DNA from: Acidimicrobiaceae bacterium
GTDB lineage: Bacteria > Actinomycetota > Acidimicrobiia > Acidimicrobiales > RAAP-2
NCBI GenBank assembly: GCA_003155915.1
Contig: PMFA01000006.1
Coordinates: 1-53,310, forward strand
DNA length: 53,310 bases
Reading direction: 5' to 3'
The number at the start of each line of letters is the position of its first letter. The stretch's first letter is position 1. Position numbers and translations under genes: made by a program. Of this stretch, positions 1 through 53,310 are shown one piece after another. A model generated the notes under the pieces. That model did not search any database. It worked only from the letters and a program-made list of their open reading frames with translations, and had not been told where the DNA came from.

Positions 1-873
1 GAAGTGCACCGAGCCGTAGCCCTCGTCAGGCAGCGTGAAGTCTCCGACCTCGAGCGTGATGGTTTCTTGCGGCCGCAGTCCGGCGTACAGGCCCAAGATT
101 GTCATCAGCCACCAGGTCCAACTTCGTGGCTGGTGGTTGCGTAGGTTGGCCACGACTGCCTGTGCCTCTTCGAGCGAGGCAACGACTATCTCGGGCTTGG
201 GTTGCTTGTTCACTTTGCGGTCGCTCTCGCCGTCTTCGGTGGCCGGCCACTGGTTCGACGTCAGCAGTCCGGCGCGCACGGCGTGGTCTAACGCACGCTT
301 GGCGAGCTTCACATTCCGCCCCGCGGTTAGTGCGCCGAGCCGGCCACCTTCGATTCGCGTTCGCAGGCGTGCGTCGATGAGCTTGAGCATCTCCTCGTCG
401 AGCTCTGAGAGCAGGAGTGAGTGGTGTTTGACCCACAATACGAGTTGTGGGGGAAGTACCACACCCGGCGTGGTTATCCAGCGGCGCATCGCCGAACGCT
501 CAGGAGTCGTCCAGGTGACGTCACTCTCAGTTGCGACTTCGACGAACCGCGTCAGCGTGACGCCCGACGTACGGCGCGAGTTCGGTGCGCTCGTCACGGC
601 ATCGGCGCGGTAGAACTCCTGGCACCATTCGGCCACCCGCAATTTTCGTGCATCAACCTTGGTGGCTGGTAACAGCGTTCGCGCGTTCCAGCGCACACCG
701 TCGGCCACCGCCTTCTCGAGGGTCTTGCGAAACGCGTCTGCGTCCTCCTCGAGCGGAAAGTTGCGCTCGGTCGCCACACCATCGACTGACCAGCGCACGC
801 GGAACGGCGAGGCCCGGTCATAACGGGGCTTCTCGCGCTCCTTCGGCTGAACCTTGACGGACTGGCGGCTCAC
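1..873 (-). CDS. Tyrosine-type site-specific integrase, partial (3' end outside window)
   Basis: Reading the minus strand from a GTG at 873 gives an uninterrupted frame to the window edge (about 291 residues). The N-terminal part (residues 1-60) is basic and resembles an arm-binding region, the middle is an alpha-helical core-binding domain, and the last visible part contains LGLYAGLRPQE, the region around the first catalytic Arg of tyrosine recombinases. The remaining catalytic His-x-x-Arg and Tyr would lie to the left of the window. The GTG start overlaps the stop of the upstream excisionase-like gene (GTGA), so the two are probably co-translated. The role would be integration and excision of a mobile element whose end is the tRNA fragment at 1278-1327. 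Family call is firm; completeness of the enzyme cannot be judged. Confidence 0.85.
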   Translation of the reverse strand, partial: MSRQSVKVQPKEREKPRYDRASPFRVRWSVDGVATERNFPLEEDADAFRKTLEKAVADGVRWNARTLLPATKVDARKLRVAEWCQEFYRADAVTSAPNSRRTSGVTLTRFVEVATESDVTWTTPERSAMRRWITTPGVVLPPQLVLWVKHHSLLLSELDEEMLKLIDARLRTRIEGGRLGALTAGRNVKLAKRALDHAVRAGLLTSNQWPATEDGESDRKVNKQPKPEIVVASLEEAQAVVANLRNHQPRSWTWWLMTILGLYAGLRPQETITLEVGDFTLPDEGYGSVHF

Positions 874-1058
874 GAGAGCACCAGCTGGTCGAACCAGCTA
901 TCCAAGTCCGTCTCGGCGCAGCGCCACTCCTGGTTGGGTAACTGGCGCATCCTCGGTCCCTTGCCATCCTTCATCCAGAGGTCGAGGGTTGAGCGGGCGC
1001 ACCCGATGCGCACCATCACCTCGGCCTTCGTCAGCCAGACTTTCGATTCGCGTGCCAT
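870..1058 (-). CDS. Excisionase-like / AlpA-type helix-turn-helix protein
   Basis: A 62-residue protein starting MARESKVWLTKAEVM. Residues 8-40 have the MerR/AlpA-like winged-helix pattern of small excisionases (a tryptophan-led strand, a helix-turn-helix with GCARSTLDLW, then a basic wing with KGPRM), and the C-terminus carries a short WFDQL helix. The frame is open further upstream to 1187, but the ATG at 1058 gives the natural family length. It is the first gene of a two-gene unit with the integrase, whose GTG overlaps this gene's TGA by 4 bp. The likely job is directing the recombination reaction towards excision, or regulating the element; this is inferred from size, fold pattern and position. 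Confidence 0.7.
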   Translation of the reverse strand: MARESKVWLTKAEVMVRIGCARSTLDLWMKDGKGPRMRQLPNQEWRCAETDLDSWFDQLVLS

Positions 1059-1202
1059 TTCAGTACCAACTTTCTGACGACCTGTGTGATCGACAGATGA
1101 GACGGTGCCGATTACTCGTAGCGCGGCAGTCGCCGTCAGTTGGGAGCGGCTGGGTATGGCTGGTCTTGGGAGGACCAAAATGGGCAATTCTGGGCGGATT
1201 CT

Positions 1203-1245
1203 GGGGCAAAAAGTGCAGCAGGTTGCTGCCTAATTGCGTTGCCCC
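1203..1245. repeat. Nested inverted repeats beside the attachment site
   Basis: Outer arms GGGGCAA (1203-1209) and TTGCCCC (1239-1245) enclose inner arms GCAGCA (1215-1220) and TGCTGC (1224-1229) with a 3-nt loop. Just upstream, ATTCTGGG occurs twice with an 11-bp period (1187-1194 and 1198-1205). The stretch lies between the excisionase start and the tRNA fragment, where integrase and excisionase binding sites are normally found. It could instead be a transcription terminator. The role is inferred from position only. Confidence 0.4.
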
Positions 1246-1277
1246 TGGTCAGGATGGCGGCAGAATGGGAAAGAGTG

Positions 1278-1327
1278 TCGGCCTTCGGAACCGAGTGTCG
1301 GGGGTTCAAATCCCTCCAGCCGCACCA
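1278..1327 (+). pseudogene. 3' half of tRNA-Arg(UCG), probable attachment site (attR)
   Basis: The anticodon arm (1278-1294, loop CTTCGGA, anticodon UCG at 1285-1287), a five-base variable loop, a T arm (GGGGG at 1300-1304, TTCAAAT loop, CCCTC), the 3' acceptor strand CAGCCGC (1317-1323), discriminator A and encoded CCA (1325-1327) are all present. The matching 5' acceptor strand GCGGCTG and a D arm are absent where they should start, near 1251. Losing exactly the 5' half next to an integrase and excisionase is what integration into a tRNA gene leaves at the distal junction. The intact copy would be at the other end of the element, outside the window. One anticodon-stem pair (C1282-A1290) is mismatched. 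Confidence 0.7.
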
Positions 1328-1553
1328 CATGAACGACGGCCAATGGAAGGCCCTCTGAACCTCCTGACGTGGACTTCAACTTCACTTGATGTCACTGCCC
1401 CCTTCGAATGAGAGTGGGGAACCGGCGTAATCGAAGGGGTCTGGCCCATTGTTCGGGTGCAGAGCGAATTGATACGTGTCCTTCGATGCTGCGTATCGCG
1501 TTTCTCACGAACGGCGGTACTCTCTCATTTAGATCAAAAGAAGAGAGTTGGCC

Positions 1554-2507
1554 GTGGCCGACGAATCGATTCAGCCGAATGATGAGCTGGGAGCCGAAGT
1601 CGTGTCGGGCGCCGAAACCGCCGGCCCGTCGATGAAGGTCGCGATCATTGGAATCTCTCTGGTCGTCATGGTCGTGGCGATCGCCGTCGGATTTCGGCTT
1701 TCTGGATCTTCGTCAGCCGGCGCCAATACCGCCATTCGCGGGGCACTTGTTTCAACGTTCGCCAAGAACACCGCCGACCTCACGATCTCAGAGTCGATCG
1801 ACGTAGAAGGTCAAATTGGCACGGCTCAGGGAATCGGCAAATGTGATCTCCGGTCCGACGCCTGTACTGCCACGCTCGAGTATCGAGGCGCGTTAGCTCA
1901 ATTGGGTACCGAATCCATGGTGTATTCGAATCGAATCATGTATCTCAAGTTGGCGGGAACTGTGGGCGCGAGCTTTCCGACGCCGTGGATCTCGTTGCCC
2001 TTTAAAGCCTCCAATCGACCGTCGGCGTTGGGATCGACCGGGAGCCCACTCGCGGGATTGGCGTTGTTGACTCGTAACGGCGCCGTCTTGAAAGACGAAG
2101 GGATGGTCGAGGTCGATGGTGTCTCGATGCACCAATACGGCGTGACAATCGGCAAGTCGGGCGGCCAGAGCGTCGTCAGCCGCACGGCGTCAGGTCTTCC
2201 AACGTGGTTGATAAATCCCACGACCGAGGGTCCACTGGGTGCGCATTCGGTGACGTTCGATGTCAACGCCGCCGGGAAGATTGGCCGGATCATGTTCACG
2301 ACGTCGGCCATTCAAGACCGCACGTTCGCCATCGTGCACGCGACCGAGACGGTAACGGGCTACGGCGCCCCCGTCACGATTGTCGTTCCGTCGAACAAAC
2401 AGTTGACGTTCGTCAACGCGTTGGCGGGAACGTTGACGAGGTACTGCGCTCCACCGCCGGGGATGCGCCTCGGTCCATCATCCAAGCCGATCGTCACTCG
2501 TCACTAA
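1554..2507 (+). CDS. Membrane-anchored extracytoplasmic protein, function unknown
   Basis: A protein of about 317 residues. A short polar N-terminus is followed by one strongly hydrophobic segment (about residues 29-48, IIGISLVVMVVAIAVGF), then a Ser/Gly/Ala linker and a roughly 260-residue exported domain rich in beta-strand patterns with Cys pairs. The overall plan (single anchor plus a soluble domain with many alternating hydrophobic residues) is reminiscent of actinobacterial LppX/LprG-like lipid-handling proteins, but no diagnostic motif was recognised and there is no lipobox. The GTG at 1554 is chosen because AAGAGAG lies 6 nt upstream; a TTG at 1548 is in the same frame but would overlap that site. 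It is monocistronic, between the element end and the pyrimidine module. Confidence 0.6.
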   Translation: MADESIQPNDELGAEVVSGAETAGPSMKVAIIGISLVVMVVAIAVGFRLSGSSSAGANTAIRGALVSTFAKNTADLTISESIDVEGQIGTAQGIGKCDLRSDACTATLEYRGALAQLGTESMVYSNRIMYLKLAGTVGASFPTPWISLPFKASNRPSALGSTGSPLAGLALLTRNGAVLKDEGMVEVDGVSMHQYGVTIGKSGGQSVVSRTASGLPTWLINPTTEGPLGAHSVTFDVNAAGKIGRIMFTTSAIQDRTFAIVHATETVTGYGAPVTIVVPSNKQLTFVNALAGTLTRYCAPPPGMRLGPSSKPIVTRH

Positions 2508-2621
2508 TCACGTGAAGTTCTCTGTCGCGGCCGACACGAGTCAACGGCGTCAGAAATCTTTGTCTATGGTTCTTTCTATTCGAAGGGTCACGATTGACGT
2601 GACGACTTGAGAGGAGGCACC

Positions 2622-3464
2622 ATGTCCGACGTGGTGAGAGCAGCGCTGGTGCAAACGGCGTGGACCGGCGACAAGGCTTCGATGATCGATCTCCACGAGC
2701 ATCACGCTCGGGCGGCCGCCTCACAAGGCGCCCAAGTGATCTGCTTCCAAGAGCTCTTCTACGGTCCGTACTTCTGTCAGGTCCAAGACGCGACCTTCTA
2801 CGACTACGCCGAATTCGTGCCGGAAGGTCCGACGACGCAGCGCTTCATGGCCCTCGCGGCTGAGTTGAACATGGTCATGATCTTGCCCGTCTACGAGATG
2901 GAACAAGAGGGCGTCCTCTACAACACCGCCGCGGTCATCGACGCCGACGGAACGTACCTCGGCAAATACCGCAAGACGCACATCCCCCAGGTGAGCGGTT
3001 TCTGGGAGAAGTTCTACTTTCGTCCGGGCAACCTCGGCTTTCCGATCTTCGATACGGCCGTGGGACGGATTGGCGTCTACATCTGTTACGACCGACACTT
3101 TCCCGAAGGGTGGCGCGCCCTGGGCCTCGCCGGCGCCAAGATCGTCTTCAATCCTTCGGCGACCAGTCGCGGCCTGTCGGCCTACCTCTGGCAACTGGAG
3201 CAGCCCGCCTCAGCCGTCGCGAACGAGTACTTCGTCGGTGCCATCAACCGCGTCGGCGTGGAAGAACTCGGCACGAACGACTTCTACGGCCAGAGCTACT
3301 TCGTGAATCCGCGCGGACAGTTCGTGGGAGACGTGGCGAGCACGTCCGATGAGGAATTGATCGTGCGCGACCTCGACATGGACCTCTTGAAAGAGGTCCG
3401 CGAGCAGTGGGCCTTCTACCGCGATCGCCGTCCCGACATGTACGAACCACTGACGGACTGGTAA
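2622..3464 (+). CDS. Nitrilase-superfamily N-carbamoyl amidohydrolase (beta-ureidopropionase type)
   Basis: 280 residues covering one carbon-nitrogen hydrolase domain. The catalytic triad is visible: Glu44 in FQELFYGPYF, Lys118 in YRKTHIP and Cys155 in YICYDRHFPE. The YFxPG and NPSATSRG stretches fit the beta-ureidopropionase / N-carbamoylputrescine amidase branch. The expected reaction is hydrolysis of an N-carbamoyl amine or amino acid to the amine, CO2 and ammonia. The ATG at 2622 is preceded by GAGGAGG; an in-frame upstream extension to 2607 runs through that site and is rejected. The next gene, a dihydropyrimidinase, begins immediately after the stop, so the pair would carry out steps two and three of reductive pyrimidine or hydantoin breakdown. 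Substrate (carbamoyl-beta-alanine versus another ureide) is inferred from that neighbour. Confidence 0.88.
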   Translation: MSDVVRAALVQTAWTGDKASMIDLHEHHARAAASQGAQVICFQELFYGPYFCQVQDATFYDYAEFVPEGPTTQRFMALAAELNMVMILPVYEMEQEGVLYNTAAVIDADGTYLGKYRKTHIPQVSGFWEKFYFRPGNLGFPIFDTAVGRIGVYICYDRHFPEGWRALGLAGAKIVFNPSATSRGLSAYLWQLEQPASAVANEYFVGAINRVGVEELGTNDFYGQSYFVNPRGQFVGDVASTSDEELIVRDLDMDLLKEVREQWAFYRDRRPDMYEPLTDW

Positions 3465-4880
3465 GTGTTGGCGCGCGTACTTATCTGCGGCGGTCTCGTG
3501 CTCTCGGCCACGGGAGCCCAGAACTACGACGTCTTGATTGACGGCGACGAGATCGCGGCGCTCGGCACGCCCGGCTACTTCGAAAGCGTGAAACCAACCT
3601 GCGACCGGGTGCTCGACGCGTCGGGCAAATACGTCATCCCCGGTGGCGTCGACGTCCACACCCACATGGAGCTGCCCTTTGGCGGCACGAACGCTTCGGA
3701 CACGTTCGAGACGGGCACGATCGCCGCGGCCTTCGGCGGCACGACGTCGATCGTGGACTTCGCGGTACAACGCACTGGCGAGGACGTGCACGACGGGTTG
3801 GCCGCGTGGCACGAGAATGCCGACGGGAACTGCGCGATCGACTACGGCTTCCACCAAATCATCGGCGGCGTCGACGACGCGGCGCTGAAGGCGATGGCGG
3901 ACCTCACGAACAGCGAAGGCGTCACGAGCTTCAAACTGTTCATGGCCTACCCCGGTGTCTTCTACTCCGACGACGGTCAAATCCTTCGCGCGATGCAAAC
4001 CGCCGCGGACCTGGGTGCCACGATCATGATGCACGCCGAGAACGGCCCCGCCATCGACGTCCTCGTCGCCCAAGCGCTCGAGCGTGGGGAGACCGATCCT
4101 CGCTATCACTCGCTGACGAGGCCGGTTGAGTTGGAAGAAGAGGCGACGCATCGAGCGATCATGCTGGCGAAGGTCACCAAGGCGCCGCTCTATATCGTCC
4201 ATGTGAGCTCATCTGATGCCGTCGAAACGATCGCTCGGGCGCGCGGTCTCGGCGCCAACGTCTTCGCCGAGACCTGTCCCCAGTACCTCTACTTGAGTCT
4301 CGAGGAGCATCTTTCCAAGCCCGGTTTCGAAGGAGCGGCCTACGTCTGTTCGACGCCGCTTCGTTCGCGCGCCGAAGGACACCAGGAATCACTGTGGCGA
4401 GCACTTCGCACGAACGACGTGTCGGTCGTCAGCACCGACCACTGTCCGTTCTGTATGAAAGACCAGAAGGAGTTAGGACTGGGCAACTTCTCCAAGATCC
4501 CCAACGGCATCGGCTCGGTCGAGCACCGGATGGACCTGCTGTACCAGGGCGTCGTCACCGGCGAGATAACCCTGTCGCGCTGGGTGGAGCTGGCCTCGAC
4601 GACGCCCGCGCGGATGTTCGGGCTGTACCCGCGAAAGGGAGTGATCGCACCGGGGTCCGACGCCGACATCGTCATCTACGACCCGAAGGGCACGACCGAT
4701 ATCAGCGTGAAGACGCACCACATGAACATGGACCACTCGGCCTTCGAGGGCACGCATATCGACGGCCGGGTCGTGACCGTGCTCTCGCGCGGTCGGATCG
4801 TCGTCGAGAACAACACGTTCACCGGTGCGGTCGGACACGGGAAGTTCTTGCGTCGGGGCCTCAGTCAGTACCTGGTGTAG
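3465..4880 (+). CDS. hydA: Dihydropyrimidinase / hydantoinase
   Basis: 471 residues, the usual length of cyclic amidohydrolases of this family. Metal-site residues are in place: His65 and His67 (GVDVHTHMELP), the lysine to be carbamylated at 157 (SFKLFMAYPG), His190 (MMHAENG), His246 (IVHVSS) and Asp325 (STDHCPF). It would open dihydropyrimidine or 5-substituted hydantoin rings to N-carbamoyl amino acids, the substrates of the preceding enzyme. The GTG start follows the upstream TAA with no gap, implying translational coupling; a TTG at 3468 is the only close alternative. The 47-nt gap to the LLM-family oxidoreductase suggests a three-gene operon. No dihydropyrimidine dehydrogenase is seen in the window. 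Confidence 0.92.
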   Translation: MLARVLICGGLVLSATGAQNYDVLIDGDEIAALGTPGYFESVKPTCDRVLDASGKYVIPGGVDVHTHMELPFGGTNASDTFETGTIAAAFGGTTSIVDFAVQRTGEDVHDGLAAWHENADGNCAIDYGFHQIIGGVDDAALKAMADLTNSEGVTSFKLFMAYPGVFYSDDGQILRAMQTAADLGATIMMHAENGPAIDVLVAQALERGETDPRYHSLTRPVELEEEATHRAIMLAKVTKAPLYIVHVSSSDAVETIARARGLGANVFAETCPQYLYLSLEEHLSKPGFEGAAYVCSTPLRSRAEGHQESLWRALRTNDVSVVSTDHCPFCMKDQKELGLGNFSKIPNGIGSVEHRMDLLYQGVVTGEITLSRWVELASTTPARMFGLYPRKGVIAPGSDADIVIYDPKGTTDISVKTHHMNMDHSAFEGTHIDGRVVTVLSRGRIVVENNTFTGAVGHGKFLRRGLSQYLV

Positions 4881-4927
4881 GACGTCGCCGAGGCGTTCGA
4901 CGTGACCATCAAGTGAAGGGAGTGACC

Positions 4928-5950
4928 ATGGAGTTCGGTGTTGTCCTGCAGACGAATCCTCCGGCCTCTCGCGTCGTTGAAGTGGCCACGCGCGCCGAAC
5001 AACTCGGATTCCACTACGCGTGGACCTTTGACTCGCACATCTTGTGGGAAGAACCCTTCGTGATCTACAGCCAGATACTGGCCTCGACGCGCACGATCAA
5101 AGTCGGTCCGATGGTCACCAACCCGGCCACGCGCGACTGGACGGTGACCGCGAGCCTCTTTGCGACATTGAACGAGATGTACGGCAACCGCACGGTCTGT
5201 GGTATCGGTCGCGGCGACTCGGCCGTTCGCGTGACGAATGGCAAGCCCACGACGCTCGCCACACTGCGTGATTCGATCGAAGTGATTCGCGAACTCGCGA
5301 ATGGCCGTTCGGTCGAGTATCACGGTTCGATATTGCAGTTTCCGTGGGTCGTCGACAGTGAACTGGAGGTCTGGGTCGCGGCCTACGGTCCGAAGGCGCT
5401 CACGCTCGCCGGCGAAGTCGGCGACGGCTTCATTTTGCAACTGGCCGATCCCGACATCGCGCGACGGATGATCACCGCGGTCCGTGAGGCGGCTGCGAAC
5501 GCCGGGCGCGACCCGGCGTCGTTGACGTTCTGTGTCGCGGCGCCAGCCTACGTCGGTGACGACCTCGCGCACCAGCGCGACCAGTGTCGTTGGTTCGGCG
5601 GCATGGTTGGAAATCACGTCGCCGACATCGTCGAGCGTTACGGGAGCGATCACGGTTCATCGATCCCGCCAGCGCTGACCGAGTACATCAAGGGACGCGA
5701 GGGCTACGACTACGCCGAACACGGGCGCGCTGGAAACACGCACACCGAATTCGTGCCCGATGAAGTCATCGATCGGTTCTGTCTGCTGGGACCGGTGGAG
5801 CGCCACCTCGAACGTCTCGAGGAGTTGCGCGCGCTGGGCGTCGACCAGTTCGCGCTCTATCTGCAGCACGACGCCAATTCCGAGACGCTCGAGGCCTACG
5901 GCGAAATGATCATTCCGATGATGAACGAGTCCTCAACATCGACGTCGTAG
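4928..5950 (+). CDS. LLM-class (luciferase-like) F420- or FMN-dependent oxidoreductase
   Basis: 340 residues forming one luciferase-like TIM-barrel domain: MEFGVVLQTNPP start, HYAWTFDSH around the first strand-loops, VGPMVTNPATRD, the GIGRGDSAVR motif and ELEVWVAAYGPKAL. These resemble the F420-type LLM family close to methylene-tetrahydromethanopterin reductase that is often found next to dihydropyrimidinase genes. ATG at 4928 is preceded by GAAGGGAG; the open frame continues upstream through hydA but that extension is a shadow. The position suggests it acts on the pyrimidine or hydantoin pathway, perhaps the ring redox step, but neither cofactor nor substrate can be proved from sequence. 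Confidence 0.82.
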   Translation: MEFGVVLQTNPPASRVVEVATRAEQLGFHYAWTFDSHILWEEPFVIYSQILASTRTIKVGPMVTNPATRDWTVTASLFATLNEMYGNRTVCGIGRGDSAVRVTNGKPTTLATLRDSIEVIRELANGRSVEYHGSILQFPWVVDSELEVWVAAYGPKALTLAGEVGDGFILQLADPDIARRMITAVREAAANAGRDPASLTFCVAAPAYVGDDLAHQRDQCRWFGGMVGNHVADIVERYGSDHGSSIPPALTEYIKGREGYDYAEHGRAGNTHTEFVPDEVIDRFCLLGPVERHLERLEELRALGVDQFALYLQHDANSETLEAYGEMIIPMMNESSTSTS

Positions 5951-6105
5951 TCGACCGTTTCGGTCTCGCGGAACTTCCCCGGTAGGGACCACGGGAACCG
6001 GGCGATATTTGAGGCGCTGGTAAGGTCTAAGGGTAAAGATTCCCCTCGAACGGGGCTTCGATACTTGGTTGAAGTCGTCGAATCGGCTTCGAATGAGGAG
6101 ATTTT

Positions 6106-7299
6106 ATGAAGGTACTCGTACTCGGCGGCGACGGATTCTGTGGCTGGCCCACCTCGCTGCACCTCTCGGACAACGGCTACGACGTCATCGTCGTCGACAA
6201 CCTCAGTCGTCGCGAGATCGACCTCGAGCTCGAGGTCGAGTCACTGACCCCGATTCGACCGATGGGTGAGCGAATTCGTACGTGGAAGGAGTTGACCGGG
6301 AAGGACATTGGCTTCGTCAACCTCGACCTCGCCGAAGAGTATGAGCGGTTCCTCGAGCTACTGCGCGACGAGCGTCCCGACGCGATTGTGCATTTCGGTG
6401 AGCAGCGCGCGGCGCCGTATTCCATGCGCAACGCCGCGGCCAAGCGTTACACGGTCGACAACAACGTGCGAGGCACCCACAACGTTCTCGTCGCCATCGT
6501 GGAGAGCGGTCTCGACATTGCTCTCGTGCACCTCGGCACCATGGGCGTCTACGGCTACGGCTGGTCCGGCTCGGCGCCGATCCCCGAGGGCTACCTCACC
6601 GTGAAGGTACCCACTCCCGACGGCGAGATCGAGCGCGAGATCCTGCACCCGGCCAACCCCGGCTCGGTGTATCACATGACCAAGACGCTCGACCAACTGC
6701 TCTTCGCCTTCTACGCGAAGAACGACCAACTGCGCATCACCGACCTCCACCAGGGCATCGTGTGGGGAACGCAAACACCACAGACCGTGCTCGACGAACG
6801 GCTTATCAACCGCTTCGACTACGACGGTGACTACGGCACGGTGCTGAATCGCTTCTTGATGCAGGCGGCCATCGGTCACCCGTTGACGGTGCACGGCACC
6901 GGCGGACAGACGCGCGCCTTTATCCATATCCGCGACACGGTCCGGTGCATCCAAATCGCCTTGGAGAATCCGCCGACGCGCGGAGACCAGGTCAGCGTCT
7001 TTAACCAGGTGACCGAGACCTACCGCGTGAGTGAACTCGCCGAACTGATCGCCAAGGAGACCGGCGTGAAGATCGCGCACTTGCCGAACCCCCGCAAGGA
7101 GGCCGTGGAGAACGAGCTCAACGTCAGCCGCGACCGCTTCATCGCGCTCGGACTTCACGCCACGACGCTCACCGAGGGCCTGCTCGAGGAGATTCGCGAC
7201 ATCGCCAACAAGTACAGCTACCGCGCCGACACGACGAAGATCATCGCGCGCTCGGTGTGGAATCAAGGTATGGAGACTTCACCGGACTTGGTTGGCTGA
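6106..7299 (+). CDS. sqdB: UDP-sulfoquinovose synthase (SQD1/SqdB family)
   Basis: 397 residues, an extended SDR-fold enzyme of the right length. The N-terminus LVLGGDGFCGWPTSLHLS is the hallmark nucleotide-binding loop of SQD1/SqdB. Thr145 (HLGTMGVYG), Tyr189 and Lys193 (YHMTK) make the catalytic set, and the VWGTQT segment and the FIHIRDTV region also fit. The enzyme joins sulfite to UDP-glucose to make UDP-sulfoquinovose, the head-group donor of the sulfolipid SQDG or of sulfoquinovosylated glycans. ATG 6106 has AGGAG upstream. No SqdX/SqdD-type glycosyltransferase lies nearby; the next gene, 36 nt downstream, is a sugar isomerase. A hairpin-like CCCC/GGGG pair at 6042-6055 precedes it. 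Confidence 0.88.
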   Translation: MKVLVLGGDGFCGWPTSLHLSDNGYDVIVVDNLSRREIDLELEVESLTPIRPMGERIRTWKELTGKDIGFVNLDLAEEYERFLELLRDERPDAIVHFGEQRAAPYSMRNAAAKRYTVDNNVRGTHNVLVAIVESGLDIALVHLGTMGVYGYGWSGSAPIPEGYLTVKVPTPDGEIEREILHPANPGSVYHMTKTLDQLLFAFYAKNDQLRITDLHQGIVWGTQTPQTVLDERLINRFDYDGDYGTVLNRFLMQAAIGHPLTVHGTGGQTRAFIHIRDTVRCIQIALENPPTRGDQVSVFNQVTETYRVSELAELIAKETGVKIAHLPNPRKEAVENELNVSRDRFIALGLHATTLTEGLLEEIRDIANKYSYRADTTKIIARSVWNQGMETSPDLVG

Positions 7300-7335
7300 G
7301 ACATCGAGTACCTCCAGGCTCGAAGGGACTAGCCG

Positions 7336-8361
7336 ATGACGACAATCTTCGAAGAGGAGATTCGCTCCCAGGGCGACATCCTTCGTCGACGCGCGGAACT
7401 CGGCATGCAACAGGCGCGCGACGCCGCTGGCTCGTGGCGAGACGTGGACTACGCACTCGTCGCGGCTCGTGGTTCTTCGGACAACGCCGCGGCGTTCTTC
7501 CAATACCTCGCCGGTCGTGAACTCGGTCTCGTGGTCGCACTGGCGACGCCGTCGCTCTTTCAAGACGAGCGGACCATGAAAGTCGACGGCGCCGGTGTGC
7601 TCGCCGTCTCCCAGTCGGGCAAATCTCCGGGCATGATCGAGGTCGTTCGAACGGCGCGCGCGCAGGGCCGTCCGAACGTCGTGGTCACCAACGACGCCCA
7701 CTCGCCACTCGCCCTCGAGGGAGATTCCGTGGTGGAACTCTTCACTGGACCGGAACGCGCTATCGCATCAACGAAGACCTTCACGTCGAGTTGTCACGCG
7801 TTGGCGCAGTTCGTCTCGGCTCTAAGCGGGAGTTCGCTCGACGGCCTCGACGCAGTGCCCGACATCATTGAGCGCACGGCCGAGTGGGCACTCACGAATG
7901 CCCTGCCGACTTCGCTACTGAACGCCGCGGGCGGACTGACGGTCGTCGGTCGCGGCATCGGCTACGCGAGCGCGGCGGAGATTTCGCTCAAGATTCGCGA
8001 AGTCACCGGAATCCGCTCCGAGGCCTACTCCGCACCCGACTACTTGCACGGGCCGATTGGTGCCGATGGGCAAGGTGCGACGCTGCTCGTCGTCGTGACC
8101 GACGAGATGGAAGACGAGATCGCGGCCAGTCTCATCGAGCAGTGCTCGCAGCGCGGTATGCGAACTGTTATGTTGCGCTCTTTCGAACACTCGCCACAGG
8201 CGAGTGACGCCGACATCGTGGTGCCCGAATCGATGGATAATTGGTGCCTTGGTTTGGCGTTGGTGGTGGTCGGACAGGTTTTGTCGTTGCGTCTGGGCGA
8301 ACTTCGCGGACGTCCGATTGATACTTCACCGGGACTTAACAAAGTCACACTCACGGCGTAA
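7336..8361 (+). CDS. SIS-domain sugar-phosphate isomerase/deaminase (GlmS-C / NagB-II-like)
   Basis: 341 residues with two SIS domains. The first holds ARGSSDNAAAFFQY and the phosphate-binding VSQSGKSPGMIEV; the second begins near GRGIGYASAAEISLKIRE, where the ExxLKxxE-like helix of GlmS-type isomerases is recognisable (EISLKIREV), followed by YLHGPIG. There is no glutaminase domain, so it is an isomerase-only paralogue such as glucosamine-6-phosphate deaminase type II or AgaS. The nearby GH20 hexosaminidase and oligosaccharide-type importer suggest it handles GlcN-6-phosphate or a related amino sugar. It follows sqdB closely on the same strand and ends 229 nt before the transporter gene. Confidence 0.8.
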   Translation: MTTIFEEEIRSQGDILRRRAELGMQQARDAAGSWRDVDYALVAARGSSDNAAAFFQYLAGRELGLVVALATPSLFQDERTMKVDGAGVLAVSQSGKSPGMIEVVRTARAQGRPNVVVTNDAHSPLALEGDSVVELFTGPERAIASTKTFTSSCHALAQFVSALSGSSLDGLDAVPDIIERTAEWALTNALPTSLLNAAGGLTVVGRGIGYASAAEISLKIREVTGIRSEAYSAPDYLHGPIGADGQGATLLVVVTDEMEDEIAASLIEQCSQRGMRTVMLRSFEHSPQASDADIVVPESMDNWCLGLALVVVGQVLSLRLGELRGRPIDTSPGLNKVTLTA

Positions 8362-8560
8362 CGCGCCTTCAAATTTAGGCATTTTCCTGTACTAGGTTCT
8401 CTGGCAGGTGCATTCTGGTAGGGGAGCGATCAACATCGATTTCGTGATGTCGTGTGGCGCTGAGTTGCAATCGCGCGACACCGTCGTCGGAGTTGGTTCG
8501 ATCGAAATCACCAAAGTGAATCGTTAAGGGAATCATCGACGAATGGTTCGATGAAGGAGT

Positions 8561-8587
8561 GAACCTTCGGGTTCTTAAAGGAGTTTC
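8561..8587 (+). promoter_or_regulatory. Short leader hairpin and ribosome binding site before the transporter operon
   Basis: GAACC (8561-8565) pairs with GGTTC (8570-8574) across a TTCG tetraloop-like turn; AAAGGAG follows at 8578-8584, 6 nt before the ATG at 8591. A second Shine-Dalgarno-like GAAGGAG lies at 8553-8559. The rest of 8362-8560 shows no gene and no convincing promoter box to my eye. A role in operon expression is speculative. Confidence 0.3.
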
Positions 8588-8590
8588 ATT

Positions 8591-10249
8591 ATGAGAAGGA
8601 AGTCCCGGGTAGGTCTTCTTGCTTCGACACTCGCTCTCGTGGCCAGCACGTGCGTGATGGGAATGCCGGCCATTGCCGGAGCGTCCGGTCAGACACCACT
8701 GAACCTCGACAACGAGCAAGGTGAACTGTGGCCATGTGCGTTCACACCGTTCAACGGATTCGACGCGATGTTCTCGGTGGGCACGATCTACGAGACGCTC
8801 GACTTCGTGAACGCTCTGCAGAATTCGAAGGTCACGCCGTGGCTCGCGACCGCGTACGCGTGGAGCAACAACAACAAGACCCTGACCTTCACCATCCGCT
8901 CCGGTGTGAAATGGACCGACGGCACTCCCTTCAGCGCCGCCGACGTCGCCTACACCTTCAACCTCTTGAAGAAGTACCCGGCCCTCGATCTCAACGCGGT
9001 GTGGTCGGTGCTCTCGAGTGTCAAGCAGAGTGGCTCGAACAAGGTGGTCTTCGACTTCTCGAAGTCGGCCGTGCCGTACTTCTACTACGTCGCGGACCAG
9101 GTTCCGATCGTGCCCGAGCACATCTGGAGCAAGATCAAGAACCCGGTCACGGACCCGATCGCCAAGCCCGTGGGCACCGGTGGCTACGAGTTGGCCAGTT
9201 GCACGCCCCAGAACATCAAGTGGACAGCGAATCCGAACTACTGGCAGAAGGGTCTGCCCGTCGTGAAGACGCTGAACATGCCCGCGTTCCTCTCGAACAA
9301 CACGGCCAACGAGTACTTGGCCCAGGGCTCGTCGGCCTACGGCGCGCAGTTCATCCCGAACATCAAGAGCTACTTCGTGGCGAAGAAGGCCGGCAACGGC
9401 TACTGGTTCCCGCCCGTCGCCAACGTCTCGCTCTTCCCGAACCTGAAGAGCGGACCGACCGCGGACGTCGCGGTTCGCGAAGCGATCAGTTACGGCCTGA
9501 ACCGCGCTGCGATCTCCAAGATCGGTGAGTACGGCTACGAGCCGCCCGCGAGCCAAACCGGCGTCGTGGCGCCCACCTTCAAGGCGTGGAGCAGTTCGTC
9601 GGCGACGGCGTTGGCCGGCAAAGGCTACGACCCGGCGAAGGCCATCTCGGTCTTGAAGGCCGACGGCTACAAGATGGGGAGTGACGGCTTCTTCTCGAAG
9701 AACGGCAAGGAACTGAGCCTGACGGTCATTACCAACGGGGGCTACTCCGACTGGGTGGCCGACATGCAGGTCGTGAGCCAACAGCTCGCCAAGGTCGGCA
9801 TCAAGGTCACCGTCGACGGCGCCGCCGCGTCGAACTTCACGACCGACGTCTTGAACGGACAGTTCCAGTTGGCCTACGACGTGGAGACCGGTGGTCCGTC
9901 GCCGTTCTACGAGATGCGCCAGTGGTTGTACTCGAAGAACTCCGCCGCTATCGGTTCGCCGGCGCCGTCGAACTGGGAGCGTTTCTCGAGCCCCGCGGTC
10001 GACGCGCTGTTGAACCAGTACGGTTCGACGACGAGTTCGGCCACGCAGCACTCGATCATCGACAAACTGCAGACGATCATGGTGCAACAGTTGCCGGTCA
10101 TCCCGGTCTTGGAAGAGGTCGACTGGTTCCAGTACAACTCTGATGAGTACTCCGGCTTCCCGTCGGCAACGAACCCCTACGCGCAGCCCGGCCTGTACAA
10201 CGTGCCGGACTGGGGTGTCGTGGTACTGCACCTGAAGCCAAAAAAGTAA
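8591..10249 (+). CDS. ABC transporter substrate-binding protein, SBP family 5 (Opp/Dpp type)
   Basis: 552 residues. A Sec signal peptide (basic MRRKSR, hydrophobic core, cleavage near AIAGA) is followed by the large two-lobe family-5 fold with the typical FTIRSGVKWTDGTPFSAAD signature near residue 100 and NPNYW, and an AISYGLNR helix. A Cys at residue 18 lies inside the hydrophobic core but in a poor lipobox context. Family 5 binds peptides, nickel, and also chitin and plant oligosaccharides. The downstream permeases, ATPases and especially the GH20 hexosaminidase favour an oligosaccharide such as a chitooligosaccharide, as in the Vibrio chitobiose operon, but peptides (for example muropeptides) remain possible. 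Confidence 0.9.
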   Translation: MRRKSRVGLLASTLALVASTCVMGMPAIAGASGQTPLNLDNEQGELWPCAFTPFNGFDAMFSVGTIYETLDFVNALQNSKVTPWLATAYAWSNNNKTLTFTIRSGVKWTDGTPFSAADVAYTFNLLKKYPALDLNAVWSVLSSVKQSGSNKVVFDFSKSAVPYFYYVADQVPIVPEHIWSKIKNPVTDPIAKPVGTGGYELASCTPQNIKWTANPNYWQKGLPVVKTLNMPAFLSNNTANEYLAQGSSAYGAQFIPNIKSYFVAKKAGNGYWFPPVANVSLFPNLKSGPTADVAVREAISYGLNRAAISKIGEYGYEPPASQTGVVAPTFKAWSSSSATALAGKGYDPAKAISVLKADGYKMGSDGFFSKNGKELSLTVITNGGYSDWVADMQVVSQQLAKVGIKVTVDGAAASNFTTDVLNGQFQLAYDVETGGPSPFYEMRQWLYSKNSAAIGSPAPSNWERFSSPAVDALLNQYGSTTSSATQHSIIDKLQTIMVQQLPVIPVLEEVDWFQYNSDEYSGFPSATNPYAQPGLYNVPDWGVVVLHLKPKK

Positions 10250-10274
10250 TCAATTGTCGGTCTGAGTCGGGGAG

Positions 10275-11258
10275 ATGAGGTTCCTAGCTCGCCGTCTGGG
10301 TTTTCTGCTCATTGCATTGTGGGCAGCCATGACGGTGAACTTCCTCATCCCTCGACTCATGCCGGGCAACCCCGCCGAGGCGATGATGGGGCGACTACGC
10401 GGTCACATCAACCCGGCGTCGCTGAAGGCCCTCGAGGTCGCCTTCGGCATCAATACGCACCAGAGTCTGATCTCTTCGTATTTCGCCTACCTGAACAACT
10501 GCGTCCACCTCAACTTCGGGATCTCACTGTTGGACTTCCCCGAACCGGTGAGTCACGTCATCGCCCAAGCCCTGCCGTGGTCGCTCGGACTCGTGGGTGT
10601 CAGCACAATCCTCGGCTTTCTTATCGGGACCATGTTGGGCGCCGTTGCGGCGTGGCGCCGGGGCGGTGCGCTCGATAGCGTCCTGCCGCCGGTCTTCATC
10701 GTGATCTCGGCCTTCCCGTACTTCTTCCTCGGACTGCTGTTTATCTGGTTCTTCGGGTTGACGCTCGGCTGGTTCCCGATACTCGGGGGATATACCGAAA
10801 CCGCGACACCGTCCTTGACGCTGGGCTTTATCTGGAACATCATCGATCACTCCATTCTCCCGGCCTTCACGATCTTGATCACGTCGATCGGTGGCTGGAT
10901 CCTCACGATGCGCAACAACATGATCACGGTCGTGGCCGAGGACTACGTCAAGATGGGACGGGCCAAGGGCCTCAAGCCCCGTCGCATCCTCTGGCAGTAC
11001 GCCGGACGCAACGCGCTCTTGCCGAACTTGACCGGCTTTGCGATGTCGCTGGGCTTCGTGATCTCAGGCGCGATACTTGTCGAGTACGTGTTCAACTATC
11101 CCGGATTGGGATTCTTGCTACTGCAGGCCGTGGAGAACGAGGACTTCCCGCTGATGCAGGCGCTGTTCTTGCTCATCACGGTGGCGGTCCTCGTCGCGAT
11201 TTTCATCGCTGACATCGCCACGTCGCTGCTGGATCCTCGAACAAGGACCACCTCGTGA
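10275..11258 (+). CDS. ABC transporter permease, DppB/OppB type
   Basis: 327 residues with the DppB plan: N-terminal membrane segment (LGFLLIALWAAMTVNFLIPRLMPGNP), a periplasmic stretch, then five further hydrophobic helices. The cytoplasmic coupling loop is visible as EDYVKMGRAKGLKPRRILWQYAGRNA, the EAA motif that contacts the ATPase. GGGGAG lies directly before ATG 10275. The gene follows the binding protein by 25 nt, and its stop overlaps the next permease by 4 bp (GTGA). It would form one half of the membrane channel with the following DppC-type protein. Confidence 0.92.
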   Translation: MRFLARRLGFLLIALWAAMTVNFLIPRLMPGNPAEAMMGRLRGHINPASLKALEVAFGINTHQSLISSYFAYLNNCVHLNFGISLLDFPEPVSHVIAQALPWSLGLVGVSTILGFLIGTMLGAVAAWRRGGALDSVLPPVFIVISAFPYFFLGLLFIWFFGLTLGWFPILGGYTETATPSLTLGFIWNIIDHSILPAFTILITSIGGWILTMRNNMITVVAEDYVKMGRAKGLKPRRILWQYAGRNALLPNLTGFAMSLGFVISGAILVEYVFNYPGLGFLLLQAVENEDFPLMQALFLLITVAVLVAIFIADIATSLLDPRTRTTS

Positions 11259-12151
11259 GAGCGCTTCGAGTTCTCTTGCACGTGCCCGGCCGGGTGTTTC
11301 GTTTCATGCGACGTGACAAGAAGGCCGCCACCGGGGCGATCATCCTCTTCGTCTTGCTGGTGTTGACGGCCTTCCCGACGTGGTTTACACCGCACGACCC
11401 GGCCGCCGAGATCTACACGCCGGGCGCCGCTGTCTCGTGGTCGCACCTGCTCGGAACGACGTCCTTCGGCCAGGACGTGTTCTCCCAAGTGATCGCGGGG
11501 ACCCGCCAGTCCGTGATGATCGCGTTGATCGTGGGATTCTTCTGCACCGTGATCTCGGTCATCGTGGGAATTTCGGCCGCCTACATGGGCGGCATCGTCG
11601 ACGACGGACTGTCGCTCTTGACCGACGTCGTGCTCGTCATCCCCACGTTCCCGTTGATCATCGTGATCGTCGGGTACCTCAAGAGCGCCGGTTTCTGGCT
11701 GATGGTGTTCGTGCTCGTTTTCACCGGTTGGTCCTACGGGGCCAGGCAACTCCGCGTCCAGGCGCTGTCGCTGCGAAATCGCGACTACCTGCTCGCGGCC
11801 AAGGCCCGGGGCGAATCGAGTTGGTACGTCATCACGGTCGAGTTGATACCGCCGATGACGTCGCTCATCGTGGCCAATTTCCTCGGCGCCGCGCTCTACG
11901 CCGTGCTCGCGTCGGCCGGACTGCAGTTCGTCGGACTCGGCAACCTCAATGCCGAATCGTGGGGCACGATGTTGTACTGGGCGCAGAACAACGAGGCCCT
12001 GCAAACGGGACTTCCGCTATGGGCGTTGGCCCCCGGCGTCGCGATCGCGATCCTCGGCAGCGGCCTCGCGCTGCTCAACTACGCCTTTGACGAGGTGGCG
12101 AACCCCGCGTTGCGACCGGTACGAGCCATGAAGAAGCGCAGGGTGGCGTGA
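11255..12151 (+). CDS. ABC transporter permease, DppC/OppC type
   Basis: 298 residues starting with GTG at 11255, overlapping the upstream stop. It has a short basic N-terminus, a first membrane helix (GAIILFVLLVLTAFPTWF), the HLLGTTSFGQDVFSQVIAGTRQS segment typical of DppC proteins near residue 65, and the EAA coupling loop RNRDYLLAAKARGESSWYVI near residue 175. It pairs with the DppB-type permease. A GTGA overlap couples it to the first ATPase gene. Confidence 0.92.
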   Translation: MRALRVLLHVPGRVFRFMRRDKKAATGAIILFVLLVLTAFPTWFTPHDPAAEIYTPGAAVSWSHLLGTTSFGQDVFSQVIAGTRQSVMIALIVGFFCTVISVIVGISAAYMGGIVDDGLSLLTDVVLVIPTFPLIIVIVGYLKSAGFWLMVFVLVFTGWSYGARQLRVQALSLRNRDYLLAAKARGESSWYVITVELIPPMTSLIVANFLGAALYAVLASAGLQFVGLGNLNAESWGTMLYWAQNNEALQTGLPLWALAPGVAIAILGSGLALLNYAFDEVANPALRPVRAMKKRRVA

Positions 12152-13125
12152 GCGAGCCGATCCTTCAAGTTCGCGACCTCCGAGTCGAGTACGCCACGCC
12201 GGCCGGCCCCGCCCAAGCCGTCGGCGGTGTCTCCTTCGACCTCGCCAAGGGCGAGTTCCTCGCCATCGTCGGCGAGTCGGGTTGCGGAAAGTCGACGCTG
12301 CTCTTCGCCGTCGCCCAACTACTCACGTACCCGGGCCGCCTGGCCGGTGGCGAGGTGCTCTTCGACGGCGTGGACTTCACGACGCTCAAACCCGAAGAAC
12401 TACGACTGCACCGCTGGAGGGACATCTCGGTCGTCATGCAAAGCGCTATGAACGCGCTCAACCCGACGCTGACAATCGGTGCCCAACTGACCGACGCGTG
12501 CAAGGCGCACACCGAATGGAGCGACGAGAAGATCGCGCAACGCTCGGCCGAGGTGCTCGCCATGGTTGCCATCGACGCGGTGCACTTGAAGAGCTACCCC
12601 TTCCAGCTCTCGGGCGGCATGCGACAGCGCGCGATGATCGCCATGGCGCTTCTTCTCGAGCCCAAACTGGTCATCATGGATGAGCCGACTTCGGCGCTGG
12701 ACGTCGTGGCGCAACGTTCACTCATGCACCAGGTCGAGACGCTGCGCCACCAGTTGGGCTTCGCGGTCATCTTCGTCACGCACGACATGAGCGTCGTGTC
12801 GCACTACTCCGATCGACTCGCGGTGATGTACGCCGGTGAGATCGTCGAGCTCGGTCCGACGCGCGAGGTCTTCGACCGACCGGAGCACCCGTACTCCCAG
12901 GGACTCATGGAGGCGTTCCCGTCGCTGCTCGGCGAGTCCAAGCAGCTCACCGGCATCGCCGGCAATCCGCCGTCGCTCGTGGACCCCCCGGAGGGATGTC
13001 TCTTCGCGCCGCGCTGCGCGTACGCGAACGATGAGTGTCGCAGCGTTCGTCCCGAACTGATCGCCTACGGGAACCACCAAGTGCGTTGCCACCTGGTCGC
13101 TCGAACGAGGAAGAACGATGCCTGA
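12148..13125 (+). CDS. ABC transporter ATP-binding protein, DppD/OppD type
   Basis: 325 residues. Walker A GESGCGKST (residues about 41-49), Q-loop VVMQSAMNALNP, signature LSGGMRQR, Walker B LVIMDEPTSALD and the switch His in VTHDMS are all present. The C-terminus contains the oligopeptide-family extension with GCLFAPRCAYANDEC, whose cysteines are characteristic of the Opp/Dpp group. GTG 12148 overlaps the permease stop; the stop at 13125 overlaps the next ATPase start by 8 bp. It would energise transport together with that second ATPase. Confidence 0.92.
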   Translation: MSEPILQVRDLRVEYATPAGPAQAVGGVSFDLAKGEFLAIVGESGCGKSTLLFAVAQLLTYPGRLAGGEVLFDGVDFTTLKPEELRLHRWRDISVVMQSAMNALNPTLTIGAQLTDACKAHTEWSDEKIAQRSAEVLAMVAIDAVHLKSYPFQLSGGMRQRAMIAMALLLEPKLVIMDEPTSALDVVAQRSLMHQVETLRHQLGFAVIFVTHDMSVVSHYSDRLAVMYAGEIVELGPTREVFDRPEHPYSQGLMEAFPSLLGESKQLTGIAGNPPSLVDPPEGCLFAPRCAYANDECRSVRPELIAYGNHQVRCHLVARTRKNDA

Positions 13126-14080
13126 CGCCATCTTGAGGGTCCAGGACCTCACGCGACTGTTCCGAGTCGGCGGCTTTCGCACGCGCGGACAACTGCACGC
13201 CATCGACGAGGTCTCCTTCGAAGTCGCGTCGGGCGAGATCGTGGCGCTCGTCGGCGAGTCGGGCTCGGGCAAGTCGACGATCGCGCGGGTCCTGGCGGGG
13301 TTGTATCCGGCGACGTCGGGCTCGTTCGTGTTCGAGGGCAAGGCCATGGGTCGTCGCGAGGTTCGCGCGAGCCGGGGCGATATGCCGATGGTCTTTCAGG
13401 ATCCCTTCGGTTCGATCAACCCCGTCTTGCGGGTCGGCCACGCACTGTTGCGTTCACTGAAACTGCACCGCCCCGACATCAAACGCGCCGATCGTTTCGC
13501 CGAGGCGGTCGCGTTGGTCGAGAAGGTCGGGCTCACGCCGGGCGAGGAGGTACTGCGCCGTTACCCGCACGAGCTCTCCGGCGGACAGCGCCAACGCCTG
13601 GGCTTCGCCCAGGCGTTGGCGTCGCGACCGTCGCTGATCCTCGCCGACGAGCCGGTCTCCATGCTCGACGTCTCGATTCGCATCGGTCTGCTGAACGTCA
13701 TGAAGGAGTTGCGCGACAACGAGGGCGTCTCCATCCTCTACATCACGCACGACCTGGCCAGCGCGCGCTACGTCGCCGATCGCATGATTGTCCTCTACGC
13801 CGGTCGGATCGCCGAAGAGGGTCTCACCACTGAGGTGATCGGTTCGCCGCAACACCCCTACACGCGACTGCTGATGTCCTCAGCGCCCGACCCGCACCTC
13901 GCGCCGACGGCCTTTGAGGGCGACGACCTGGGTGAGCCACCCAAGGTGATAAACCCCGGACCCGGGTGTCGCTTCGCGCCGCGATGTCCACTGGCCATGG
14001 ACCAGTGCGTGGTCACCACACCGCCGATGGTGGCACTCTCGGCGACCCATCACGCGGCCTGCTACGCAGTGAAGCCGTAG
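13118..14080 (+). CDS. ABC transporter ATP-binding protein, DppF/OppF type
   Basis: 320 residues. Walker A GESGSGKST, Q-loop MVFQDPFGSINP, signature LSGGQRQRLGFAQAL, Walker B LILADEPVSMLD, switch His in ITHDLASARY, and the C-terminal CRFAPRCPLAMDQC cysteine cluster of the Opp/Dpp group. ATG at 13118 is inside the end of the previous gene. Its TAG (14078-14080) shares one base with the GTG of the following GH20 gene, so hexosaminidase synthesis is likely coupled to the transporter. Confidence 0.92.
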   Translation: MPDAILRVQDLTRLFRVGGFRTRGQLHAIDEVSFEVASGEIVALVGESGSGKSTIARVLAGLYPATSGSFVFEGKAMGRREVRASRGDMPMVFQDPFGSINPVLRVGHALLRSLKLHRPDIKRADRFAEAVALVEKVGLTPGEEVLRRYPHELSGGQRQRLGFAQALASRPSLILADEPVSMLDVSIRIGLLNVMKELRDNEGVSILYITHDLASARYVADRMIVLYAGRIAEEGLTTEVIGSPQHPYTRLLMSSAPDPHLAPTAFEGDDLGEPPKVINPGPGCRFAPRCPLAMDQCVVTTPPMVALSATHHAACYAVKP

Positions 14081-15606
14081 TGGACGTCACCCTCGTTCCT
14101 CTGCCACGCTCAATGGACGTTCGCAGCGGGACGTTGACGCTTCACTCGCCGCTGCGAATATCGGTTGAAAGCGAATGGCGCGACGTCGTCGAGACCTTTG
14201 CGCGGGACCTCACCGCATCGATCGGCTGGGACGTCGAGTTCGTGGACGGCTCGACGACGCCTGACGTGATCATTCGCAAGGTGAACGACTGCGGCGACGA
14301 GGAGTATCGCCTGTCGATCGACGAGGAGGTCACAATCGACGCCAGCACTGCGGCCGGCGTCGCGTACGCTCTCACGGTCCTTCGCCAACTGGGGCCGAAC
14401 GCCCTCTGGTCGAGCGCCGCGACGCTCGACACGCTCGAACTCCCTCGGCTCTTCATTGAAGACGGGCCGCGCTTCGCGTGGCGCGGTGTTCACCTGGACG
14501 TGGCTCGTCATTTCTTCGACGTCGAGACGGTCTGTCGGCTGATCGATCAGATTGCGGCGCACCGACTCAATCGACTTCACCTCCACCTCAATGACGACCA
14601 GGGCTGGCGCGTCGAGGTACCGCAATGGCCACTCCTGGGTTCCGTTGCGTCGGTGCGCCGCTCCTCGCCGATCGGGCACGAAGGCGACGGCCTCGACGAC
14701 GACGTCGAGCACGCCGGTTGCTATAGCGCGCCGGACCTCGAAGCGATCCGTCAACACGCTCTTCGACGCTTCGTCACGATCGTCCCGGAGATCGATCTGC
14801 CCGGTCACGCCCAGGCGGTGATCGCCGCGTACCCCGACCTGGGAAACGGTGACGAGCCGTTGGAGGTGTGGGCTCGTTGGGGGATCAGTGAGCACGTACT
14901 CAATGTCGGGGAGCGTGCCTTGACCTTCGCCGAAGACGTCGTGCGCTACGTCGCGAGTCGATTTCCCGGAAGTCCGGTTCACATCGGCGGCGACGAGTGT
15001 CCGACGACCGAATGGGAGCGGAGTGAACTCGCTCACGCCGTGATGGCCGAGCTCGGATTCAGCGACGAGCGTCAGTTGCAAGGGCTCTTCACCGATCGGC
15101 TGACCGCGGCGCTTCGTAGGGACGGACACGAAGTGCTGGCGTGGGACGAGGTGATGGACGCCGACGTCGACCAGGACGTCGTGATCTGCGCGTGGCGCCA
15201 CTCCGTGCGCGGGCGACTCGCGGCCGAGTCGGGACACGACGTCGTCATGGCGCCGATGCAGTTCCTCTACTTTGACTGGCTGAGCAGCGACGAGGTGGAT
15301 GAACCGGTCGCCCTGGCTCCGCGACCGGCGGTCACGACCTGGGAGAAGGTCTATCGGTTCTCGGTGATCCCTCCCGGGCTCGACGAGAAGTATTGGCATC
15401 ACGTGCGAGGGGCGCAAGTACAACTCTGGAGCGAGTACATTGCCACGCGCGAGCACTTGGACTACATGGCCTTTCCGCGCACGGCCGCTTTCGCCGAGGT
15501 CGTCTGGGGGAACCCGGAGTCCCTTGATTCGTTTCGTCCCCGCCTCGCGCGCCACGCGCAGCGACTGGCGGCGATGGGCGTTCACTTCCGGCCACTTGAC
15601 CGCTGA
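14080..15606 (+). CDS. Beta-N-acetylhexosaminidase, glycoside hydrolase family 20
   Basis: 508 residues with no signal peptide, so probably cytoplasmic. An N-terminal GH20b-like domain (residues 1-125) is followed by the catalytic barrel beginning RFAWRGVHLDVARHFF. HLHLNDDQGWRVE and the catalytic pair Asp305-Glu306 in HIGGDECPTTEW are conserved, with WDEV and VQLWSEY near the C-terminus supplying active-site Trp and Glu. It releases terminal GlcNAc or GalNAc from oligosaccharides using substrate-assisted catalysis. The GTG at 14080 overlaps the upstream ATPase stop; the open frame extends back to 13966 but only as a shadow. The stop TGA overlaps the next ATG (TGATG). It would cleave what the adjacent transporter brings in. 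Confidence 0.92.
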   Translation: MDVTLVPLPRSMDVRSGTLTLHSPLRISVESEWRDVVETFARDLTASIGWDVEFVDGSTTPDVIIRKVNDCGDEEYRLSIDEEVTIDASTAAGVAYALTVLRQLGPNALWSSAATLDTLELPRLFIEDGPRFAWRGVHLDVARHFFDVETVCRLIDQIAAHRLNRLHLHLNDDQGWRVEVPQWPLLGSVASVRRSSPIGHEGDGLDDDVEHAGCYSAPDLEAIRQHALRRFVTIVPEIDLPGHAQAVIAAYPDLGNGDEPLEVWARWGISEHVLNVGERALTFAEDVVRYVASRFPGSPVHIGGDECPTTEWERSELAHAVMAELGFSDERQLQGLFTDRLTAALRRDGHEVLAWDEVMDADVDQDVVICAWRHSVRGRLAAESGHDVVMAPMQFLYFDWLSSDEVDEPVALAPRPAVTTWEKVYRFSVIPPGLDEKYWHHVRGAQVQLWSEYIATREHLDYMAFPRTAAFAEVVWGNPESLDSFRPRLARHAQRLAAMGVHFRPLDR

Positions 15607-16610
15607 TGCGCGACGTCGAGACCACCCTCGCTGAGATGCGCGAGTTCTTGCCGGTGGCGTCGAAGGACGATGAACAGCGAGTGCGCGATCTCACCGAGCG
15701 GGATATCAAGCGCACGCTCCGTGACGTGCGTATCCCCGACGTCGTCATCGGTCGAGTCCTCGCGCAGTGGCCGGAGTTCCGCGCCGACGACGAATGGGTG
15801 TCGTTGCTCGCGTCGCTCGTTGCGTGGGTTGACCAGTGTCGCGGTGACGTCGATGTCCCGATCCCGATCTGGGACGACCTCGACGACGCCGGCGAGAGTG
15901 GCCGAATCTTCTACTTCTATCTCTTCGCGATCTGTTACGACCTCGCGTGCGGGTTCCTGTCCGACGGTGGATGCCCGTCGGACGTCATCGATTCAACGAT
16001 GACCGTTGTGCCACGACACGTGCAGATTCATGAGCGCAAGAGGGGGAGTGTTGGCTTCGAACCGGGCTGGTGGCTACTGCCGATACTGCGCGGCGAGATG
16101 GTGCAGGTGGGAAGCCTCCAGTTTCATCGCGTGAATCTTGGCGTCGGGAACCTCTCGCCCGAGCCGTGGTATTCGATCGAGGAGAGTCTCGAGCGCGGTG
16201 TCGGATTTCGACGGGGCGACCCTTCCGTCGGGATTCATATTCCCTACGGCGCAGCGCTCGCGCCTCACGATCTCGACGCGACGTTCGCCCGGGCGCGCGA
16301 AGTCCTCAGCGCGATGTGGCGCGTGAATCAGCGACGCCTCGCCACGTGCCAGTCATGGTTACTCGACGCGCAATTGACGGACTTCCTTGATCCGGCGAGC
16401 AACATCGTGCAGTTTCAGCGCCGTTTCAATCTCCTCGACGACTGGTACGACAACGACGAAGAGACCATCGGCTTCATCTTTCAGAAATCTGGGGTCGGGT
16501 GGGCGGATCTACCACGCGACACGTCGTTGCAGCGAGGTGTCCTCGACCTGCTCGAGCGCGGGGGCCATTGGCGCGCGCGGCCCGGCTGGATGGATTTCGA
16601 CGGCAACTAA
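15606..16610 (+). CDS. GNAT-like acyltransferase (NAT_N / GNAT_C two-domain family)
   Basis: 334 residues. The N-terminal third is helical (ERDIKRTLRDVRIPDVV). The C-terminal half contains a tract I recognise from 'acyltransferase domain-containing' proteins with a GNAT-like C-terminal domain: IHERKRGSVGFEPGWWLLP, LQFHRVNL, VGIHIPYGAAL, the TCQSWLLDAQL segment, NIVQFQRRFNL and the final TSLQRGVLDLLERGGHW. Substrate is unknown. The ATG overlaps the hexosaminidase stop, so it belongs to the same operon; acylation or deacylation of an imported amino sugar is a reasonable guess but not shown. It converges with the DinB-family gene, leaving only 19 bp between stops. Confidence 0.7.
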   Translation: MRDVETTLAEMREFLPVASKDDEQRVRDLTERDIKRTLRDVRIPDVVIGRVLAQWPEFRADDEWVSLLASLVAWVDQCRGDVDVPIPIWDDLDDAGESGRIFYFYLFAICYDLACGFLSDGGCPSDVIDSTMTVVPRHVQIHERKRGSVGFEPGWWLLPILRGEMVQVGSLQFHRVNLGVGNLSPEPWYSIEESLERGVGFRRGDPSVGIHIPYGAALAPHDLDATFARAREVLSAMWRVNQRRLATCQSWLLDAQLTDFLDPASNIVQFQRRFNLLDDWYDNDEETIGFIFQKSGVGWADLPRDTSLQRGVLDLLERGGHWRARPGWMDFDGN

Positions 16611-16629
16611 TGGCGTGGCCGCCACCGAT

Positions 16630-17154
16630 TCACGGGGCGTCGACGACGGGGAGGAACTCTCGCCAAGGGCCAATGGCATCCTTGTACTGCTTGGCCATCG
16701 TCTTGACGATTTGGTCGAGGTGATTCAGGTCGTGCACGACCCAGGCCGCGAGTAACTGACTCAGCGTGACGTCCCCGAAGGTGGGATGGATTCCGATTCG
16801 TTCCAGGTCATTGACCGACACGAGGGCCTCGAGTTGTTCGAGGTTCAATGTCCGGATCACTTTGAAGTGTTCGAGGAGATCGGTGATCGACCAGCCCTCA
16901 AAACGTGCGAAACCGGCTCCGCGATCTATCGGTTCGAAGGCGGTCGGTTCGCTGGACGCGAGAATCGTCGTGGTCCGGTCCATCCAATCGGACTCTTCGA
17001 CGTGAGTCAGGTGTCCCAGAACTTGAAACGGCGACCACGTGTCGCGTCCTTCGTTGGCCGCGGTCCACTCCTCGCCCAATCCGGAGAGAAGTGCACTCAA
17101 AGCATCCGGTGTACGAGCGAGAACCGCCGTAGCGAGCTTGAGTGAGAAGTCCAT
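16630..17154 (-). CDS. DinB-family (DinB_2) metal-binding protein
   Basis: 174 residues with the four-helix-bundle pattern of the DinB/YfiT group. The three metal-ligand histidines appear at HLTHVEESDW (one in the second helix) and VVHDLNHLDQIV (the H-x3-H pair in the last helix). Most members are of unknown function; some are thiol-dependent S-transferases using bacillithiol or mycothiol. It is transcribed alone, away from DUF1003. Its start ATG at 17154 leaves a 146-bp divergent promoter region. Confidence 0.85.
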   Translation of the reverse strand: MDFSLKLATAVLARTPDALSALLSGLGEEWTAANEGRDTWSPFQVLGHLTHVEESDWMDRTTTILASSEPTAFEPIDRGAGFARFEGWSITDLLEHFKVIRTLNLEQLEALVSVNDLERIGIHPTFGDVTLSQLLAAWVVHDLNHLDQIVKTMAKQYKDAIGPWREFLPVVDAP

Positions 17155-17300
17155 GTCGTCATCGTCGCACAGCGCGGTGACGGGCGCGATTCGAAGACCC
17201 CTTCGTCACATCTTTCCACGCGTTGCATCACCACAATATGCTCAGCGTGCAAGCGGCAACTGACGTTCATTGACCACCCCAAACGTGTGAGAATCCCGGT

Positions 17301-17771
17301 ATGCCGAATTTCTATGAGTACGTACGACACCCCTGGGCCGACGAGCGAAAGCTCGTCGGGCCGACGAAGACCCGTGACCTCCGCCACTTGGATAACCCGA
17401 ACCCGTTCATCCGCTTCAACGCGAGGTTCGGTCTTCGCATCACCCTCGTGGTGGGAACGATGTGGATGGCGTACATCTTCACCGTCATCGCTCTGTTCGC
17501 CCTCCCGGACGCCATCAAACAGGGCACCTATTTCATCATCGTGTGGCTTTCGAGTTCGTTCCTCCAACTCGTGCTGCTGCCGATCATCATCGTGGGTCAA
17601 AACATTCAGGCTCGCGCCGCCGACAAACGTTCCGAAGATACGTATAAGGACGCCGAGGCGGTACTGAAGGAGTCCGAAGAGATTCAAAAGCACTTGCTCG
17701 CCCAGGACCTGGCGATCTCGAGCATCCTGGAGCGCCTCGAAACGTTGATGGCCCAACAGGAGAAGAAATAG
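17301..17771 (+). CDS. DUF1003-family membrane protein
   Basis: 156 residues. Residues 30-100 hold the DUF1003 core: NPFIRFNARFGL, then two transmembrane helices (LVVGTMWMAYIFTVIALFAL and FIIVWLSSSFLQLVLLPIII), then the characteristic VGQNIQARAADKRSEDTY. A charged, probably coiled-coil tail (residues 110-156, rich in Glu and Lys heptads) follows. The function of the family is unknown. The gene is followed after 65 nt by a small membrane-protein gene on the same strand. Confidence 0.8.
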   Translation: MPNFYEYVRHPWADERKLVGPTKTRDLRHLDNPNPFIRFNARFGLRITLVVGTMWMAYIFTVIALFALPDAIKQGTYFIIVWLSSSFLQLVLLPIIIVGQNIQARAADKRSEDTYKDAEAVLKESEEIQKHLLAQDLAISSILERLETLMAQQEKK

Positions 17772-17836
17772 CAGTCGTCCCGGGCTCGACTCTCGCGAGA
17801 CGCGCCGGTCCGACGACGTAAAAGGAGACATCGCAG

Positions 17837-17992
17837 TTGAGTGGATTAATTGAGGCCTTCACCACCACGACGACCATCGTCAGCGTCCATCGGGGCGTGG
17901 TGTTGCCCGAAGCGCGCGTCATCGTCATCGCCGTGCCGGTGGTGGTCTTCTGCATCTACTGGTTCGTGCTGCGCAAGCGCAAAAGCCCGTGA
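17837..17992 (+). CDS. Small single-pass membrane protein, 51 aa
   Basis: TTG start at 17837 with AAAGGAG (17821-17827) 9 nt upstream; 51 codons and TGA at 17990-17992. A Thr-rich N-terminus (EAFTTTTTIVS) precedes one hydrophobic helix (RVIVIAVPVVVFCIYWFVL), and the protein ends in basic RKRKSP, so it should sit with its C-terminus in the cytoplasm. The stop overlaps the GTG of the DUF3445 gene by 4 bp. I do not recognise it. It is supported by its ribosome binding site, its membrane pattern and the coupling to the next gene. Confidence 0.6.
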   Translation: MSGLIEAFTTTTTIVSVHRGVVLPEARVIVIAVPVVVFCIYWFVLRKRKSP

Positions 17993-18810
17993 GTGAATTC
18001 CCGTATCTCCCGCTCGAGACCAAGGGCTGGCGCATGGCCATGGGACTTCGACCGCTCGACATCGATCACTGGCTCGAAGTTGACGAAGGTCGTGAGAGTG
18101 AACTCGAGCAGAAACGCCGGCTCCTCGAGCGCGCCTACGACGTCGTCGTCGCGACGAACCGAGAAGGTGACGCAGGGAGTCGCGAACTGCTCGCCGAAGT
18201 GACGAATTTCCTCGAAGTTCATTACCCGAACATCACGATCGAGCTCCGTGATGACGATCACCCCGTGGTCGCCGCCGCTCGACTCGTGCAAGAAGACCTC
18301 TGCGTGCTCGTTCGCTCCGACGCGTGGCGGTTGCAGGCGGCCTGCGTCTGTTTTCCGTCTCGTTGGAACCTCGCCTCCAAGTTGGGTACGACGCTGGACG
18401 ACATTCATCGGCCCGTGCCGAGCTACGACGTCGAACTCAGTCGACCGACGAACGCCTTCTTCGAACGGTTGAAGCCATCGCGCTCGTTCTGGCGACTCAA
18501 CTGGACACTGATCGATTCACCGGCGCTGCATCAACCGACGAGCGCTCGACGCAGTCCCCACGGCGACCTAGCCGACTGGTTCTTTCGGGTGGAACGTCAG
18601 ACACTGCGTCGTCTTCCGCTGAGCGACGCGATTATCTTCACGATTCGAAACTACGTGGCGTCAGCCCAGGAGTTGTGCGACTCGCACGAGGAGTTCGGCC
18701 CGACGTTGCTCTTGAATCTCGACACGGCGCCCGAGTCGATGCAGTCGTACAAGGGTTGGATCGGTGTCGCCGATCGGCTACGTCGGTCACTCGGTGGCGT
18801 GACGAACTAG
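17989..18810 (+). CDS. DUF3445 / haem-dependent oxidative N-demethylase-like protein
   Basis: 273 residues, starting GTG inside the end of the small membrane protein gene. Landmarks are the MAMGLRPLDIDHWLEVDE start, LVQEDLCVLVR, CVCFPSRWNLASKLG, the IHRPVPSYDVEL segment, the NWTLIDSP segment and the late RVERQTLRRLP helix, which match the family whose best-known member is the alpha subunit of a haem-dependent oxidative N-demethylase. Substrate in this organism is unknown. The stop overlaps the convergent acyl-CoA dehydrogenase stop by exactly CTAG. The coupling to a membrane peptide is unusual and might localise it or be chance. Confidence 0.8.
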   Translation: MSEFPYLPLETKGWRMAMGLRPLDIDHWLEVDEGRESELEQKRRLLERAYDVVVATNREGDAGSRELLAEVTNFLEVHYPNITIELRDDDHPVVAAARLVQEDLCVLVRSDAWRLQAACVCFPSRWNLASKLGTTLDDIHRPVPSYDVELSRPTNAFFERLKPSRSFWRLNWTLIDSPALHQPTSARRSPHGDLADWFFRVERQTLRRLPLSDAIIFTIRNYVASAQELCDSHEEFGPTLLLNLDTAPESMQSYKGWIGVADRLRRSLGGVTN

Positions 18811-20021
18811 TCGCGAATGAGGTCTTTCGCGATCGCGATGACCTGCATTTCGTCGGTGCCGGCGTAGATACGAAGGACTCGCGCGTCACGACTGAGTTGC
18901 TCGACCCGGTACTCGGCGATGTAGCCGTTGCCACCAAAAATCTGAATCGCGTCGTCGGCCACCTGGCAGGCCGCCTGGGCCGAATAGAGCTTCATCGCCG
19001 AGGCTTCGGCGAAGCTCGGTACCGCGCCGTGCGACGAGCGCTCGATATGGGCGAACACCATGTTGCGAACGTTCACGCGCGCCACTTCCATCTGCGCGAG
19101 TTTGAGTTGGATGAGTTGATAGTCCGCGATGGCCGTTCCCCAGAGCCGACGGTGCTTCGCGTAGTCGATCGAGAGTTTGAGGCACTCTTCGATGATGCCG
19201 AGGGACATGGCGGCGACGCCGGCACGCTCGGCGACGAAGTTGTCGCGCGCGCTTTGTCGGCCCCCGCCCTTGGGATCCTCGCGTTCGCCGAGCAGGCGAT
19301 CCCTGCCGGCGCGCACGTCGCTCAAGAACACTTCGCCGGTCGGCGAACCGTGTTGACCCATCTTGCGCATCGGCGCGGCCTGCACCAAACCGTCCATTCC
19401 CTTGTCGAGCACGAACGTCAGGACCTTGCGGTTGCGCATCTCCTCGCCGCTGCCGTCGTCGAGCTTGGCGTAAATCACGATCGTGTCGGCGTAGGGGCCG
19501 TTCGTGATCCAGGTTTTCTGGCCGTTGAGGACGTAGTCCTCGCCGTCGCGTCGCGCGCTCGTGCGCATGCCCCCAAGCGCGTCCGAGCCGGAATCCGGCT
19601 CGGTGATCGCCCAGGCGCCAATCTTGTCGAGGGTCATCAGATCAAGGGCCCAGCGTTCCATTTGCGCCGGCGTACCCAGTTTGTTGATCGTCCCGGCGGC
19701 CAGGCCGCTCGACACGCCGAGCGACGTCAGTAGTCCCGGGCTCACGCGACACAGCTCGATCGTAGAGATCAACTGCGCCGCTGGGTCCGACCCCCGGCTC
19801 TCTCGGGCGGGTTCCTCACCCGAGATCTTGCGTTCCAGCTGGCGCGCGAAGCTCTCCTTCGCCATCTCTTTCAGTCCAAAGACGTCGTACATCTTGCGAA
19901 GAATCGCGTACGGCGGCATTCCGTTGTGTTCGAGGTCATCGAGCTGCGGGCGAATCTCCTCGTCGACGAACCGGCGAACGACGTCGATGATGGCCTGTTG
20001 TTCTTCGGTCCATTCGTACAT
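18807..20021 (-). CDS. Acyl-CoA dehydrogenase
   Basis: 404 residues with the full three-domain fold: helical N-terminus, FAD-binding middle (GAWAITEPDSGSDALG, TWITNGPYAD) and C-terminal four-helix domain ending in IFGGNGY and RIYAGTDEMQ. At the place where medium-chain enzymes carry the catalytic Glu (YEGT), this protein has Ala387 (YAGT). Glu265 in FVAERAGVAA aligns by eye with the alternative base used by isovaleryl-CoA and long-chain dehydrogenases, so the enzyme is probably active on a branched or long substrate. GAAGGAG precedes ATG 20021. No electron-transfer partner genes lie beside it. Confidence 0.92.
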   Translation of the reverse strand: MYEWTEEQQAIIDVVRRFVDEEIRPQLDDLEHNGMPPYAILRKMYDVFGLKEMAKESFARQLERKISGEEPARESRGSDPAAQLISTIELCRVSPGLLTSLGVSSGLAAGTINKLGTPAQMERWALDLMTLDKIGAWAITEPDSGSDALGGMRTSARRDGEDYVLNGQKTWITNGPYADTIVIYAKLDDGSGEEMRNRKVLTFVLDKGMDGLVQAAPMRKMGQHGSPTGEVFLSDVRAGRDRLLGEREDPKGGGRQSARDNFVAERAGVAAMSLGIIEECLKLSIDYAKHRRLWGTAIADYQLIQLKLAQMEVARVNVRNMVFAHIERSSHGAVPSFAEASAMKLYSAQAACQVADDAIQIFGGNGYIAEYRVEQLSRDARVLRIYAGTDEMQVIAIAKDLIRD

Positions 20022-20081
20022 CGGCTATCTCCTTCGACTGTCGTGTTCCAAAGTGCCCCCGGAGTGCATCACCGCGTCACC

Positions 20082-20702
20082 TCAAGAAGTGGCGCGCGAC
20101 GAGGGCGAGGACGAGATCAAGAGGTGGTCGATCAGGGTGGCGATCCACTGGGATTGGCCGACCGCGACGGCCGCGGGCGCGACGCACAGCCACAGTTCGG
20201 AGTGGAATTGGACGACGAAGAGCACCATCAAGACGACTTCGGCACCCACGCGTCGAAGTGGTTGACCGCCGAGTCGTTGCGTGACGATGACGTTGACGGC
20301 GAAGAGGTTGACGCCGGGGATGAACGCCCACGCGGTCCAATGGCCCTCGAGTTCTCTGGCGGCAAACGCGAAACAGGCGGAGCCGACGACGAGGAGCGCG
20401 ACCGCCACGTTGCACGCCGCGACCGCGAACGTCTGTGAGACCGGGTGCGCGGTGCCGGGCCAGTGGGCCAAGACGCTGACGAGGATGCTGATACCCGCGA
20501 AGTCACCGGCGATGCCGTAGCGAACCAATCGGTGGAGGGCCTGAATGAGCGAGAGATCCGTCGCGATACTCGGTGCGGGCGCCACGTCACCGTACGGGCG
20601 CGTCAACTCCGACCACTGTGCCCCGGTCCAGACGCGCCACTGTCGAGCGCCCGAAGGATCCGGATACCAGCCCGAAGGGACGGGGGTGCTACTTGAACTC
20701 AC
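20082..20702 (-). CDS. DUF2510 membrane protein
   Basis: About 206 residues. Residues 10-30 are the DUF2510 motif SGWYPDPSG...WRVWTGAQW, typical of actinobacterial membrane proteins, followed by four hydrophobic helices between about residues 50 and 195 that resemble the DUF4328-type integral domain. The GTG at 20702 is chosen because GAGG lies about 9 nt upstream; an in-frame TTG at 20726 would add eight residues. It follows the acyl-CoA dehydrogenase gene on the same strand in the opposite order (it is downstream, 60 bp away) and could be co-transcribed with it. Function unknown. Confidence 0.7.
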   Translation of the reverse strand: MSSSSTPVPSGWYPDPSGARQWRVWTGAQWSELTRPYGDVAPAPSIATDLSLIQALHRLVRYGIAGDFAGISILVSVLAHWPGTAHPVSQTFAVAACNVAVALLVVGSACFAFAARELEGHWTAWAFIPGVNLFAVNVIVTQRLGGQPLRRVGAEVVLMVLFVVQFHSELWLCVAPAAVAVGQSQWIATLIDHLLISSSPSSRATS

Positions 20703-20833
20703 GGGAACAGCCTCGCATACAAACAAAGGGGAGGGTCGACGTGAGCCAAACGCGTGGGGCCGCTCCGACGTCCGGTTCCCAGGACCACGTCACACCTGAC
20801 GCGTCCGCGCTGGATCGAGTCGTCACTGAAGGG

Positions 20834-21883
20834 TTAGGGCCGTAGCGTCATCACGGTGGTCACGCCGATCGCGGCACAGATCTTCGACCCGCAGGCGACG
20901 TCGGCGATTGGCGACGGGACGTATCTGAGTTTCGCCGGCGAGACCGATCCGGACGTCACGACGGCCAACCAGGGCGAGGACGAACCCGTCATGCCCCCGA
21001 CCACGCATCGCTCGAGTGTCGTGCAGGCGAGGGTCAAGATCGAACCGCGCAGCGAAGCGACCTTCGACCACTTCTTTCCCAAGTTGAGCGTACGCATGAT
21101 TCGCCAACCGAATGAGAGCTTCGCCAGACCCACGCACTCTGTCCGCGCACAGTTCAGTGACGTGAGCGCCGACCACGTCACCGTGGAAAGGCCCGTGCGC
21201 GCTGTCCATGTCGTGCCGCCGTCCGCGGTCACGTAGACGACGATCCCGTTGGACGCGTTGAGGAAGCTCGCGATGCATTTGAGGTGCGACGTGCACGCGA
21301 GCGACGTCACCGAATCTTGCGACGGGACACCGATGCTGCCCACTGGGGACCACGTCGCGCCGCCGTTCTCAGTGACGAGGAATCTCGGATTGGTCTTGGC
21401 CGAATCGAGGATCGCACACGCCGAGGACCCGTAGCAACTGATCGCTTCAACGCCGGACGCGCCGGTCGGCGCAGTTGCCACGCTGATCGTGTGGGTCGTG
21501 GCGCTGTAGCGCCACACCAGGTCCGCGTTCGACTGTGATCCGACAAAGAGACAGCCACTGCTCCAGCACGACGAAGCCTGGATGTACGTCGAAGTGTCGG
21601 CGCTCGGAACCGTGAGTGGCGACCAGCGTCCATTCGCCGAGCGATACTCGCCCACCGACGTCGGGCTCACGTCGAGGTTCGATGTCCCGAGCGCCACACA
21701 GGAGTTGTCAGTCGTGCACGCGACGCTCGAGAGCGGCACCGAGATGCTGATTGCGGGAAGACCGCTCACCCTCGGCGACTTCGTCACCGTCGAAGTCGCG
21801 CACGACGCCAACACGACGCCCGCGACCGAGCACACCACCGCGGTCCGTACCAGTGAACGTACGTGGGCGGATACTCGATTCAT
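20834..21883 (-). CDS. Lipoprotein with seven-repeat beta-propeller
   Basis: 349 residues. The signal peptide ends in a lipobox VLASC (Cys28), so the protein is lipid-anchored outside the membrane. The body shows seven repeats, each with a hydrophobic strand, then two Cys spaced 4-7 residues (VACTTDNSCVALG, ASSCWSSGCLFVG, AISCYGSSACAIL, SLACTSHLKCIAS, SLNCARTECVGLA, TLACTTLERCVVG, DVACGSKICAAIG), and several GGATW/GGTTW Asp-box-like turns. This fits a seven-bladed sialidase/YCF48-like propeller with one disulfide per blade. Catalytic sialidase residues were not recognised, so binding rather than hydrolysis is likely. Confidence 0.75.
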   Translation of the reverse strand: MNRVSAHVRSLVRTAVVCSVAGVVLASCATSTVTKSPRVSGLPAISISVPLSSVACTTDNSCVALGTSNLDVSPTSVGEYRSANGRWSPLTVPSADTSTYIQASSCWSSGCLFVGSQSNADLVWRYSATTHTISVATAPTGASGVEAISCYGSSACAILDSAKTNPRFLVTENGGATWSPVGSIGVPSQDSVTSLACTSHLKCIASFLNASNGIVVYVTADGGTTWTARTGLSTVTWSALTSLNCARTECVGLAKLSFGWRIMRTLNLGKKWSKVASLRGSILTLACTTLERCVVGGMTGSSSPWLAVVTSGSVSPAKLRYVPSPIADVACGSKICAAIGVTTVMTLRP

Positions 21884-21978
21884 TGCTTCCTTGTGATCGT
21901 GACGACCGTTGTCGCTGTGTTGATGCTACTGATTAGGTCCACCGTTCCTGATGGTTCTCAACGAGGGAGCGGTCTAAC

Positions 21979-23142
21979 TTGGAGTTCATGAACTGGGTCG
22001 ATGCGCTCATCGTTGGGATCGTCATTTTGGCCGCGATCTGGGGCTGGTTCCAAGGCGCTATCCGACAGGTCTGCGGTTGGATTGGCCTGATCGCTGGCTT
22101 CTACGTCGGTATCGCAATTGCGCCGTCGCTGTCGACGAAGATCACGCACTCGTCGTGGCGACCGATCCTCGCGCTGGTCATCGCCGTGGTCGCCGCCTAC
22201 GTCGGAAATTCTCTCGGTCACCTACTCGGTTCGACCATCCGAAAGACCGTGAAAATGGTGAAGTTGGGCCTCGTCGACTCCGTCGCCGGCGTGGTCGTCG
22301 GTGTCGCGGGTGCGCTCATTACGGTTTGGCTCGTCGCGGCGCTGCTGGTCGCCACGTCGTGGTCCACCGCCGCCAGTGGGATTCAGGGATCGCGCATCAT
22401 TGACGCCCTCGACAAGGCGTTGCCGACCGTTCCCTCGGCTGAGGCCCGACTCCAGAGCCTGCTACGCAACGCCGACTTCCCGAGTGTGTTCACGAGCACG
22501 GTCTCGCCAACCGTTCCGTTTTCGGGTGCGGTGCCGACGCTCGCCAAGAACAGGTTGTCACCTCGTTCGCCGAGTCAGGTCGTCAAGGTTCTCGCGTTGG
22601 GGTGCGCCGGCACCCACCAGGGCACGGGCTTCTTCATCGCGCCACACCTCGTAGTGACGAACGCGCACGTGGTGGCGGGCGCCACCAGCGTCACGGCCGC
22701 GGGAGCGACCGCGCAAGTAGCGCTCTTCGACCCGGTGAACGACGTCGCGGTTCTTCGCGTCTCGACGCTGCTGAGCACGGCGCCAATGAGTTTCGCGACG
22801 ACGGCTCCGTCCTCGGGGGCAAAGGCCGAGGTGATCGGCTTCCCGCTCGACGGCACACGGACAATCAGCCCTTCGATCATCGGCGGCCAGATCACCTCGG
22901 AGTCGAGGGACCTCTACGACACGGAGACCTTTGCTCGCGCCCTGCTCGTCGTCTACACCAACATCGAACCGGGTAACTCCGGCAGTCCGGTGATGGTCCG
23001 CGGTGACGTCACGGGCGTCGTGTTCTCGATATCAACCACCCAAGGCGAGACGGCCTACGCTATTCCGGCCGCCACCGTCGAGAGTGACCTCGCCAAGACG
23101 CCCCCACAAGGGACGCAGTCGACGCAGAGTTGTTTGAACTAG
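21979..23142 (+). CDS. MarP-like membrane serine protease (CvpA domain plus trypsin-like domain)
   Basis: 387 residues. Residues 1-130 hold four membrane helices of the CvpA/colicin-V type; residues about 200-375 form a chymotrypsin-like protease with GTGFFIAPHLVVTNAHVV (catalytic His), PVNDVAVLRV (Asp) and EPGNSGSPV (Ser). This domain order is that of mycobacterial MarP (Rv3671c), a periplasmic protease needed for acid and oxidative resistance. Two Cys flank the protease (LGCAG and the final SCLN), as in MarP where disulfide formation tunes activity. The TTG at 21979 has GGGAG 9 nt upstream; an ATG at 21988 is the alternative. The stop shares CTAG with the convergent aminotransferase. Confidence 0.88.
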   Translation: MEFMNWVDALIVGIVILAAIWGWFQGAIRQVCGWIGLIAGFYVGIAIAPSLSTKITHSSWRPILALVIAVVAAYVGNSLGHLLGSTIRKTVKMVKLGLVDSVAGVVVGVAGALITVWLVAALLVATSWSTAASGIQGSRIIDALDKALPTVPSAEARLQSLLRNADFPSVFTSTVSPTVPFSGAVPTLAKNRLSPRSPSQVVKVLALGCAGTHQGTGFFIAPHLVVTNAHVVAGATSVTAAGATAQVALFDPVNDVAVLRVSTLLSTAPMSFATTAPSSGAKAEVIGFPLDGTRTISPSIIGGQITSESRDLYDTETFARALLVVYTNIEPGNSGSPVMVRGDVTGVVFSISTTQGETAYAIPAATVESDLAKTPPQGTQSTQSCLN

Positions 23143-24476
23143 CTGGCGGAACGAACGGCGGCGCGCAGGACGTCGAGTCCGTCGGCGAGCTGCGCGTCGG
23201 TGATCACGAGTGGCGGCAGCAGTCGTACCACGTTGCCGTACGTGCCACACGAGATCGCGATGACACCGTTCTGGTTGCAGTAGTTAACGATGGCCTTGAC
23301 GGCCGCGGGGTTCGGATCCTTGGTGCCGGGCTGGACGAACTCCATCGCGACCATCGCGCCACGTCCGCGCACGTCGCCGATGATGGCGACGTCCTGGGCC
23401 AGGGAACGCAGGTTGGCGAAAAGGATGTCACCGATCTCGCGGGCCCGCTCGACCAAGTTTCGGTCGCGCAGGGTCTTGATCGTGGCGAGTGCCGCCACGC
23501 AGGCCACCGGGTTGCCGCCGTAGGTTCCGCCGAGCCCGCCTTCGTGCACGGCGTTCATCAACTCCACGCGACCCGTAACGCCGGCCAACGGCATGCCGCC
23601 CGCCAGACCCTTGGCGGTCGCCACGATGTCGGGGATCACGCCTTCGTGGTTGACGGCGAACCAGTCACCGGTACGACAGAAGCCACTCTGGATCTCGTCG
23701 GCGATGAAGACGACGCCGTTGGTCGTCGTCCACTCCGACAGAGCCGGTAAGAAACCGTCGGCCGGTACGACGAAGCCTCCCTCGCCCTGGATGGGCTCGA
23801 TGAGCAGAGCGGCGACGTTCTTCGCGCCGACCTCGGTTTCGATCATCCTTATCGCTCGCGCGGCCGCGTCGGCGCCGCTCAGTCCGTCGCGGAAGGGGTA
23901 GCTCATCGGTACGCGGTAGATCTCGGGCGCGAAGGGACCGAAGCGGTCCTTGTAGGGCATGTTCTTCGCCGTGAGCGCCATCGTCAGGTTGGTGCGTCCG
24001 TGGTAGGCGTGGTCGAAGACGATGATGGCCTGGCGACCGGTGGCGAGGCGAGCGATCTTGACGGCGTTCTCGATCGCTTCGGCGCCGGAGTTGAAGAGCG
24101 CCGAGGTCTTGGCGTGCGAGCCGGGCGTCAGAGCCGCGAGCTCCTCACACACCTCGACGTAGCTCTCGTACGGGTTGACCATGAAACAGGTGTGCGTGAA
24201 GGCCGCCACCTGCGCACTCACGGCGTCGACGAGTTCCGGCACGGCGTGACCGATGCTCGTCACGGCGATGCCCGAGCCGAGGTCCAGGATTTGATTGCCG
24301 TCGACGTCGACGAGAATGGCGCCCTCGGCACGGTCGATGTAGATGGGGAATCCCTGGGTCAGTCCGGCGCTCACGACGGCGTGACGGCGCTCGTGCAGGG
24401 CGCGGGACCTTGGACCGGGCAATTCGGTGATGACCTTGCGCTCGGTTCCTACTGATGTATCGACTGACGAGACCAT
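23139..24476 (-). CDS. gabT: 4-aminobutyrate aminotransferase
   Basis: 445 residues, class-III PLP aminotransferase. Conserved segments run in order: DVDGNQILDLGSGIAV, the SGAEAIENAVKIAR cofactor-phosphate loop, FDHAYHGRT, EPIQGEGGF, the PLP-contacting IADEIQSGFCRTG and the Schiff-base Lys in ATAKGLAGGMPLAG. The close match to GABA transaminases (IQSGFCRTG, GGTYGGNPVACVAA) indicates transfer of the amino group from 4-aminobutyrate to 2-oxoglutarate; 5-aminovalerate is another possible substrate. AAGGAG precedes ATG 24476. No succinate-semialdehyde dehydrogenase gene is adjacent. Confidence 0.88.
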   Translation of the reverse strand: MVSSVDTSVGTERKVITELPGPRSRALHERRHAVVSAGLTQGFPIYIDRAEGAILVDVDGNQILDLGSGIAVTSIGHAVPELVDAVSAQVAAFTHTCFMVNPYESYVEVCEELAALTPGSHAKTSALFNSGAEAIENAVKIARLATGRQAIIVFDHAYHGRTNLTMALTAKNMPYKDRFGPFAPEIYRVPMSYPFRDGLSGADAAARAIRMIETEVGAKNVAALLIEPIQGEGGFVVPADGFLPALSEWTTTNGVVFIADEIQSGFCRTGDWFAVNHEGVIPDIVATAKGLAGGMPLAGVTGRVELMNAVHEGGLGGTYGGNPVACVAALATIKTLRDRNLVERAREIGDILFANLRSLAQDVAIIGDVRGRGAMVAMEFVQPGTKDPNPAAVKAIVNYCNQNGVIAISCGTYGNVVRLLPPLVITDAQLADGLDVLRAAVRSAS

Positions 24477-24551
24477 GGCATTCTCCTTGCATTCGTCGGC
24501 TCACGCCGCACGAATCCAGCGTACTTGGATGTTCGAGGACGGTCCCAGAGC

Positions 24552-24579
24552 AGAAAACGGGTGACCAAAGTCACCCGTT
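24552..24579 (-). terminator. Rho-independent terminator downstream of tRNA-Ser(CGA)
   Basis: A perfect 10-bp stem (AACGGGTGAC at 24556-24565 with its complement at 24570-24579) closes a 4-nt loop. On the minus strand it is followed by TTTTC. It begins 10 bp past the tRNA-Ser 3' end, in the right orientation to stop that transcript. Confidence 0.75.
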
Positions 24580-24588
24580 GCCTGCCGG

Positions 24589-24673
24589 CGGAGGAGGTGG
24601 GATTTGAACCCACGGTGCCCGGAGACACAGCAGTTTTCGAGACTGCCCGATTCGGCCGCTCTCGCACCCCTCC
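24589..24673 (-). tRNA. tRNA-Ser (anticodon CGA)
   Basis: The minus strand gives an 85-nt class-II tRNA: acceptor GGAGGGG pairing with CTCCTCC (one G-U), D arm with GCGAGAGCGG, anticodon stem GCAGT/ACTGC enclosing loop CTCGAAA (anticodon CGA, reading UCG), a long variable arm, T arm GTGGG TTCAAAT CCCAC and discriminator G. The bases after the discriminator are CCG, so CCA is not encoded. A terminator hairpin follows. Confidence 0.95.
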
Positions 24674-24747
24674 GTCGAGGAGTCTACAACGCGCCTCGAT
24701 GATCACTTTTGTTGCGTCGACGCGGTGTGCGCATCTCTCGTAAGTTC

Positions 24748-25218
24748 GTGGTCGTGGATGACACGGCGAACGACGAACTCTTTATGCGCGCGGCCCTCGA
24801 CATTGCGATCGTGGCCGCCGGCCACGACGACGTTCCCGTCGGTTGCGTCTTGGTCGAGAACGACGTGATGATCGGCGTGGGGGAGAACCGTCGCGAGCTC
24901 GACCAGGACCCCACGGCCCACGCCGAGATCGTGGCGCTTCACGACGCCGCGCTCTCGCGGCCCTCGTGGCGCATGGATGACGTGACGGCCTACGTTACGT
25001 TGGAGCCGTGCGTCATGTGCGCCGGGGCGCTGCTCAACGCACGCGTACGTCGAGTGGTCATCGGCGCGCTCGACGAGAAGGCCGGCGCGGTCGGCTCGCG
25101 GTACAACATACTCAGTGACCCACGCCTCTTGCACGAGGCGTCGCTCACGTATGGCGTGCTCGGAGAAGAATCGGCCCAGTTGCTACGCGCCTTCTTCCAA
25201 GAGCGCCGTCCTGACTAG
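24748..25218 (+). CDS. tadA: tRNA-specific adenosine deaminase
   Basis: About 156 residues. The zinc site is complete: TAHAEIVAL (His plus catalytic Glu) and PCVMCAGALLNARV (two Cys). RVVIGALDEKAGAVGS and the NILSDPRL motif are typical of TadA rather than CMP deaminases. It converts A34 to inosine in tRNA-Arg(ACG). Start is uncertain: the frame is open from a TTG at 24709, with GTG codons at 24748 and 24754 fitting family length better, and no strong ribosome binding site decides between them. It is divergent from the tRNA-Ser gene. Confidence 0.9.
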   Translation: MVVDDTANDELFMRAALDIAIVAAGHDDVPVGCVLVENDVMIGVGENRRELDQDPTAHAEIVALHDAALSRPSWRMDDVTAYVTLEPCVMCAGALLNARVRRVVIGALDEKAGAVGSRYNILSDPRLLHEASLTYGVLGEESAQLLRAFFQERRPD

Positions 25219-25291
25219 TGGCGGCAAAGAGTTGTGTCGACGACACTAACTCGTCACAGTTACGAAACGTCCCCGACCTAATTTCGCGTCC

Positions 25292-26428
25292 GTGCTGAAC
25301 GACATCGAAGCGACGTTGCAGGGCCAGCGCGTCGTGGTGGTCGGTGGTGGCGTGTTCGGTACGATGCACGCGCTCTTCGCCTTGGCGCGTGGAGCGAGCG
25401 TGGTGCACCTCGAGCGTGATCCGGTGCCGAGCGGTGCCACGGTGCGTAACTTCGGTCTCGTCTGGGTGAGTGGTCGTGCGCCCGGTCGTGAGTTACATCT
25501 GGCGCTGCGGGCCCGAGATCTCTGGGAGGACGTCGCGCGCGACGTTCCCGACGTCGGCTTTCGCGCGAACGGTTCGATCACGCTGCTCAACGACGAGCGT
25601 GAACTCGAGGTCGCCGAGCGTGCGATGGCGCGCGGAGACGCCGACGCGCGTCAGTTCGCGCTTCTCTCGCCGAGCGAGGTCTCTTCGCGCAACCCGGCGC
25701 TGCGGGGCCGGTTCATCGCCGGACTGTACTGCGGTCGTGACGCGGCCGTTGAGTCGCGTGTGGCACTCGGCGCTTTGCGGACGTTCATGGAGAACAGCCG
25801 ACGCTACGAGTACCTACCCGGACACGAACTCGTCGGCGTCGCCGAACACGCGGCCATCGATCACCGCGGCGTGCATTACGGCGGCGACCACGTCGTGCTC
25901 TGTCTGGGGGCGACGTTAAGCGGCTTCGCGGCCGAATTGTTCGAGGACGAGCCACTACGAAAAGTGCGCCTCTACATGGCCGAGACCGAGTCATTCGACG
26001 GATCGTTGACGACGTCGGTCGCCAACGGTGACTCCTTTCGTTACTACCCGGGCTTCGCCGAAATCGCGCGAGACGTGCTGGAGGATCAACCCGCGGCGAC
26101 GGCCGAATTCGCGATTCAGCTCTTGTGCCAACAGCGCCTCCACGGGGGTCTCACGATTGGCGATACGCACGAGCCTGAAGTACCGGGCCTTTTCGAGACG
26201 CTGGATCGTCCGATGGACATCATCGAGGCGGCCGCTCGACTGGTGATCGGTGACGCGATGCCTCGGATCGAACGACGCTGGAGCGGTGTGTATCACCAGT
26301 TGATCGACCCGACACCGAACGAGATCTATTTCCGCAAGCAGGTCGCGGGCGGAGTCAGTGCCATAACTGGCGCCGGAGGACGAGGGATGACCCTCGCCCC
26401 GGCCATCGCGGAGGAGAGTTTCCAATGA
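25292..26428 (+). CDS. FAD-dependent oxidoreductase of the phosphonate-associated (TIGR03364) family
   Basis: 378 residues with a DAO-type FAD domain: VVVVGGGVFGTMHALFALARG near residue 14, then VVHLERDPVPSGATVRNFGLVW, and the late RRWSGVYHQL and TGAGGRGMTLAP segments. This matches the FAD oxidoreductase family repeatedly found with 2-aminoethylphosphonate genes, whose members I recall being able to oxidise aminoethylphosphonate or its N-methyl form to phosphonoacetaldehyde. The next gene, a phosphonatase-like enzyme, overlaps by ATGA. GTG 25292 is chosen because the dinucleotide loop then falls at the usual distance; there is no clear ribosome binding site. Confidence 0.82.
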   Translation: MLNDIEATLQGQRVVVVGGGVFGTMHALFALARGASVVHLERDPVPSGATVRNFGLVWVSGRAPGRELHLALRARDLWEDVARDVPDVGFRANGSITLLNDERELEVAERAMARGDADARQFALLSPSEVSSRNPALRGRFIAGLYCGRDAAVESRVALGALRTFMENSRRYEYLPGHELVGVAEHAAIDHRGVHYGGDHVVLCLGATLSGFAAELFEDEPLRKVRLYMAETESFDGSLTTSVANGDSFRYYPGFAEIARDVLEDQPAATAEFAIQLLCQQRLHGGLTIGDTHEPEVPGLFETLDRPMDIIEAAARLVIGDAMPRIERRWSGVYHQLIDPTPNEIYFRKQVAGGVSAITGAGGRGMTLAPAIAEESFQ

Positions 26429-27096
26429 ACGACGTCGAGTTGATCTGTTTTGACATGGCCGGCACCACCGTTCTCGACAATGGCCTCGTGCTGGAGGCCT
26501 TTCGACGGACGATTGAAGACCTCGAGGTCAGTCCCGATGAGGCCGAATCGGCTGAGGCCTACGTCGTGGAGACCATGGGTCAGTCGAAGATCGAGGTCTT
26601 CACCGCTCTTTTTGGCGTTCGTGCGTCGACTGCCAACGAATCGTTCGAGAGAAATTTCGTGGAATCGGCCCAAGAACTCGGCGTGAGCGAGATTCCGGGC
26701 GCTCGTTCGACCGTCGAAACCCTGCGTGACGTGGGACTCCAGGTGGCGCTGACGACCGGCTTCTCTCCGAGTACGCGCGAAGCGCTGATCGACGTGCTCG
26801 GTTGGGGTGACCTGTTTGAGCTTCGCGTCTCACCGGCCGACGCCGGTCGGGGCCGACCGGCGCCGGACATGTTGTGGTGGTGCGCTCTGAAATCTCAGAT
26901 CACCTCGGCGAGTTCGTTGATGGTGGTCGGTGACACCGCGTCGGACATGGTGGCGGGGTTGCGCGCGGGCGCCGGGTACTGCGTGGGCGTGCTCTCGGGC
27001 ACGGACGATCAGGCTCGACTGATTGCCAACGGCGCCGACGATGTCATCGATTCAGTCGTGGACTTGCTCAGTTTTGATCTTCTGGTCACGCACTAG
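26425..27096 (+). CDS. Phosphonatase-like HAD hydrolase (PhnX-like)
   Basis: 223 residues of the HAD superfamily. Nucleophile Asp10 lies in ICFDMAGTT, where the usual second Asp is Ala as in phosphonoacetaldehyde hydrolase. Lys55 in ETMGQSKIEVF sits in the MGxxK motif of the cap domain that forms the Schiff base in PhnX. The remaining motifs are TGFSPS and the VVGDTASDM acidic loop. The predicted reaction is phosphonoacetaldehyde to acetaldehyde and phosphate. Its ATG overlaps the stop of the FAD oxidoreductase that would supply this substrate, so the two look like a compact two-step route. Confidence 0.85.
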   Translation: MNDVELICFDMAGTTVLDNGLVLEAFRRTIEDLEVSPDEAESAEAYVVETMGQSKIEVFTALFGVRASTANESFERNFVESAQELGVSEIPGARSTVETLRDVGLQVALTTGFSPSTREALIDVLGWGDLFELRVSPADAGRGRPAPDMLWWCALKSQITSASSLMVVGDTASDMVAGLRAGAGYCVGVLSGTDDQARLIANGADDVIDSVVDLLSFDLLVTH

Positions 27097-27109
27097 TCAC
27101 GTACGTGAC
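27096..27109. repeat. 14-bp perfect palindrome between convergent genes
   Basis: GTCACGTACGTGAC is fully self-complementary. It overlaps the last base of the phosphonatase-like gene's TAG and lies 20 bp before the stop of the convergent zinc-ribbon gene. With no unpaired loop and no T-run, it looks more like a dimeric protein-binding site than a terminator. Function unknown. Confidence 0.4.
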
Positions 27110-27129
27110 GCGTGCAATGTTGTTTCGAA

Positions 27130-27336
27130 TCACTGTCCGGTGTCGAACAGTTCAATGTGGTGACAGTTAGGACATCGGTAGGCGTTGACGACCCAGTTCT
27201 TCTCCTGCATCTCGGCCAGTTGGCCCAGAAAGAACTTGGCCGTCGCCCCTGAACCGCCCGTCACCAGCGTTTCATGACCCAATGGCACCATCTCGCTCTG
27301 ACAGCGCAGGCATTTCATTCCTGGGGCGTCACTCAT
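27130..27336 (-). CDS. Small zinc-ribbon protein
   Basis: 68 residues with two CxxC pairs: MKCLRCQSEM near the N-terminus and YRCPNCHHIELF near the C-terminus, an arrangement that would bind one zinc. The middle is short and moderately hydrophobic (VTGGSGATAKFFLGQLAEM). ATG 27336 has GGAGG 9 nt upstream, which is why it is preferred to the open frame reaching 27414. It is divergent from the phosphonate-type binding protein gene, with a 152-bp shared control region. The function is unknown; its place inside the phosphonate cluster may be incidental. Confidence 0.7.
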   Translation of the reverse strand: MSDAPGMKCLRCQSEMVPLGHETLVTGGSGATAKFFLGQLAEMQEKNWVVNAYRCPNCHHIELFDTGQ

Positions 27337-27488
27337 ATTTGACCATCCTCCGTTGCGTGGAAACGTTCGCGAAGAATCCGTGCAGTCGTCACATTTGTTG
27401 CTCCGACGCGTCACACTCGGCTAACCCTCGCAACTTACTCTCGTCGCGAGTCACCAACGCGGTGCACTCACCTTTAGGAGGACGACGA

Positions 27489-28622
27489 GTGTCGACAAAG
27501 AAAATGAAGGTGGCGGTCGCCGCTGGACTCGTGAGCACCATGCTGGCCGGTGTCTCTCTAGTGAGCGGTGGCGCGAACGCAGCCACCAAGAAGGTGAATT
27601 GGGCGACCGTGACGTCGGCCCAGGCAGGCGGAGGAATGACCGCGTTGGTCAAGGCCGCGAAGAAGGAAGGCCACGTCAACGTCATTACGATCCCGCTCGC
27701 GGGCTGGGCGAACTACGGCCTCATCATGAAGGACTTCACCGCGAAGTACGGCATCCACATCAACGACGCCAACCCGAACGGATCGAGTGCGCAAGAGATC
27801 ACGGCGATCCAACAGGACAAGGGTCGCGCGGACGCGCCGGACGTCGTCGACGTCGGCACGAGCTACGCCACCGAGAACATGGGCCTGTGGGCTCCCTACA
27901 AGGTCGCGACCTGGAGTCTGATTCCCGCGGCCTCGAAGGACCCGAACGGACGTTGGTTCGATGACTACGGCGGCTACGTCGCGATCGGTTGTGACACGAA
28001 GATCGTGACGACCTGCCCGACGTCCTTCGCGGACCTGACGAACCCGGCCTACAAGAACGAGGTCGCGATCAACAATGACCCGACGTCAGCCTCGGCCGCG
28101 TTCTACGCGGTGTGGGCGGCCTCGATTGCCAACGGCGGCTCGTACAGCGACATCCAGCCGGGCATCACGTTCTTCGCCAACCTGAACAAGATCGGTAACT
28201 TCGTGCCCGGTGGCACGGCGGCGACCGCCGCAGCGGGCACCACACCGATCCTGATCTGGTGGGACTACTTGCAGAACGGTGTCGCCTCGAGCGTCCCGGG
28301 CTGGAAGTCAGTTATCCCTTCGGACGGGACGATCGCGGCGTACTACACCCAGGCGATCACCAAGGATGCGCCGGACCCAGCGGCGGCTCGCCTCTGGGAG
28401 GAGTTCTTGTACTCGTCCCTCGGACAGAACCTGTTCCTCCAGGGTTACGCCCGTCCCATTGAACTGCCCGGCATGATCGCTAACAAGACGGTCAACCAGG
28501 GATTCTTGGCGAAGTTGCCCGCGGCCCCCAAGGGCGCGGTGACGTTCCCAACCATGACCCAGGTCAACACCGCGAAGGCCACGATCGCTTCTAACTGGGC
28601 TTCGGCCATCAGCGGTAGTTAA
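27489..28622 (+). CDS. ABC transporter substrate-binding protein, Fe/polyamine/2-aminoethylphosphonate type
   Basis: 377 residues. The GTG start is preceded by AGGAGG with 7-nt spacing. A signal peptide (KKMKVAVAAGLVSTMLAGVSLVSGGANAA) gives way to a type-II periplasmic binding fold with HVNVITIPLAGWANYG near the first strand, PDVVDVGTSYA, and IWWDYLQNGVAS. This is the family that binds Fe(III), spermidine or 2-aminoethylphosphonate. Placement between phosphonate enzymes and a PhnZ-like oxygenase argues for a phosphonate ligand. An 18-bp inverted repeat follows within 30 bp of the stop, which could raise binding-protein mRNA relative to the permeases. Confidence 0.85.
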   Translation: MSTKKMKVAVAAGLVSTMLAGVSLVSGGANAATKKVNWATVTSAQAGGGMTALVKAAKKEGHVNVITIPLAGWANYGLIMKDFTAKYGIHINDANPNGSSAQEITAIQQDKGRADAPDVVDVGTSYATENMGLWAPYKVATWSLIPAASKDPNGRWFDDYGGYVAIGCDTKIVTTCPTSFADLTNPAYKNEVAINNDPTSASAAFYAVWAASIANGGSYSDIQPGITFFANLNKIGNFVPGGTAATAAAGTTPILIWWDYLQNGVASSVPGWKSVIPSDGTIAAYYTQAITKDAPDPAAARLWEEFLYSSLGQNLFLQGYARPIELPGMIANKTVNQGFLAKLPAAPKGAVTFPTMTQVNTAKATIASNWASAISGS

Positions 28623-28642
28623 CCAAGTCGTACGTCATAACC

Positions 28643-29596
28643 ATGTCTGATCTCATCACTGACACCAGTCCTTCCCCTTCTGGTGTCAGTGATGAGAACG
28701 GCAGTAAGAAGTCACGAGCGGGTGCACTGCTTCGGTTTGGCCGAACTGGCGCACCCGTTCTTCCGTTTCTCGCGTACGTCTCACTGGGGCTGCTGTTGCC
28801 GACGATCGCCATCATCAACCTGGCGTTCCGCTCTAACGCCGGCAAGTTGACGTTGGCCAATATGAAAGTGATCCTCTGCACCTCGAACAATCAGGCGTGT
28901 CTCCAATACCGAGCAGGGTTCGAGAACAGTTTGAAGTTGGCGCTCGTCACCTCGATTGTGCCGGGCATCCTAGGAACATTTGTCGCCTACGCCATTGCGA
29001 CGTCCAAGCACGAACTCTTCAAACGCCTCACCGCAGCGTGTTCCGGTGTCCTCGCCCAGTTTGGCGGAGTCAACTTGGCATTCATGTTCATCGCGGCCTT
29101 CAGCGCTGTGGGAGGCGTAGCGACCCACTGGTTGGCCGACATCGGGCTCAATCCTTGGAATCACGGTTTCAACCTCTACAAGTTCTGGGGCGTGGCCTTC
29201 GTCTACATGTACTTCCAGCTCCCCCTCATGATCTTGATCATCACGCCCGCCTTCGCCGGGCTCAAGGAGTCGTGGCGTGAGGCGGCCGAGGGTCTCGGCG
29301 CGTCAACATGGCGCTACTGGCGACACGTCGGGCTGCCGGTGCTGGCGCCGGCCGTACTCGGCAGCATGCTGTTGCTCTTCGGCAGTGGTTTCTCCGCCTA
29401 CGCCACCGCCGAAGCGCTCACCGCCGGCACGATCGCCATTACGCCCATCCAGATCGGCGCCATCCTCAACGGCAACGTGCTCTCCGGCGAAGCAAATCTC
29501 GGCTACGCCCTGGGCTTCGCGATGATCGTGATCTTGCTGATCTCGGTCATCGGATACGCACTACTTCGTCGAAGGACGTCGCGATGGCTTCGCTAG
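28643..29596 (+). CDS. ABC transporter permease, phosphonate/polyamine type (first)
   Basis: 317 residues with six predicted membrane helices beginning at VLPFLAYVSLGLLLPTIAI. The coupling loop EAAEGLGASTWRYWRHVGLPVLAP (EAA motif) lies near residue 215. The first 25 residues are polar and are encoded by a perfect inverted repeat; no later in-frame ATG or GTG offers a good alternative start and no strong ribosome binding site precedes ATG 28643. The stop lies 13 bp inside the second permease gene. It forms the import channel with that protein. Confidence 0.87.
   Translation: MSDLITDTSPSPSGVSDENGSKKSRAGALLRFGRTGAPVLPFLAYVSLGLLLPTIAIINLAFRSNAGKLTLANMKVILCTSNNQACLQYRAGFENSLKLALVTSIVPGILGTFVAYAIATSKHELFKRLTAACSGVLAQFGGVNLAFMFIAAFSAVGGVATHWLADIGLNPWNHGFNLYKFWGVAFVYMYFQLPLMILIITPAFAGLKESWREAAEGLGASTWRYWRHVGLPVLAPAVLGSMLLLFGSGFSAYATAEALTAGTIAITPIQIGAILNGNVLSGEANLGYALGFAMIVILLISVIGYALLRRRTSRWLR
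28651..28697 (+). repeat. Perfect 18-bp inverted repeat at the binding-protein/permease junction
   Basis: The left arm at 28651-28668 starts TCTCATCACTG and the right arm at 28680-28697 is its exact complement, separated by an 11-nt pyrimidine-rich loop (TCCTTCCCCTT). It lies 29 bp after the binding-protein stop and inside the first codons of the permease. No T-run follows, so it is more like an mRNA-stabilising or translation-limiting stem than a simple terminator. Confidence 0.8.
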
Positions 29597-30426
29597 AACT
29601 CGGACAGGCCATCCAGGGCGAGGCGCTCATGGACTCCTACTCCCGGGGTAACCCCTCGGCCCGCCGGATCAAACGCGTCCGCTGGGGACGCGGCACCGCA
29701 CTGTTTCTCGCGGCCCTCTACTTCATCGTCCCCTTCTACGCCGCAATGCAGTTTTGTCTACAGGACGTCAACGGACACTTCACCCTTCAAACATTTACGC
29801 AAATCGCGCAAGCGCCCGGTTTCTACTCGGCTCTCTGGCTCTCGACGCAGTTGGCGGTCGCGACGATGGCGATCGTACTGATCCTCATGGTGCCGACGAT
29901 GATCTACGTGCACCTTCGGATGCCTCGCTTTCGCCGAGTGATGGAAGTCATCACCATTCTGCCGATTGTCATTCCTCCAATCGTCCTGATCGTCGGCGTC
30001 GACGGCGTGACACCGCTGTGGCTGAAGTCCTCGCAATGGCTGCTCGCGCTGATCTACGTGGTGCTCGCAATGCCCTACGTCTACCGCTCGCTGGACGCGG
30101 GACTCGGCGCGATCGACCTTAAGACGCTCGTAGAGGCGGCTCGCTCGCTCGGCTCTGGTTGGGTCTCGATAATCTGGCGCGTCCTCATCCCCAATCTGCG
30201 CAGCGCTCTACTCTCAGCGTCGGTACTGACCCTTGCTTTGGTTTTCGGCGAGTTCACAATCGCCAGTTTGGATGGGTGGACCACGATTCCGGTGTGGATC
30301 TATCTCACCCCAACCACGAATCCACGCATCAACACGCTCGTGGCGATGATGGCGCTACTCGGCACCGCTCTCGTGCTCATGCTGATCGTGTCGTTCGACC
30401 GCAAGTCTCACTTGAGGAGGAGTTGA
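29584..30426 (+). CDS. ABC transporter permease, phosphonate/polyamine type (second)
   Basis: 280 residues. ATG 29584 has GAAGGA 7 nt upstream and lies within the end of the first permease; the frame is open further back to 29308 only as a shadow. Six membrane helices start at TALFLAALYFIVPFYAAM; the EAA coupling loop is VEAARSLGSGWVSIIWRVLIPN near residue 185. The stop TGA shares a base with the ATPase ATG. It would be the PotC-like partner of the first permease. Confidence 0.87.
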   Translation: MASLELGQAIQGEALMDSYSRGNPSARRIKRVRWGRGTALFLAALYFIVPFYAAMQFCLQDVNGHFTLQTFTQIAQAPGFYSALWLSTQLAVATMAIVLILMVPTMIYVHLRMPRFRRVMEVITILPIVIPPIVLIVGVDGVTPLWLKSSQWLLALIYVVLAMPYVYRSLDAGLGAIDLKTLVEAARSLGSGWVSIIWRVLIPNLRSALLSASVLTLALVFGEFTIASLDGWTTIPVWIYLTPTTNPRINTLVAMMALLGTALVLMLIVSFDRKSHLRRS

Positions 30427-31529
30427 TGTTGATGGATACCCAGACCATACGGTCTACGATGACCGACGTGTCGCCACGTAAGACCGGTGCGCCGGTCGTC
30501 CTCGAGAACCTCACCCGACAGTTCGGCACGGCCAAAGCGCTCGACGGATTCACGCTCAACATCGCGCCGGGAGAGTTCGTAGCGTTGCTGGGCCCATCCG
30601 GATGTGGCAAGACGACGGCTTTGCGAGTACTGGCGGGATTCGAGCGACCCGATATCGGAAGGGTCACGGTTGACGGTCATGACGTGGTGCACGTGCCGGC
30701 TCAGAAGCGCGACATGGGGATGGTCTTCCAGAGTTACTCACTGTTTCCGAACATGAGCGCCCGCGACAACGTGGCCTTCGGACTCCAGCTTCGTCATCAG
30801 CGAAGTGCGCCACGACGAGCGCGCGCCGATGAACTCTTGGATCTCGTCGGGCTCTCCGAGCACACGACGAAGTACCCGCACCAACTCTCCGGAGGTCAAC
30901 AACAGCGCGTGGCCTTGGCTCGAGCACTAGCCATTGAGCCGCGCGTCCTGTTATTGGACGAGCCACTCTCCGCCCTTGACGCCAAGGTACGCGCCGAACT
31001 GCGCGATCAGATACGAGCGCTTCAGCAGCGCCTCATGATCACGACCGTCTTCGTCACCCACGACCAAGAGGAAGCGCTCTCGATGGCCGACCGTGTATGC
31101 GTGATGTCACGCGGGCGCGCCGAACAGATCGCGACGCCGGCCGAGTTGTACTCCAAGCCCTCGACTGAGTTCGTCGCGCAGTTCGTCGGGATCTCGAGCC
31201 GCGTCGCGGTCGAGCGCAACGGTGACTCGGTGGGACTGTTCGGACGCGAAGTAAAGATTCGCGGTGACGTGCCCCAAGGCACCGAATCCCTCGACGCGCT
31301 CCTTCGACCCGAAGACGTCGACGTCATCGTCGCACCAACCGGACTCGGCATCATCACGCACAAGAGCTTCCTCGGCGCGACGACCCGTCTGGAGGTCGGG
31401 ATCGCAGGAGCGTCGGTGAAGGCCGACATCCTCAGTAGTGGCGCCGACGTCTTCGAACTGGGTACGCGTGTGGATCTCGTCGCGAACGCGCGCGACGTCC
31501 TCGTCACCGCGTCTCGGCCAACGATCTGA
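30426..31529 (+). CDS. ABC transporter ATP-binding protein, phosphonate/polyamine type
   Basis: 367 residues. Walker A GPSGCGKTT, Q-loop MVFQSYSLFPNM, signature [15 protein letters not shown], Walker B VLLLDEPLSALD and switch His in VTHDQEEAL are intact, and a C-terminal TOBE-like domain (residues about 250-365, containing LRPEDVDV) matches PotA/FbpC-type importers. ATG 30426 follows GAGGAGG; a second ATG six bases later is possible. The 3' end overlaps the convergent phnZ-like gene by 26 bp, so the two transcripts are antisense to each other there. Confidence 0.9.
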   Translation: MLMDTQTIRSTMTDVSPRKTGAPVVLENLTRQFGTAKALDGFTLNIAPGEFVALLGPSGCGKTTALRVLAGFERPDIGRVTVDGHDVVHVPAQKRDMGMVFQSYSLFPNMSARDNVAFGLQLRHQRSAPRRARADELLDLVGLSEHTTKYPHQLSGGQQQRVALARALAIEPRVLLLDEPLSALDAKVRAELRDQIRALQQRLMITTVFVTHDQEEALSMADRVCVMSRGRAEQIATPAELYSKPSTEFVAQFVGISSRVAVERNGDSVGLFGREVKIRGDVPQGTESLDALLRPEDVDVIVAPTGLGIITHKSFLGATTRLEVGIAGASVKADILSSGADVFELGTRVDLVANARDVLVTASRPTI

Positions 31530-32073
31530 CCAGAGAATCCCAGTCGCGCAACGCGCCGACGTTCAGTCCTTCGACCTTGCCAATGTCGTCCCAAGTGCGA
31601 AGGGCCAGTGCGTCATCGAAGCCCGGATGTTGTTCGAACCGCCGACACTCGATTTCACTCAAGAGTCCGCCTTGCGCGATAAGCGTCGCTTGGGACGCGA
31701 TCGAAAGCCGGTCGTGATACTCCGGCTCTCGCGTGCAGCGCCAGCGCTTCGCCGTGACGTGCAGCGCGACCGGCTGGGCAACACACGCTCCGAACAGTGG
31801 CGCGAGGATGCGCGCGCCACGGGCCTCGTGATCGTCGTCGTCACTCGCGAGATCGAAGTTCGAATCACTTTGGACGTCAGTCGCGAGATGACCGACGTCG
31901 TGAAAGAGCGCCGCGACGATCATCGCGTCGGTGGCGCCCGCCTCACGAGCCAACGCGGCGCACTGCAGCGCGTGCTCGTTCTGGGTGATGGACTCGCCGT
32001 AGGACTGGTCGCCGAGCGATTCGTAGAGGTCGAAGAGTTCGTCGACGGACGTGGGGTCGCTCACGTCGTTCAT
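31504..32073 (-). CDS. PhnZ-like HD-domain oxygenase (phosphonate-associated HD protein)
   Basis: 189 residues from ATG 32073. Candidate iron and substrate ligands sit almost exactly where I recall them in the mixed-valent diiron oxygenase PhnZ: Tyr25 and Glu27 in SYGESITQNEH, His34, His58-Asp59 and His62 in FHDVGHL, His82, His105, Lys109 and Asp162. PhnZ cleaves the C-P bond of (R)-2-amino-1-hydroxyethylphosphonate to glycine and phosphate; TmpB is a close relative for the trimethylated compound. No PhnY-type hydroxylase gene is in the window. The open frame extends to 32136, but family length favours the inner ATG. The gene lies convergent to the transporter ATPase and 87 bp downstream of the histidine kinase. 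Confidence 0.83.
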   Translation of the reverse strand: MNDVSDPTSVDELFDLYESLGDQSYGESITQNEHALQCAALAREAGATDAMIVAALFHDVGHLATDVQSDSNFDLASDDDDHEARGARILAPLFGACVAQPVALHVTAKRWRCTREPEYHDRLSIASQATLIAQGGLLSEIECRRFEQHPGFDDALALRTWDDIGKVEGLNVGALRDWDSLVRSLAETR

Positions 32074-32160
32074 CGTAGAAGGGGTCGGTAACGCCACGGT
32101 GAGCGAGAGTGGGATTGACGCGAGCGAGCGCGTCACCGTCCGGTCACGTCCTCAGGCCAA

Positions 32161-34005
32161 TCAGGAACCTTTGAAAACTGGCAGTTGGATCGTGAAGATC
32201 GAGCCCTTGCCCGGGGTGCTGTCGAAGGTCAACGTACCGCCCATGGCTTCGGTGAGGTTCTTGGACAGCGCGAGACCCAGACCGGTTCCTTCAATTCCGG
32301 TCGACTCGGCGTTCAATCGGTCGAAGGGTATGAAGAGTCGCTCGACCATCTCGGGACTTATGCCGAGTCCGGTATCGGCGACCGAAAGGCGGACGATGTC
32401 TTCGCTGGCCTCCGTGCTCACGATCACTCGACCTTTCGGACGGTTGTATTTAATGGCGTTGGAGAGAAAATTCAACAAAACCTGTCGAAGGCGCTGCTGG
32501 TCGGCTCGAACCGATACATCGGTGATGTCACCGACTTCTATGCCGATGCCACGCTCGCTCGCCTGCAGTGTGATGATGCCCACGCAGTCTTGCACGAGCT
32601 CATCGAGTGACACCGCTCCCAGAGTCACGATGACTCGTCCGGACTCGATGCGCGAGATATCGAGGATCTCATTGATCAAATTCAAAAGATGTTGTCCCGA
32701 GTTGTGGATGTGGCCGAGCATTCGCAGGACATCGGGATCGCTGGACTCCATCTGCAGCAGCTGGGAGAACCCGATCACCGAGTTGAGCGGCGTCCGGAGT
32801 TCGTGGCTCATGCGTGACATGAACTCACTTTTCGCGGCGTCGTGTCGCTCGGCCTCGGAGCGGGCGATCTCCAAGGCGCTCTCCAGCGCCACGGATTCAG
32901 AGATGTCCCGGGTGATCACGACCGCGGCGACCGGGGGATCTCCGTTATTGTCGAGCGCTCGGCCCCTCGACTCGACCGTGATCCAGTGGCCGTCATCGTG
33001 TAACACGCGAAAGCGGGCCGTCGAGGCCTGACCTTCGTCAAAGATCTTCCGGATGCTGGCCAGGACGACGGCTTGGTCGTTGTAGTGCACGAATTGAAGA
33101 ACCGAGCGACCGCGTCGGTTCTCGTTAGGAGTGCCGAGCATTGATTCGCTCGCCGGACTGACTTCGAGAATCGTGGCGTCACGATCGATGACGGTGATCG
33201 CGTCGACGGCCGTGTCGATGATTGCGCGCATCTTCGCGAGGTTCTCGGCGAGCGCGGCTTGGGTCTGGGCCGCCGCAGTGATGTCGCGCGTGATGAAGAC
33301 GGCCCGCGTCGGCGGGCCATCAGGATCGCGCAGCGCGCGTCCGCGCGTCTCGAGTGTGATCTCGTGGCCGTCGGCGTGACGGGCGCGAAAGCTGACCGTC
33401 GTCACTTCGTCGATCTCGAAGGTTTTGCGCAGCGCCGCCTCGACGACGGGTCGGTCCTCGGGGTCGATGATGTTGAGTCCGGTGTGTCCTCGTCGGGCCA
33501 TTTCCGGATAGCCGTACATTCGTTCACTCTCGGGACTGGACTCGACGATGTTGAGGTCTCGGTCGATGATGACAATCGAGTCGGCGGCGGCCTCGAACAT
33601 CGCTTCGGCGACGGCCGTGCTCTGACTCAATTGGGAGCGCATCTCTTGGTGGTCCGTGACGTCCTGACCGGTCGCGCAGATCCAACCGTCCTTGCGGAGC
33701 GAGCTCCACGAGATCGTTCGGTAGGTGCCGTCGCGACAGCGTTGCCGATTGACGAAACCTCGGCGCGTCTCCTCCGGCCCCCGGATCACGATTCGAAACT
33801 CGTCCTCGGTCGCCTGGACGTCATCGGGGTGAACGAAGTTCGCGAACGGCACGCTCCGCAGTTCGTCGAAGTCCCAACCCAGCATGTCGTGCCACGCCGG
33901 ATTCACCTGAATCAGTTCGCCATCTTTTCCAAATACCGAAAGGAGATCGGGGGAAAAGTAGAAGAATTCACCAATGTCGGGGATCTTCGACCCGTCGTCC
34001 TTCAC
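32161..34005 (-). CDS. Cytoplasmic PAS-domain sensor histidine kinase
   Basis: 614 residues with no membrane helix. Three PAS domains can be marked off at about residues 10-120, 130-255 and 260-380, each with its own PAC-like end; the second and third are similar in sequence (VIIDRDLNIVESSPES and VIDRDATILEVSPASES), suggesting duplication. Next comes the dimerisation domain with phospho-acceptor His401 in SRMSHELRTPLN, then a HATPase with NAIKYN, DTGLGIS and GTGLGLALS. No response regulator is adjacent, so it is an orphan. Being upstream of the phnZ-like gene on the same strand, it could share its transcript. The PAS ligand is unknown. Confidence 0.92.
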   Translation of the reverse strand: MKDDGSKIPDIGEFFYFSPDLLSVFGKDGELIQVNPAWHDMLGWDFDELRSVPFANFVHPDDVQATEDEFRIVIRGPEETRRGFVNRQRCRDGTYRTISWSSLRKDGWICATGQDVTDHQEMRSQLSQSTAVAEAMFEAAADSIVIIDRDLNIVESSPESERMYGYPEMARRGHTGLNIIDPEDRPVVEAALRKTFEIDEVTTVSFRARHADGHEITLETRGRALRDPDGPPTRAVFITRDITAAAQTQAALAENLAKMRAIIDTAVDAITVIDRDATILEVSPASESMLGTPNENRRGRSVLQFVHYNDQAVVLASIRKIFDEGQASTARFRVLHDDGHWITVESRGRALDNNGDPPVAAVVITRDISESVALESALEIARSEAERHDAAKSEFMSRMSHELRTPLNSVIGFSQLLQMESSDPDVLRMLGHIHNSGQHLLNLINEILDISRIESGRVIVTLGAVSLDELVQDCVGIITLQASERGIGIEVGDITDVSVRADQQRLRQVLLNFLSNAIKYNRPKGRVIVSTEASEDIVRLSVADTGLGISPEMVERLFIPFDRLNAESTGIEGTGLGLALSKNLTEAMGGTLTFDSTPGKGSIFTIQLPVFKGS

Positions 34006-34182
34006 GAATTGTTACCCCCTTCCTACGGTCGACCCTTCTAAGGAAGCGAAGAACTATCGTCGATTGGGCGTGCGAAATCCGTTGGGTGACTCACTCGCCC
34101 AGTCACGAACATATATTTTGCGCGACGCTGAGCAGCGTATTCACAACACCGTCACACATTGTGACCAAGTGACCACGTAACT

Positions 34183-34401
34183 GATGGGCCGCGAACGGCG
34201 CTGGAGTTGGTCGAAGTGCTCGAATCCGACGTTCGACTCTCCGATTACCGCTATGTTGCGGCGATTAAGGCAGATCTGTTGCGACGACTAGGTCGAGCCG
34301 AAGAGTCGCTCGTCGTGAGCAATCGAGCCCTCGAACTGACGCGTAACGAGACGGAACGAGAGTTTCTCGACACTCAGTACGCGGTGTTCAGCGCCGGATG
34401 A
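34183..34401 (+). pseudogene. C-terminal remnant of an ECF42-type sigma factor
   Basis: From GAT at 34183 the frame reads DGPRTALELVEVL, then YVAAIKADLLRRLGRAEES and ALELTRNETEREFLDTQ. This is the C-terminal helical repeat that closes DUF6596/ECF42 sigma factors. An in-frame stop at 34162-34164 and the absence of any sigma-2 or sigma-4 domain upstream show that the 5' part is gone. It sits between the histidine kinase and the ice-binding protein gene. A free-standing 64-residue frame from 34207 exists but has no good start. Confidence 0.6.
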
Positions 34402-34426
34402 GTGACATAGTCAGGGTCTTCGAGAC

Positions 34427-35551
34427 CTAACGGATTCGGCGCGCTCGAACGATCAAGACTCCCGATATACCTGCCAAGCCCAGGGCCGACAGTCCGATGG
34501 GCCAGAAGAGAAATGATGCCGATCGGGCGGAACCTCCGGCGCCCGTGTCCGGGGCGCCGATGGGAAGGGGCGTCGTGGTCGTGACCGACGAGGCGAGGGG
34601 AGTCACTGGCGTGCCACCCGACGTGCCCGTCGTGATAGGCGTGGTCGTCGTCGTCGTCGCCGCCGTCGTCGCCGTCGTTACCGCCGTGGTTGACGTTGTC
34701 GTCGCCGGGGCCACGGTGGTGGGGGTCGTTGTCACCACGGGCGGCGGAGCCAAGAGACAGGTCGGCACCGTGATCGTGTTGTCATCCATCGTGACGGCGC
34801 CGTTGATCGCCAGGGCCCGTCCATTTACCGTCGCGCCCGTGTTCAGCGTGATCGACGTCGTGGCGAGGATCGATCCGGCAAAGTCGCTGGTGGTCCCCAA
34901 GGTGGCGGAGCTGCCAACTTGCCAGAACACGTTGCACGCCTGCGCCCCGTTCTCGAGTACCACTGAGCTGGCAGACGCGGTCGTCAACGTCGATCCCGCT
35001 TCGAAGATGAATACGGAGTCCGGGTCGCCGGCGCCGTTGAGCGTGACGGTGCCGGTCAGACCGATGGAAGAGGTGCACTGGTAGACGCCGGAGACCAATG
35101 TTGATCCACCCAAGTCCCCCGCCACGGTGACGAAGGGCGTTCGGCTCGCGGCGTCAACGGAGGCCGTGCCCAGGTCGTTCTCGGCGGTCAGGGCCACGCC
35201 GTTGGCCACGTACGTCGAACCCGTGCTTTGCGAGCCCGGCGGGAATCCGGTGATCGCGGTGCCCGGAGAGAGTCCGATATTGCCGCTGATCGTGGTTGGA
35301 CCGGTATTGGTGATCGCACTGCCGGCCAGTACGGCGAAGGACGACGCGGTTCCGAGGTTCACCGTCGCCGTGGCCGCCATCGCCGACGGCGCGCCGAACG
35401 CGGCGAGCGTGATGAACGCGATGCCGGTCACCAACATGGTGCCGAATGAGAGCCGCAGCGTTCGCGAAAAGGACCGAAGACCAGGAACGCGACGAGTTGC
35501 GTTCACGGTATTGGAAGAGGGGTGATTCGAAGATCGTGCGGTGGTGGACAT
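34427..35551 (-). CDS. Ice-binding (DUF3494) surface protein
   Basis: 374 residues from ATG 35551, which has AAGGAC upstream; the frame stays open to 35713 but without a signal. The signal peptide core is TMLVTGIAFITLAAFG, cut near PSAMAA. Residues 60-250 are the type-1 ice-binding domain: VNLGTASSFAVLAGS, ISGNIGLSPG, TPFVTVAGDLGG, VSGVYQCTSS, DSVFIFEAGS and TTSITLNTGATVNGRALA. A low-complexity Thr/Val/Ala linker (coded around 34640-34740) leads to APDTGAGG, a hydrophobic helix and terminal RARRIR, a cell-wall sorting-like tail with APDTG in place of LPxTG. It would bind ice or adhere at the cell surface. Confidence 0.88.
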   Translation of the reverse strand: MSTTARSSNHPSSNTVNATRRVPGLRSFSRTLRLSFGTMLVTGIAFITLAAFGAPSAMAATATVNLGTASSFAVLAGSAITNTGPTTISGNIGLSPGTAITGFPPGSQSTGSTYVANGVALTAENDLGTASVDAASRTPFVTVAGDLGGSTLVSGVYQCTSSIGLTGTVTLNGAGDPDSVFIFEAGSTLTTASASSVVLENGAQACNVFWQVGSSATLGTTSDFAGSILATTSITLNTGATVNGRALAINGAVTMDDNTITVPTCLLAPPPVVTTTPTTVAPATTTSTTAVTTATTAATTTTTTPITTGTSGGTPVTPLASSVTTTTPLPIGAPDTGAGGSARSASFLFWPIGLSALGLAGISGVLIVRARRIR

Positions 35552-36051
35552 AACTGTCCTTTCCAAAGATTGCCATGCTTCGTCAGTGGGAGTGACAAAA
35601 GACGACAAGCCTGATAAGTACTGCTCCATCCAGCGCAAGGCGGCATCTCCGCAACTCACACAACTCTGCAACAACATTGAGTGTCTTTGCGCATCGTGAG
35701 GTCGCATTTTCACCGGAAGTGCGTTGTGACCAGGTGGGACCTTACTGATTCGAACCTCCCATCGAGGTATCCGGAGGAATAGGAATCAGGAGCCGTCAAT
35801 AGCATTCATCGCTGCGTACGCAGTTTCGACACCGTTCGGTGAGATGAAAGCTTTCGTACGGCGATGAGCGCGGTCGGACGGTAGCGTTTCGAGGCCACGC
35901 GAGGCGCCACGAGCGAGGTCGAAGATCATTGCTCAATGTGCCAAAGTGTACGAATGACAGAGGATGTTCGGAGTGTCTGTGCCGTCGTGACTCTGGTTCG
36001 CCTATTCGTTCTCTGGCCCGCGTGCCTTCCCTGACGAGGAGTAGCGGCCCG
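35552..36051. other. Divergent intergenic region with a 12-bp palindrome
   Basis: A 500-bp stretch without a convincing gene lies between the divergent ice-binding and exporter genes. It holds a perfect palindrome CTGCGTACGCAG at 35812-35823, a plausible operator. A 104-codon minus-strand frame (35796-36110) lacks a ribosome binding site and any recognisable domain. GAGGAG for the exporter ATPase lies at 36036-36041. Confidence 0.45.
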
Positions 36052-36759
36052 ATGCAGGGGAGCGGTTCATCGCGAACGCCAGCCTTAGAGGTTCGTGACC
36101 TTTCGCGCATCTACGGAACCGGCGACATCGCCGTACGCGCCCTCCGCGGTGTTTCATTTCACGTTGCATCGGGCGACATGGTCTGCATCATGGGGAAGAG
36201 TGGTTCGGGCAAGTCGACCCTGCTGCGCCAGCTTGGACTACTCGACGCGCCGAGTTCGGGCCAAGTGTTGCTCGACGGCGTCGACGTCACTCGACTTCGC
36301 GAGAGTCACCGTCGCGTCTTGCGACTGGAGCATCTGGGCTACGTGTTCCAGGAATACGCACTCCTTCCGGAACTCACGGCCGAAGAGAACGTCTACCTGC
36401 CTTCGCTCATGTCCGGCACTCCCTTGCGACAGGCTCGGTTGCAAGCCCGGGAACTGCTCGCGATGCTTGATCTCGAGAATCGCGCCGGCCATCGACCGTC
36501 GGAACTCTCGGGCGGACAGCAACAGCGTGTTGCGATTGCCCGCGCGTTGATCAATCGACCAGCGGTGCTCTTCGCTGATGAGCCGACGGGCAACCTCGAT
36601 ACGGAATCGAGCGAAAGGGTGATGACGGCACTCACGCGAATGAACGACGAACTGGGCGTGACGGTACTTTTCGTTTCGCACGATTCCGATGATCAGCGTT
36701 TTGCGAAAAGTCTCATCGTCCTGCGCGATGGTGAGATCGTGAGCGATGTGGACCGATGA
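36052..36759 (+). CDS. ABC transporter ATP-binding protein, MacB/LolD type
   Basis: 235 residues from ATG 36052, which has GAGGAG about 10 nt upstream; the longer frame from 35929 is unlikely. Walker [11 protein letters not shown]-loop [12 protein letters not shown], signature [15 protein letters not shown], Walker [13 protein letters not shown] and switch His in VSHDSDDQ are intact. EPTGNLD and the short length mark the LolD/MacB/FtsE exporter class. Its stop overlaps the FtsX-like permease start (ATGA), so the two form one exporter. Confidence 0.9.
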
Positions 36760-37970
36760 CCGCACTTCGGTCGCTGCGCGTAGCGGCATTTCTGAGTCGA
36801 CGCGCCATCACCCGTGGTAATCGCGGAATCGTCATCCTGACGATCGCGATGATGGCGATCATCTACGCCGAGCTAATGTTTGTCCCGTCTCTCATCCAAG
36901 GCGCGACCAACGAGATTCAACAGGAACTCCGAGAATACGTGACCGCCAGCATCGCGATCACGCCCTCGCACTCGGTTCCAACAATTCCCAACGCGGCCAC
37001 CCTGCTCCATCGGGTCCGATCCACCGGCAGCGTGGTAGCGGCGACGGCCACGTCAATCGCGGGAAGCGAGGTCAGCTTTGGTAGCCACACCAACTCGTGG
37101 CCGGTTCTGGCGGTCGACCCCGCGTCCTACGCGAGGACGTTCACGACGCCCAGGTCAATGATCGAAGGGACGTTCCTCGACCCGGGCGTGAACGACGAGA
37201 TCGTGCTCGGAATCGGAATCGCCGGGGCCGGGAAGACGCACGCCTCAACCTACGAATCGTCCCTGCAGAACGTGCACGTCGGTGATCAGGTGAACGTCAC
37301 GCTTTCCGGGGGGCGAACCCACGTCTTCACGGTGAAGGGCATCTACGAAACCGACCTCGCAGAAGCCAATACCAATGCATTCATTTCCACCGCGACCGCG
37401 GACAGTTTGGTACCGGCGCTCCGAGGACGGGCGTCGGCGATCTACGTGCGAACCAAGCAGATCGGCGACGAAGAGGCTGTCATTCACGAGTTGCGCGGTG
37501 ATGGCCGTCATGTCACGTACCGATCCTGGGAGACCCTTTCATCGAGCGTCAAGGAAATCACCGGTTCCTTCGACACCATCAAATCGGTCCTCAATGCGGT
37601 CTCACTGATCGTCGCCGCAATCGCGGTGTTCATTGTGACGTACGTGGATCTCGTGAACAAGCGTCGAACCATCGGCATTGAACGGGCGATCGGGATAAGT
37701 GGTCGTGCGATCACTTTGAACTATCTCCTCAAGGCCGTGGTCTTCACGTTCTTTGGAGTGCTGTTCGGTGCGGCACTCTTCTTCGGCGGCGCGATCCCGC
37801 TGGTGCGTCGCCATCCTTTTCAGTTTCCCATTGGTCCGGTGACGCTCAGTGTCTCGTCGAATGAACTGCGCAGCGACGCCGTCATCTTGCTCGTGGTCGC
37901 GCTATTGGGGGCACTCGTGCCCGCGTGGAGGGCGGTGCGGATTCGCTTGATTGACGCCGTGTGGGGATGA
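36756..37970 (+). CDS. FtsX/MacB-type ABC permease
   Basis: 404 residues: one N-terminal membrane helix (VILTIAMMAIIYAELMF), a 210-residue extracytoplasmic MacB-like domain with EGTFLDPGVNDEIVLG and HVGDQVNVTLSGGRTHVFTVKGIY, then three C-terminal helices with the FtsX signature loop RRTIGIERAIGISGRAI. Such exporters move lipoproteins, peptides or antibiotics, or relay signals, rather than import. Substrate is unknown. Downstream, only an imperfect stem-loop (38018-38060) is seen before the CsbD-like gene on the other strand. Confidence 0.88.
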   Translation: MTALRSLRVAAFLSRRAITRGNRGIVILTIAMMAIIYAELMFVPSLIQGATNEIQQELREYVTASIAITPSHSVPTIPNAATLLHRVRSTGSVVAATATSIAGSEVSFGSHTNSWPVLAVDPASYARTFTTPRSMIEGTFLDPGVNDEIVLGIGIAGAGKTHASTYESSLQNVHVGDQVNVTLSGGRTHVFTVKGIYETDLAEANTNAFISTATADSLVPALRGRASAIYVRTKQIGDEEAVIHELRGDGRHVTYRSWETLSSSVKEITGSFDTIKSVLNAVSLIVAAIAVFIVTYVDLVNKRRTIGIERAIGISGRAITLNYLLKAVVFTFFGVLFGAALFFGGAIPLVRRHPFQFPIGPVTLSVSSNELRSDAVILLVVALLGALVPAWRAVRIRLIDAVWG

Positions 37971-38017
37971 GGACCGCGTCAGTGACCGGTACTTCGAGAA
38001 CTTTGTCAACGAAAGGT

Positions 38018-38060
38018 GGTGGAAGGAGTGGCGTCCCAACCTAAGCCACACCTCTCCACC
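38018..38060 (+). terminator. Imperfect stem-loop after the exporter operon
   Basis: GGTGG, AGG and GTGGC (38018-38032) can pair with GCCAC, CCT and CCACC (38045-38060) through small internal loops. It lies about 50 bp past the permease stop. There is no T-run, so it is a weak candidate. The rest of 37971-38263 shows no gene. Confidence 0.35.
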
Positions 38061-38263
38061 GTTCACGACCATAGAGAACGACGGCGAAATTGAAGAAGGG
38101 CCCTAAGTCACTTCTTTTGACCGATCGCCACCGCGTATCCCTGGCGATATTCCAGAGCGTGTCGCGATGAGCGGCTTCGATCATCAATTGGTTGCGCCGG
38201 GGCCCCAAGAAGTCCACGGAGCACGATCCATCACCATCGAGCAGTCATGTCGGCTGAGTACGA

Positions 38264-38479
38264 CTAACTCTTCTTTGTGGCCTTCTTGACGCGCTGGGCC
38301 GCCTTCTTCAAGTCCTGGCCAGCGTTCTTCAGGTCCTCGCCAGCGTTTTTGAGGTCGGATTCGACCTGATCGGCGACTCCCTTGGCCTTGATAGCTTTTC
38401 CCTTGACCTGCCCCACGAGGACCTCGGCCTTGCCCTTCAGTTCGAGCTTCTTGTTCTTGACATCGTTTCGAGTCGTCAT
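38264..38479 (-). CDS. CsbD-like stress protein
   Basis: 71 residues, very rich in Lys, Ala and Asp. The N-terminus NKKLELKGKAEVLVGQVKG fits the CsbD core (a paired Gly-Lys repeat). The C-terminal half is a run of near-identical heptads (DLKNAGE, DLKNAGQ, DLKKAAQ, RVKKATK) that should form an amphipathic helix as in LEA-type proteins. AAAAGGAG precedes ATG 38479. CsbD proteins are general-stress proteins of unclear mechanism, in many bacteria under an alternative sigma factor. No partner gene is adjacent. Confidence 0.75.
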   Translation of the reverse strand: MTTRNDVKNKKLELKGKAEVLVGQVKGKAIKAKGVADQVESDLKNAGEDLKNAGQDLKKAAQRVKKATKKS

Positions 38480-38730
38480 GACGGCTCTCCTTTTCTCACT
38501 TCACGTCCCTCACAGGGAATTCGTGAAATGTCACGCACGCTGTCGCGTCAAACGGATACGCCAGCCCACCACTCTCAAATGTATTCATTGGCGGTCCCTC
38601 GTCACAGTGCCCAAAGTCCCTTTCTCGCGATCCTTGAGTTTGGCCTTCGTCAATCGAATCGGCGACGCATTACGTCGCGTGAAAGGCGATCCGCGAACGA
38701 ATCGAGGCGTCGTCTCGGTGCCGAGCAACG

Positions 38731-39312
38731 TTACGACGAAGGTTCGTTGGGCTCGTCGCCATCGAGGCCGAGCGCTTCAAGTTCTAACTGGACGATCTTG
38801 AAGTCTCGAAGCCTCCTCGGACGAGGAACTTCGCTTGTGTCGTGATGCAGGACTGACATGGTCGTCATGGCGATGCGGCGATAGAGCCAGAAGAAGAAGA
38901 CGCCGAGGGGTAATTCGGCCCCGAATCCGGTGAGCAGGGTCAGCCACTCGTCACGGTGGCCGAAGGACGTGACCATATCGAACCACGCGTCGCAAAAGAG
39001 CAGGGTCCCGGCGACCATGGCGATGGCCGCGAGTATCTGGCGTCGGTACCAGGCTGCCCACGCGGCCAGCAGGAGCACGGTGATCAACGCCGCGTCGAAC
39101 CCGGTCCAGAGAAGACGCCAATGATCCGCGTCATACCTCGGGGGAAGTGTGAGGCCGAGAAAGACGGTCCAGGGAACCAGCACCACGACACCGACGAGGA
39201 AGAACAGGGAGACAATCTGTGCGCGGCGCGACAGTGAAAGGTGAAGGCGGAGTCCGAGGAGCTTCTCTCGGCGGTTCCGCACGCCGTCACTTGGCGGTCG
39301 TTCGCCGTCCAC
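38731..39312 (-). CDS. Four-helix membrane protein, function unknown
   Basis: 193 residues. After a basic N-terminus, four hydrophobic helices appear: VSLFFLVGVVVLVPWTVFLGL, ALITVLLLAAWAAWY, LAAIAMVAGTLLFCDAWFDMV and LPLGVFFFWLYRRIA. The conserved-looking WLTLLTGFGAELPLGVF and FCDAWFDMVTSFGHRDE between the third and fourth helices carry several acidic residues and Cys. I have seen this layout in uncharacterised actinobacterial proteins but can give no function. The C-terminal 45 residues are soluble and acidic. Confidence 0.65.
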   Translation of the reverse strand: MDGERPPSDGVRNRREKLLGLRLHLSLSRRAQIVSLFFLVGVVVLVPWTVFLGLTLPPRYDADHWRLLWTGFDAALITVLLLAAWAAWYRRQILAAIAMVAGTLLFCDAWFDMVTSFGHRDEWLTLLTGFGAELPLGVFFFWLYRRIAMTTMSVLHHDTSEVPRPRRLRDFKIVQLELEALGLDGDEPNEPSS

Positions 39313-39484
39313 GGGTCATTGTCGCACACCACCGCACCCGAGACAGAGCGCCCCATGGTCGCCACCCGGCGCTTTCGTCATGGCGGGGTATTAACGAAAC
39401 TCCGATCGGCTTGATGCAGCCGGTTGCTTCATTTTGTGAAACTGCGCACGCCACACGATTTCGAGCACGTTGACCACACGTTTT

Positions 39485-39676
39485 CTACGCGGTAGCGGTG
39501 AGGTCGTAATCAGTTACCCCGGTCAGCGCGAAACCTGTCGTCCACCGACGCGACCCGTCGAGTCCGACGATGAATGCCTCATAGCCGACCAACGAACCAA
39601 TCGTGGCCAGCATCCCCTCGCCGGCCACGCACAATGCAGTGGCCAAATCGTCACACACGCGTAGGACTGGCCCCAC
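39485..39676 (-). pseudogene. Possible C-terminal remnant of an ApbE-like flavin transferase
   Basis: The 63-codon frame reads CDDLATALCVAGEGMLATI then YEAFIVGLDGSRRWTTGFAL, close to the last helix and strand of ApbE (the DALATALFVLG and final GF segments). The rest of an ApbE gene is absent. Immediately upstream, in another frame, lies a stretch with a hydrophobic segment (VVGVVTLALTTLLAATII) ending shortly after. Together they suggest decayed gene pieces. The resemblance is from memory and short, so it is tentative. Confidence 0.35.
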
Positions 39677-39907
39677 TTGAATGGACCGGGATGATCGTGG
39701 CGGCGAGAAGGGTGGTGAGTGCCAACGTCACGACGCCCACGACGCGGCCATCTCGGACCAATGGACTGCGGATCATGGAGTCGACGAGGACGGACGTGGA
39801 AGCGCCCTCCGCGGGGTCAATGCTGGCATTATGAACCTTCGTCCGGTCCTCGATTGAACTTAACGTTGACCAAGCTCGACCTTAAAGGGTCTTACGTCAC
39901 AAGCCGA

Positions 39908-39995
39908 TGGCGGAGGAGGTGGGATTTGAACCCACGGAAGGTTTCCCTTCACACGATTTCCAATCGTGCCGATTCGGCCGCTCTCGCACTCCTCC
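39908..39995 (-). tRNA. tRNA-Ser (anticodon GGA)
   Basis: The minus strand folds as a class-II tRNA: acceptor GGAGGAG with CTCCTCC (one G-U), D arm with GCGAGAGCGG, anticodon stem CACGA/TCGTG around loop TTGGAAA (anticodon GGA, reading UCC and UCU), long variable arm, T arm GTGGG TTCAAAT CCCAC, discriminator G and encoded CCA (39908-39910). It shares arms with the tRNA-Ser(CGA) gene at 24589. Confidence 0.95.
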
Positions 39996-40037
39996 TCAAT
40001 ACCGACACTCACCCTTTCGAAATGAATACCGGCTCGC

Positions 40038-40080
40038 AAGGCTACCCGAGTGGCTTCGAGCACTCGTCCGGTAGCCTTTT
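40038..40080 (+). terminator. Strong hairpin with T-run upstream of the SRP RNA
   Basis: AAGGCTACC (40038-40046) pairs with GGTAGCCTT (40070-40078), continued by GAGTG/CACTC (40048-40052 with 40061-40065), and TTTT follows at 40077-40080. It has the form of a plus-strand intrinsic terminator, yet no plus-strand gene lies immediately upstream. It may block readthrough antisense to the tRNA gene from entering the SRP RNA unit, or act as an attenuator. Confidence 0.55.
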
Positions 40081-40096
40081 CAACGCCGAGGTTCAC

Positions 40097-40204
40097 AGCA
40101 GTGGTCGGGTCCCGTGCGACGACCGTTTGTGAACCGAGTCAGGGGTGGAAGCCAGCAGCTCTCAGCAAATCGTGTTGGGTGCCACGGATCGCCTGACCAC
40201 TGCT
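40097..40204 (+). ncRNA. ffs: Signal recognition particle RNA, small bacterial (4.5S) type
   Basis: The ends pair perfectly: AGCAGTGGTC (40097-40106) with GACCACTGCT (40195-40204). The centre carries the SRP domain IV signature GTCAGGGGTGGAAGCCAGCAG (around 40138-40158): the GTCAGG side, the GGAA loop and the AGCAG side bind the M domain of Ffh. Length about 108 nt and location between tRNA-Ser and dnaX agree with the usual actinobacterial ffs locus. The RNA works with Ffh to target membrane proteins. Exact ends are estimated from the stem. Confidence 0.85.
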
Positions 40205-40245
40205 TTGGACCTCGGCCTCTTACAGCGTCCAATTAGCATGCGGGC

Positions 40246-41937
40246 ATGGCTGATGCGTCGACGACCCCGACTTCGATCGACGGCGTCACTTCGCTCTATC
40301 GCAGATTTCGACCCGGTCGGTTCGTGGAACTGCGTGGTCAAGACCACGTGGTGCGCGCCCTGCAGAGAGCGGTGAAGAACCAACGGGTTTCGCACGCGTA
40401 TCTCTTTTCTGGTCCGCGCGGGACGGGAAAGACCACGACCGCCCGGATCCTTGCGAAGGCGCTCAACTGCGAGAATCCGCTCGACGGCGACGCCTGCAAC
40501 GTCTGCGCGAGCTGTGTGGCGATCACCAAGGGGACGTCGCTCGACGTCACCGAGCTCGACGCCGCGTCCAACAACGGTGTCGATGACATTCGCGACATCA
40601 CCGCGGGAGCCTGGCACGGAACGCCCGGAAGCTGGAAGGTCTACATCTTCGACGAGGTTCACCAACTCTCCAAGGCCGCCTCCGCCGCGCTCTTGAAGAC
40701 GTTGGAAGAACCGCCGTCCCACGTCGTGTTCGTACTCGCCACGACCGATCCACACAAGGTGATGCCCACGATCCGCTCGCGCACCCAGCACCTCGAATTC
40801 CGACTCTTCAACGGTGAGACGTTGAGTTCCTTGTTACACGAAGTCGAGCGCGCGGCCGGGTTGAGCGCCGATGAAGCGACCATCGAGGCGGCCGTGCGAC
40901 TCGGTCGTGGTTCGGCGCGTGACGCCCTGAGTGCCCTGGACCAACTCATCGCTACCGGTTCGATCATCGAGACCCAACCGGAGTTCGATGGACTCTTTCG
41001 TGCCCTCGTCGAGGGCGACGCGGTGGGCGCACTCAAGTCGCTGTCGGAATTGACGAGGGAAGGATGGGACCCCGAACAGCTCGCCGAGAACTTCGCGGCC
41101 GAAGTTCGTCAGGTCTTCTTGCTCCAGGTCGCGCCGGAAGTCGCCGACGCGGTCGACAGCGACCGCGATCGACTCATCGAGTGGGGGACGCATCTGGGAC
41201 TTCCGCGCACGGTTCGCGTGTTAGAGACCGTTGGGCGGGCCATGCGCGAAATGAAGAGCGCCCCGGAGAAAATCGTCATCCTCGAAGTGGCCATGGTCCG
41301 ACTGATTAAGCCCGAGTTGGATAACACGGTTGACGCCCTCGACGAGCGCGTCACCAAGCTCGAGCGCGATGGTGTTCGTGTCGAGCCGACGTTGCCACCA
41401 CCTCCGGCGGTCCTTCGACCGATCGGATCGGCGCCGCCGGCCACGCCCAGTCGTCCCACGAAAGAGCCGGCGCCTCGGCCAACGGCGGAAGCCGTTGAGC
41501 CCGAATCACCGACACGATTCGTTGAGAGCGGACTCGATCTCGACGACGTACGCGCACGGTTCGTCGAGCGGGTCGTCCCGAGGACCTCGCGCGGAGCGCA
41601 ACTGCTTCTCAAGTCGGCCTTCGTGCGCTCACTCGACGGACAGCATCTGACGATCGCGCTGCCGAGCGAAGAGATGCGCCAAAACACTGAGTTGATTGCC
41701 CAAGGGCTGCGCAGCGCGATGGAACACGAATTCAAGTCGCCACTACAGATCACCTGGGCCGTGGACCCGACATTGGTGAGCAGCGCGAGCGTGGCGACGA
41801 CGAGCGCTCGACCGATTGGCACGCGCGAGCACGAAGCCGAAGAGAGCTACTCGCCCGACGAGTCGGTCATTGTCGTCGACTCCGCCGGGGACCACCTCAT
41901 CACCGAGATGTTCCCCGGGGCGACGGAGGTCACGTGA
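40246..41937 (+). CDS. dnaX: DNA polymerase III subunits gamma and tau
   Basis: 563 residues. The AAA+ clamp-loader core has Walker A GPRGTGKTTTA, the four-Cys zinc module (CENPLDGDACNVCASC), Walker B IFDEVHQLSKAA and the sensor-1 VLATTDPHKVMPTIRSR. Domain III and a proline-rich linker (residues about 375-425) follow, then a tau-like C-terminal domain. It is the motor subunit of the clamp loader. ATG 40246 lies 41 bp after the SRP RNA; the ribosome binding site is weak. The stop overlaps recR (GTGA), the classical dnaX-recR pair. Confidence 0.95.
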   Translation: MADASTTPTSIDGVTSLYRRFRPGRFVELRGQDHVVRALQRAVKNQRVSHAYLFSGPRGTGKTTTARILAKALNCENPLDGDACNVCASCVAITKGTSLDVTELDAASNNGVDDIRDITAGAWHGTPGSWKVYIFDEVHQLSKAASAALLKTLEEPPSHVVFVLATTDPHKVMPTIRSRTQHLEFRLFNGETLSSLLHEVERAAGLSADEATIEAAVRLGRGSARDALSALDQLIATGSIIETQPEFDGLFRALVEGDAVGALKSLSELTREGWDPEQLAENFAAEVRQVFLLQVAPEVADAVDSDRDRLIEWGTHLGLPRTVRVLETVGRAMREMKSAPEKIVILEVAMVRLIKPELDNTVDALDERVTKLERDGVRVEPTLPPPPAVLRPIGSAPPATPSRPTKEPAPRPTAEAVEPESPTRFVESGLDLDDVRARFVERVVPRTSRGAQLLLKSAFVRSLDGQHLTIALPSEEMRQNTELIAQGLRSAMEHEFKSPLQITWAVDPTLVSSASVATTSARPIGTREHEAEESYSPDESVIVVDSAGDHLITEMFPGATEVT

Positions 41938-42536
41938 GCTACCCACCTCCCTTGCAGGCCGTCGTCGATGAACTGGGACGATTTCCCGGAGTCGGACCGA
42001 AGTCAGCCCAGCGCATTGCGTTTTGGCTGATGCGTCAGCCGAGTGAGGACGTCGCTCGGTTGGCCCAGTCCATCGAAGAGATGAAGACCCGGCTCTCGTT
42101 CTGTGAACGTTGTTGCAACATCGCCGAGACTGGGGGACTCTGCCCGATCTGCGCCGACGATCGACGTGACCAAACGACGATCTGTGTCGTCGAGAATCCT
42201 CCGGACGTCGTGGCGGTCGAACGCTCCGGCGCGTTTCACGGCACCTATCACGTGCTCCACGGAGTCTTGAACCCGCTGGAGGGCGTGACGCCGGACCGAC
42301 TGCGAATCCAAGAATTGATTCTTCGCCTTCGCGGCCCCGTCAAAGAAGTGATCCTGTGCTTCAACTCCAACGTCGAAGGTGACGCCACCGCCATGTACCT
42401 GAGTCGGTTGTTGCAGGTGCCCGGTCTGGTCGTCTCTCAGCCGGCGAGTGGACTGCCGGTCGGCGGCGACTTGGAGTTCGCCGACGACCTCACCCTCGGT
42501 CGCGCCATCGACGGCCGTCGCGTACTTTCTGACTAG
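41934..42536 (+). CDS. recR: Recombination mediator protein RecR
   Basis: 200 residues, the standard length. An HhH motif (LGRFPGVGPKSAQRIAFWL), a four-Cys zinc finger (FCERCCNIAETGGLCPIC) and a Toprim domain (ICVVENPPDVVAVERSG, NSNVEGDATAMYL) are in order, ending in ASGLPVGGDLEFADDLTLGRA. RecR loads RecA on SSB-coated gaps with RecO/RecF. The GTG start overlaps the dnaX stop. The terminal TAG shares CTAG with the convergent uppP stop. Confidence 0.96.
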   Translation: MSYPPPLQAVVDELGRFPGVGPKSAQRIAFWLMRQPSEDVARLAQSIEEMKTRLSFCERCCNIAETGGLCPICADDRRDQTTICVVENPPDVVAVERSGAFHGTYHVLHGVLNPLEGVTPDRLRIQELILRLRGPVKEVILCFNSNVEGDATAMYLSRLLQVPGLVVSQPASGLPVGGDLEFADDLTLGRAIDGRRVLSD

Positions 42537-43432
42537 GCGAATCGAATGACGCAGAGCAGTCCGGCGACCAGACTGTAGAAACCGAAGGGGATCAGGGTCT
42601 TCGTGGTGAACCACTTGGTGAGGAACTTGACCGAGATCAGCGCGGTCACCATAGCGCACAGCGAACCGACCAGCGTCTGGTAGCGAACACCGTCGCCGAG
42701 CGGTCCCATCAGATCGGGCAGCTTCAGTATGCCGGCGAGGAATATGACCGGCGTCGCCAGCAAGAACGCGAAGTTCGCCGACTCCTCGTGATCGAGTCCG
42801 TCCATCAGACCGGCCACCATCGAGATGCCGCTTCGAGAGATACCGGCGAAGAGCGCGAAGATCTGCGAGCAACCGATGCCGAGGGCGCCCGTGAGCGTGA
42901 GCCGTTCGAGTTTCCTGAATTGGACGTGACGACCACTGTTGCGGCGCAGGCGCTCACCGACCAACAAGATCACTCCGTTGATCGTGAGGAAGATCGCCGC
43001 GGCGAGTGGCTTCGCGAAGAGGACGCGCAGTTTGTGCTCCAACAAGATGCCGGCAATCCCGACCGGCACCGTGGCGACGGCGAGCACGAACAGCAGTCGG
43101 TAGTTCGGATCGGTGTCGGGTTCGTTGAGGTGCCAGAGCGACGAGACACCGGCATTCGGAACACCCGCCAACTGTCGGCCGAGACCGCGAAAGAGCGCGA
43201 TCCACGTCTTGCGATAAAACACGAGGAGTCCGAGGGCCGTGCCCACGTGCAGTCCGACGATGAAGGCGAGGAAAAATGACTCCGACGCCGATTGGGAGTT
43301 CACGAGGTTGTGCCAGCCGAGGAGTCCCGGGAGCAAGACGCTGTGGCCGAGGCTGGAGACCGGAAAGAGTTCGGTGAAGCCCTGCGTGAGTCCCATGATG
43401 ATGGCCTGGAAATACGACAGGGACGCGTGCAC
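42533..43432 (-). CDS. uppP: Undecaprenyl-diphosphatase
   Basis: 299 residues with eight or so membrane helices. The two active-site motifs are present: LTQGFTELFPVSSLGHSVLLP near the N-terminus and AGISRSGISMVAGL (PGxSRS-type, here with Ala for Pro) in the second half. It dephosphorylates undecaprenyl pyrophosphate for cell-wall synthesis and gives mild bacitracin resistance. The GTG at 43432 is preceded directly by GAAGG, which is close, but it yields the expected N-terminus; the next Met would cut into the first motif. It is divergent from the SixA-like gene. Confidence 0.93.
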   Translation of the reverse strand: MHASLSYFQAIIMGLTQGFTELFPVSSLGHSVLLPGLLGWHNLVNSQSASESFFLAFIVGLHVGTALGLLVFYRKTWIALFRGLGRQLAGVPNAGVSSLWHLNEPDTDPNYRLLFVLAVATVPVGIAGILLEHKLRVLFAKPLAAAIFLTINGVILLVGERLRRNSGRHVQFRKLERLTLTGALGIGCSQIFALFAGISRSGISMVAGLMDGLDHEESANFAFLLATPVIFLAGILKLPDLMGPLGDGVRYQTLVGSLCAMVTALISVKFLTKWFTTKTLIPFGFYSLVAGLLCVIRFA

Positions 43433-43493
43433 CCTTCAACGCTAAACCACCGCGCCGATGGTATCGGTGACGGATTTGAGTCAGAATTCATCC

Positions 43494-44009
43494 ATGCGGT
43501 ATCTGACGGTGGTGCGACATGCGAAGTCTTCGCCGGCCAAGCCCGGAGAGTCGGACTTCGCTCGCACGTTGAACAAACGCGGACGCGAAGAGTGCGAACG
43601 GCTGCGCGAGTGGGCGAGCGACCCCGACGAACTGGGCCGTTACGGGCCGACGACCGCCCTCGTGAGCTCGGCCGCTCGAACCCGAGAGACGTTTCGACGG
43701 GCCTTTCACGGCACGGCGTTCGTGGAGCAATGCGAATTCAGCGAGCTCATCTACAACGGGCGTCGCGACGTCAGCGCCGAAGACCTCCTGATCGATCTCG
43801 CCGCCATCGATCCGGTGACGACGTCGCTGCTGGTCGTGGCGCACAACCCCACGGTCCACGAAGTGATGATCACGCTGGCGAAGGATCTGCCGAAATCACT
43901 GCGCGGTGACCACTACGCGCTCGGGGGCGCGTACGTGCTGGCGCTGCCCGACGACCGCCAGGTCGGCCTCGAGCGCTACGAGGTCGTCGCGAGTTACATC
44001 CCGGTCTAG
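43494..44009 (+). CDS. Histidine phosphatase, SixA-like
   Basis: 171 residues from ATG 43494; an upstream in-frame GTG at 43458 would add twelve residues of no family character. The phosphohistidine motif is VVRHAKSSPAK near the N-terminus, and the second catalytic His is in LLVVAHNPTVHEV. FARTLNKRGREECERL and ALVSSAARTRET are family landmarks. The protein would dephosphorylate a phosphohistidine or small phosphate ester. It is separated from uppP by a short divergent region and shares CTAG with the convergent thiolase stop. Confidence 0.85.
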   Translation: MRYLTVVRHAKSSPAKPGESDFARTLNKRGREECERLREWASDPDELGRYGPTTALVSSAARTRETFRRAFHGTAFVEQCEFSELIYNGRRDVSAEDLLIDLAAIDPVTTSLLVVAHNPTVHEVMITLAKDLPKSLRGDHYALGGAYVLALPDDRQVGLERYEVVASYIPV

Positions 44010-45184
44010 AGACTGCGAAGTAGTGCCGCGTCGCCCTGACCACCGCCACCACAGAGCGCCACCGCCGCCACGCCGCCGCCGCGTCGACGCAGTTCGGTCA
44101 ACGCCGAGAGCGCGAGGCGCGTGCCCGACATGCCGACCGGGTGACCGAGCGCGATGGCCCCGCCGTTCACGTTGACCTTGGCTTCGTCGATGCCGAGATC
44201 GTCCAGCGAGGCGAGGCCGACGGCCGCGAACGCCTCGTTGATCTCGAAGAGGTCCAGACCCTTGACGTCGAGGTCCGCCTTTTTTGCCGCCTGAAGGATG
44301 GCGTGCGAAGGCTGGGTGAGAAGTGAGGCGTCGGGGCCGGCGACCTGGCCGTAACTGATGAGTTCGCCCAGGGGCGTGAGGCCGAGTTGTTCGCAACGCT
44401 CGGCCGACATGACCAGGACCGCCGCGCCGCCGTCGGAGATCTGGGAGGCGTTGCCGGCGGTGATCGTGCCGTCCTTCTCGAAGGCACCGCGCAACTGGGA
44501 CAGCGACTCGGCGGTCGTCTCGCCGCGAACGCCTTCGTCGATCGAAATCATGATCGGATCACCCTTGCGCTGGGGCACCGCCACCGCGACGATCTCCTCG
44601 GCGAACTTGCCAGCCGCGATCGCCGCCGCGGCGAGCTGATGGCTGCGCGCCGAGAACTCGTCTTGACGCTCGCGGCTGATCCGTCCCTGGTTGTAGCGCT
44701 CGGTCGAGAGCCCCATGGCGCACTGGTCGAAGGCGCACGTCAGGCCGTCGAACATCATCGAGTCCACGACCTTCTGATCGCCGAGGCGATAGCCGGACCT
44801 CGCGCCCGGTAACAGGTACGGCGCGTTGGTCATCGACTCCATTCCCCCGGCGATGATGACGTCCGCCTCACCGGCTCTGATCATGAGGTCAGCGAGGTAG
44901 ATCGTCTGGAGTCCGGAGAGACAGACCTTGTTCACGGTGGTGGCGTGGACGGTCATCGGGATGCCGCCCTTGACGGCGGCCTGGCGAGCAGTGATCTGGC
45001 CTTGACCGGCCTGGAGGACCTGGCCCATCAACACGAGGTCGACGCTGGACGGATCCACGCCGGTGCGATCGAGCACGCCCTTGATGGCGGCGCCGCCGAG
45101 GTCTTGGGCGCTGAGCGACGCGAAGGCTCCCGACAGTTTCCCAATAGCCGTTCGAGTACCGGCGACGATGACGCTTCGTGACAT
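44006..45184 (-). CDS. Acetyl-CoA C-acetyltransferase (thiolase)
   Basis: 392 residues. Nucleophile Cys88 in VNKVCLSGLQ, the EINEAFA helix, the catalytic His in GGAIALGHPVGMSGTR and the second catalytic Cys in ALCGGGGQGDA are intact. The sequence fits biosynthetic acetoacetyl-CoA thiolases (PhaA/AtoB). It condenses two acetyl-CoA to acetoacetyl-CoA, the entry step to the ethylmalonyl-CoA pathway encoded around it, or to polyhydroxybutyrate. GAAGGAG precedes ATG 45184; longer upstream frames to 45631 run antisense through ccr and are shadows. It is divergent from ccr with a 145-bp gap. Confidence 0.93.
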   Translation of the reverse strand: MSRSVIVAGTRTAIGKLSGAFASLSAQDLGGAAIKGVLDRTGVDPSSVDLVLMGQVLQAGQGQITARQAAVKGGIPMTVHATTVNKVCLSGLQTIYLADLMIRAGEADVIIAGGMESMTNAPYLLPGARSGYRLGDQKVVDSMMFDGLTCAFDQCAMGLSTERYNQGRISRERQDEFSARSHQLAAAAIAAGKFAEEIVAVAVPQRKGDPIMISIDEGVRGETTAESLSQLRGAFEKDGTITAGNASQISDGGAAVLVMSAERCEQLGLTPLGELISYGQVAGPDASLLTQPSHAILQAAKKADLDVKGLDLFEINEAFAAVGLASLDDLGIDEAKVNVNGGAIALGHPVGMSGTRLALSALTELRRRGGGVAAVALCGGGGQGDAALLRSL

Positions 45185-45329
45185 GGAGACTCCTTCGTGC
45201 AATCGAATGCAACGAGATGACTTTAGACGCCACGCTTCGCACCCCGATTGGGCCCGCGAAAACGCGCCGCCGCCGCCAACATCCCCAGTCCTCGCAGAGG
45301 ACGCCATCGAGCCAAGTAACCTCGCCGGG

Positions 45330-46679
45330 ATGAGTGAGATTCTCGACGCCGTGCGCTCCGGCGCCTCGGCCGAGGAGTTGGCGTCGACCGAGATGCCCGC
45401 TACGACCCGCGCGGTCTTCATCCGTCGCGACGAGCAGACAATGTTCGACGGGATGGACAGTCGAGACAAGGATCCTCGGCGCAGCCTGCACGTCGACGAA
45501 GTTCCGCTCCCGGAACTCGCCCCCGACGAGGTCTTCATCGCGGTGATGGCGTCCTCGATCAACTTCAACTCCGTGTGGACGAGCATCTTCGAGCCGCTGC
45601 CCACCTTCGGATTCCTCGACCGACTGGGCAAGGAATCGTTCTGGGGACGGCGCCACGCGCTCGACTATCACGTCATCGGCTCCGACGCCGCGGGGGTCGT
45701 GGTGCGAGCCGGTTCGTTGGTGCGCAACTGGAAGGTCGGCGACGAGGTCACCGTGCACTGCAACTACGTCGACGATCAGGACCCCACGAGCCATGACGAC
45801 TCGATGCTCTCGAGTAGCCAGCGGATCTGGGGATTCGAGACGAACTTCGGGGGACTGGCCGACATCGCGGTCGTCAAGGCGAACCAATTGATGCCCAAGC
45901 CCACCCACCTGACCTGGGAAGAAGCGGCCGTTAACGCGCTGTGCAACTCGACGGCCTATCGGATGCTGGTCTCGCACAACGGCGCTCCGGTGACCCAGGG
46001 CGACGTCGTGCTTATTTGGGGCGCCTCGGGGGGAATCGGATCCTTCGCGGTCCAGCACGTGTTGAACTCCGGCGGTACGCCGATCGGCGTCGTCTCGAGC
46101 GATGCCAAGGTGGAGACCCTGCACGAATTGGGCTGTGAGTACGTGATCGACCGACGCGCGAACGACTACCGGTTCTGGAAGGACGAGCACACCCAGGACG
46201 AGGGCGAGTGGCGCCGCCTGGGCAAGGACATCCGGGCCCTGGTCGGCGACGACCCGGACATCGTGTTCGAACACCCCGGACGTTCGACGATGGGCGCAAG
46301 CGTCTTCGTGGCCAAACGTGGCGGCACGATAGTGACCTGCGCGGCGACCAGTGGCTACATGATCGAGTACGACAACCGTCACCTCTGGATGAAGCTCAAG
46401 ACGATCAAGGGCTCGCACTTCTCGAACTACCGCGAGGCCTGGGCGGCCAACCAGACGATCATCGACGGCAAGGTCGTGCCCCCGCTGTCGGCGGTCTTTC
46501 CTCTTGAAGAGACCGGCGAAGCGGCCTACGAAGTGCACCACAACCGACACGAGGGCAAGATCGGGATCCTGTGCGTCGCGTCTGAGGAGGGTCTCGGCAT
46601 CACCAATCCGGAGCTTCGCGCGCGCGTCGGCGAGGAACGGCTGACGATTTTCCGTCGACACGATCAGGAGGCGCCGTGA
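45330..46679 (+). CDS. ccr: Crotonyl-CoA carboxylase/reductase
   Basis: 449 residues, full family length. SEILDAVRSGASAEEL, RDKDPRRSLHVDEVP, the VWTSIFEPLPTFGFL segment, the RIWGFETNFGGLADIAVVK segment, WGASGGIGSFAVQ (NADPH loop) and the GSHFSNYREAW motif are all diagnostic and clearly distinguish it from ordinary quinone/alcohol dehydrogenases. It reductively carboxylates crotonyl-CoA to (2S)-ethylmalonyl-CoA with NADPH and CO2, the key step of the ethylmalonyl-CoA pathway; in actinomycetes it may also feed polyketide extender units. ATG 45330 is chosen by family N-terminus although the ribosome binding site is weak. It overlaps the epimerase gene by 4 bp. Confidence 0.95.
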   Translation: MSEILDAVRSGASAEELASTEMPATTRAVFIRRDEQTMFDGMDSRDKDPRRSLHVDEVPLPELAPDEVFIAVMASSINFNSVWTSIFEPLPTFGFLDRLGKESFWGRRHALDYHVIGSDAAGVVVRAGSLVRNWKVGDEVTVHCNYVDDQDPTSHDDSMLSSSQRIWGFETNFGGLADIAVVKANQLMPKPTHLTWEEAAVNALCNSTAYRMLVSHNGAPVTQGDVVLIWGASGGIGSFAVQHVLNSGGTPIGVVSSDAKVETLHELGCEYVIDRRANDYRFWKDEHTQDEGEWRRLGKDIRALVGDDPDIVFEHPGRSTMGASVFVAKRGGTIVTCAATSGYMIEYDNRHLWMKLKTIKGSHFSNYREAWAANQTIIDGKVVPPLSAVFPLEETGEAAYEVHHNRHEGKIGILCVASEEGLGITNPELRARVGEERLTIFRRHDQEAP

Positions 46680-47089
46680 CGTCGCAGCTGACTGAGATCG
46701 ACCACGTCGCCATTGCGGTCAACGATATCGACGCCGCGATTGCCTGGTACGAGTCGGTCTTCGGCGCCGTGGTCGTGCACCGCGAGGTCGTTGAGTCCGA
46801 CGGCGTGGATGAGGCCCTGGTAAAAGTCGCCGAGTCCTACATCCAGCTGCTGACGCCGACTCGCGATGACTCACCGGTCGCGAAGTACCTCGCCAAGAAC
46901 GGCGAGGGACTGCACCACATTGCCTATCGAGTCGACAACTGTGCGGAAACGCTCGAAATCGTGAAGAAGAGTGGCGCGCGTGTGATCGACCAGACGCCGC
47001 GACCGGGATCGCGCGGAACGATCGTCGCGTTCGTGCATCCGAAGGGTTCCTTCGGAACGCTCATCGAGTTGGTCGAAGAGACCAACTAG
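46676..47089 (+). CDS. mce: Methylmalonyl-CoA / ethylmalonyl-CoA epimerase
   Basis: 137 residues of the glyoxalase/VOC fold: two beta-alpha-beta-beta-beta units with metal ligands at His in IDHVAIAVND, Gln in SYIQLLTP, His in LHHIAYRV and the late Glu in LIELVEET. That ligand set and length are those of methylmalonyl-CoA epimerase. GTG 46676 overlaps the ccr stop, so here it most likely epimerises ethylmalonyl-CoA formed by Ccr (the enzyme is known to handle both). It ends 15 bp before a convergent GGDEF gene. Confidence 0.92.
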   Translation: MTSQLTEIDHVAIAVNDIDAAIAWYESVFGAVVVHREVVESDGVDEALVKVAESYIQLLTPTRDDSPVAKYLAKNGEGLHHIAYRVDNCAETLEIVKKSGARVIDQTPRPGSRGTIVAFVHPKGSFGTLIELVEETN

Positions 47090-47104
47090 TCGAAACCGAA
47101 CCGC

Positions 47105-48106
47105 TCAGGCCGGCGCTCCACTGTGGCCGTCGTCTGATTCTCGGGAACGGCCGAGAGCGATTTCGGCGTCCTTGAGTAGTTCACCAGTCGCCTTCAGGTG
47201 TTCGGCATCGAGTAGCGCGAGACCGGCACTCACCGTGAGGACGCCGCTGGGTGAGTCTTCGTTGGGAATGGCGAGCTCTTCGATGTTGCGGCGCATCCGA
47301 TCGACCGCGATCGCACCCGTCTCCAGGGTCTGTTCGGGCAGCAGACAAATGAACTCGTCGCCGCCCACGCGGTAGACCGAGTCTCCGGAGCGAGAGCGAC
47401 TCGCGAGTCGCTCGGCAACGGCGACGATGACTTCGTCGCCCTTTTCTCGTCCGTATCGGTCGTTGAACTCCTTGAATTCGTCGATGTCGATGAGTGCGAT
47501 GCAGCTACGAAGTCCGTAGCGGGTCACCTGGCCCTCGTACACCGCGAGGTCTTTTTCCAGTAACTGGCGATTGCCCAAGCTCGTCAACGGGTCGGTAAGG
47601 GGAATGGTCGCGCGACCACCCGCGGGCCCGTCGTCGCCCGCGGGAACGACGGTGGGAATTTCACGTACGAACGCGTTGAACCCGCCACCGTCGCGAGTCC
47701 AGATGATCATCGTGACGGGAATCTCGCGACCGTCACTGTGAAGCGCGGCCGTCTCGACGCGACGGTCCACGATCGCCGAGTCGGTTCCCGGTCGGTAGCC
47801 GGTGAGAGCGTTCTCGTAGGCCTGGCGGTGCAGTACGGGGATGAGCGTCTCGGTCATCTTGCGGCCCACGACGTCGGCGGCACTCCAACCAAAGATCTGT
47901 TGGGAGTTGGCACTCCATGACGTGATCGTGCCGACGGCGTCGAAAGAGAGGAAACCCTCGTCGGTCGCTTCCATTATTTGGGCGATTTCGCGGTCGCGAA
48001 TTGCTAGCAGTGCACTGGCGTCAATTCGACGACCACGCGACGTGACTTCATAGCCAACACCGATGATCACGACGAGTGCCAACAGCACTGTAAGTAACGC
48101 GACCAT
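47105..48106 (-). CDS. Membrane-anchored PAS-GGDEF diguanylate cyclase
   Basis: 333 residues from ATG 48106. One N-terminal membrane helix (VALLTVLLALVVIIGVGY) is followed by a PAS domain (IMEATDEGFLSFDAVGTITSW...QQIFGW) and a GGDEF domain: DPLTSLGNRQLLEKDL start, ALIDIDEFKEFNDRYG and the intact active site RVGGDEF. No I-site RxxD immediately upstream of the motif was recognised. It would make cyclic di-GMP in response to a PAS-sensed signal. It lies alone between two acyl-CoA gene groups. A GTG-led extension to 48145 is possible but less likely given the membrane start. Confidence 0.88.
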   Translation of the reverse strand: MVALLTVLLALVVIIGVGYEVTSRGRRIDASALLAIRDREIAQIMEATDEGFLSFDAVGTITSWSANSQQIFGWSAADVVGRKMTETLIPVLHRQAYENALTGYRPGTDSAIVDRRVETAALHSDGREIPVTMIIWTRDGGGFNAFVREIPTVVPAGDDGPAGGRATIPLTDPLTSLGNRQLLEKDLAVYEGQVTRYGLRSCIALIDIDEFKEFNDRYGREKGDEVIVAVAERLASRSRSGDSVYRVGGDEFICLLPEQTLETGAIAVDRMRRNIEELAIPNEDSPSGVLTVSAGLALLDAEHLKATGELLKDAEIALGRSRESDDGHSGAPA

Positions 48107-48488
48107 AGGTTGATTGTTGCACCTGTCGGCGTGACAAGGCGACACTTGTGAGGGAGTTGTGACCCGCGGGTGACCAAATCAACCCAAGTCGTCTCTTCTC
48201 GCCATTGACATCGCGGGATTGTTCTCCAAGACCTCAGGGATCGGCTTCGGTCTGGGGATTCCGATTCGTATTCATTTCGAACTTCGGACTTGGATCGGCG
48301 CAGTACACCGGTACGGTTCCTACTGCGAAAGTTGAAACAGGATCAGTCCTTTGACCGTCCGGTGCAACGCCGTACTCGAGGGTAATCCCGACGAATGAAA
48401 TCGATTGGAATGTCGTTCCGGCGGGGTTGATCCATCGGAGAACAGACTTCGCCTCGTTTGGGTAGCCTTGCACCTCATGGAGCATTCA
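48107..48488. other. Intergenic region, divergent promoters, no gene seen
   Basis: About 380 bp between the diguanylate cyclase and acyl-CoA carboxylase genes. An inverted repeat GGTTGATT / AATCAACC has arms near 48108 and 48177, with palindrome ACCCGCGGGT at 48162-48171 between them. A TTGACA box at 48204 has no good partner at 17 bp. An 83-codon minus frame here (48234-48485) has no recognisable content. Confidence 0.35.
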
Positions 48489-50033
48489 ATGGCGGAACGC
48501 CTGGCCGAGCTCGACGCTCGCAAGGCCGAGGCCCGCGTCGCCGGCGGCGAGAAGGCCATCGAGCGGCACCAGGCCAAAGGCAAGATGACCGCGCGCGAGC
48601 GCATCGAGTACCTGCTCGACGAGGACACGTTCCAAGAACTCGACATGCTGAGTCGACACGTCGCGTCCGGCATGGGACTTGAAGACACGCGTCCCTACAC
48701 CGACGGGGTGATCACCGGATACGGCAAGATCGACGGACGAAAGGTCTGCGTCTTCTCCCAGGACTTCACCGTCTTCGGTGGCGCGGTCGGTGAGGCGCAC
48801 GGAGAGAAGATTCACAAGATCATGGACATGGCGACGTCCATGGGTCTGCCGATCATCGGATTGAACGACGGGGCCGGCGCGAGGATTCAAGAGGGCGTCG
48901 CGGCGCTGCACGCCTACGGCGGGATCTTCATTCGCAACGCTCGCGCGTCCGGGGTCGTGCCGCAGATCTCGGTGATCCTGGGCCCGTGCGCCGGGGGCGG
49001 CGTCTACTCACCGGCGTTGACGGACTTCATCTTCATGGTGAAAGACACCAGCCACATGTTCATCACTGGCCCCGACGTCGTGAAGACCGTCACCGGCGAG
49101 GACGTCACGCTCGAAGAACTGGGCGGCGCACTGACCCACGCCACCAAGTCCGGCGTCGCCAACTTCGTGATGCCCGACGAGAAGAGCGTGCTCGACGAAG
49201 TCCGCTACCTCTTGTCGTTCATGCCGTCGAACAACATGGAAGAGGCGCCGCGAATCCTGAGCGGCGACGACCCGAACCGACTGTGTGAGGACCTGCGCGA
49301 CATCCTGCCCTCGTCGCCCAACCTGCCCTACGACATGAAGAAGGTGATCACCTCGGTCGTCGACGGTGGTGATTACATGGAGGTCCACGCCACGTACGCC
49401 CCGCAGATCACCTGCGGCTTCGCGCGCATCGACGGACACAGTGTCGGCATCGTGTCCAATCAGCCCAACGTGCTCGCGGGCGTGCTCGACATCGATTCGA
49501 GCGAGAAGGCCGCGCGCTTCGTGCGCACGTGCGACGCGTTCAACATCCCCATCGTGACCTTCGTCGACGTGCCCGGCTTTATGCCCGGGACCGATCAGGA
49601 GTACGGCGGCATCATTCGCCACGGTGCCAAGTTGCTCTACGCGTTTTGCGAGGCGACGGTGCCGAGGATCTCGGTCGTCACGCGCAAAGCCTACGGGGGC
49701 GCCTACGTCGTCATGAACTCCAAGTCGATCGGCGCCGACCTCGCCTACGCGTGGCCAACCGCGGAACTGGCGGTCATGGGCTCGGCTGGTGCCGTCGAGA
49801 TCGTGCACCGGCGCGATCTGATGAACGCCGACGATCCCGCGACACTGCGCAAGCAGTTGATCGAGGAGTACGAGGAGCAGTACGCGTCGCCCTACATCGC
49901 GGCCGAACGGGGCTTCATCGACGACGTCATCGACCCGGCCGAAACGCGGCGCATTCTTTGCCGCTCTCTCGAGTTGCTGCGCGGCAAGCGCGAGGACTTG
50001 CCGAGGCGCAAGCACGGGAACGTCCCGCTGTGA
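48489..50033 (+). CDS. Acyl-CoA (propionyl-CoA) carboxylase carboxyltransferase, beta subunit
   Basis: 514 residues, the length of PccB/AccD5 proteins. Two crotonase-fold halves are visible: the N-half with GLNDGAGARIQEGVAAL and GPCAGGGVYSPAL, and the C-half with TFVDVPGFMPGTDQEYGGIIRHGAKLL and RKAYGGAYVVM, both oxyanion-hole glycine patterns. It transfers CO2 from carboxybiotin to propionyl-CoA or a similar acyl-CoA. The biotin carboxylase alpha subunit is not in the window. ATG 48489 has GGAG 6 nt upstream; an ATG at 48477 lacks one. Next to the mutase it would recycle propionyl-CoA made by the ethylmalonyl-CoA pathway. Confidence 0.92.
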   Translation: MAERLAELDARKAEARVAGGEKAIERHQAKGKMTARERIEYLLDEDTFQELDMLSRHVASGMGLEDTRPYTDGVITGYGKIDGRKVCVFSQDFTVFGGAVGEAHGEKIHKIMDMATSMGLPIIGLNDGAGARIQEGVAALHAYGGIFIRNARASGVVPQISVILGPCAGGGVYSPALTDFIFMVKDTSHMFITGPDVVKTVTGEDVTLEELGGALTHATKSGVANFVMPDEKSVLDEVRYLLSFMPSNNMEEAPRILSGDDPNRLCEDLRDILPSSPNLPYDMKKVITSVVDGGDYMEVHATYAPQITCGFARIDGHSVGIVSNQPNVLAGVLDIDSSEKAARFVRTCDAFNIPIVTFVDVPGFMPGTDQEYGGIIRHGAKLLYAFCEATVPRISVVTRKAYGGAYVVMNSKSIGADLAYAWPTAELAVMGSAGAVEIVHRRDLMNADDPATLRKQLIEEYEEQYASPYIAAERGFIDDVIDPAETRRILCRSLELLRGKREDLPRRKHGNVPL

Positions 50034-50218
50034 ACCACGGCCTTAACCCGAGGCCCGAACTTCCGCCCGACGAGTTGGCCGCCTTGCTGGCGGCGGCCGA
50101 AGAAGTACTACGCGCTGAGAAAGTCGTTGCCGTCGTTGATCTGGTGCCGAATTGGCGATTCTCGGGACGTTGGTTCAACGCCGCGCCGTTCTCTAATCGT
50201 CGACCCCGACTGGGCTAA
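50030..50218 (+). CDS. Small acyl-CoA carboxylase epsilon-subunit-like protein
   Basis: 62 residues, GTG start overlapping the carboxylase stop. It has PPDELAALLAAAEEVL, a helix like the DELAALLAVL stretch of actinobacterial AccE subunits, and ends with NWRFSGRWFNAAPFSNRR, reminiscent of the Trp-rich tail of those subunits. AccE stabilises the AccA-AccD complex. The assignment rests on size, helix, tail and coupling; the sequence is too short for certainty. The 3' end overlaps the convergent mutase gene by 26 bp. Confidence 0.5.
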   Translation: MNHGLNPRPELPPDELAALLAAAEEVLRAEKVVAVVDLVPNWRFSGRWFNAAPFSNRRPRLG

Positions 50219-52178
50219 GCGATTCGACGATTCCCAAGAGGTCGCCCATGATGGCGCCGAGGGAGAAGTCCTTGGGCGTGTAGACGGCCACGACACCCAT
50301 GTCGAGCAGTGATCTCGCGTCCCCGGTCGGCACGATACCGCCGACCACAACTTTGATATCGAGTTCGCTGTCGCGAAGGCACTCGAGAATGCGGGACACG
50401 AGGGCCAGATGCGAGCCCGACAGGATTGACAACCCGATGACGTCGACGTCCTCGTCGCGCGCGGCGGCGGCGATCTCTTCGGGGGAGAGTCGGATTCCCT
50501 GATAGACGACTTCGAATCCCGCGTCGCGAGCGGCGACCGCGATCTGTTCGGCGCCGTTGGAGTGACCGTCGAGTCCCGGTTTGGCCACGAGAAGCTTTGG
50601 TGGTCGACCGCGTTGAAGATGGACGGCCTTGGAGCGCGCGACGAGCGCGGTGAAGAGCTCGCCGCGCTCGGTGACCCCCGCGCGAACACCGGTCGGGGCG
50701 CGATATACCCCGAAGACCTCACGAAGGGCGTTGGCCCATTCACCGGTCGTGCCGCCGGCCTGGGCGAGGGCGATGGTCGGCACCATGATGTTGTCCGCCG
50801 GATCGTCACTTTTCGCCACGCGAGCGAGTTCGTCGATCGCCGCGCGCACGGCGTCGTCGTCACGCGTGGAGCGCCACTGCACGACGTCTTCGATCAACTG
50901 ACGCTCGACGGCCGGGTCCACGGTCATGATGGTTTCGATAGCGCTGTCACTGGCCAGTGGCGACTCATCGGTTTCGGTGAAACGGTTGACGCCCACGACC
51001 ACCTGCTCGCCCGACTCGATGCGCGCCACTCGCTGGGACTGACTCGCGACCAGACGACTCTTCAATTCGTCGATCGCGGCGAAGGCGCCGCCGAGGGCCA
51101 CGACGTCGTCGAGTTCGTTCTGCGCCCCCTTCGTGAGTTCGCGGACCTTGGCCTCCATCACCGAGGAGCCGGCGAAGATGTCGGGATACTCGAGGAGGTC
51201 ACTCTCGAAGGCGAGCACCTGCTGCATCCGCAGGCTCCACTGCTGGTCGGCGGGGCGCGGGAGACCGAGCGCTTCGTTCCACGCCGGCAGTTGCAACGCG
51301 CGTGCTCTCGCGTCGGCCGAAAGCGTGACGCCAAGCATCTCGAGCACGATGCGCTGCACGTTGTTCTCGGGCTGTTGTTCGGTGAGGCCGAGGGAGTTGA
51401 CCTGCACGCCGTAGCGAAAACGTCGCAGGGTGGCGTCCTCGACGCCGTAGCGGGTTCGACAGATTTCGTCCCACATCGCGGTGAATGTGCGCATCTTGGC
51501 GATCTCTTCGATGAAGCGCACACCGGCGTTCACGAAGAATGAGATCTGTCCCACGACGTGGGGCATCTGAGATGGTGGGATCTTGCCCGAATCGCGCACG
51601 GCGTCGAGGACGTCGATCGCGGTCGCGAGTGAGTACGCGATCTCCTGGACCGGGGTGGCGCCGGCCTCTTGGAGGTGGTAACTGCAGACGTTGATGGGAT
51701 TCCACTTGGCGACGTGATCGTGCCCGTAGGCGATCATGTCGACGATGAGGCGCTTGGAGGGTTCGGGCGCGAAGATGTATGTGCCGCGCGAGAGGTACTC
51801 CTTCACGATGTCGTTCTGCGTCGTGCCCTGCAGTTGATTGAGATCGACGCCTTCTTCTTGGGCCAGCGCCAGATAGAGACCCCACAGCCACGCGGCCGTG
51901 GCGTTGATGGTCATCGACGTGTTCATCTCGTCGAGCGGAAGACCTTCGAAGAGTTGGCGCATGTGACCGAGGTGCGCGATCGGCACGCCGACCTTGCCGA
52001 CCTCTCCGGCGGCGGCCGGGTCGTCCGGGTCATAACCAGTCTGGGTCGGCAGATCGAAGGCAATCGAGAGACCGGTCTGGCCCTTGGCGAGGTTCGAACG
52101 GTAGAGCTTGTTGGACGCGACCGCGCTGGAGTGACCCGAGTAGGTCCGCATCACCCACGGCTTGGAACGTTGGGCCAT
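50193..52178 (-). CDS. meaA: MeaA-type B12-dependent mutase (probable ethylmalonyl-CoA mutase)
   Basis: 661 residues in one chain: substrate barrel (WVMRTYSGHSSA, GLSIAFDLPTQTGYDPDD, MNTSMTINATAAWLW, LQGTTQNDIVKEYLSRGTYIF, KWNPINVCSYHLQEAGAT) and C-terminal B12 domain with DGHSNG (the DxHxxG cobalamin-ligand motif), SILSGSH and VVVGGIVPTGD. The single-chain length and barrel sequence match MeaA/ethylmalonyl-CoA mutase better than two-subunit methylmalonyl-CoA mutase. It would convert ethylmalonyl-CoA to methylsuccinyl-CoA. GAGGGAGAG precedes ATG 52178; the frame open to 52388 is an extension through the upstream gene. It follows hbd by 19 bp. Confidence 0.9.
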   Translation of the reverse strand: MAQRSKPWVMRTYSGHSSAVASNKLYRSNLAKGQTGLSIAFDLPTQTGYDPDDPAAAGEVGKVGVPIAHLGHMRQLFEGLPLDEMNTSMTINATAAWLWGLYLALAQEEGVDLNQLQGTTQNDIVKEYLSRGTYIFAPEPSKRLIVDMIAYGHDHVAKWNPINVCSYHLQEAGATPVQEIAYSLATAIDVLDAVRDSGKIPPSQMPHVVGQISFFVNAGVRFIEEIAKMRTFTAMWDEICRTRYGVEDATLRRFRYGVQVNSLGLTEQQPENNVQRIVLEMLGVTLSADARARALQLPAWNEALGLPRPADQQWSLRMQQVLAFESDLLEYPDIFAGSSVMEAKVRELTKGAQNELDDVVALGGAFAAIDELKSRLVASQSQRVARIESGEQVVVGVNRFTETDESPLASDSAIETIMTVDPAVERQLIEDVVQWRSTRDDDAVRAAIDELARVAKSDDPADNIMVPTIALAQAGGTTGEWANALREVFGVYRAPTGVRAGVTERGELFTALVARSKAVHLQRGRPPKLLVAKPGLDGHSNGAEQIAVAARDAGFEVVYQGIRLSPEEIAAAARDEDVDVIGLSILSGSHLALVSRILECLRDSELDIKVVVGGIVPTGDARSLLDMGVVAVYTPKDFSLGAIMGDLLGIVESLSPVGVDD

Positions 52179-52197
52179 CTCTCCCTCTTCGATCTCT

Positions 52198-53052
52198 CTA
52201 GCGACGGTAGTCGTAGAAGCCGGATCCCGATTTTCGGCCCAGTTGACCGGCCGAGACCATGCGTCGAAGGAGCGGTCGCGGCGAGAAGTTCGGTTCGGCG
52301 AACTCGGCGAACAGCGCGTCGAGGATTGCGAGCGACGTGTCGAGTCCCACGAGGTCCAACAGCGCGAACGGTCCCATCGGGAATCCACAGCCGCCCTTCA
52401 TCGCGATGTCGATGCCCTCCTTGGTCGCCACGCCCTGCTCGAGCAGGCGAATGGCGTTGTTGAGATACGGGAAGAGGAGCGCGTTGACGACGAAGCCGGC
52501 CTGGTCCTTCACGTTGACCGGTTCTTTGCCGCACGCGAGTACGAACTCGGTAACGCGGTCCATCGTTTCGTCACTGGCGCAGATTGGACGCACCACCTCG
52601 ACGAGCGACATCGCCGGCGCGGGATTGAAGAAGTGCAGCCCGCAAACTCGCTCCGGTCGCGAGGTCTCCATCGCCAGTTCGATGACCGAAAGGGTCGACG
52701 TGTTCGTCGCGATGATCGCGTCCGCGTGCACGACCGCGTTCAGTTCGCGAAAGACCGAGCGCTTGACCTCGAGATCCTCGACGACGGACTCGATGACGAA
52801 GTCGCAATCCGCGAGATCCGTCAGGTGCGTCGTCCCCGAGACTCGAGCGATGATCGCCTCCGCGTCCTCGGCGCTGCGCTTGCCCTTGTCGACCTGCTTG
52901 GCGAGTGACTTCGCCATCGTCGCCAGCATTGCGTCAGTGGTCGCGTGGCTTCGCGAGCGAACGATGACGGTGGCGCCCGTGGCGGCCGCGACCTCGGCGA
53001 TGCCACTGCCCATAATTCCCGAACCCAGCACGCCGACTTTTTGAAAGACCAT
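52198..53052 (-). CDS. 3-hydroxybutyryl-CoA dehydrogenase
   Basis: 284 residues, the standard length of short Hbd proteins. NAD loop VGVLGSGIMGSGIAEVAA, DFVIESVVEDLEVK, the catalytic His in GLHFFNPAPAMSLVEVV, NTSTLSV and the C-terminal GCGFPMGPFALLDLVGLD are intact. It interconverts acetoacetyl-CoA and (S)-3-hydroxybutyryl-CoA. Together with thiolase, Ccr and the mutase it would supply the ethylmalonyl-CoA pathway with C4 units, although the (R)-specific route (PhaB) is more usual there. It is the first gene of a two-gene unit with meaA. Confidence 0.92.
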   Translation of the reverse strand: MVFQKVGVLGSGIMGSGIAEVAAATGATVIVRSRSHATTDAMLATMAKSLAKQVDKGKRSAEDAEAIIARVSGTTHLTDLADCDFVIESVVEDLEVKRSVFRELNAVVHADAIIATNTSTLSVIELAMETSRPERVCGLHFFNPAPAMSLVEVVRPICASDETMDRVTEFVLACGKEPVNVKDQAGFVVNALLFPYLNNAIRLLEQGVATKEGIDIAMKGGCGFPMGPFALLDLVGLDTSLAILDALFAEFAEPNFSPRPLLRRMVSAGQLGRKSGSGFYDYRR

Positions 53053-53103
53053 GGAGAGAGGTTACTGGTCGCTCTCAAGGGCTCCAGATGCGAGACTCGA
53101 CGA

Positions 53104-53310
53104 ATGGGGACCTCGACGTTCGCGGTCGGATCGCTCGATGCGTTGCGCACGCTGCTGCGTGACGGAGCGCTCCCGCTCGGACAAGGCGCTGACGTCGTCG
53201 TCGTTCCGACGGCCGCGGCCTTCATCGGACTGACGGAAGCCGCGATTCTGACGAGCGTGCCGTTCGACGACTTCGACGTTCACGTCGAGGCGTTGATGGT
53301 GAGCGAGCGC
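53104..53310 (+). CDS. Unidentified protein, partial (cut by window edge)
   Basis: The frame from ATG 53104 stays open to the end (69 codons). The visible part contains GQGADVVVVPTAAAFIG, a strand-loop reminiscent of class-I glutamine-amidotransferase-like or S51 peptidase folds (VVxPTAxA), followed by a helix and DFDVHVEAL. No catalytic residue is visible, so function is left open. It is divergent from the hydroxybutyryl-CoA dehydrogenase with 51 bp between starts. Another start upstream or downstream is possible. Confidence 0.5.
   Translation, partial: MGTSTFAVGSLDALRTLLRDGALPLGQGADVVVVPTAAAFIGLTEAAILTSVPFDDFDVHVEALMVSER

Follow-up and report, generated by a model that had tools for sequence, protein, structure and literature searches.

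A luciferase-like protein of family TIGR03842 as a probable F420H2-dependent counterpart of PydA/PreTA in pyrimidine catabolism

The gene module and its genome

Which enzyme reduces the pyrimidine ring where an amidase and a dihydropyrimidinase are encoded side by side and no PydA/PreTA gene accompanies them? The question is raised by a 53,310-nucleotide stretch of DNA from an Acidimicrobiaceae bacterium (here termed the window), in which three plus-strand genes encode an amidase, HydA and an LLM-class oxidoreductase (Table 1). Coordinates and profile scores bear out the arrangement given in a preliminary description of this DNA, with tightly coupled amidase and hydA genes and the LLM gene next. 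The ATG start of the amidase is preceded by a GGAGG-like site, the GTG start of hydA follows the amidase stop with zero gap, and 47 bases separate the hydA stop from the LLM start.

Table 1 Genes of the window considered in this analysis
Product	Position	Strand	Profile score
CN hydrolase, nitrilase superfamily (candidate PydC role)	2622..3464	+	PF00795, 228.6 bits
HydA, dihydropyrimidinase/D-hydantoinase (PydB role)	3465..4880	+	TIGR02033, 556.9 bits (cut-off 393.25)
LLM-class oxidoreductase (proposed F420H2-dependent dihydropyrimidine dehydrogenase)	4928..5950	+	TIGR03842, 585.6 bits (cut-off 295.45)
4-aminobutyrate-type class III aminotransferase	23139..24476	-	TIGR00700, 573.3 bits (cut-off 506.65)

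The TIGR02033 score of HydA is that expected of the predicted dihydropyrimidinase of a Pyd pathway, and its nearest solved relative is the dihydropyrimidinase 3sfw (E 2e-145). It contains the motifs DVHTH, SFKLFMAY, MHAEN, IVHVSSS and STDHCPF, which we take to be related to the metal site. The amidase displays QELFYG at residue 43, YRKTHIP at residue 116 and ICYDRHFPE at residue 154. Its nearest solved relatives are an N-carbamoylputrescine amidohydrolase and then the beta-ureidopropionases 2vhh, 8pt4 and 6ftq, the first of which is listed only as CG3027-PA and is presumably a beta-ureidopropionase. An assignment as N-carbamoylputrescine amidase was rejected, as the score against the nearest named equivalog, AguB (TIGR03381), is 258.5 bits and the cut-off 410.25. 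The earlier label 'ureidopropionase-type amidase' therefore holds as far as the CN_hydrolase family is concerned, while the ureidopropionase type is something we infer; a beta-ureidopropionase is the probable identity of the protein.

The preliminary description had seen no PydA/PreTA gene and proposed a genome-wide search, and that search agrees with it. In the host genome (95.65% complete, 29 contigs), the PreA model NF006183 has zero matches at E<=1e-40. The single PF01180 (DHO_dh) protein is probably PyrD, because its gene is flanked by carB-like and pyrF-like ORFs, which we identified by eye from their translations. Genes for later steps are encoded outside the LLM operon. The aminotransferase of the window, about 17 kb from the module, is the best match in its own genome to the operon aminotransferase of relatives, at an identity of only 31%, and is a candidate for the transamination of beta-alanine. 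The (methyl)malonate-semialdehyde dehydrogenase (MMSDH) lies at G000:C16:38954 (TIGR01722, 637.9 bits). The genome also encodes CofD (G000:C19:65864; 317 bits, cut-off 257.45), on which basis it probably makes F420.

Family, fold and cofactor of the LLM protein

The LLM protein belongs to TIGR03842 (F420_CPS_4043), which it matches over residues 2-332. This is an NCBIfam hypothetical equivalog whose name states no function. PF00296 is its sole Pfam domain; DHO_dh (PF01180), which would mark a PydA/PreA protein, is absent. In a structure model with a pLDDT of 89.5, the fold is nearest to that of the F420-dependent enzyme Mer (1z69, Z 34.7), and places 1-15 among the 50 fold matches listed are occupied by F420-dependent enzymes. 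Mer is also the nearest solved structure by sequence, and hydride transfer from F420H2 is likely a mechanism common to both proteins. They differ in gene context, and the LLM protein reaches only 128.5 bits against the Mer model TIGR03555 (cut-off 348.7), which places it outside that family. Together with the linkage to F420 genes described below, these nearest relatives favour F420 over FMN as the cofactor. Of the earlier designation 'F420/FMN enzyme', the F420 half is thus the one to keep, and FMN, though compatible with the sequence, is disfavoured. The conserved segments WFxxMVGNHV and YDYxxHG are candidates for contributing residues to the pocket.

RutA, a uracil-acting member of the same superfamily, opens the ring with FMN and O2, and its route does not require a dihydropyrimidinase. 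RutA structures also occur among the fold matches listed (Z 23.4-23.8), and the LLM protein might by analogy be an FMN/O2-dependent ring-opening monooxygenase. We regard this as highly improbable: the F420-dependent enzymes are closer in fold, the F420 genes are linked to LLM, and HydA would be redundant if an oxygenase opened the ring. Moreover, no protein of the host genome exceeds the cut-off of the RutA model TIGR03612 (498.3 bits); the best reaches 62.9 bits and is not the window LLM, which is not among the matches of its genome to this model at E<=0.001.

LLM and PreA as alternatives

We compared the distribution of LLM, HydA and PreA in a sample of 296 genomes of the class, counting LLM above its cut-off and HydA at E<=1e-100. 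LLM is present in 89 genomes, HydA in 130 and both in 85 (Fisher p 2.9e-35; the genomes are not independent). In 69 of the 89 LLM genomes the gene lies within 15 kb of HydA, in 68 of them on the same strand; HydA is on another contig in 14 and more than 15 kb away in 2, and 4 have no HydA match at this threshold. PreA was found in 11 of the 296 genomes and together with LLM in only 2, on different contigs. The 130 HydA genomes divide into 83 with LLM only, 9 with PreA only, 2 with both and 36 with neither (Fisher p 0.0012), and because of the last group HydA alone is no predictor of the reductase. A single family of 29 genomes contains 9 with LLM, 9 with PreA and 0 with both. In a sample of 246 genomes of the phylum the corresponding numbers are 53, 2 and 0, and PreA was found in none of 41 further LLM genomes of the phylum beyond the class sample. 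We also drew up a set of named loci, the best 80 of at least 591 LLM candidates, nearly all titled Actinomycetota; a PreA search starting from 42 of these loci covered 40 genomes and found PreA in 0. CofD is present in 276 of the 296 class genomes, the host included, and has no match in 4 of the 89 LLM genomes; since it is nearly universal in the class, its association with LLM there is uninformative.

Gene order points the same way. We chose 40 stretches among the 89 LLM places of the class, some of which end at contig ends, and counted genes in these and in the 80 named loci by tblastn. The LLM stretches hold genes for the amidase, an aminotransferase, HydA, MMSDH (TIGR01722, 710 bits) and an SsuA-like ABC transporter, and the PreA stretches hold the same set with PreT-PreA as the redox gene. 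This suggests that LLM and PreT-PreA are alternatives within one kind of operon. Owners of an LLM operon include Salinibacterium amurskyense (L144) and an Arthrobacter sp. (L137). For the aminotransferase, identities in the named loci are often near 31% only, and these matches may represent different class III enzymes.

The operons also bear on a different role for LLM, that of an F420-dependent malonic semialdehyde reductase forming 3-hydroxypropionate (the PydE role), in which case an enzyme yet to be recognised would reduce the ring. Passages of PMC7332683 list the malonic semialdehyde reductase PydE with the Pyd cluster genes, and the F420-dependent alcohol dehydrogenase 1rhc is near to LLM in fold (Z 31.4). 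However, the would-be consumer of malonic semialdehyde, MMSDH, is already encoded with LLM in 25 of the 40 class stretches and in 43 of the named loci (best 80 of at least 591), and in 5 of 6 PreA stretches with HydA it occurs where LLM is absent. The gene that LLM excludes is PreA. We therefore consider a reductase acting on malonic semialdehyde very unlikely.

Alternatively, LLM could have no pyrimidine role, its location being historical and the exclusion of PreA a matter of phylogeny only. The sampled genomes are indeed kin, and PreA is rare in the phylum (2/246). Mapped on a tree of HydA, the LLM/PreA label undergoes 5 changes over all rows; with operon-linked rows only, which leaves out the three PreA rows paired with PreA by genome only (G070, G243 and G276), 3 changes are left, a single one for the class and 2 for Rhodobacterales. 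The placement of L104, L107, L108 and L066 in this tree is itself unsure because of their long branches. The changes in Rhodobacterales, and a linkage to HydA kept in Acidimicrobiia, Actinomycetes and Leisingera, argue against phylogeny as the sole cause, to which we assign very little probability.

F420 genes, substrate and proposed pathway

An F420-biosynthesis gene lies within 10 kb of LLM in 23 of the named loci (best 80 of at least 591). When LLM-adjacent stretches with F420 genes were tested, 7 of 7 fell into the expected NCBIfam families, 6 of them above the family cut-off. In Leisingera caerulea and L. aquaemixtae (for the latter, strain R2C4 is an operon owner), with one plasmid record viewed per species, cofGHDCE-npdG-LLM diverges from pntAB-aminotransferase-Zn hydrolase-hydA-NCS1 symporter; the Zn hydrolase occupies the amidase position in the gene order. 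A TetR regulator adjoins LLM; its nearest solved protein is RutR (E 5e-44), and it is 47% identical to the regulator next to preA in Qingshengfaniella.

The preliminary description had left the substrate as pyrimidine or hydantoin. A module that breaks hydantoins or related ureides down to amino acids, with LLM acting on a ring substituent or another, for example purine-derived, cyclic ureide, would fit a HydA family that includes hydantoinases. The best specific model for the Leisingera symporter is allantoin permease, below cut-off, and one Rhodobacterales gene related to the hydA of Leisingera lies in a hydantoin-type cluster. Also in favour of this view, passages of PMC12507026 propose a luciferase-family F420 enzyme in place of YgfK or the PF01180 protein UacX in uric acid clusters of Chloroflexota. 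The hydantoin ring, however, contains no C=C that could be reduced. MMSDH and the class III aminotransferase of many operons are better suited to beta-alanine or beta-aminoisobutyrate than to alpha-amino acids, the alternative redox partner PreTA is a pyrimidine enzyme, and the Leisingera regulator beside LLM is RutR-like. These observations favour uracil and thymine and weaken a hydantoin-only reading; we judge the hydantoin or ureide function quite unlikely.

The earlier suggestion that LLM could carry a ring redox step gains support from its near-exclusion of PreA, the interchange of redox genes within the operon, the linkage to F420 genes (in Leisingera with a nucleobase-type symporter and a RutR-like regulator) and the Mer-like fold and sequence. 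On this genomic and structural evidence, LLM is probably an F420H2-dependent dihydropyrimidine dehydrogenase that replaces PydA/PreTA. With F420H2 as donor, it would add a hydride at C6 of the uracil or thymine ring, presumably yielding 5,6-dihydrouracil or dihydrothymine. HydA, assigned by family, would open the ring to N-carbamoyl-beta-alanine, and the CN hydrolase, judging by its family, would convert this into beta-alanine, CO2 and ammonia. The class III aminotransferase and the CoA-acylating MMSDH, whose genes are present in the host and lie inside the operon in many relatives, could then direct the carbon to acetyl-CoA. In Leisingera, the NADPH-F420 reductase and the transhydrogenase encoded beside LLM would regenerate F420H2. 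We lean, with less assurance, towards a broader combined reading: that TIGR03842 is such a non-orthologous replacement and the main uracil/thymine reducer of Actinomycetota, and that some Alphaproteobacteria (Leisingera) carry the entire F420-biosynthesis operon and npdG with LLM by a pyrimidine operon on a plasmid, F420 serving there chiefly for pyrimidine catabolism.

PydA/PreTA and LLM occur in the same kind of operon, would catalyse one and the same reaction and are nearly mutually exclusive in genomes, but PydA/PreTA combines DHO_dh, iron-sulfur and FAD domains (FMN/FeS/FAD), whereas LLM has the luciferase-like fold and a proposed F420 cofactor. According to passages of PMC7332683, the characterised first enzymes of Pyd pathways form one protein family and draw electrons from NADPH, NADH or ferredoxin. 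If our proposal is correct, pyrimidine rings are reduced in two independent ways, the F420 form being the second and having a different fold; a hypothetical family that is widespread (53 of the 246 phylum genomes sampled) would acquire a function, and genomes otherwise seemingly unable to use uracil would have their missing first step supplied. Our literature search, with preprints and most subscription papers outside its scope, found no paper that gives TIGR03842 this function.

Two described systems come close. The 'luciferase family' enzyme of Chloroflexota is alike in being of F420 type and a proposed stand-in, as described in passages of PMC12507026, but belongs to reductive uric acid clusters and has another substrate. 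SSGG-03002/NpsU from uridyl peptide antibiotic clusters, a putative F420/FMN oxidoreductase, is reported in parts of PMC10714638 to be needed for reduction of the uracil C5=C6 bond, by genetics and NMR, and to be inactive in vitro. By this description its role resembles the one proposed for LLM, reduction of a uracil moiety, and its inactivity in vitro would count against our reading to the extent that it is an LLM protein; unlike LLM, it is biosynthetic and acts on a nucleoside antibiotic.

Why Proteobacteria and Chloroflexi make F420 is among the unanswered questions in sections of a 2021 review (PMC8498797). Pyrimidine reduction could explain F420 synthesis in some bacteria, and the Leisingera locus would be a concrete answer for one lineage. 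A 403-kb plasmid of Paracoccus alcaliphilus likewise carries cof genes and LLM, with no annotated hydA in the 64 kb viewed. Among plasmid records, cofG has 60 matches and LLM 12, with an overlap of only 11, which means that F420 serves further purposes in Proteobacteria.

The three-gene module and its genome

The ORFs, the zero-gap hydA start and the family matches confirm the preliminary description of a tightly coupled amidase and dihydropyrimidinase gene pair followed by an LLM oxidoreductase gene. hydA starts with GTG immediately after the TAA of the amidase gene. The LLM gene starts with ATG 47 bases past the hydA stop, with a GGGAG stretch ahead of it. The amidase is closest to N-carbamoylputrescine amidase and beta-ureidopropionases and reaches no equivalog cut-off among the NCBIfam models. 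The family of the LLM protein, TIGR03842, is a hypothetical equivalog whose name states no function. Among the best 80 of at least 591 LLM relatives, the closest named ones are Acidimicrobiaceae MAGs with 91% identity; on this basis the genome is assigned to the class Acidimicrobiia and the phylum Actinomycetota. The window itself contributes one ordinary member, and the interest lies in the comparative picture.

Genes of the module and an aminotransferase gene of the window
Gene product	Position	Strand	Family match
CN-hydrolase (amidase)	2622-3464	+	CN_hydrolase, clear match
Dihydropyrimidinase/D-hydantoinase (HydA)	3465-4880	+	TIGR02033, 556.9 bits, cut-off 393.25 (NCBIfam)
LLM protein	4928-5950	+	TIGR03842, 585.6 bits, cut-off 295.45 (NCBIfam)
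GABA-type aminotransferase	23139-24476		

The absence of PydA/PreTA, noted earlier for the module, extends to a search of the whole genome (2.52 Mb, 29 contigs). At 95.65% completeness, this genome yielded no PreA match at E<=1e-40 and nothing over the model cut-off for the uracil ring-opening enzyme RutA. Because it is flanked by carB-like and pyrF-like ORFs (names by eye), the single PF01180 protein is probably the biosynthetic PyrD. CofD, an enzyme of F420 synthesis, is present, as is methylmalonate-semialdehyde dehydrogenase (MMSDH; 637.9 bits, cut-off 448.5).

Near-exclusion of LLM and PreA

We searched one set of 296 Acidimicrobiia genomes for LLM, PreA and HydA and crossed the resulting lists. 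LLM was over its cut-off in 89 genomes, PreA was present in 11, and HydA was found at E<=1e-100 in 130 (127 over cut-off). LLM co-occurred with HydA in 85 of the 296 genomes and with PreA in two, on separate contigs. The 130 HydA genomes divide into 83 with LLM only, nine with PreA only, two with both and 36 with neither. In 21 of those 36, HydA scores below 500 bits, so the HydA of many of them likely acts on other substrates. The two genomes with both genes are G187 (contig C20, stretch L098) and G090 (contig C87, stretch L099); the G187 PreA, encoded at a contig end and sharing only 42% identity with the reference, may therefore be another enzyme of the DHO_dh type.

Within one family of the class (f31, 29 genomes), nine genomes carry LLM, nine carry PreA and none carries both (Fisher p 0.027, although p values overstate independence because the genomes are related). 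A sample of 246 Actinomycetota genomes contains LLM in 53, 41 of them outside the class, PreA in two and both in none. PreA was also found in none of 40 genomes examined from the named LLM loci (drawn from the 80 top-scoring of at least 591 relatives), which are mostly Actinomycetes by title and include at least one member of the class (Ilumatobacter). As expected of a positive control, the PreA model recovers E. coli over the cut-off.

Operons show the same alternation. Forty hand-chosen stretches around class LLM genes contain HydA in 33, amidase in 30, MMSDH in 25, aminotransferase in 21 and an SsuA-like binding protein in 18; HydA is present in 6 of 11 PreA stretches. The fullest PreA stretches (L090 and L093) encode amidase, aminotransferase, HydA, MMSDH, ABC transporter, PreT and PreA, the PreT-like protein matching GltD-type models, all below their cut-offs. 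With ALTERNATIVES in one operon, the LLM of stretch L073 occupies the gene set where L093, from the same family, carries PreT-PreA; in the operon, MMSDH reaches 710 bits against a cut-off of 448.5. A 52-row HydA tree built by maximum likelihood requires five changes of the PreA label and seven of the LLM label; well-supported branches force all five of the former and six of the latter. Without the three PreA rows paired by genome only, three changes are left, one in the class and two in Rhodobacterales. In another family, f26 (L067, L068, L084-L086), LLM is found apart from HydA, at 13-50 kb in three genomes and with no HydA match in two, and four of the five stretches have a gene resembling an alpha/beta-hydrolase (by eye) close to LLM.

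F420 genes and the nearest fold

The 80 named loci (the best of at least 591 relatives), each viewed with no more than 10 kb of flanking sequence per side, contain HydA in 78 cases, amidase in 74, at least one F420-biosynthesis match in 23 and a PreA or PreT match in none. Agromyces and Cryobacterium have cofD upstream of LLM on the opposite strand, and some Arthrobacter have cofE upstream. Downstream of LLM, Arthrobacter sp. MYb23 has cofD and cofE together with CofG/CofH parts that are probably a single fused FbiC gene. All seven F420-gene stretches tested by NCBIfam fell in the expected families, six over the family cut-off and the CofH part below it.

Among 72,556 plasmid records, LLM matches 12 (Leisingera 10, Paracoccus 1, Streptomyces 1) and cofG matches 60, including 11 of those 12. 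One record each of L. caerulea and L. aquaemixtae has LLM, npdG, cofE, cofC, cofD, cofH and cofG in one direction and pntA, pntB, aminotransferase, Zn hydrolase, hydA and an NCS1 symporter in the other. The Leisingera LLM is itself a TIGR03842 member (506.2 bits), and the Leisingera and Paracoccus LLMs keep 69 of the 93 residues invariant among 33 class members. Paracoccus alcaliphilus has cofGH-cofDCE-npdG, then LLM, then an ABC transporter, with no annotated hydA in the 64 kb viewed.

The regulator adjoining the Leisingera LLM is RutR-like: it scores 147 bits with PF08362 and 194 bits, under the cut-off of 368, with TIGR03613, and among solved proteins RutR is the closest (E 5e-44). It shares 47% identity with the preA-side regulator of Qingshengfaniella alkalisoli. 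The genes there run from an NAD(P)-dependent oxidoreductase through preA, the regulator, a Zn hydrolase and hydA to an ABC transporter; Roseinatronobacter has the same order. The hydantoin-type cluster of a third relative, Sulfitobacter SK012, has neither LLM nor preA within the stretch viewed.

The AlphaFold2 model of LLM (33-row alignment, pLDDT 89.5) is closest to Mer in both fold comparisons (1z69, Z 34.7, rmsd 2.6, 314 residues). The first 15 entries listed are F420-dependent, FMN-type enzymes come next, and RutA has a Z of 23.8; matches by sequence profile rank similarly, again with Mer first. The predicted common fold does not prove that F420 is the LLM cofactor.

PydA forms with NADPH, NADH and ferredoxin have been described in a paper whose main text is without the term 'F420' (PMC7332683). 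For Chloroflexota uric acid clusters, a luciferase-family F420 enzyme has been proposed instead of YgfK/UacX (PMC12507026), and reduction of the uracil moiety of mureidomycin needs a putative F420/FMN oxidoreductase, with in vitro activity absent (PMC10714638). Why Proteobacteria make F420 has been called an unanswered question (PMC8498797). No paper on an F420-dependent dihydropyrimidine dehydrogenase was among the titles listed in the literature searches; one may exist in print, as preprints and most subscription papers lay outside their scope. The earlier idea that LLM could carry a ring redox step is supported and sharpened by the near-exclusion, the operon alternation, the F420 genes of relatives and the nearest fold, from which we infer an F420H2-dependent reduction of uracil or thymine by LLM.

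Neighbouring genes and a second HydA pair

Window 1-1330 resembles the border of an integrated element adjoining the module. It holds a minus-strand ORF, open at the window start and with no Pfam match, a neighbouring small protein of the HTH_17 type (873-1058) and, near 1261-1327, a tRNA-3'-end-like stretch seen by eye and not called by ARAGORN. The protein at 1548-2507, upstream of the module, is possibly membrane-anchored; its similarity to the SCO4651 lipoprotein family is weak (23.1 bits, cut-off 65). Window 6106-16610 encodes, in one direction, UDP-sulfoquinovose-synthase-like (331 bits, cut-off 575), SIS-domain, extracellular solute-binding family 5, GH20 hexosaminidase and GNAT-like proteins, with permease- and ATPase-like ORFs interspersed (by eye). 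It is probably an amino-sugar uptake cluster, separate from the pyrimidine finding.

Stretches L103 (6860-15004) and L106 (6541-13104) contain a second HydA and CN-hydrolase pair; neither PreA nor an LLM gene of family TIGR03842 was recognised in either stretch. The pair may belong to an oxidative route for ureides or pyrimidines; it lies near a molybdenum-hydroxylase-like set of about 790 aa and 165 aa proteins, plus one of 290 aa in L106 (by eye).
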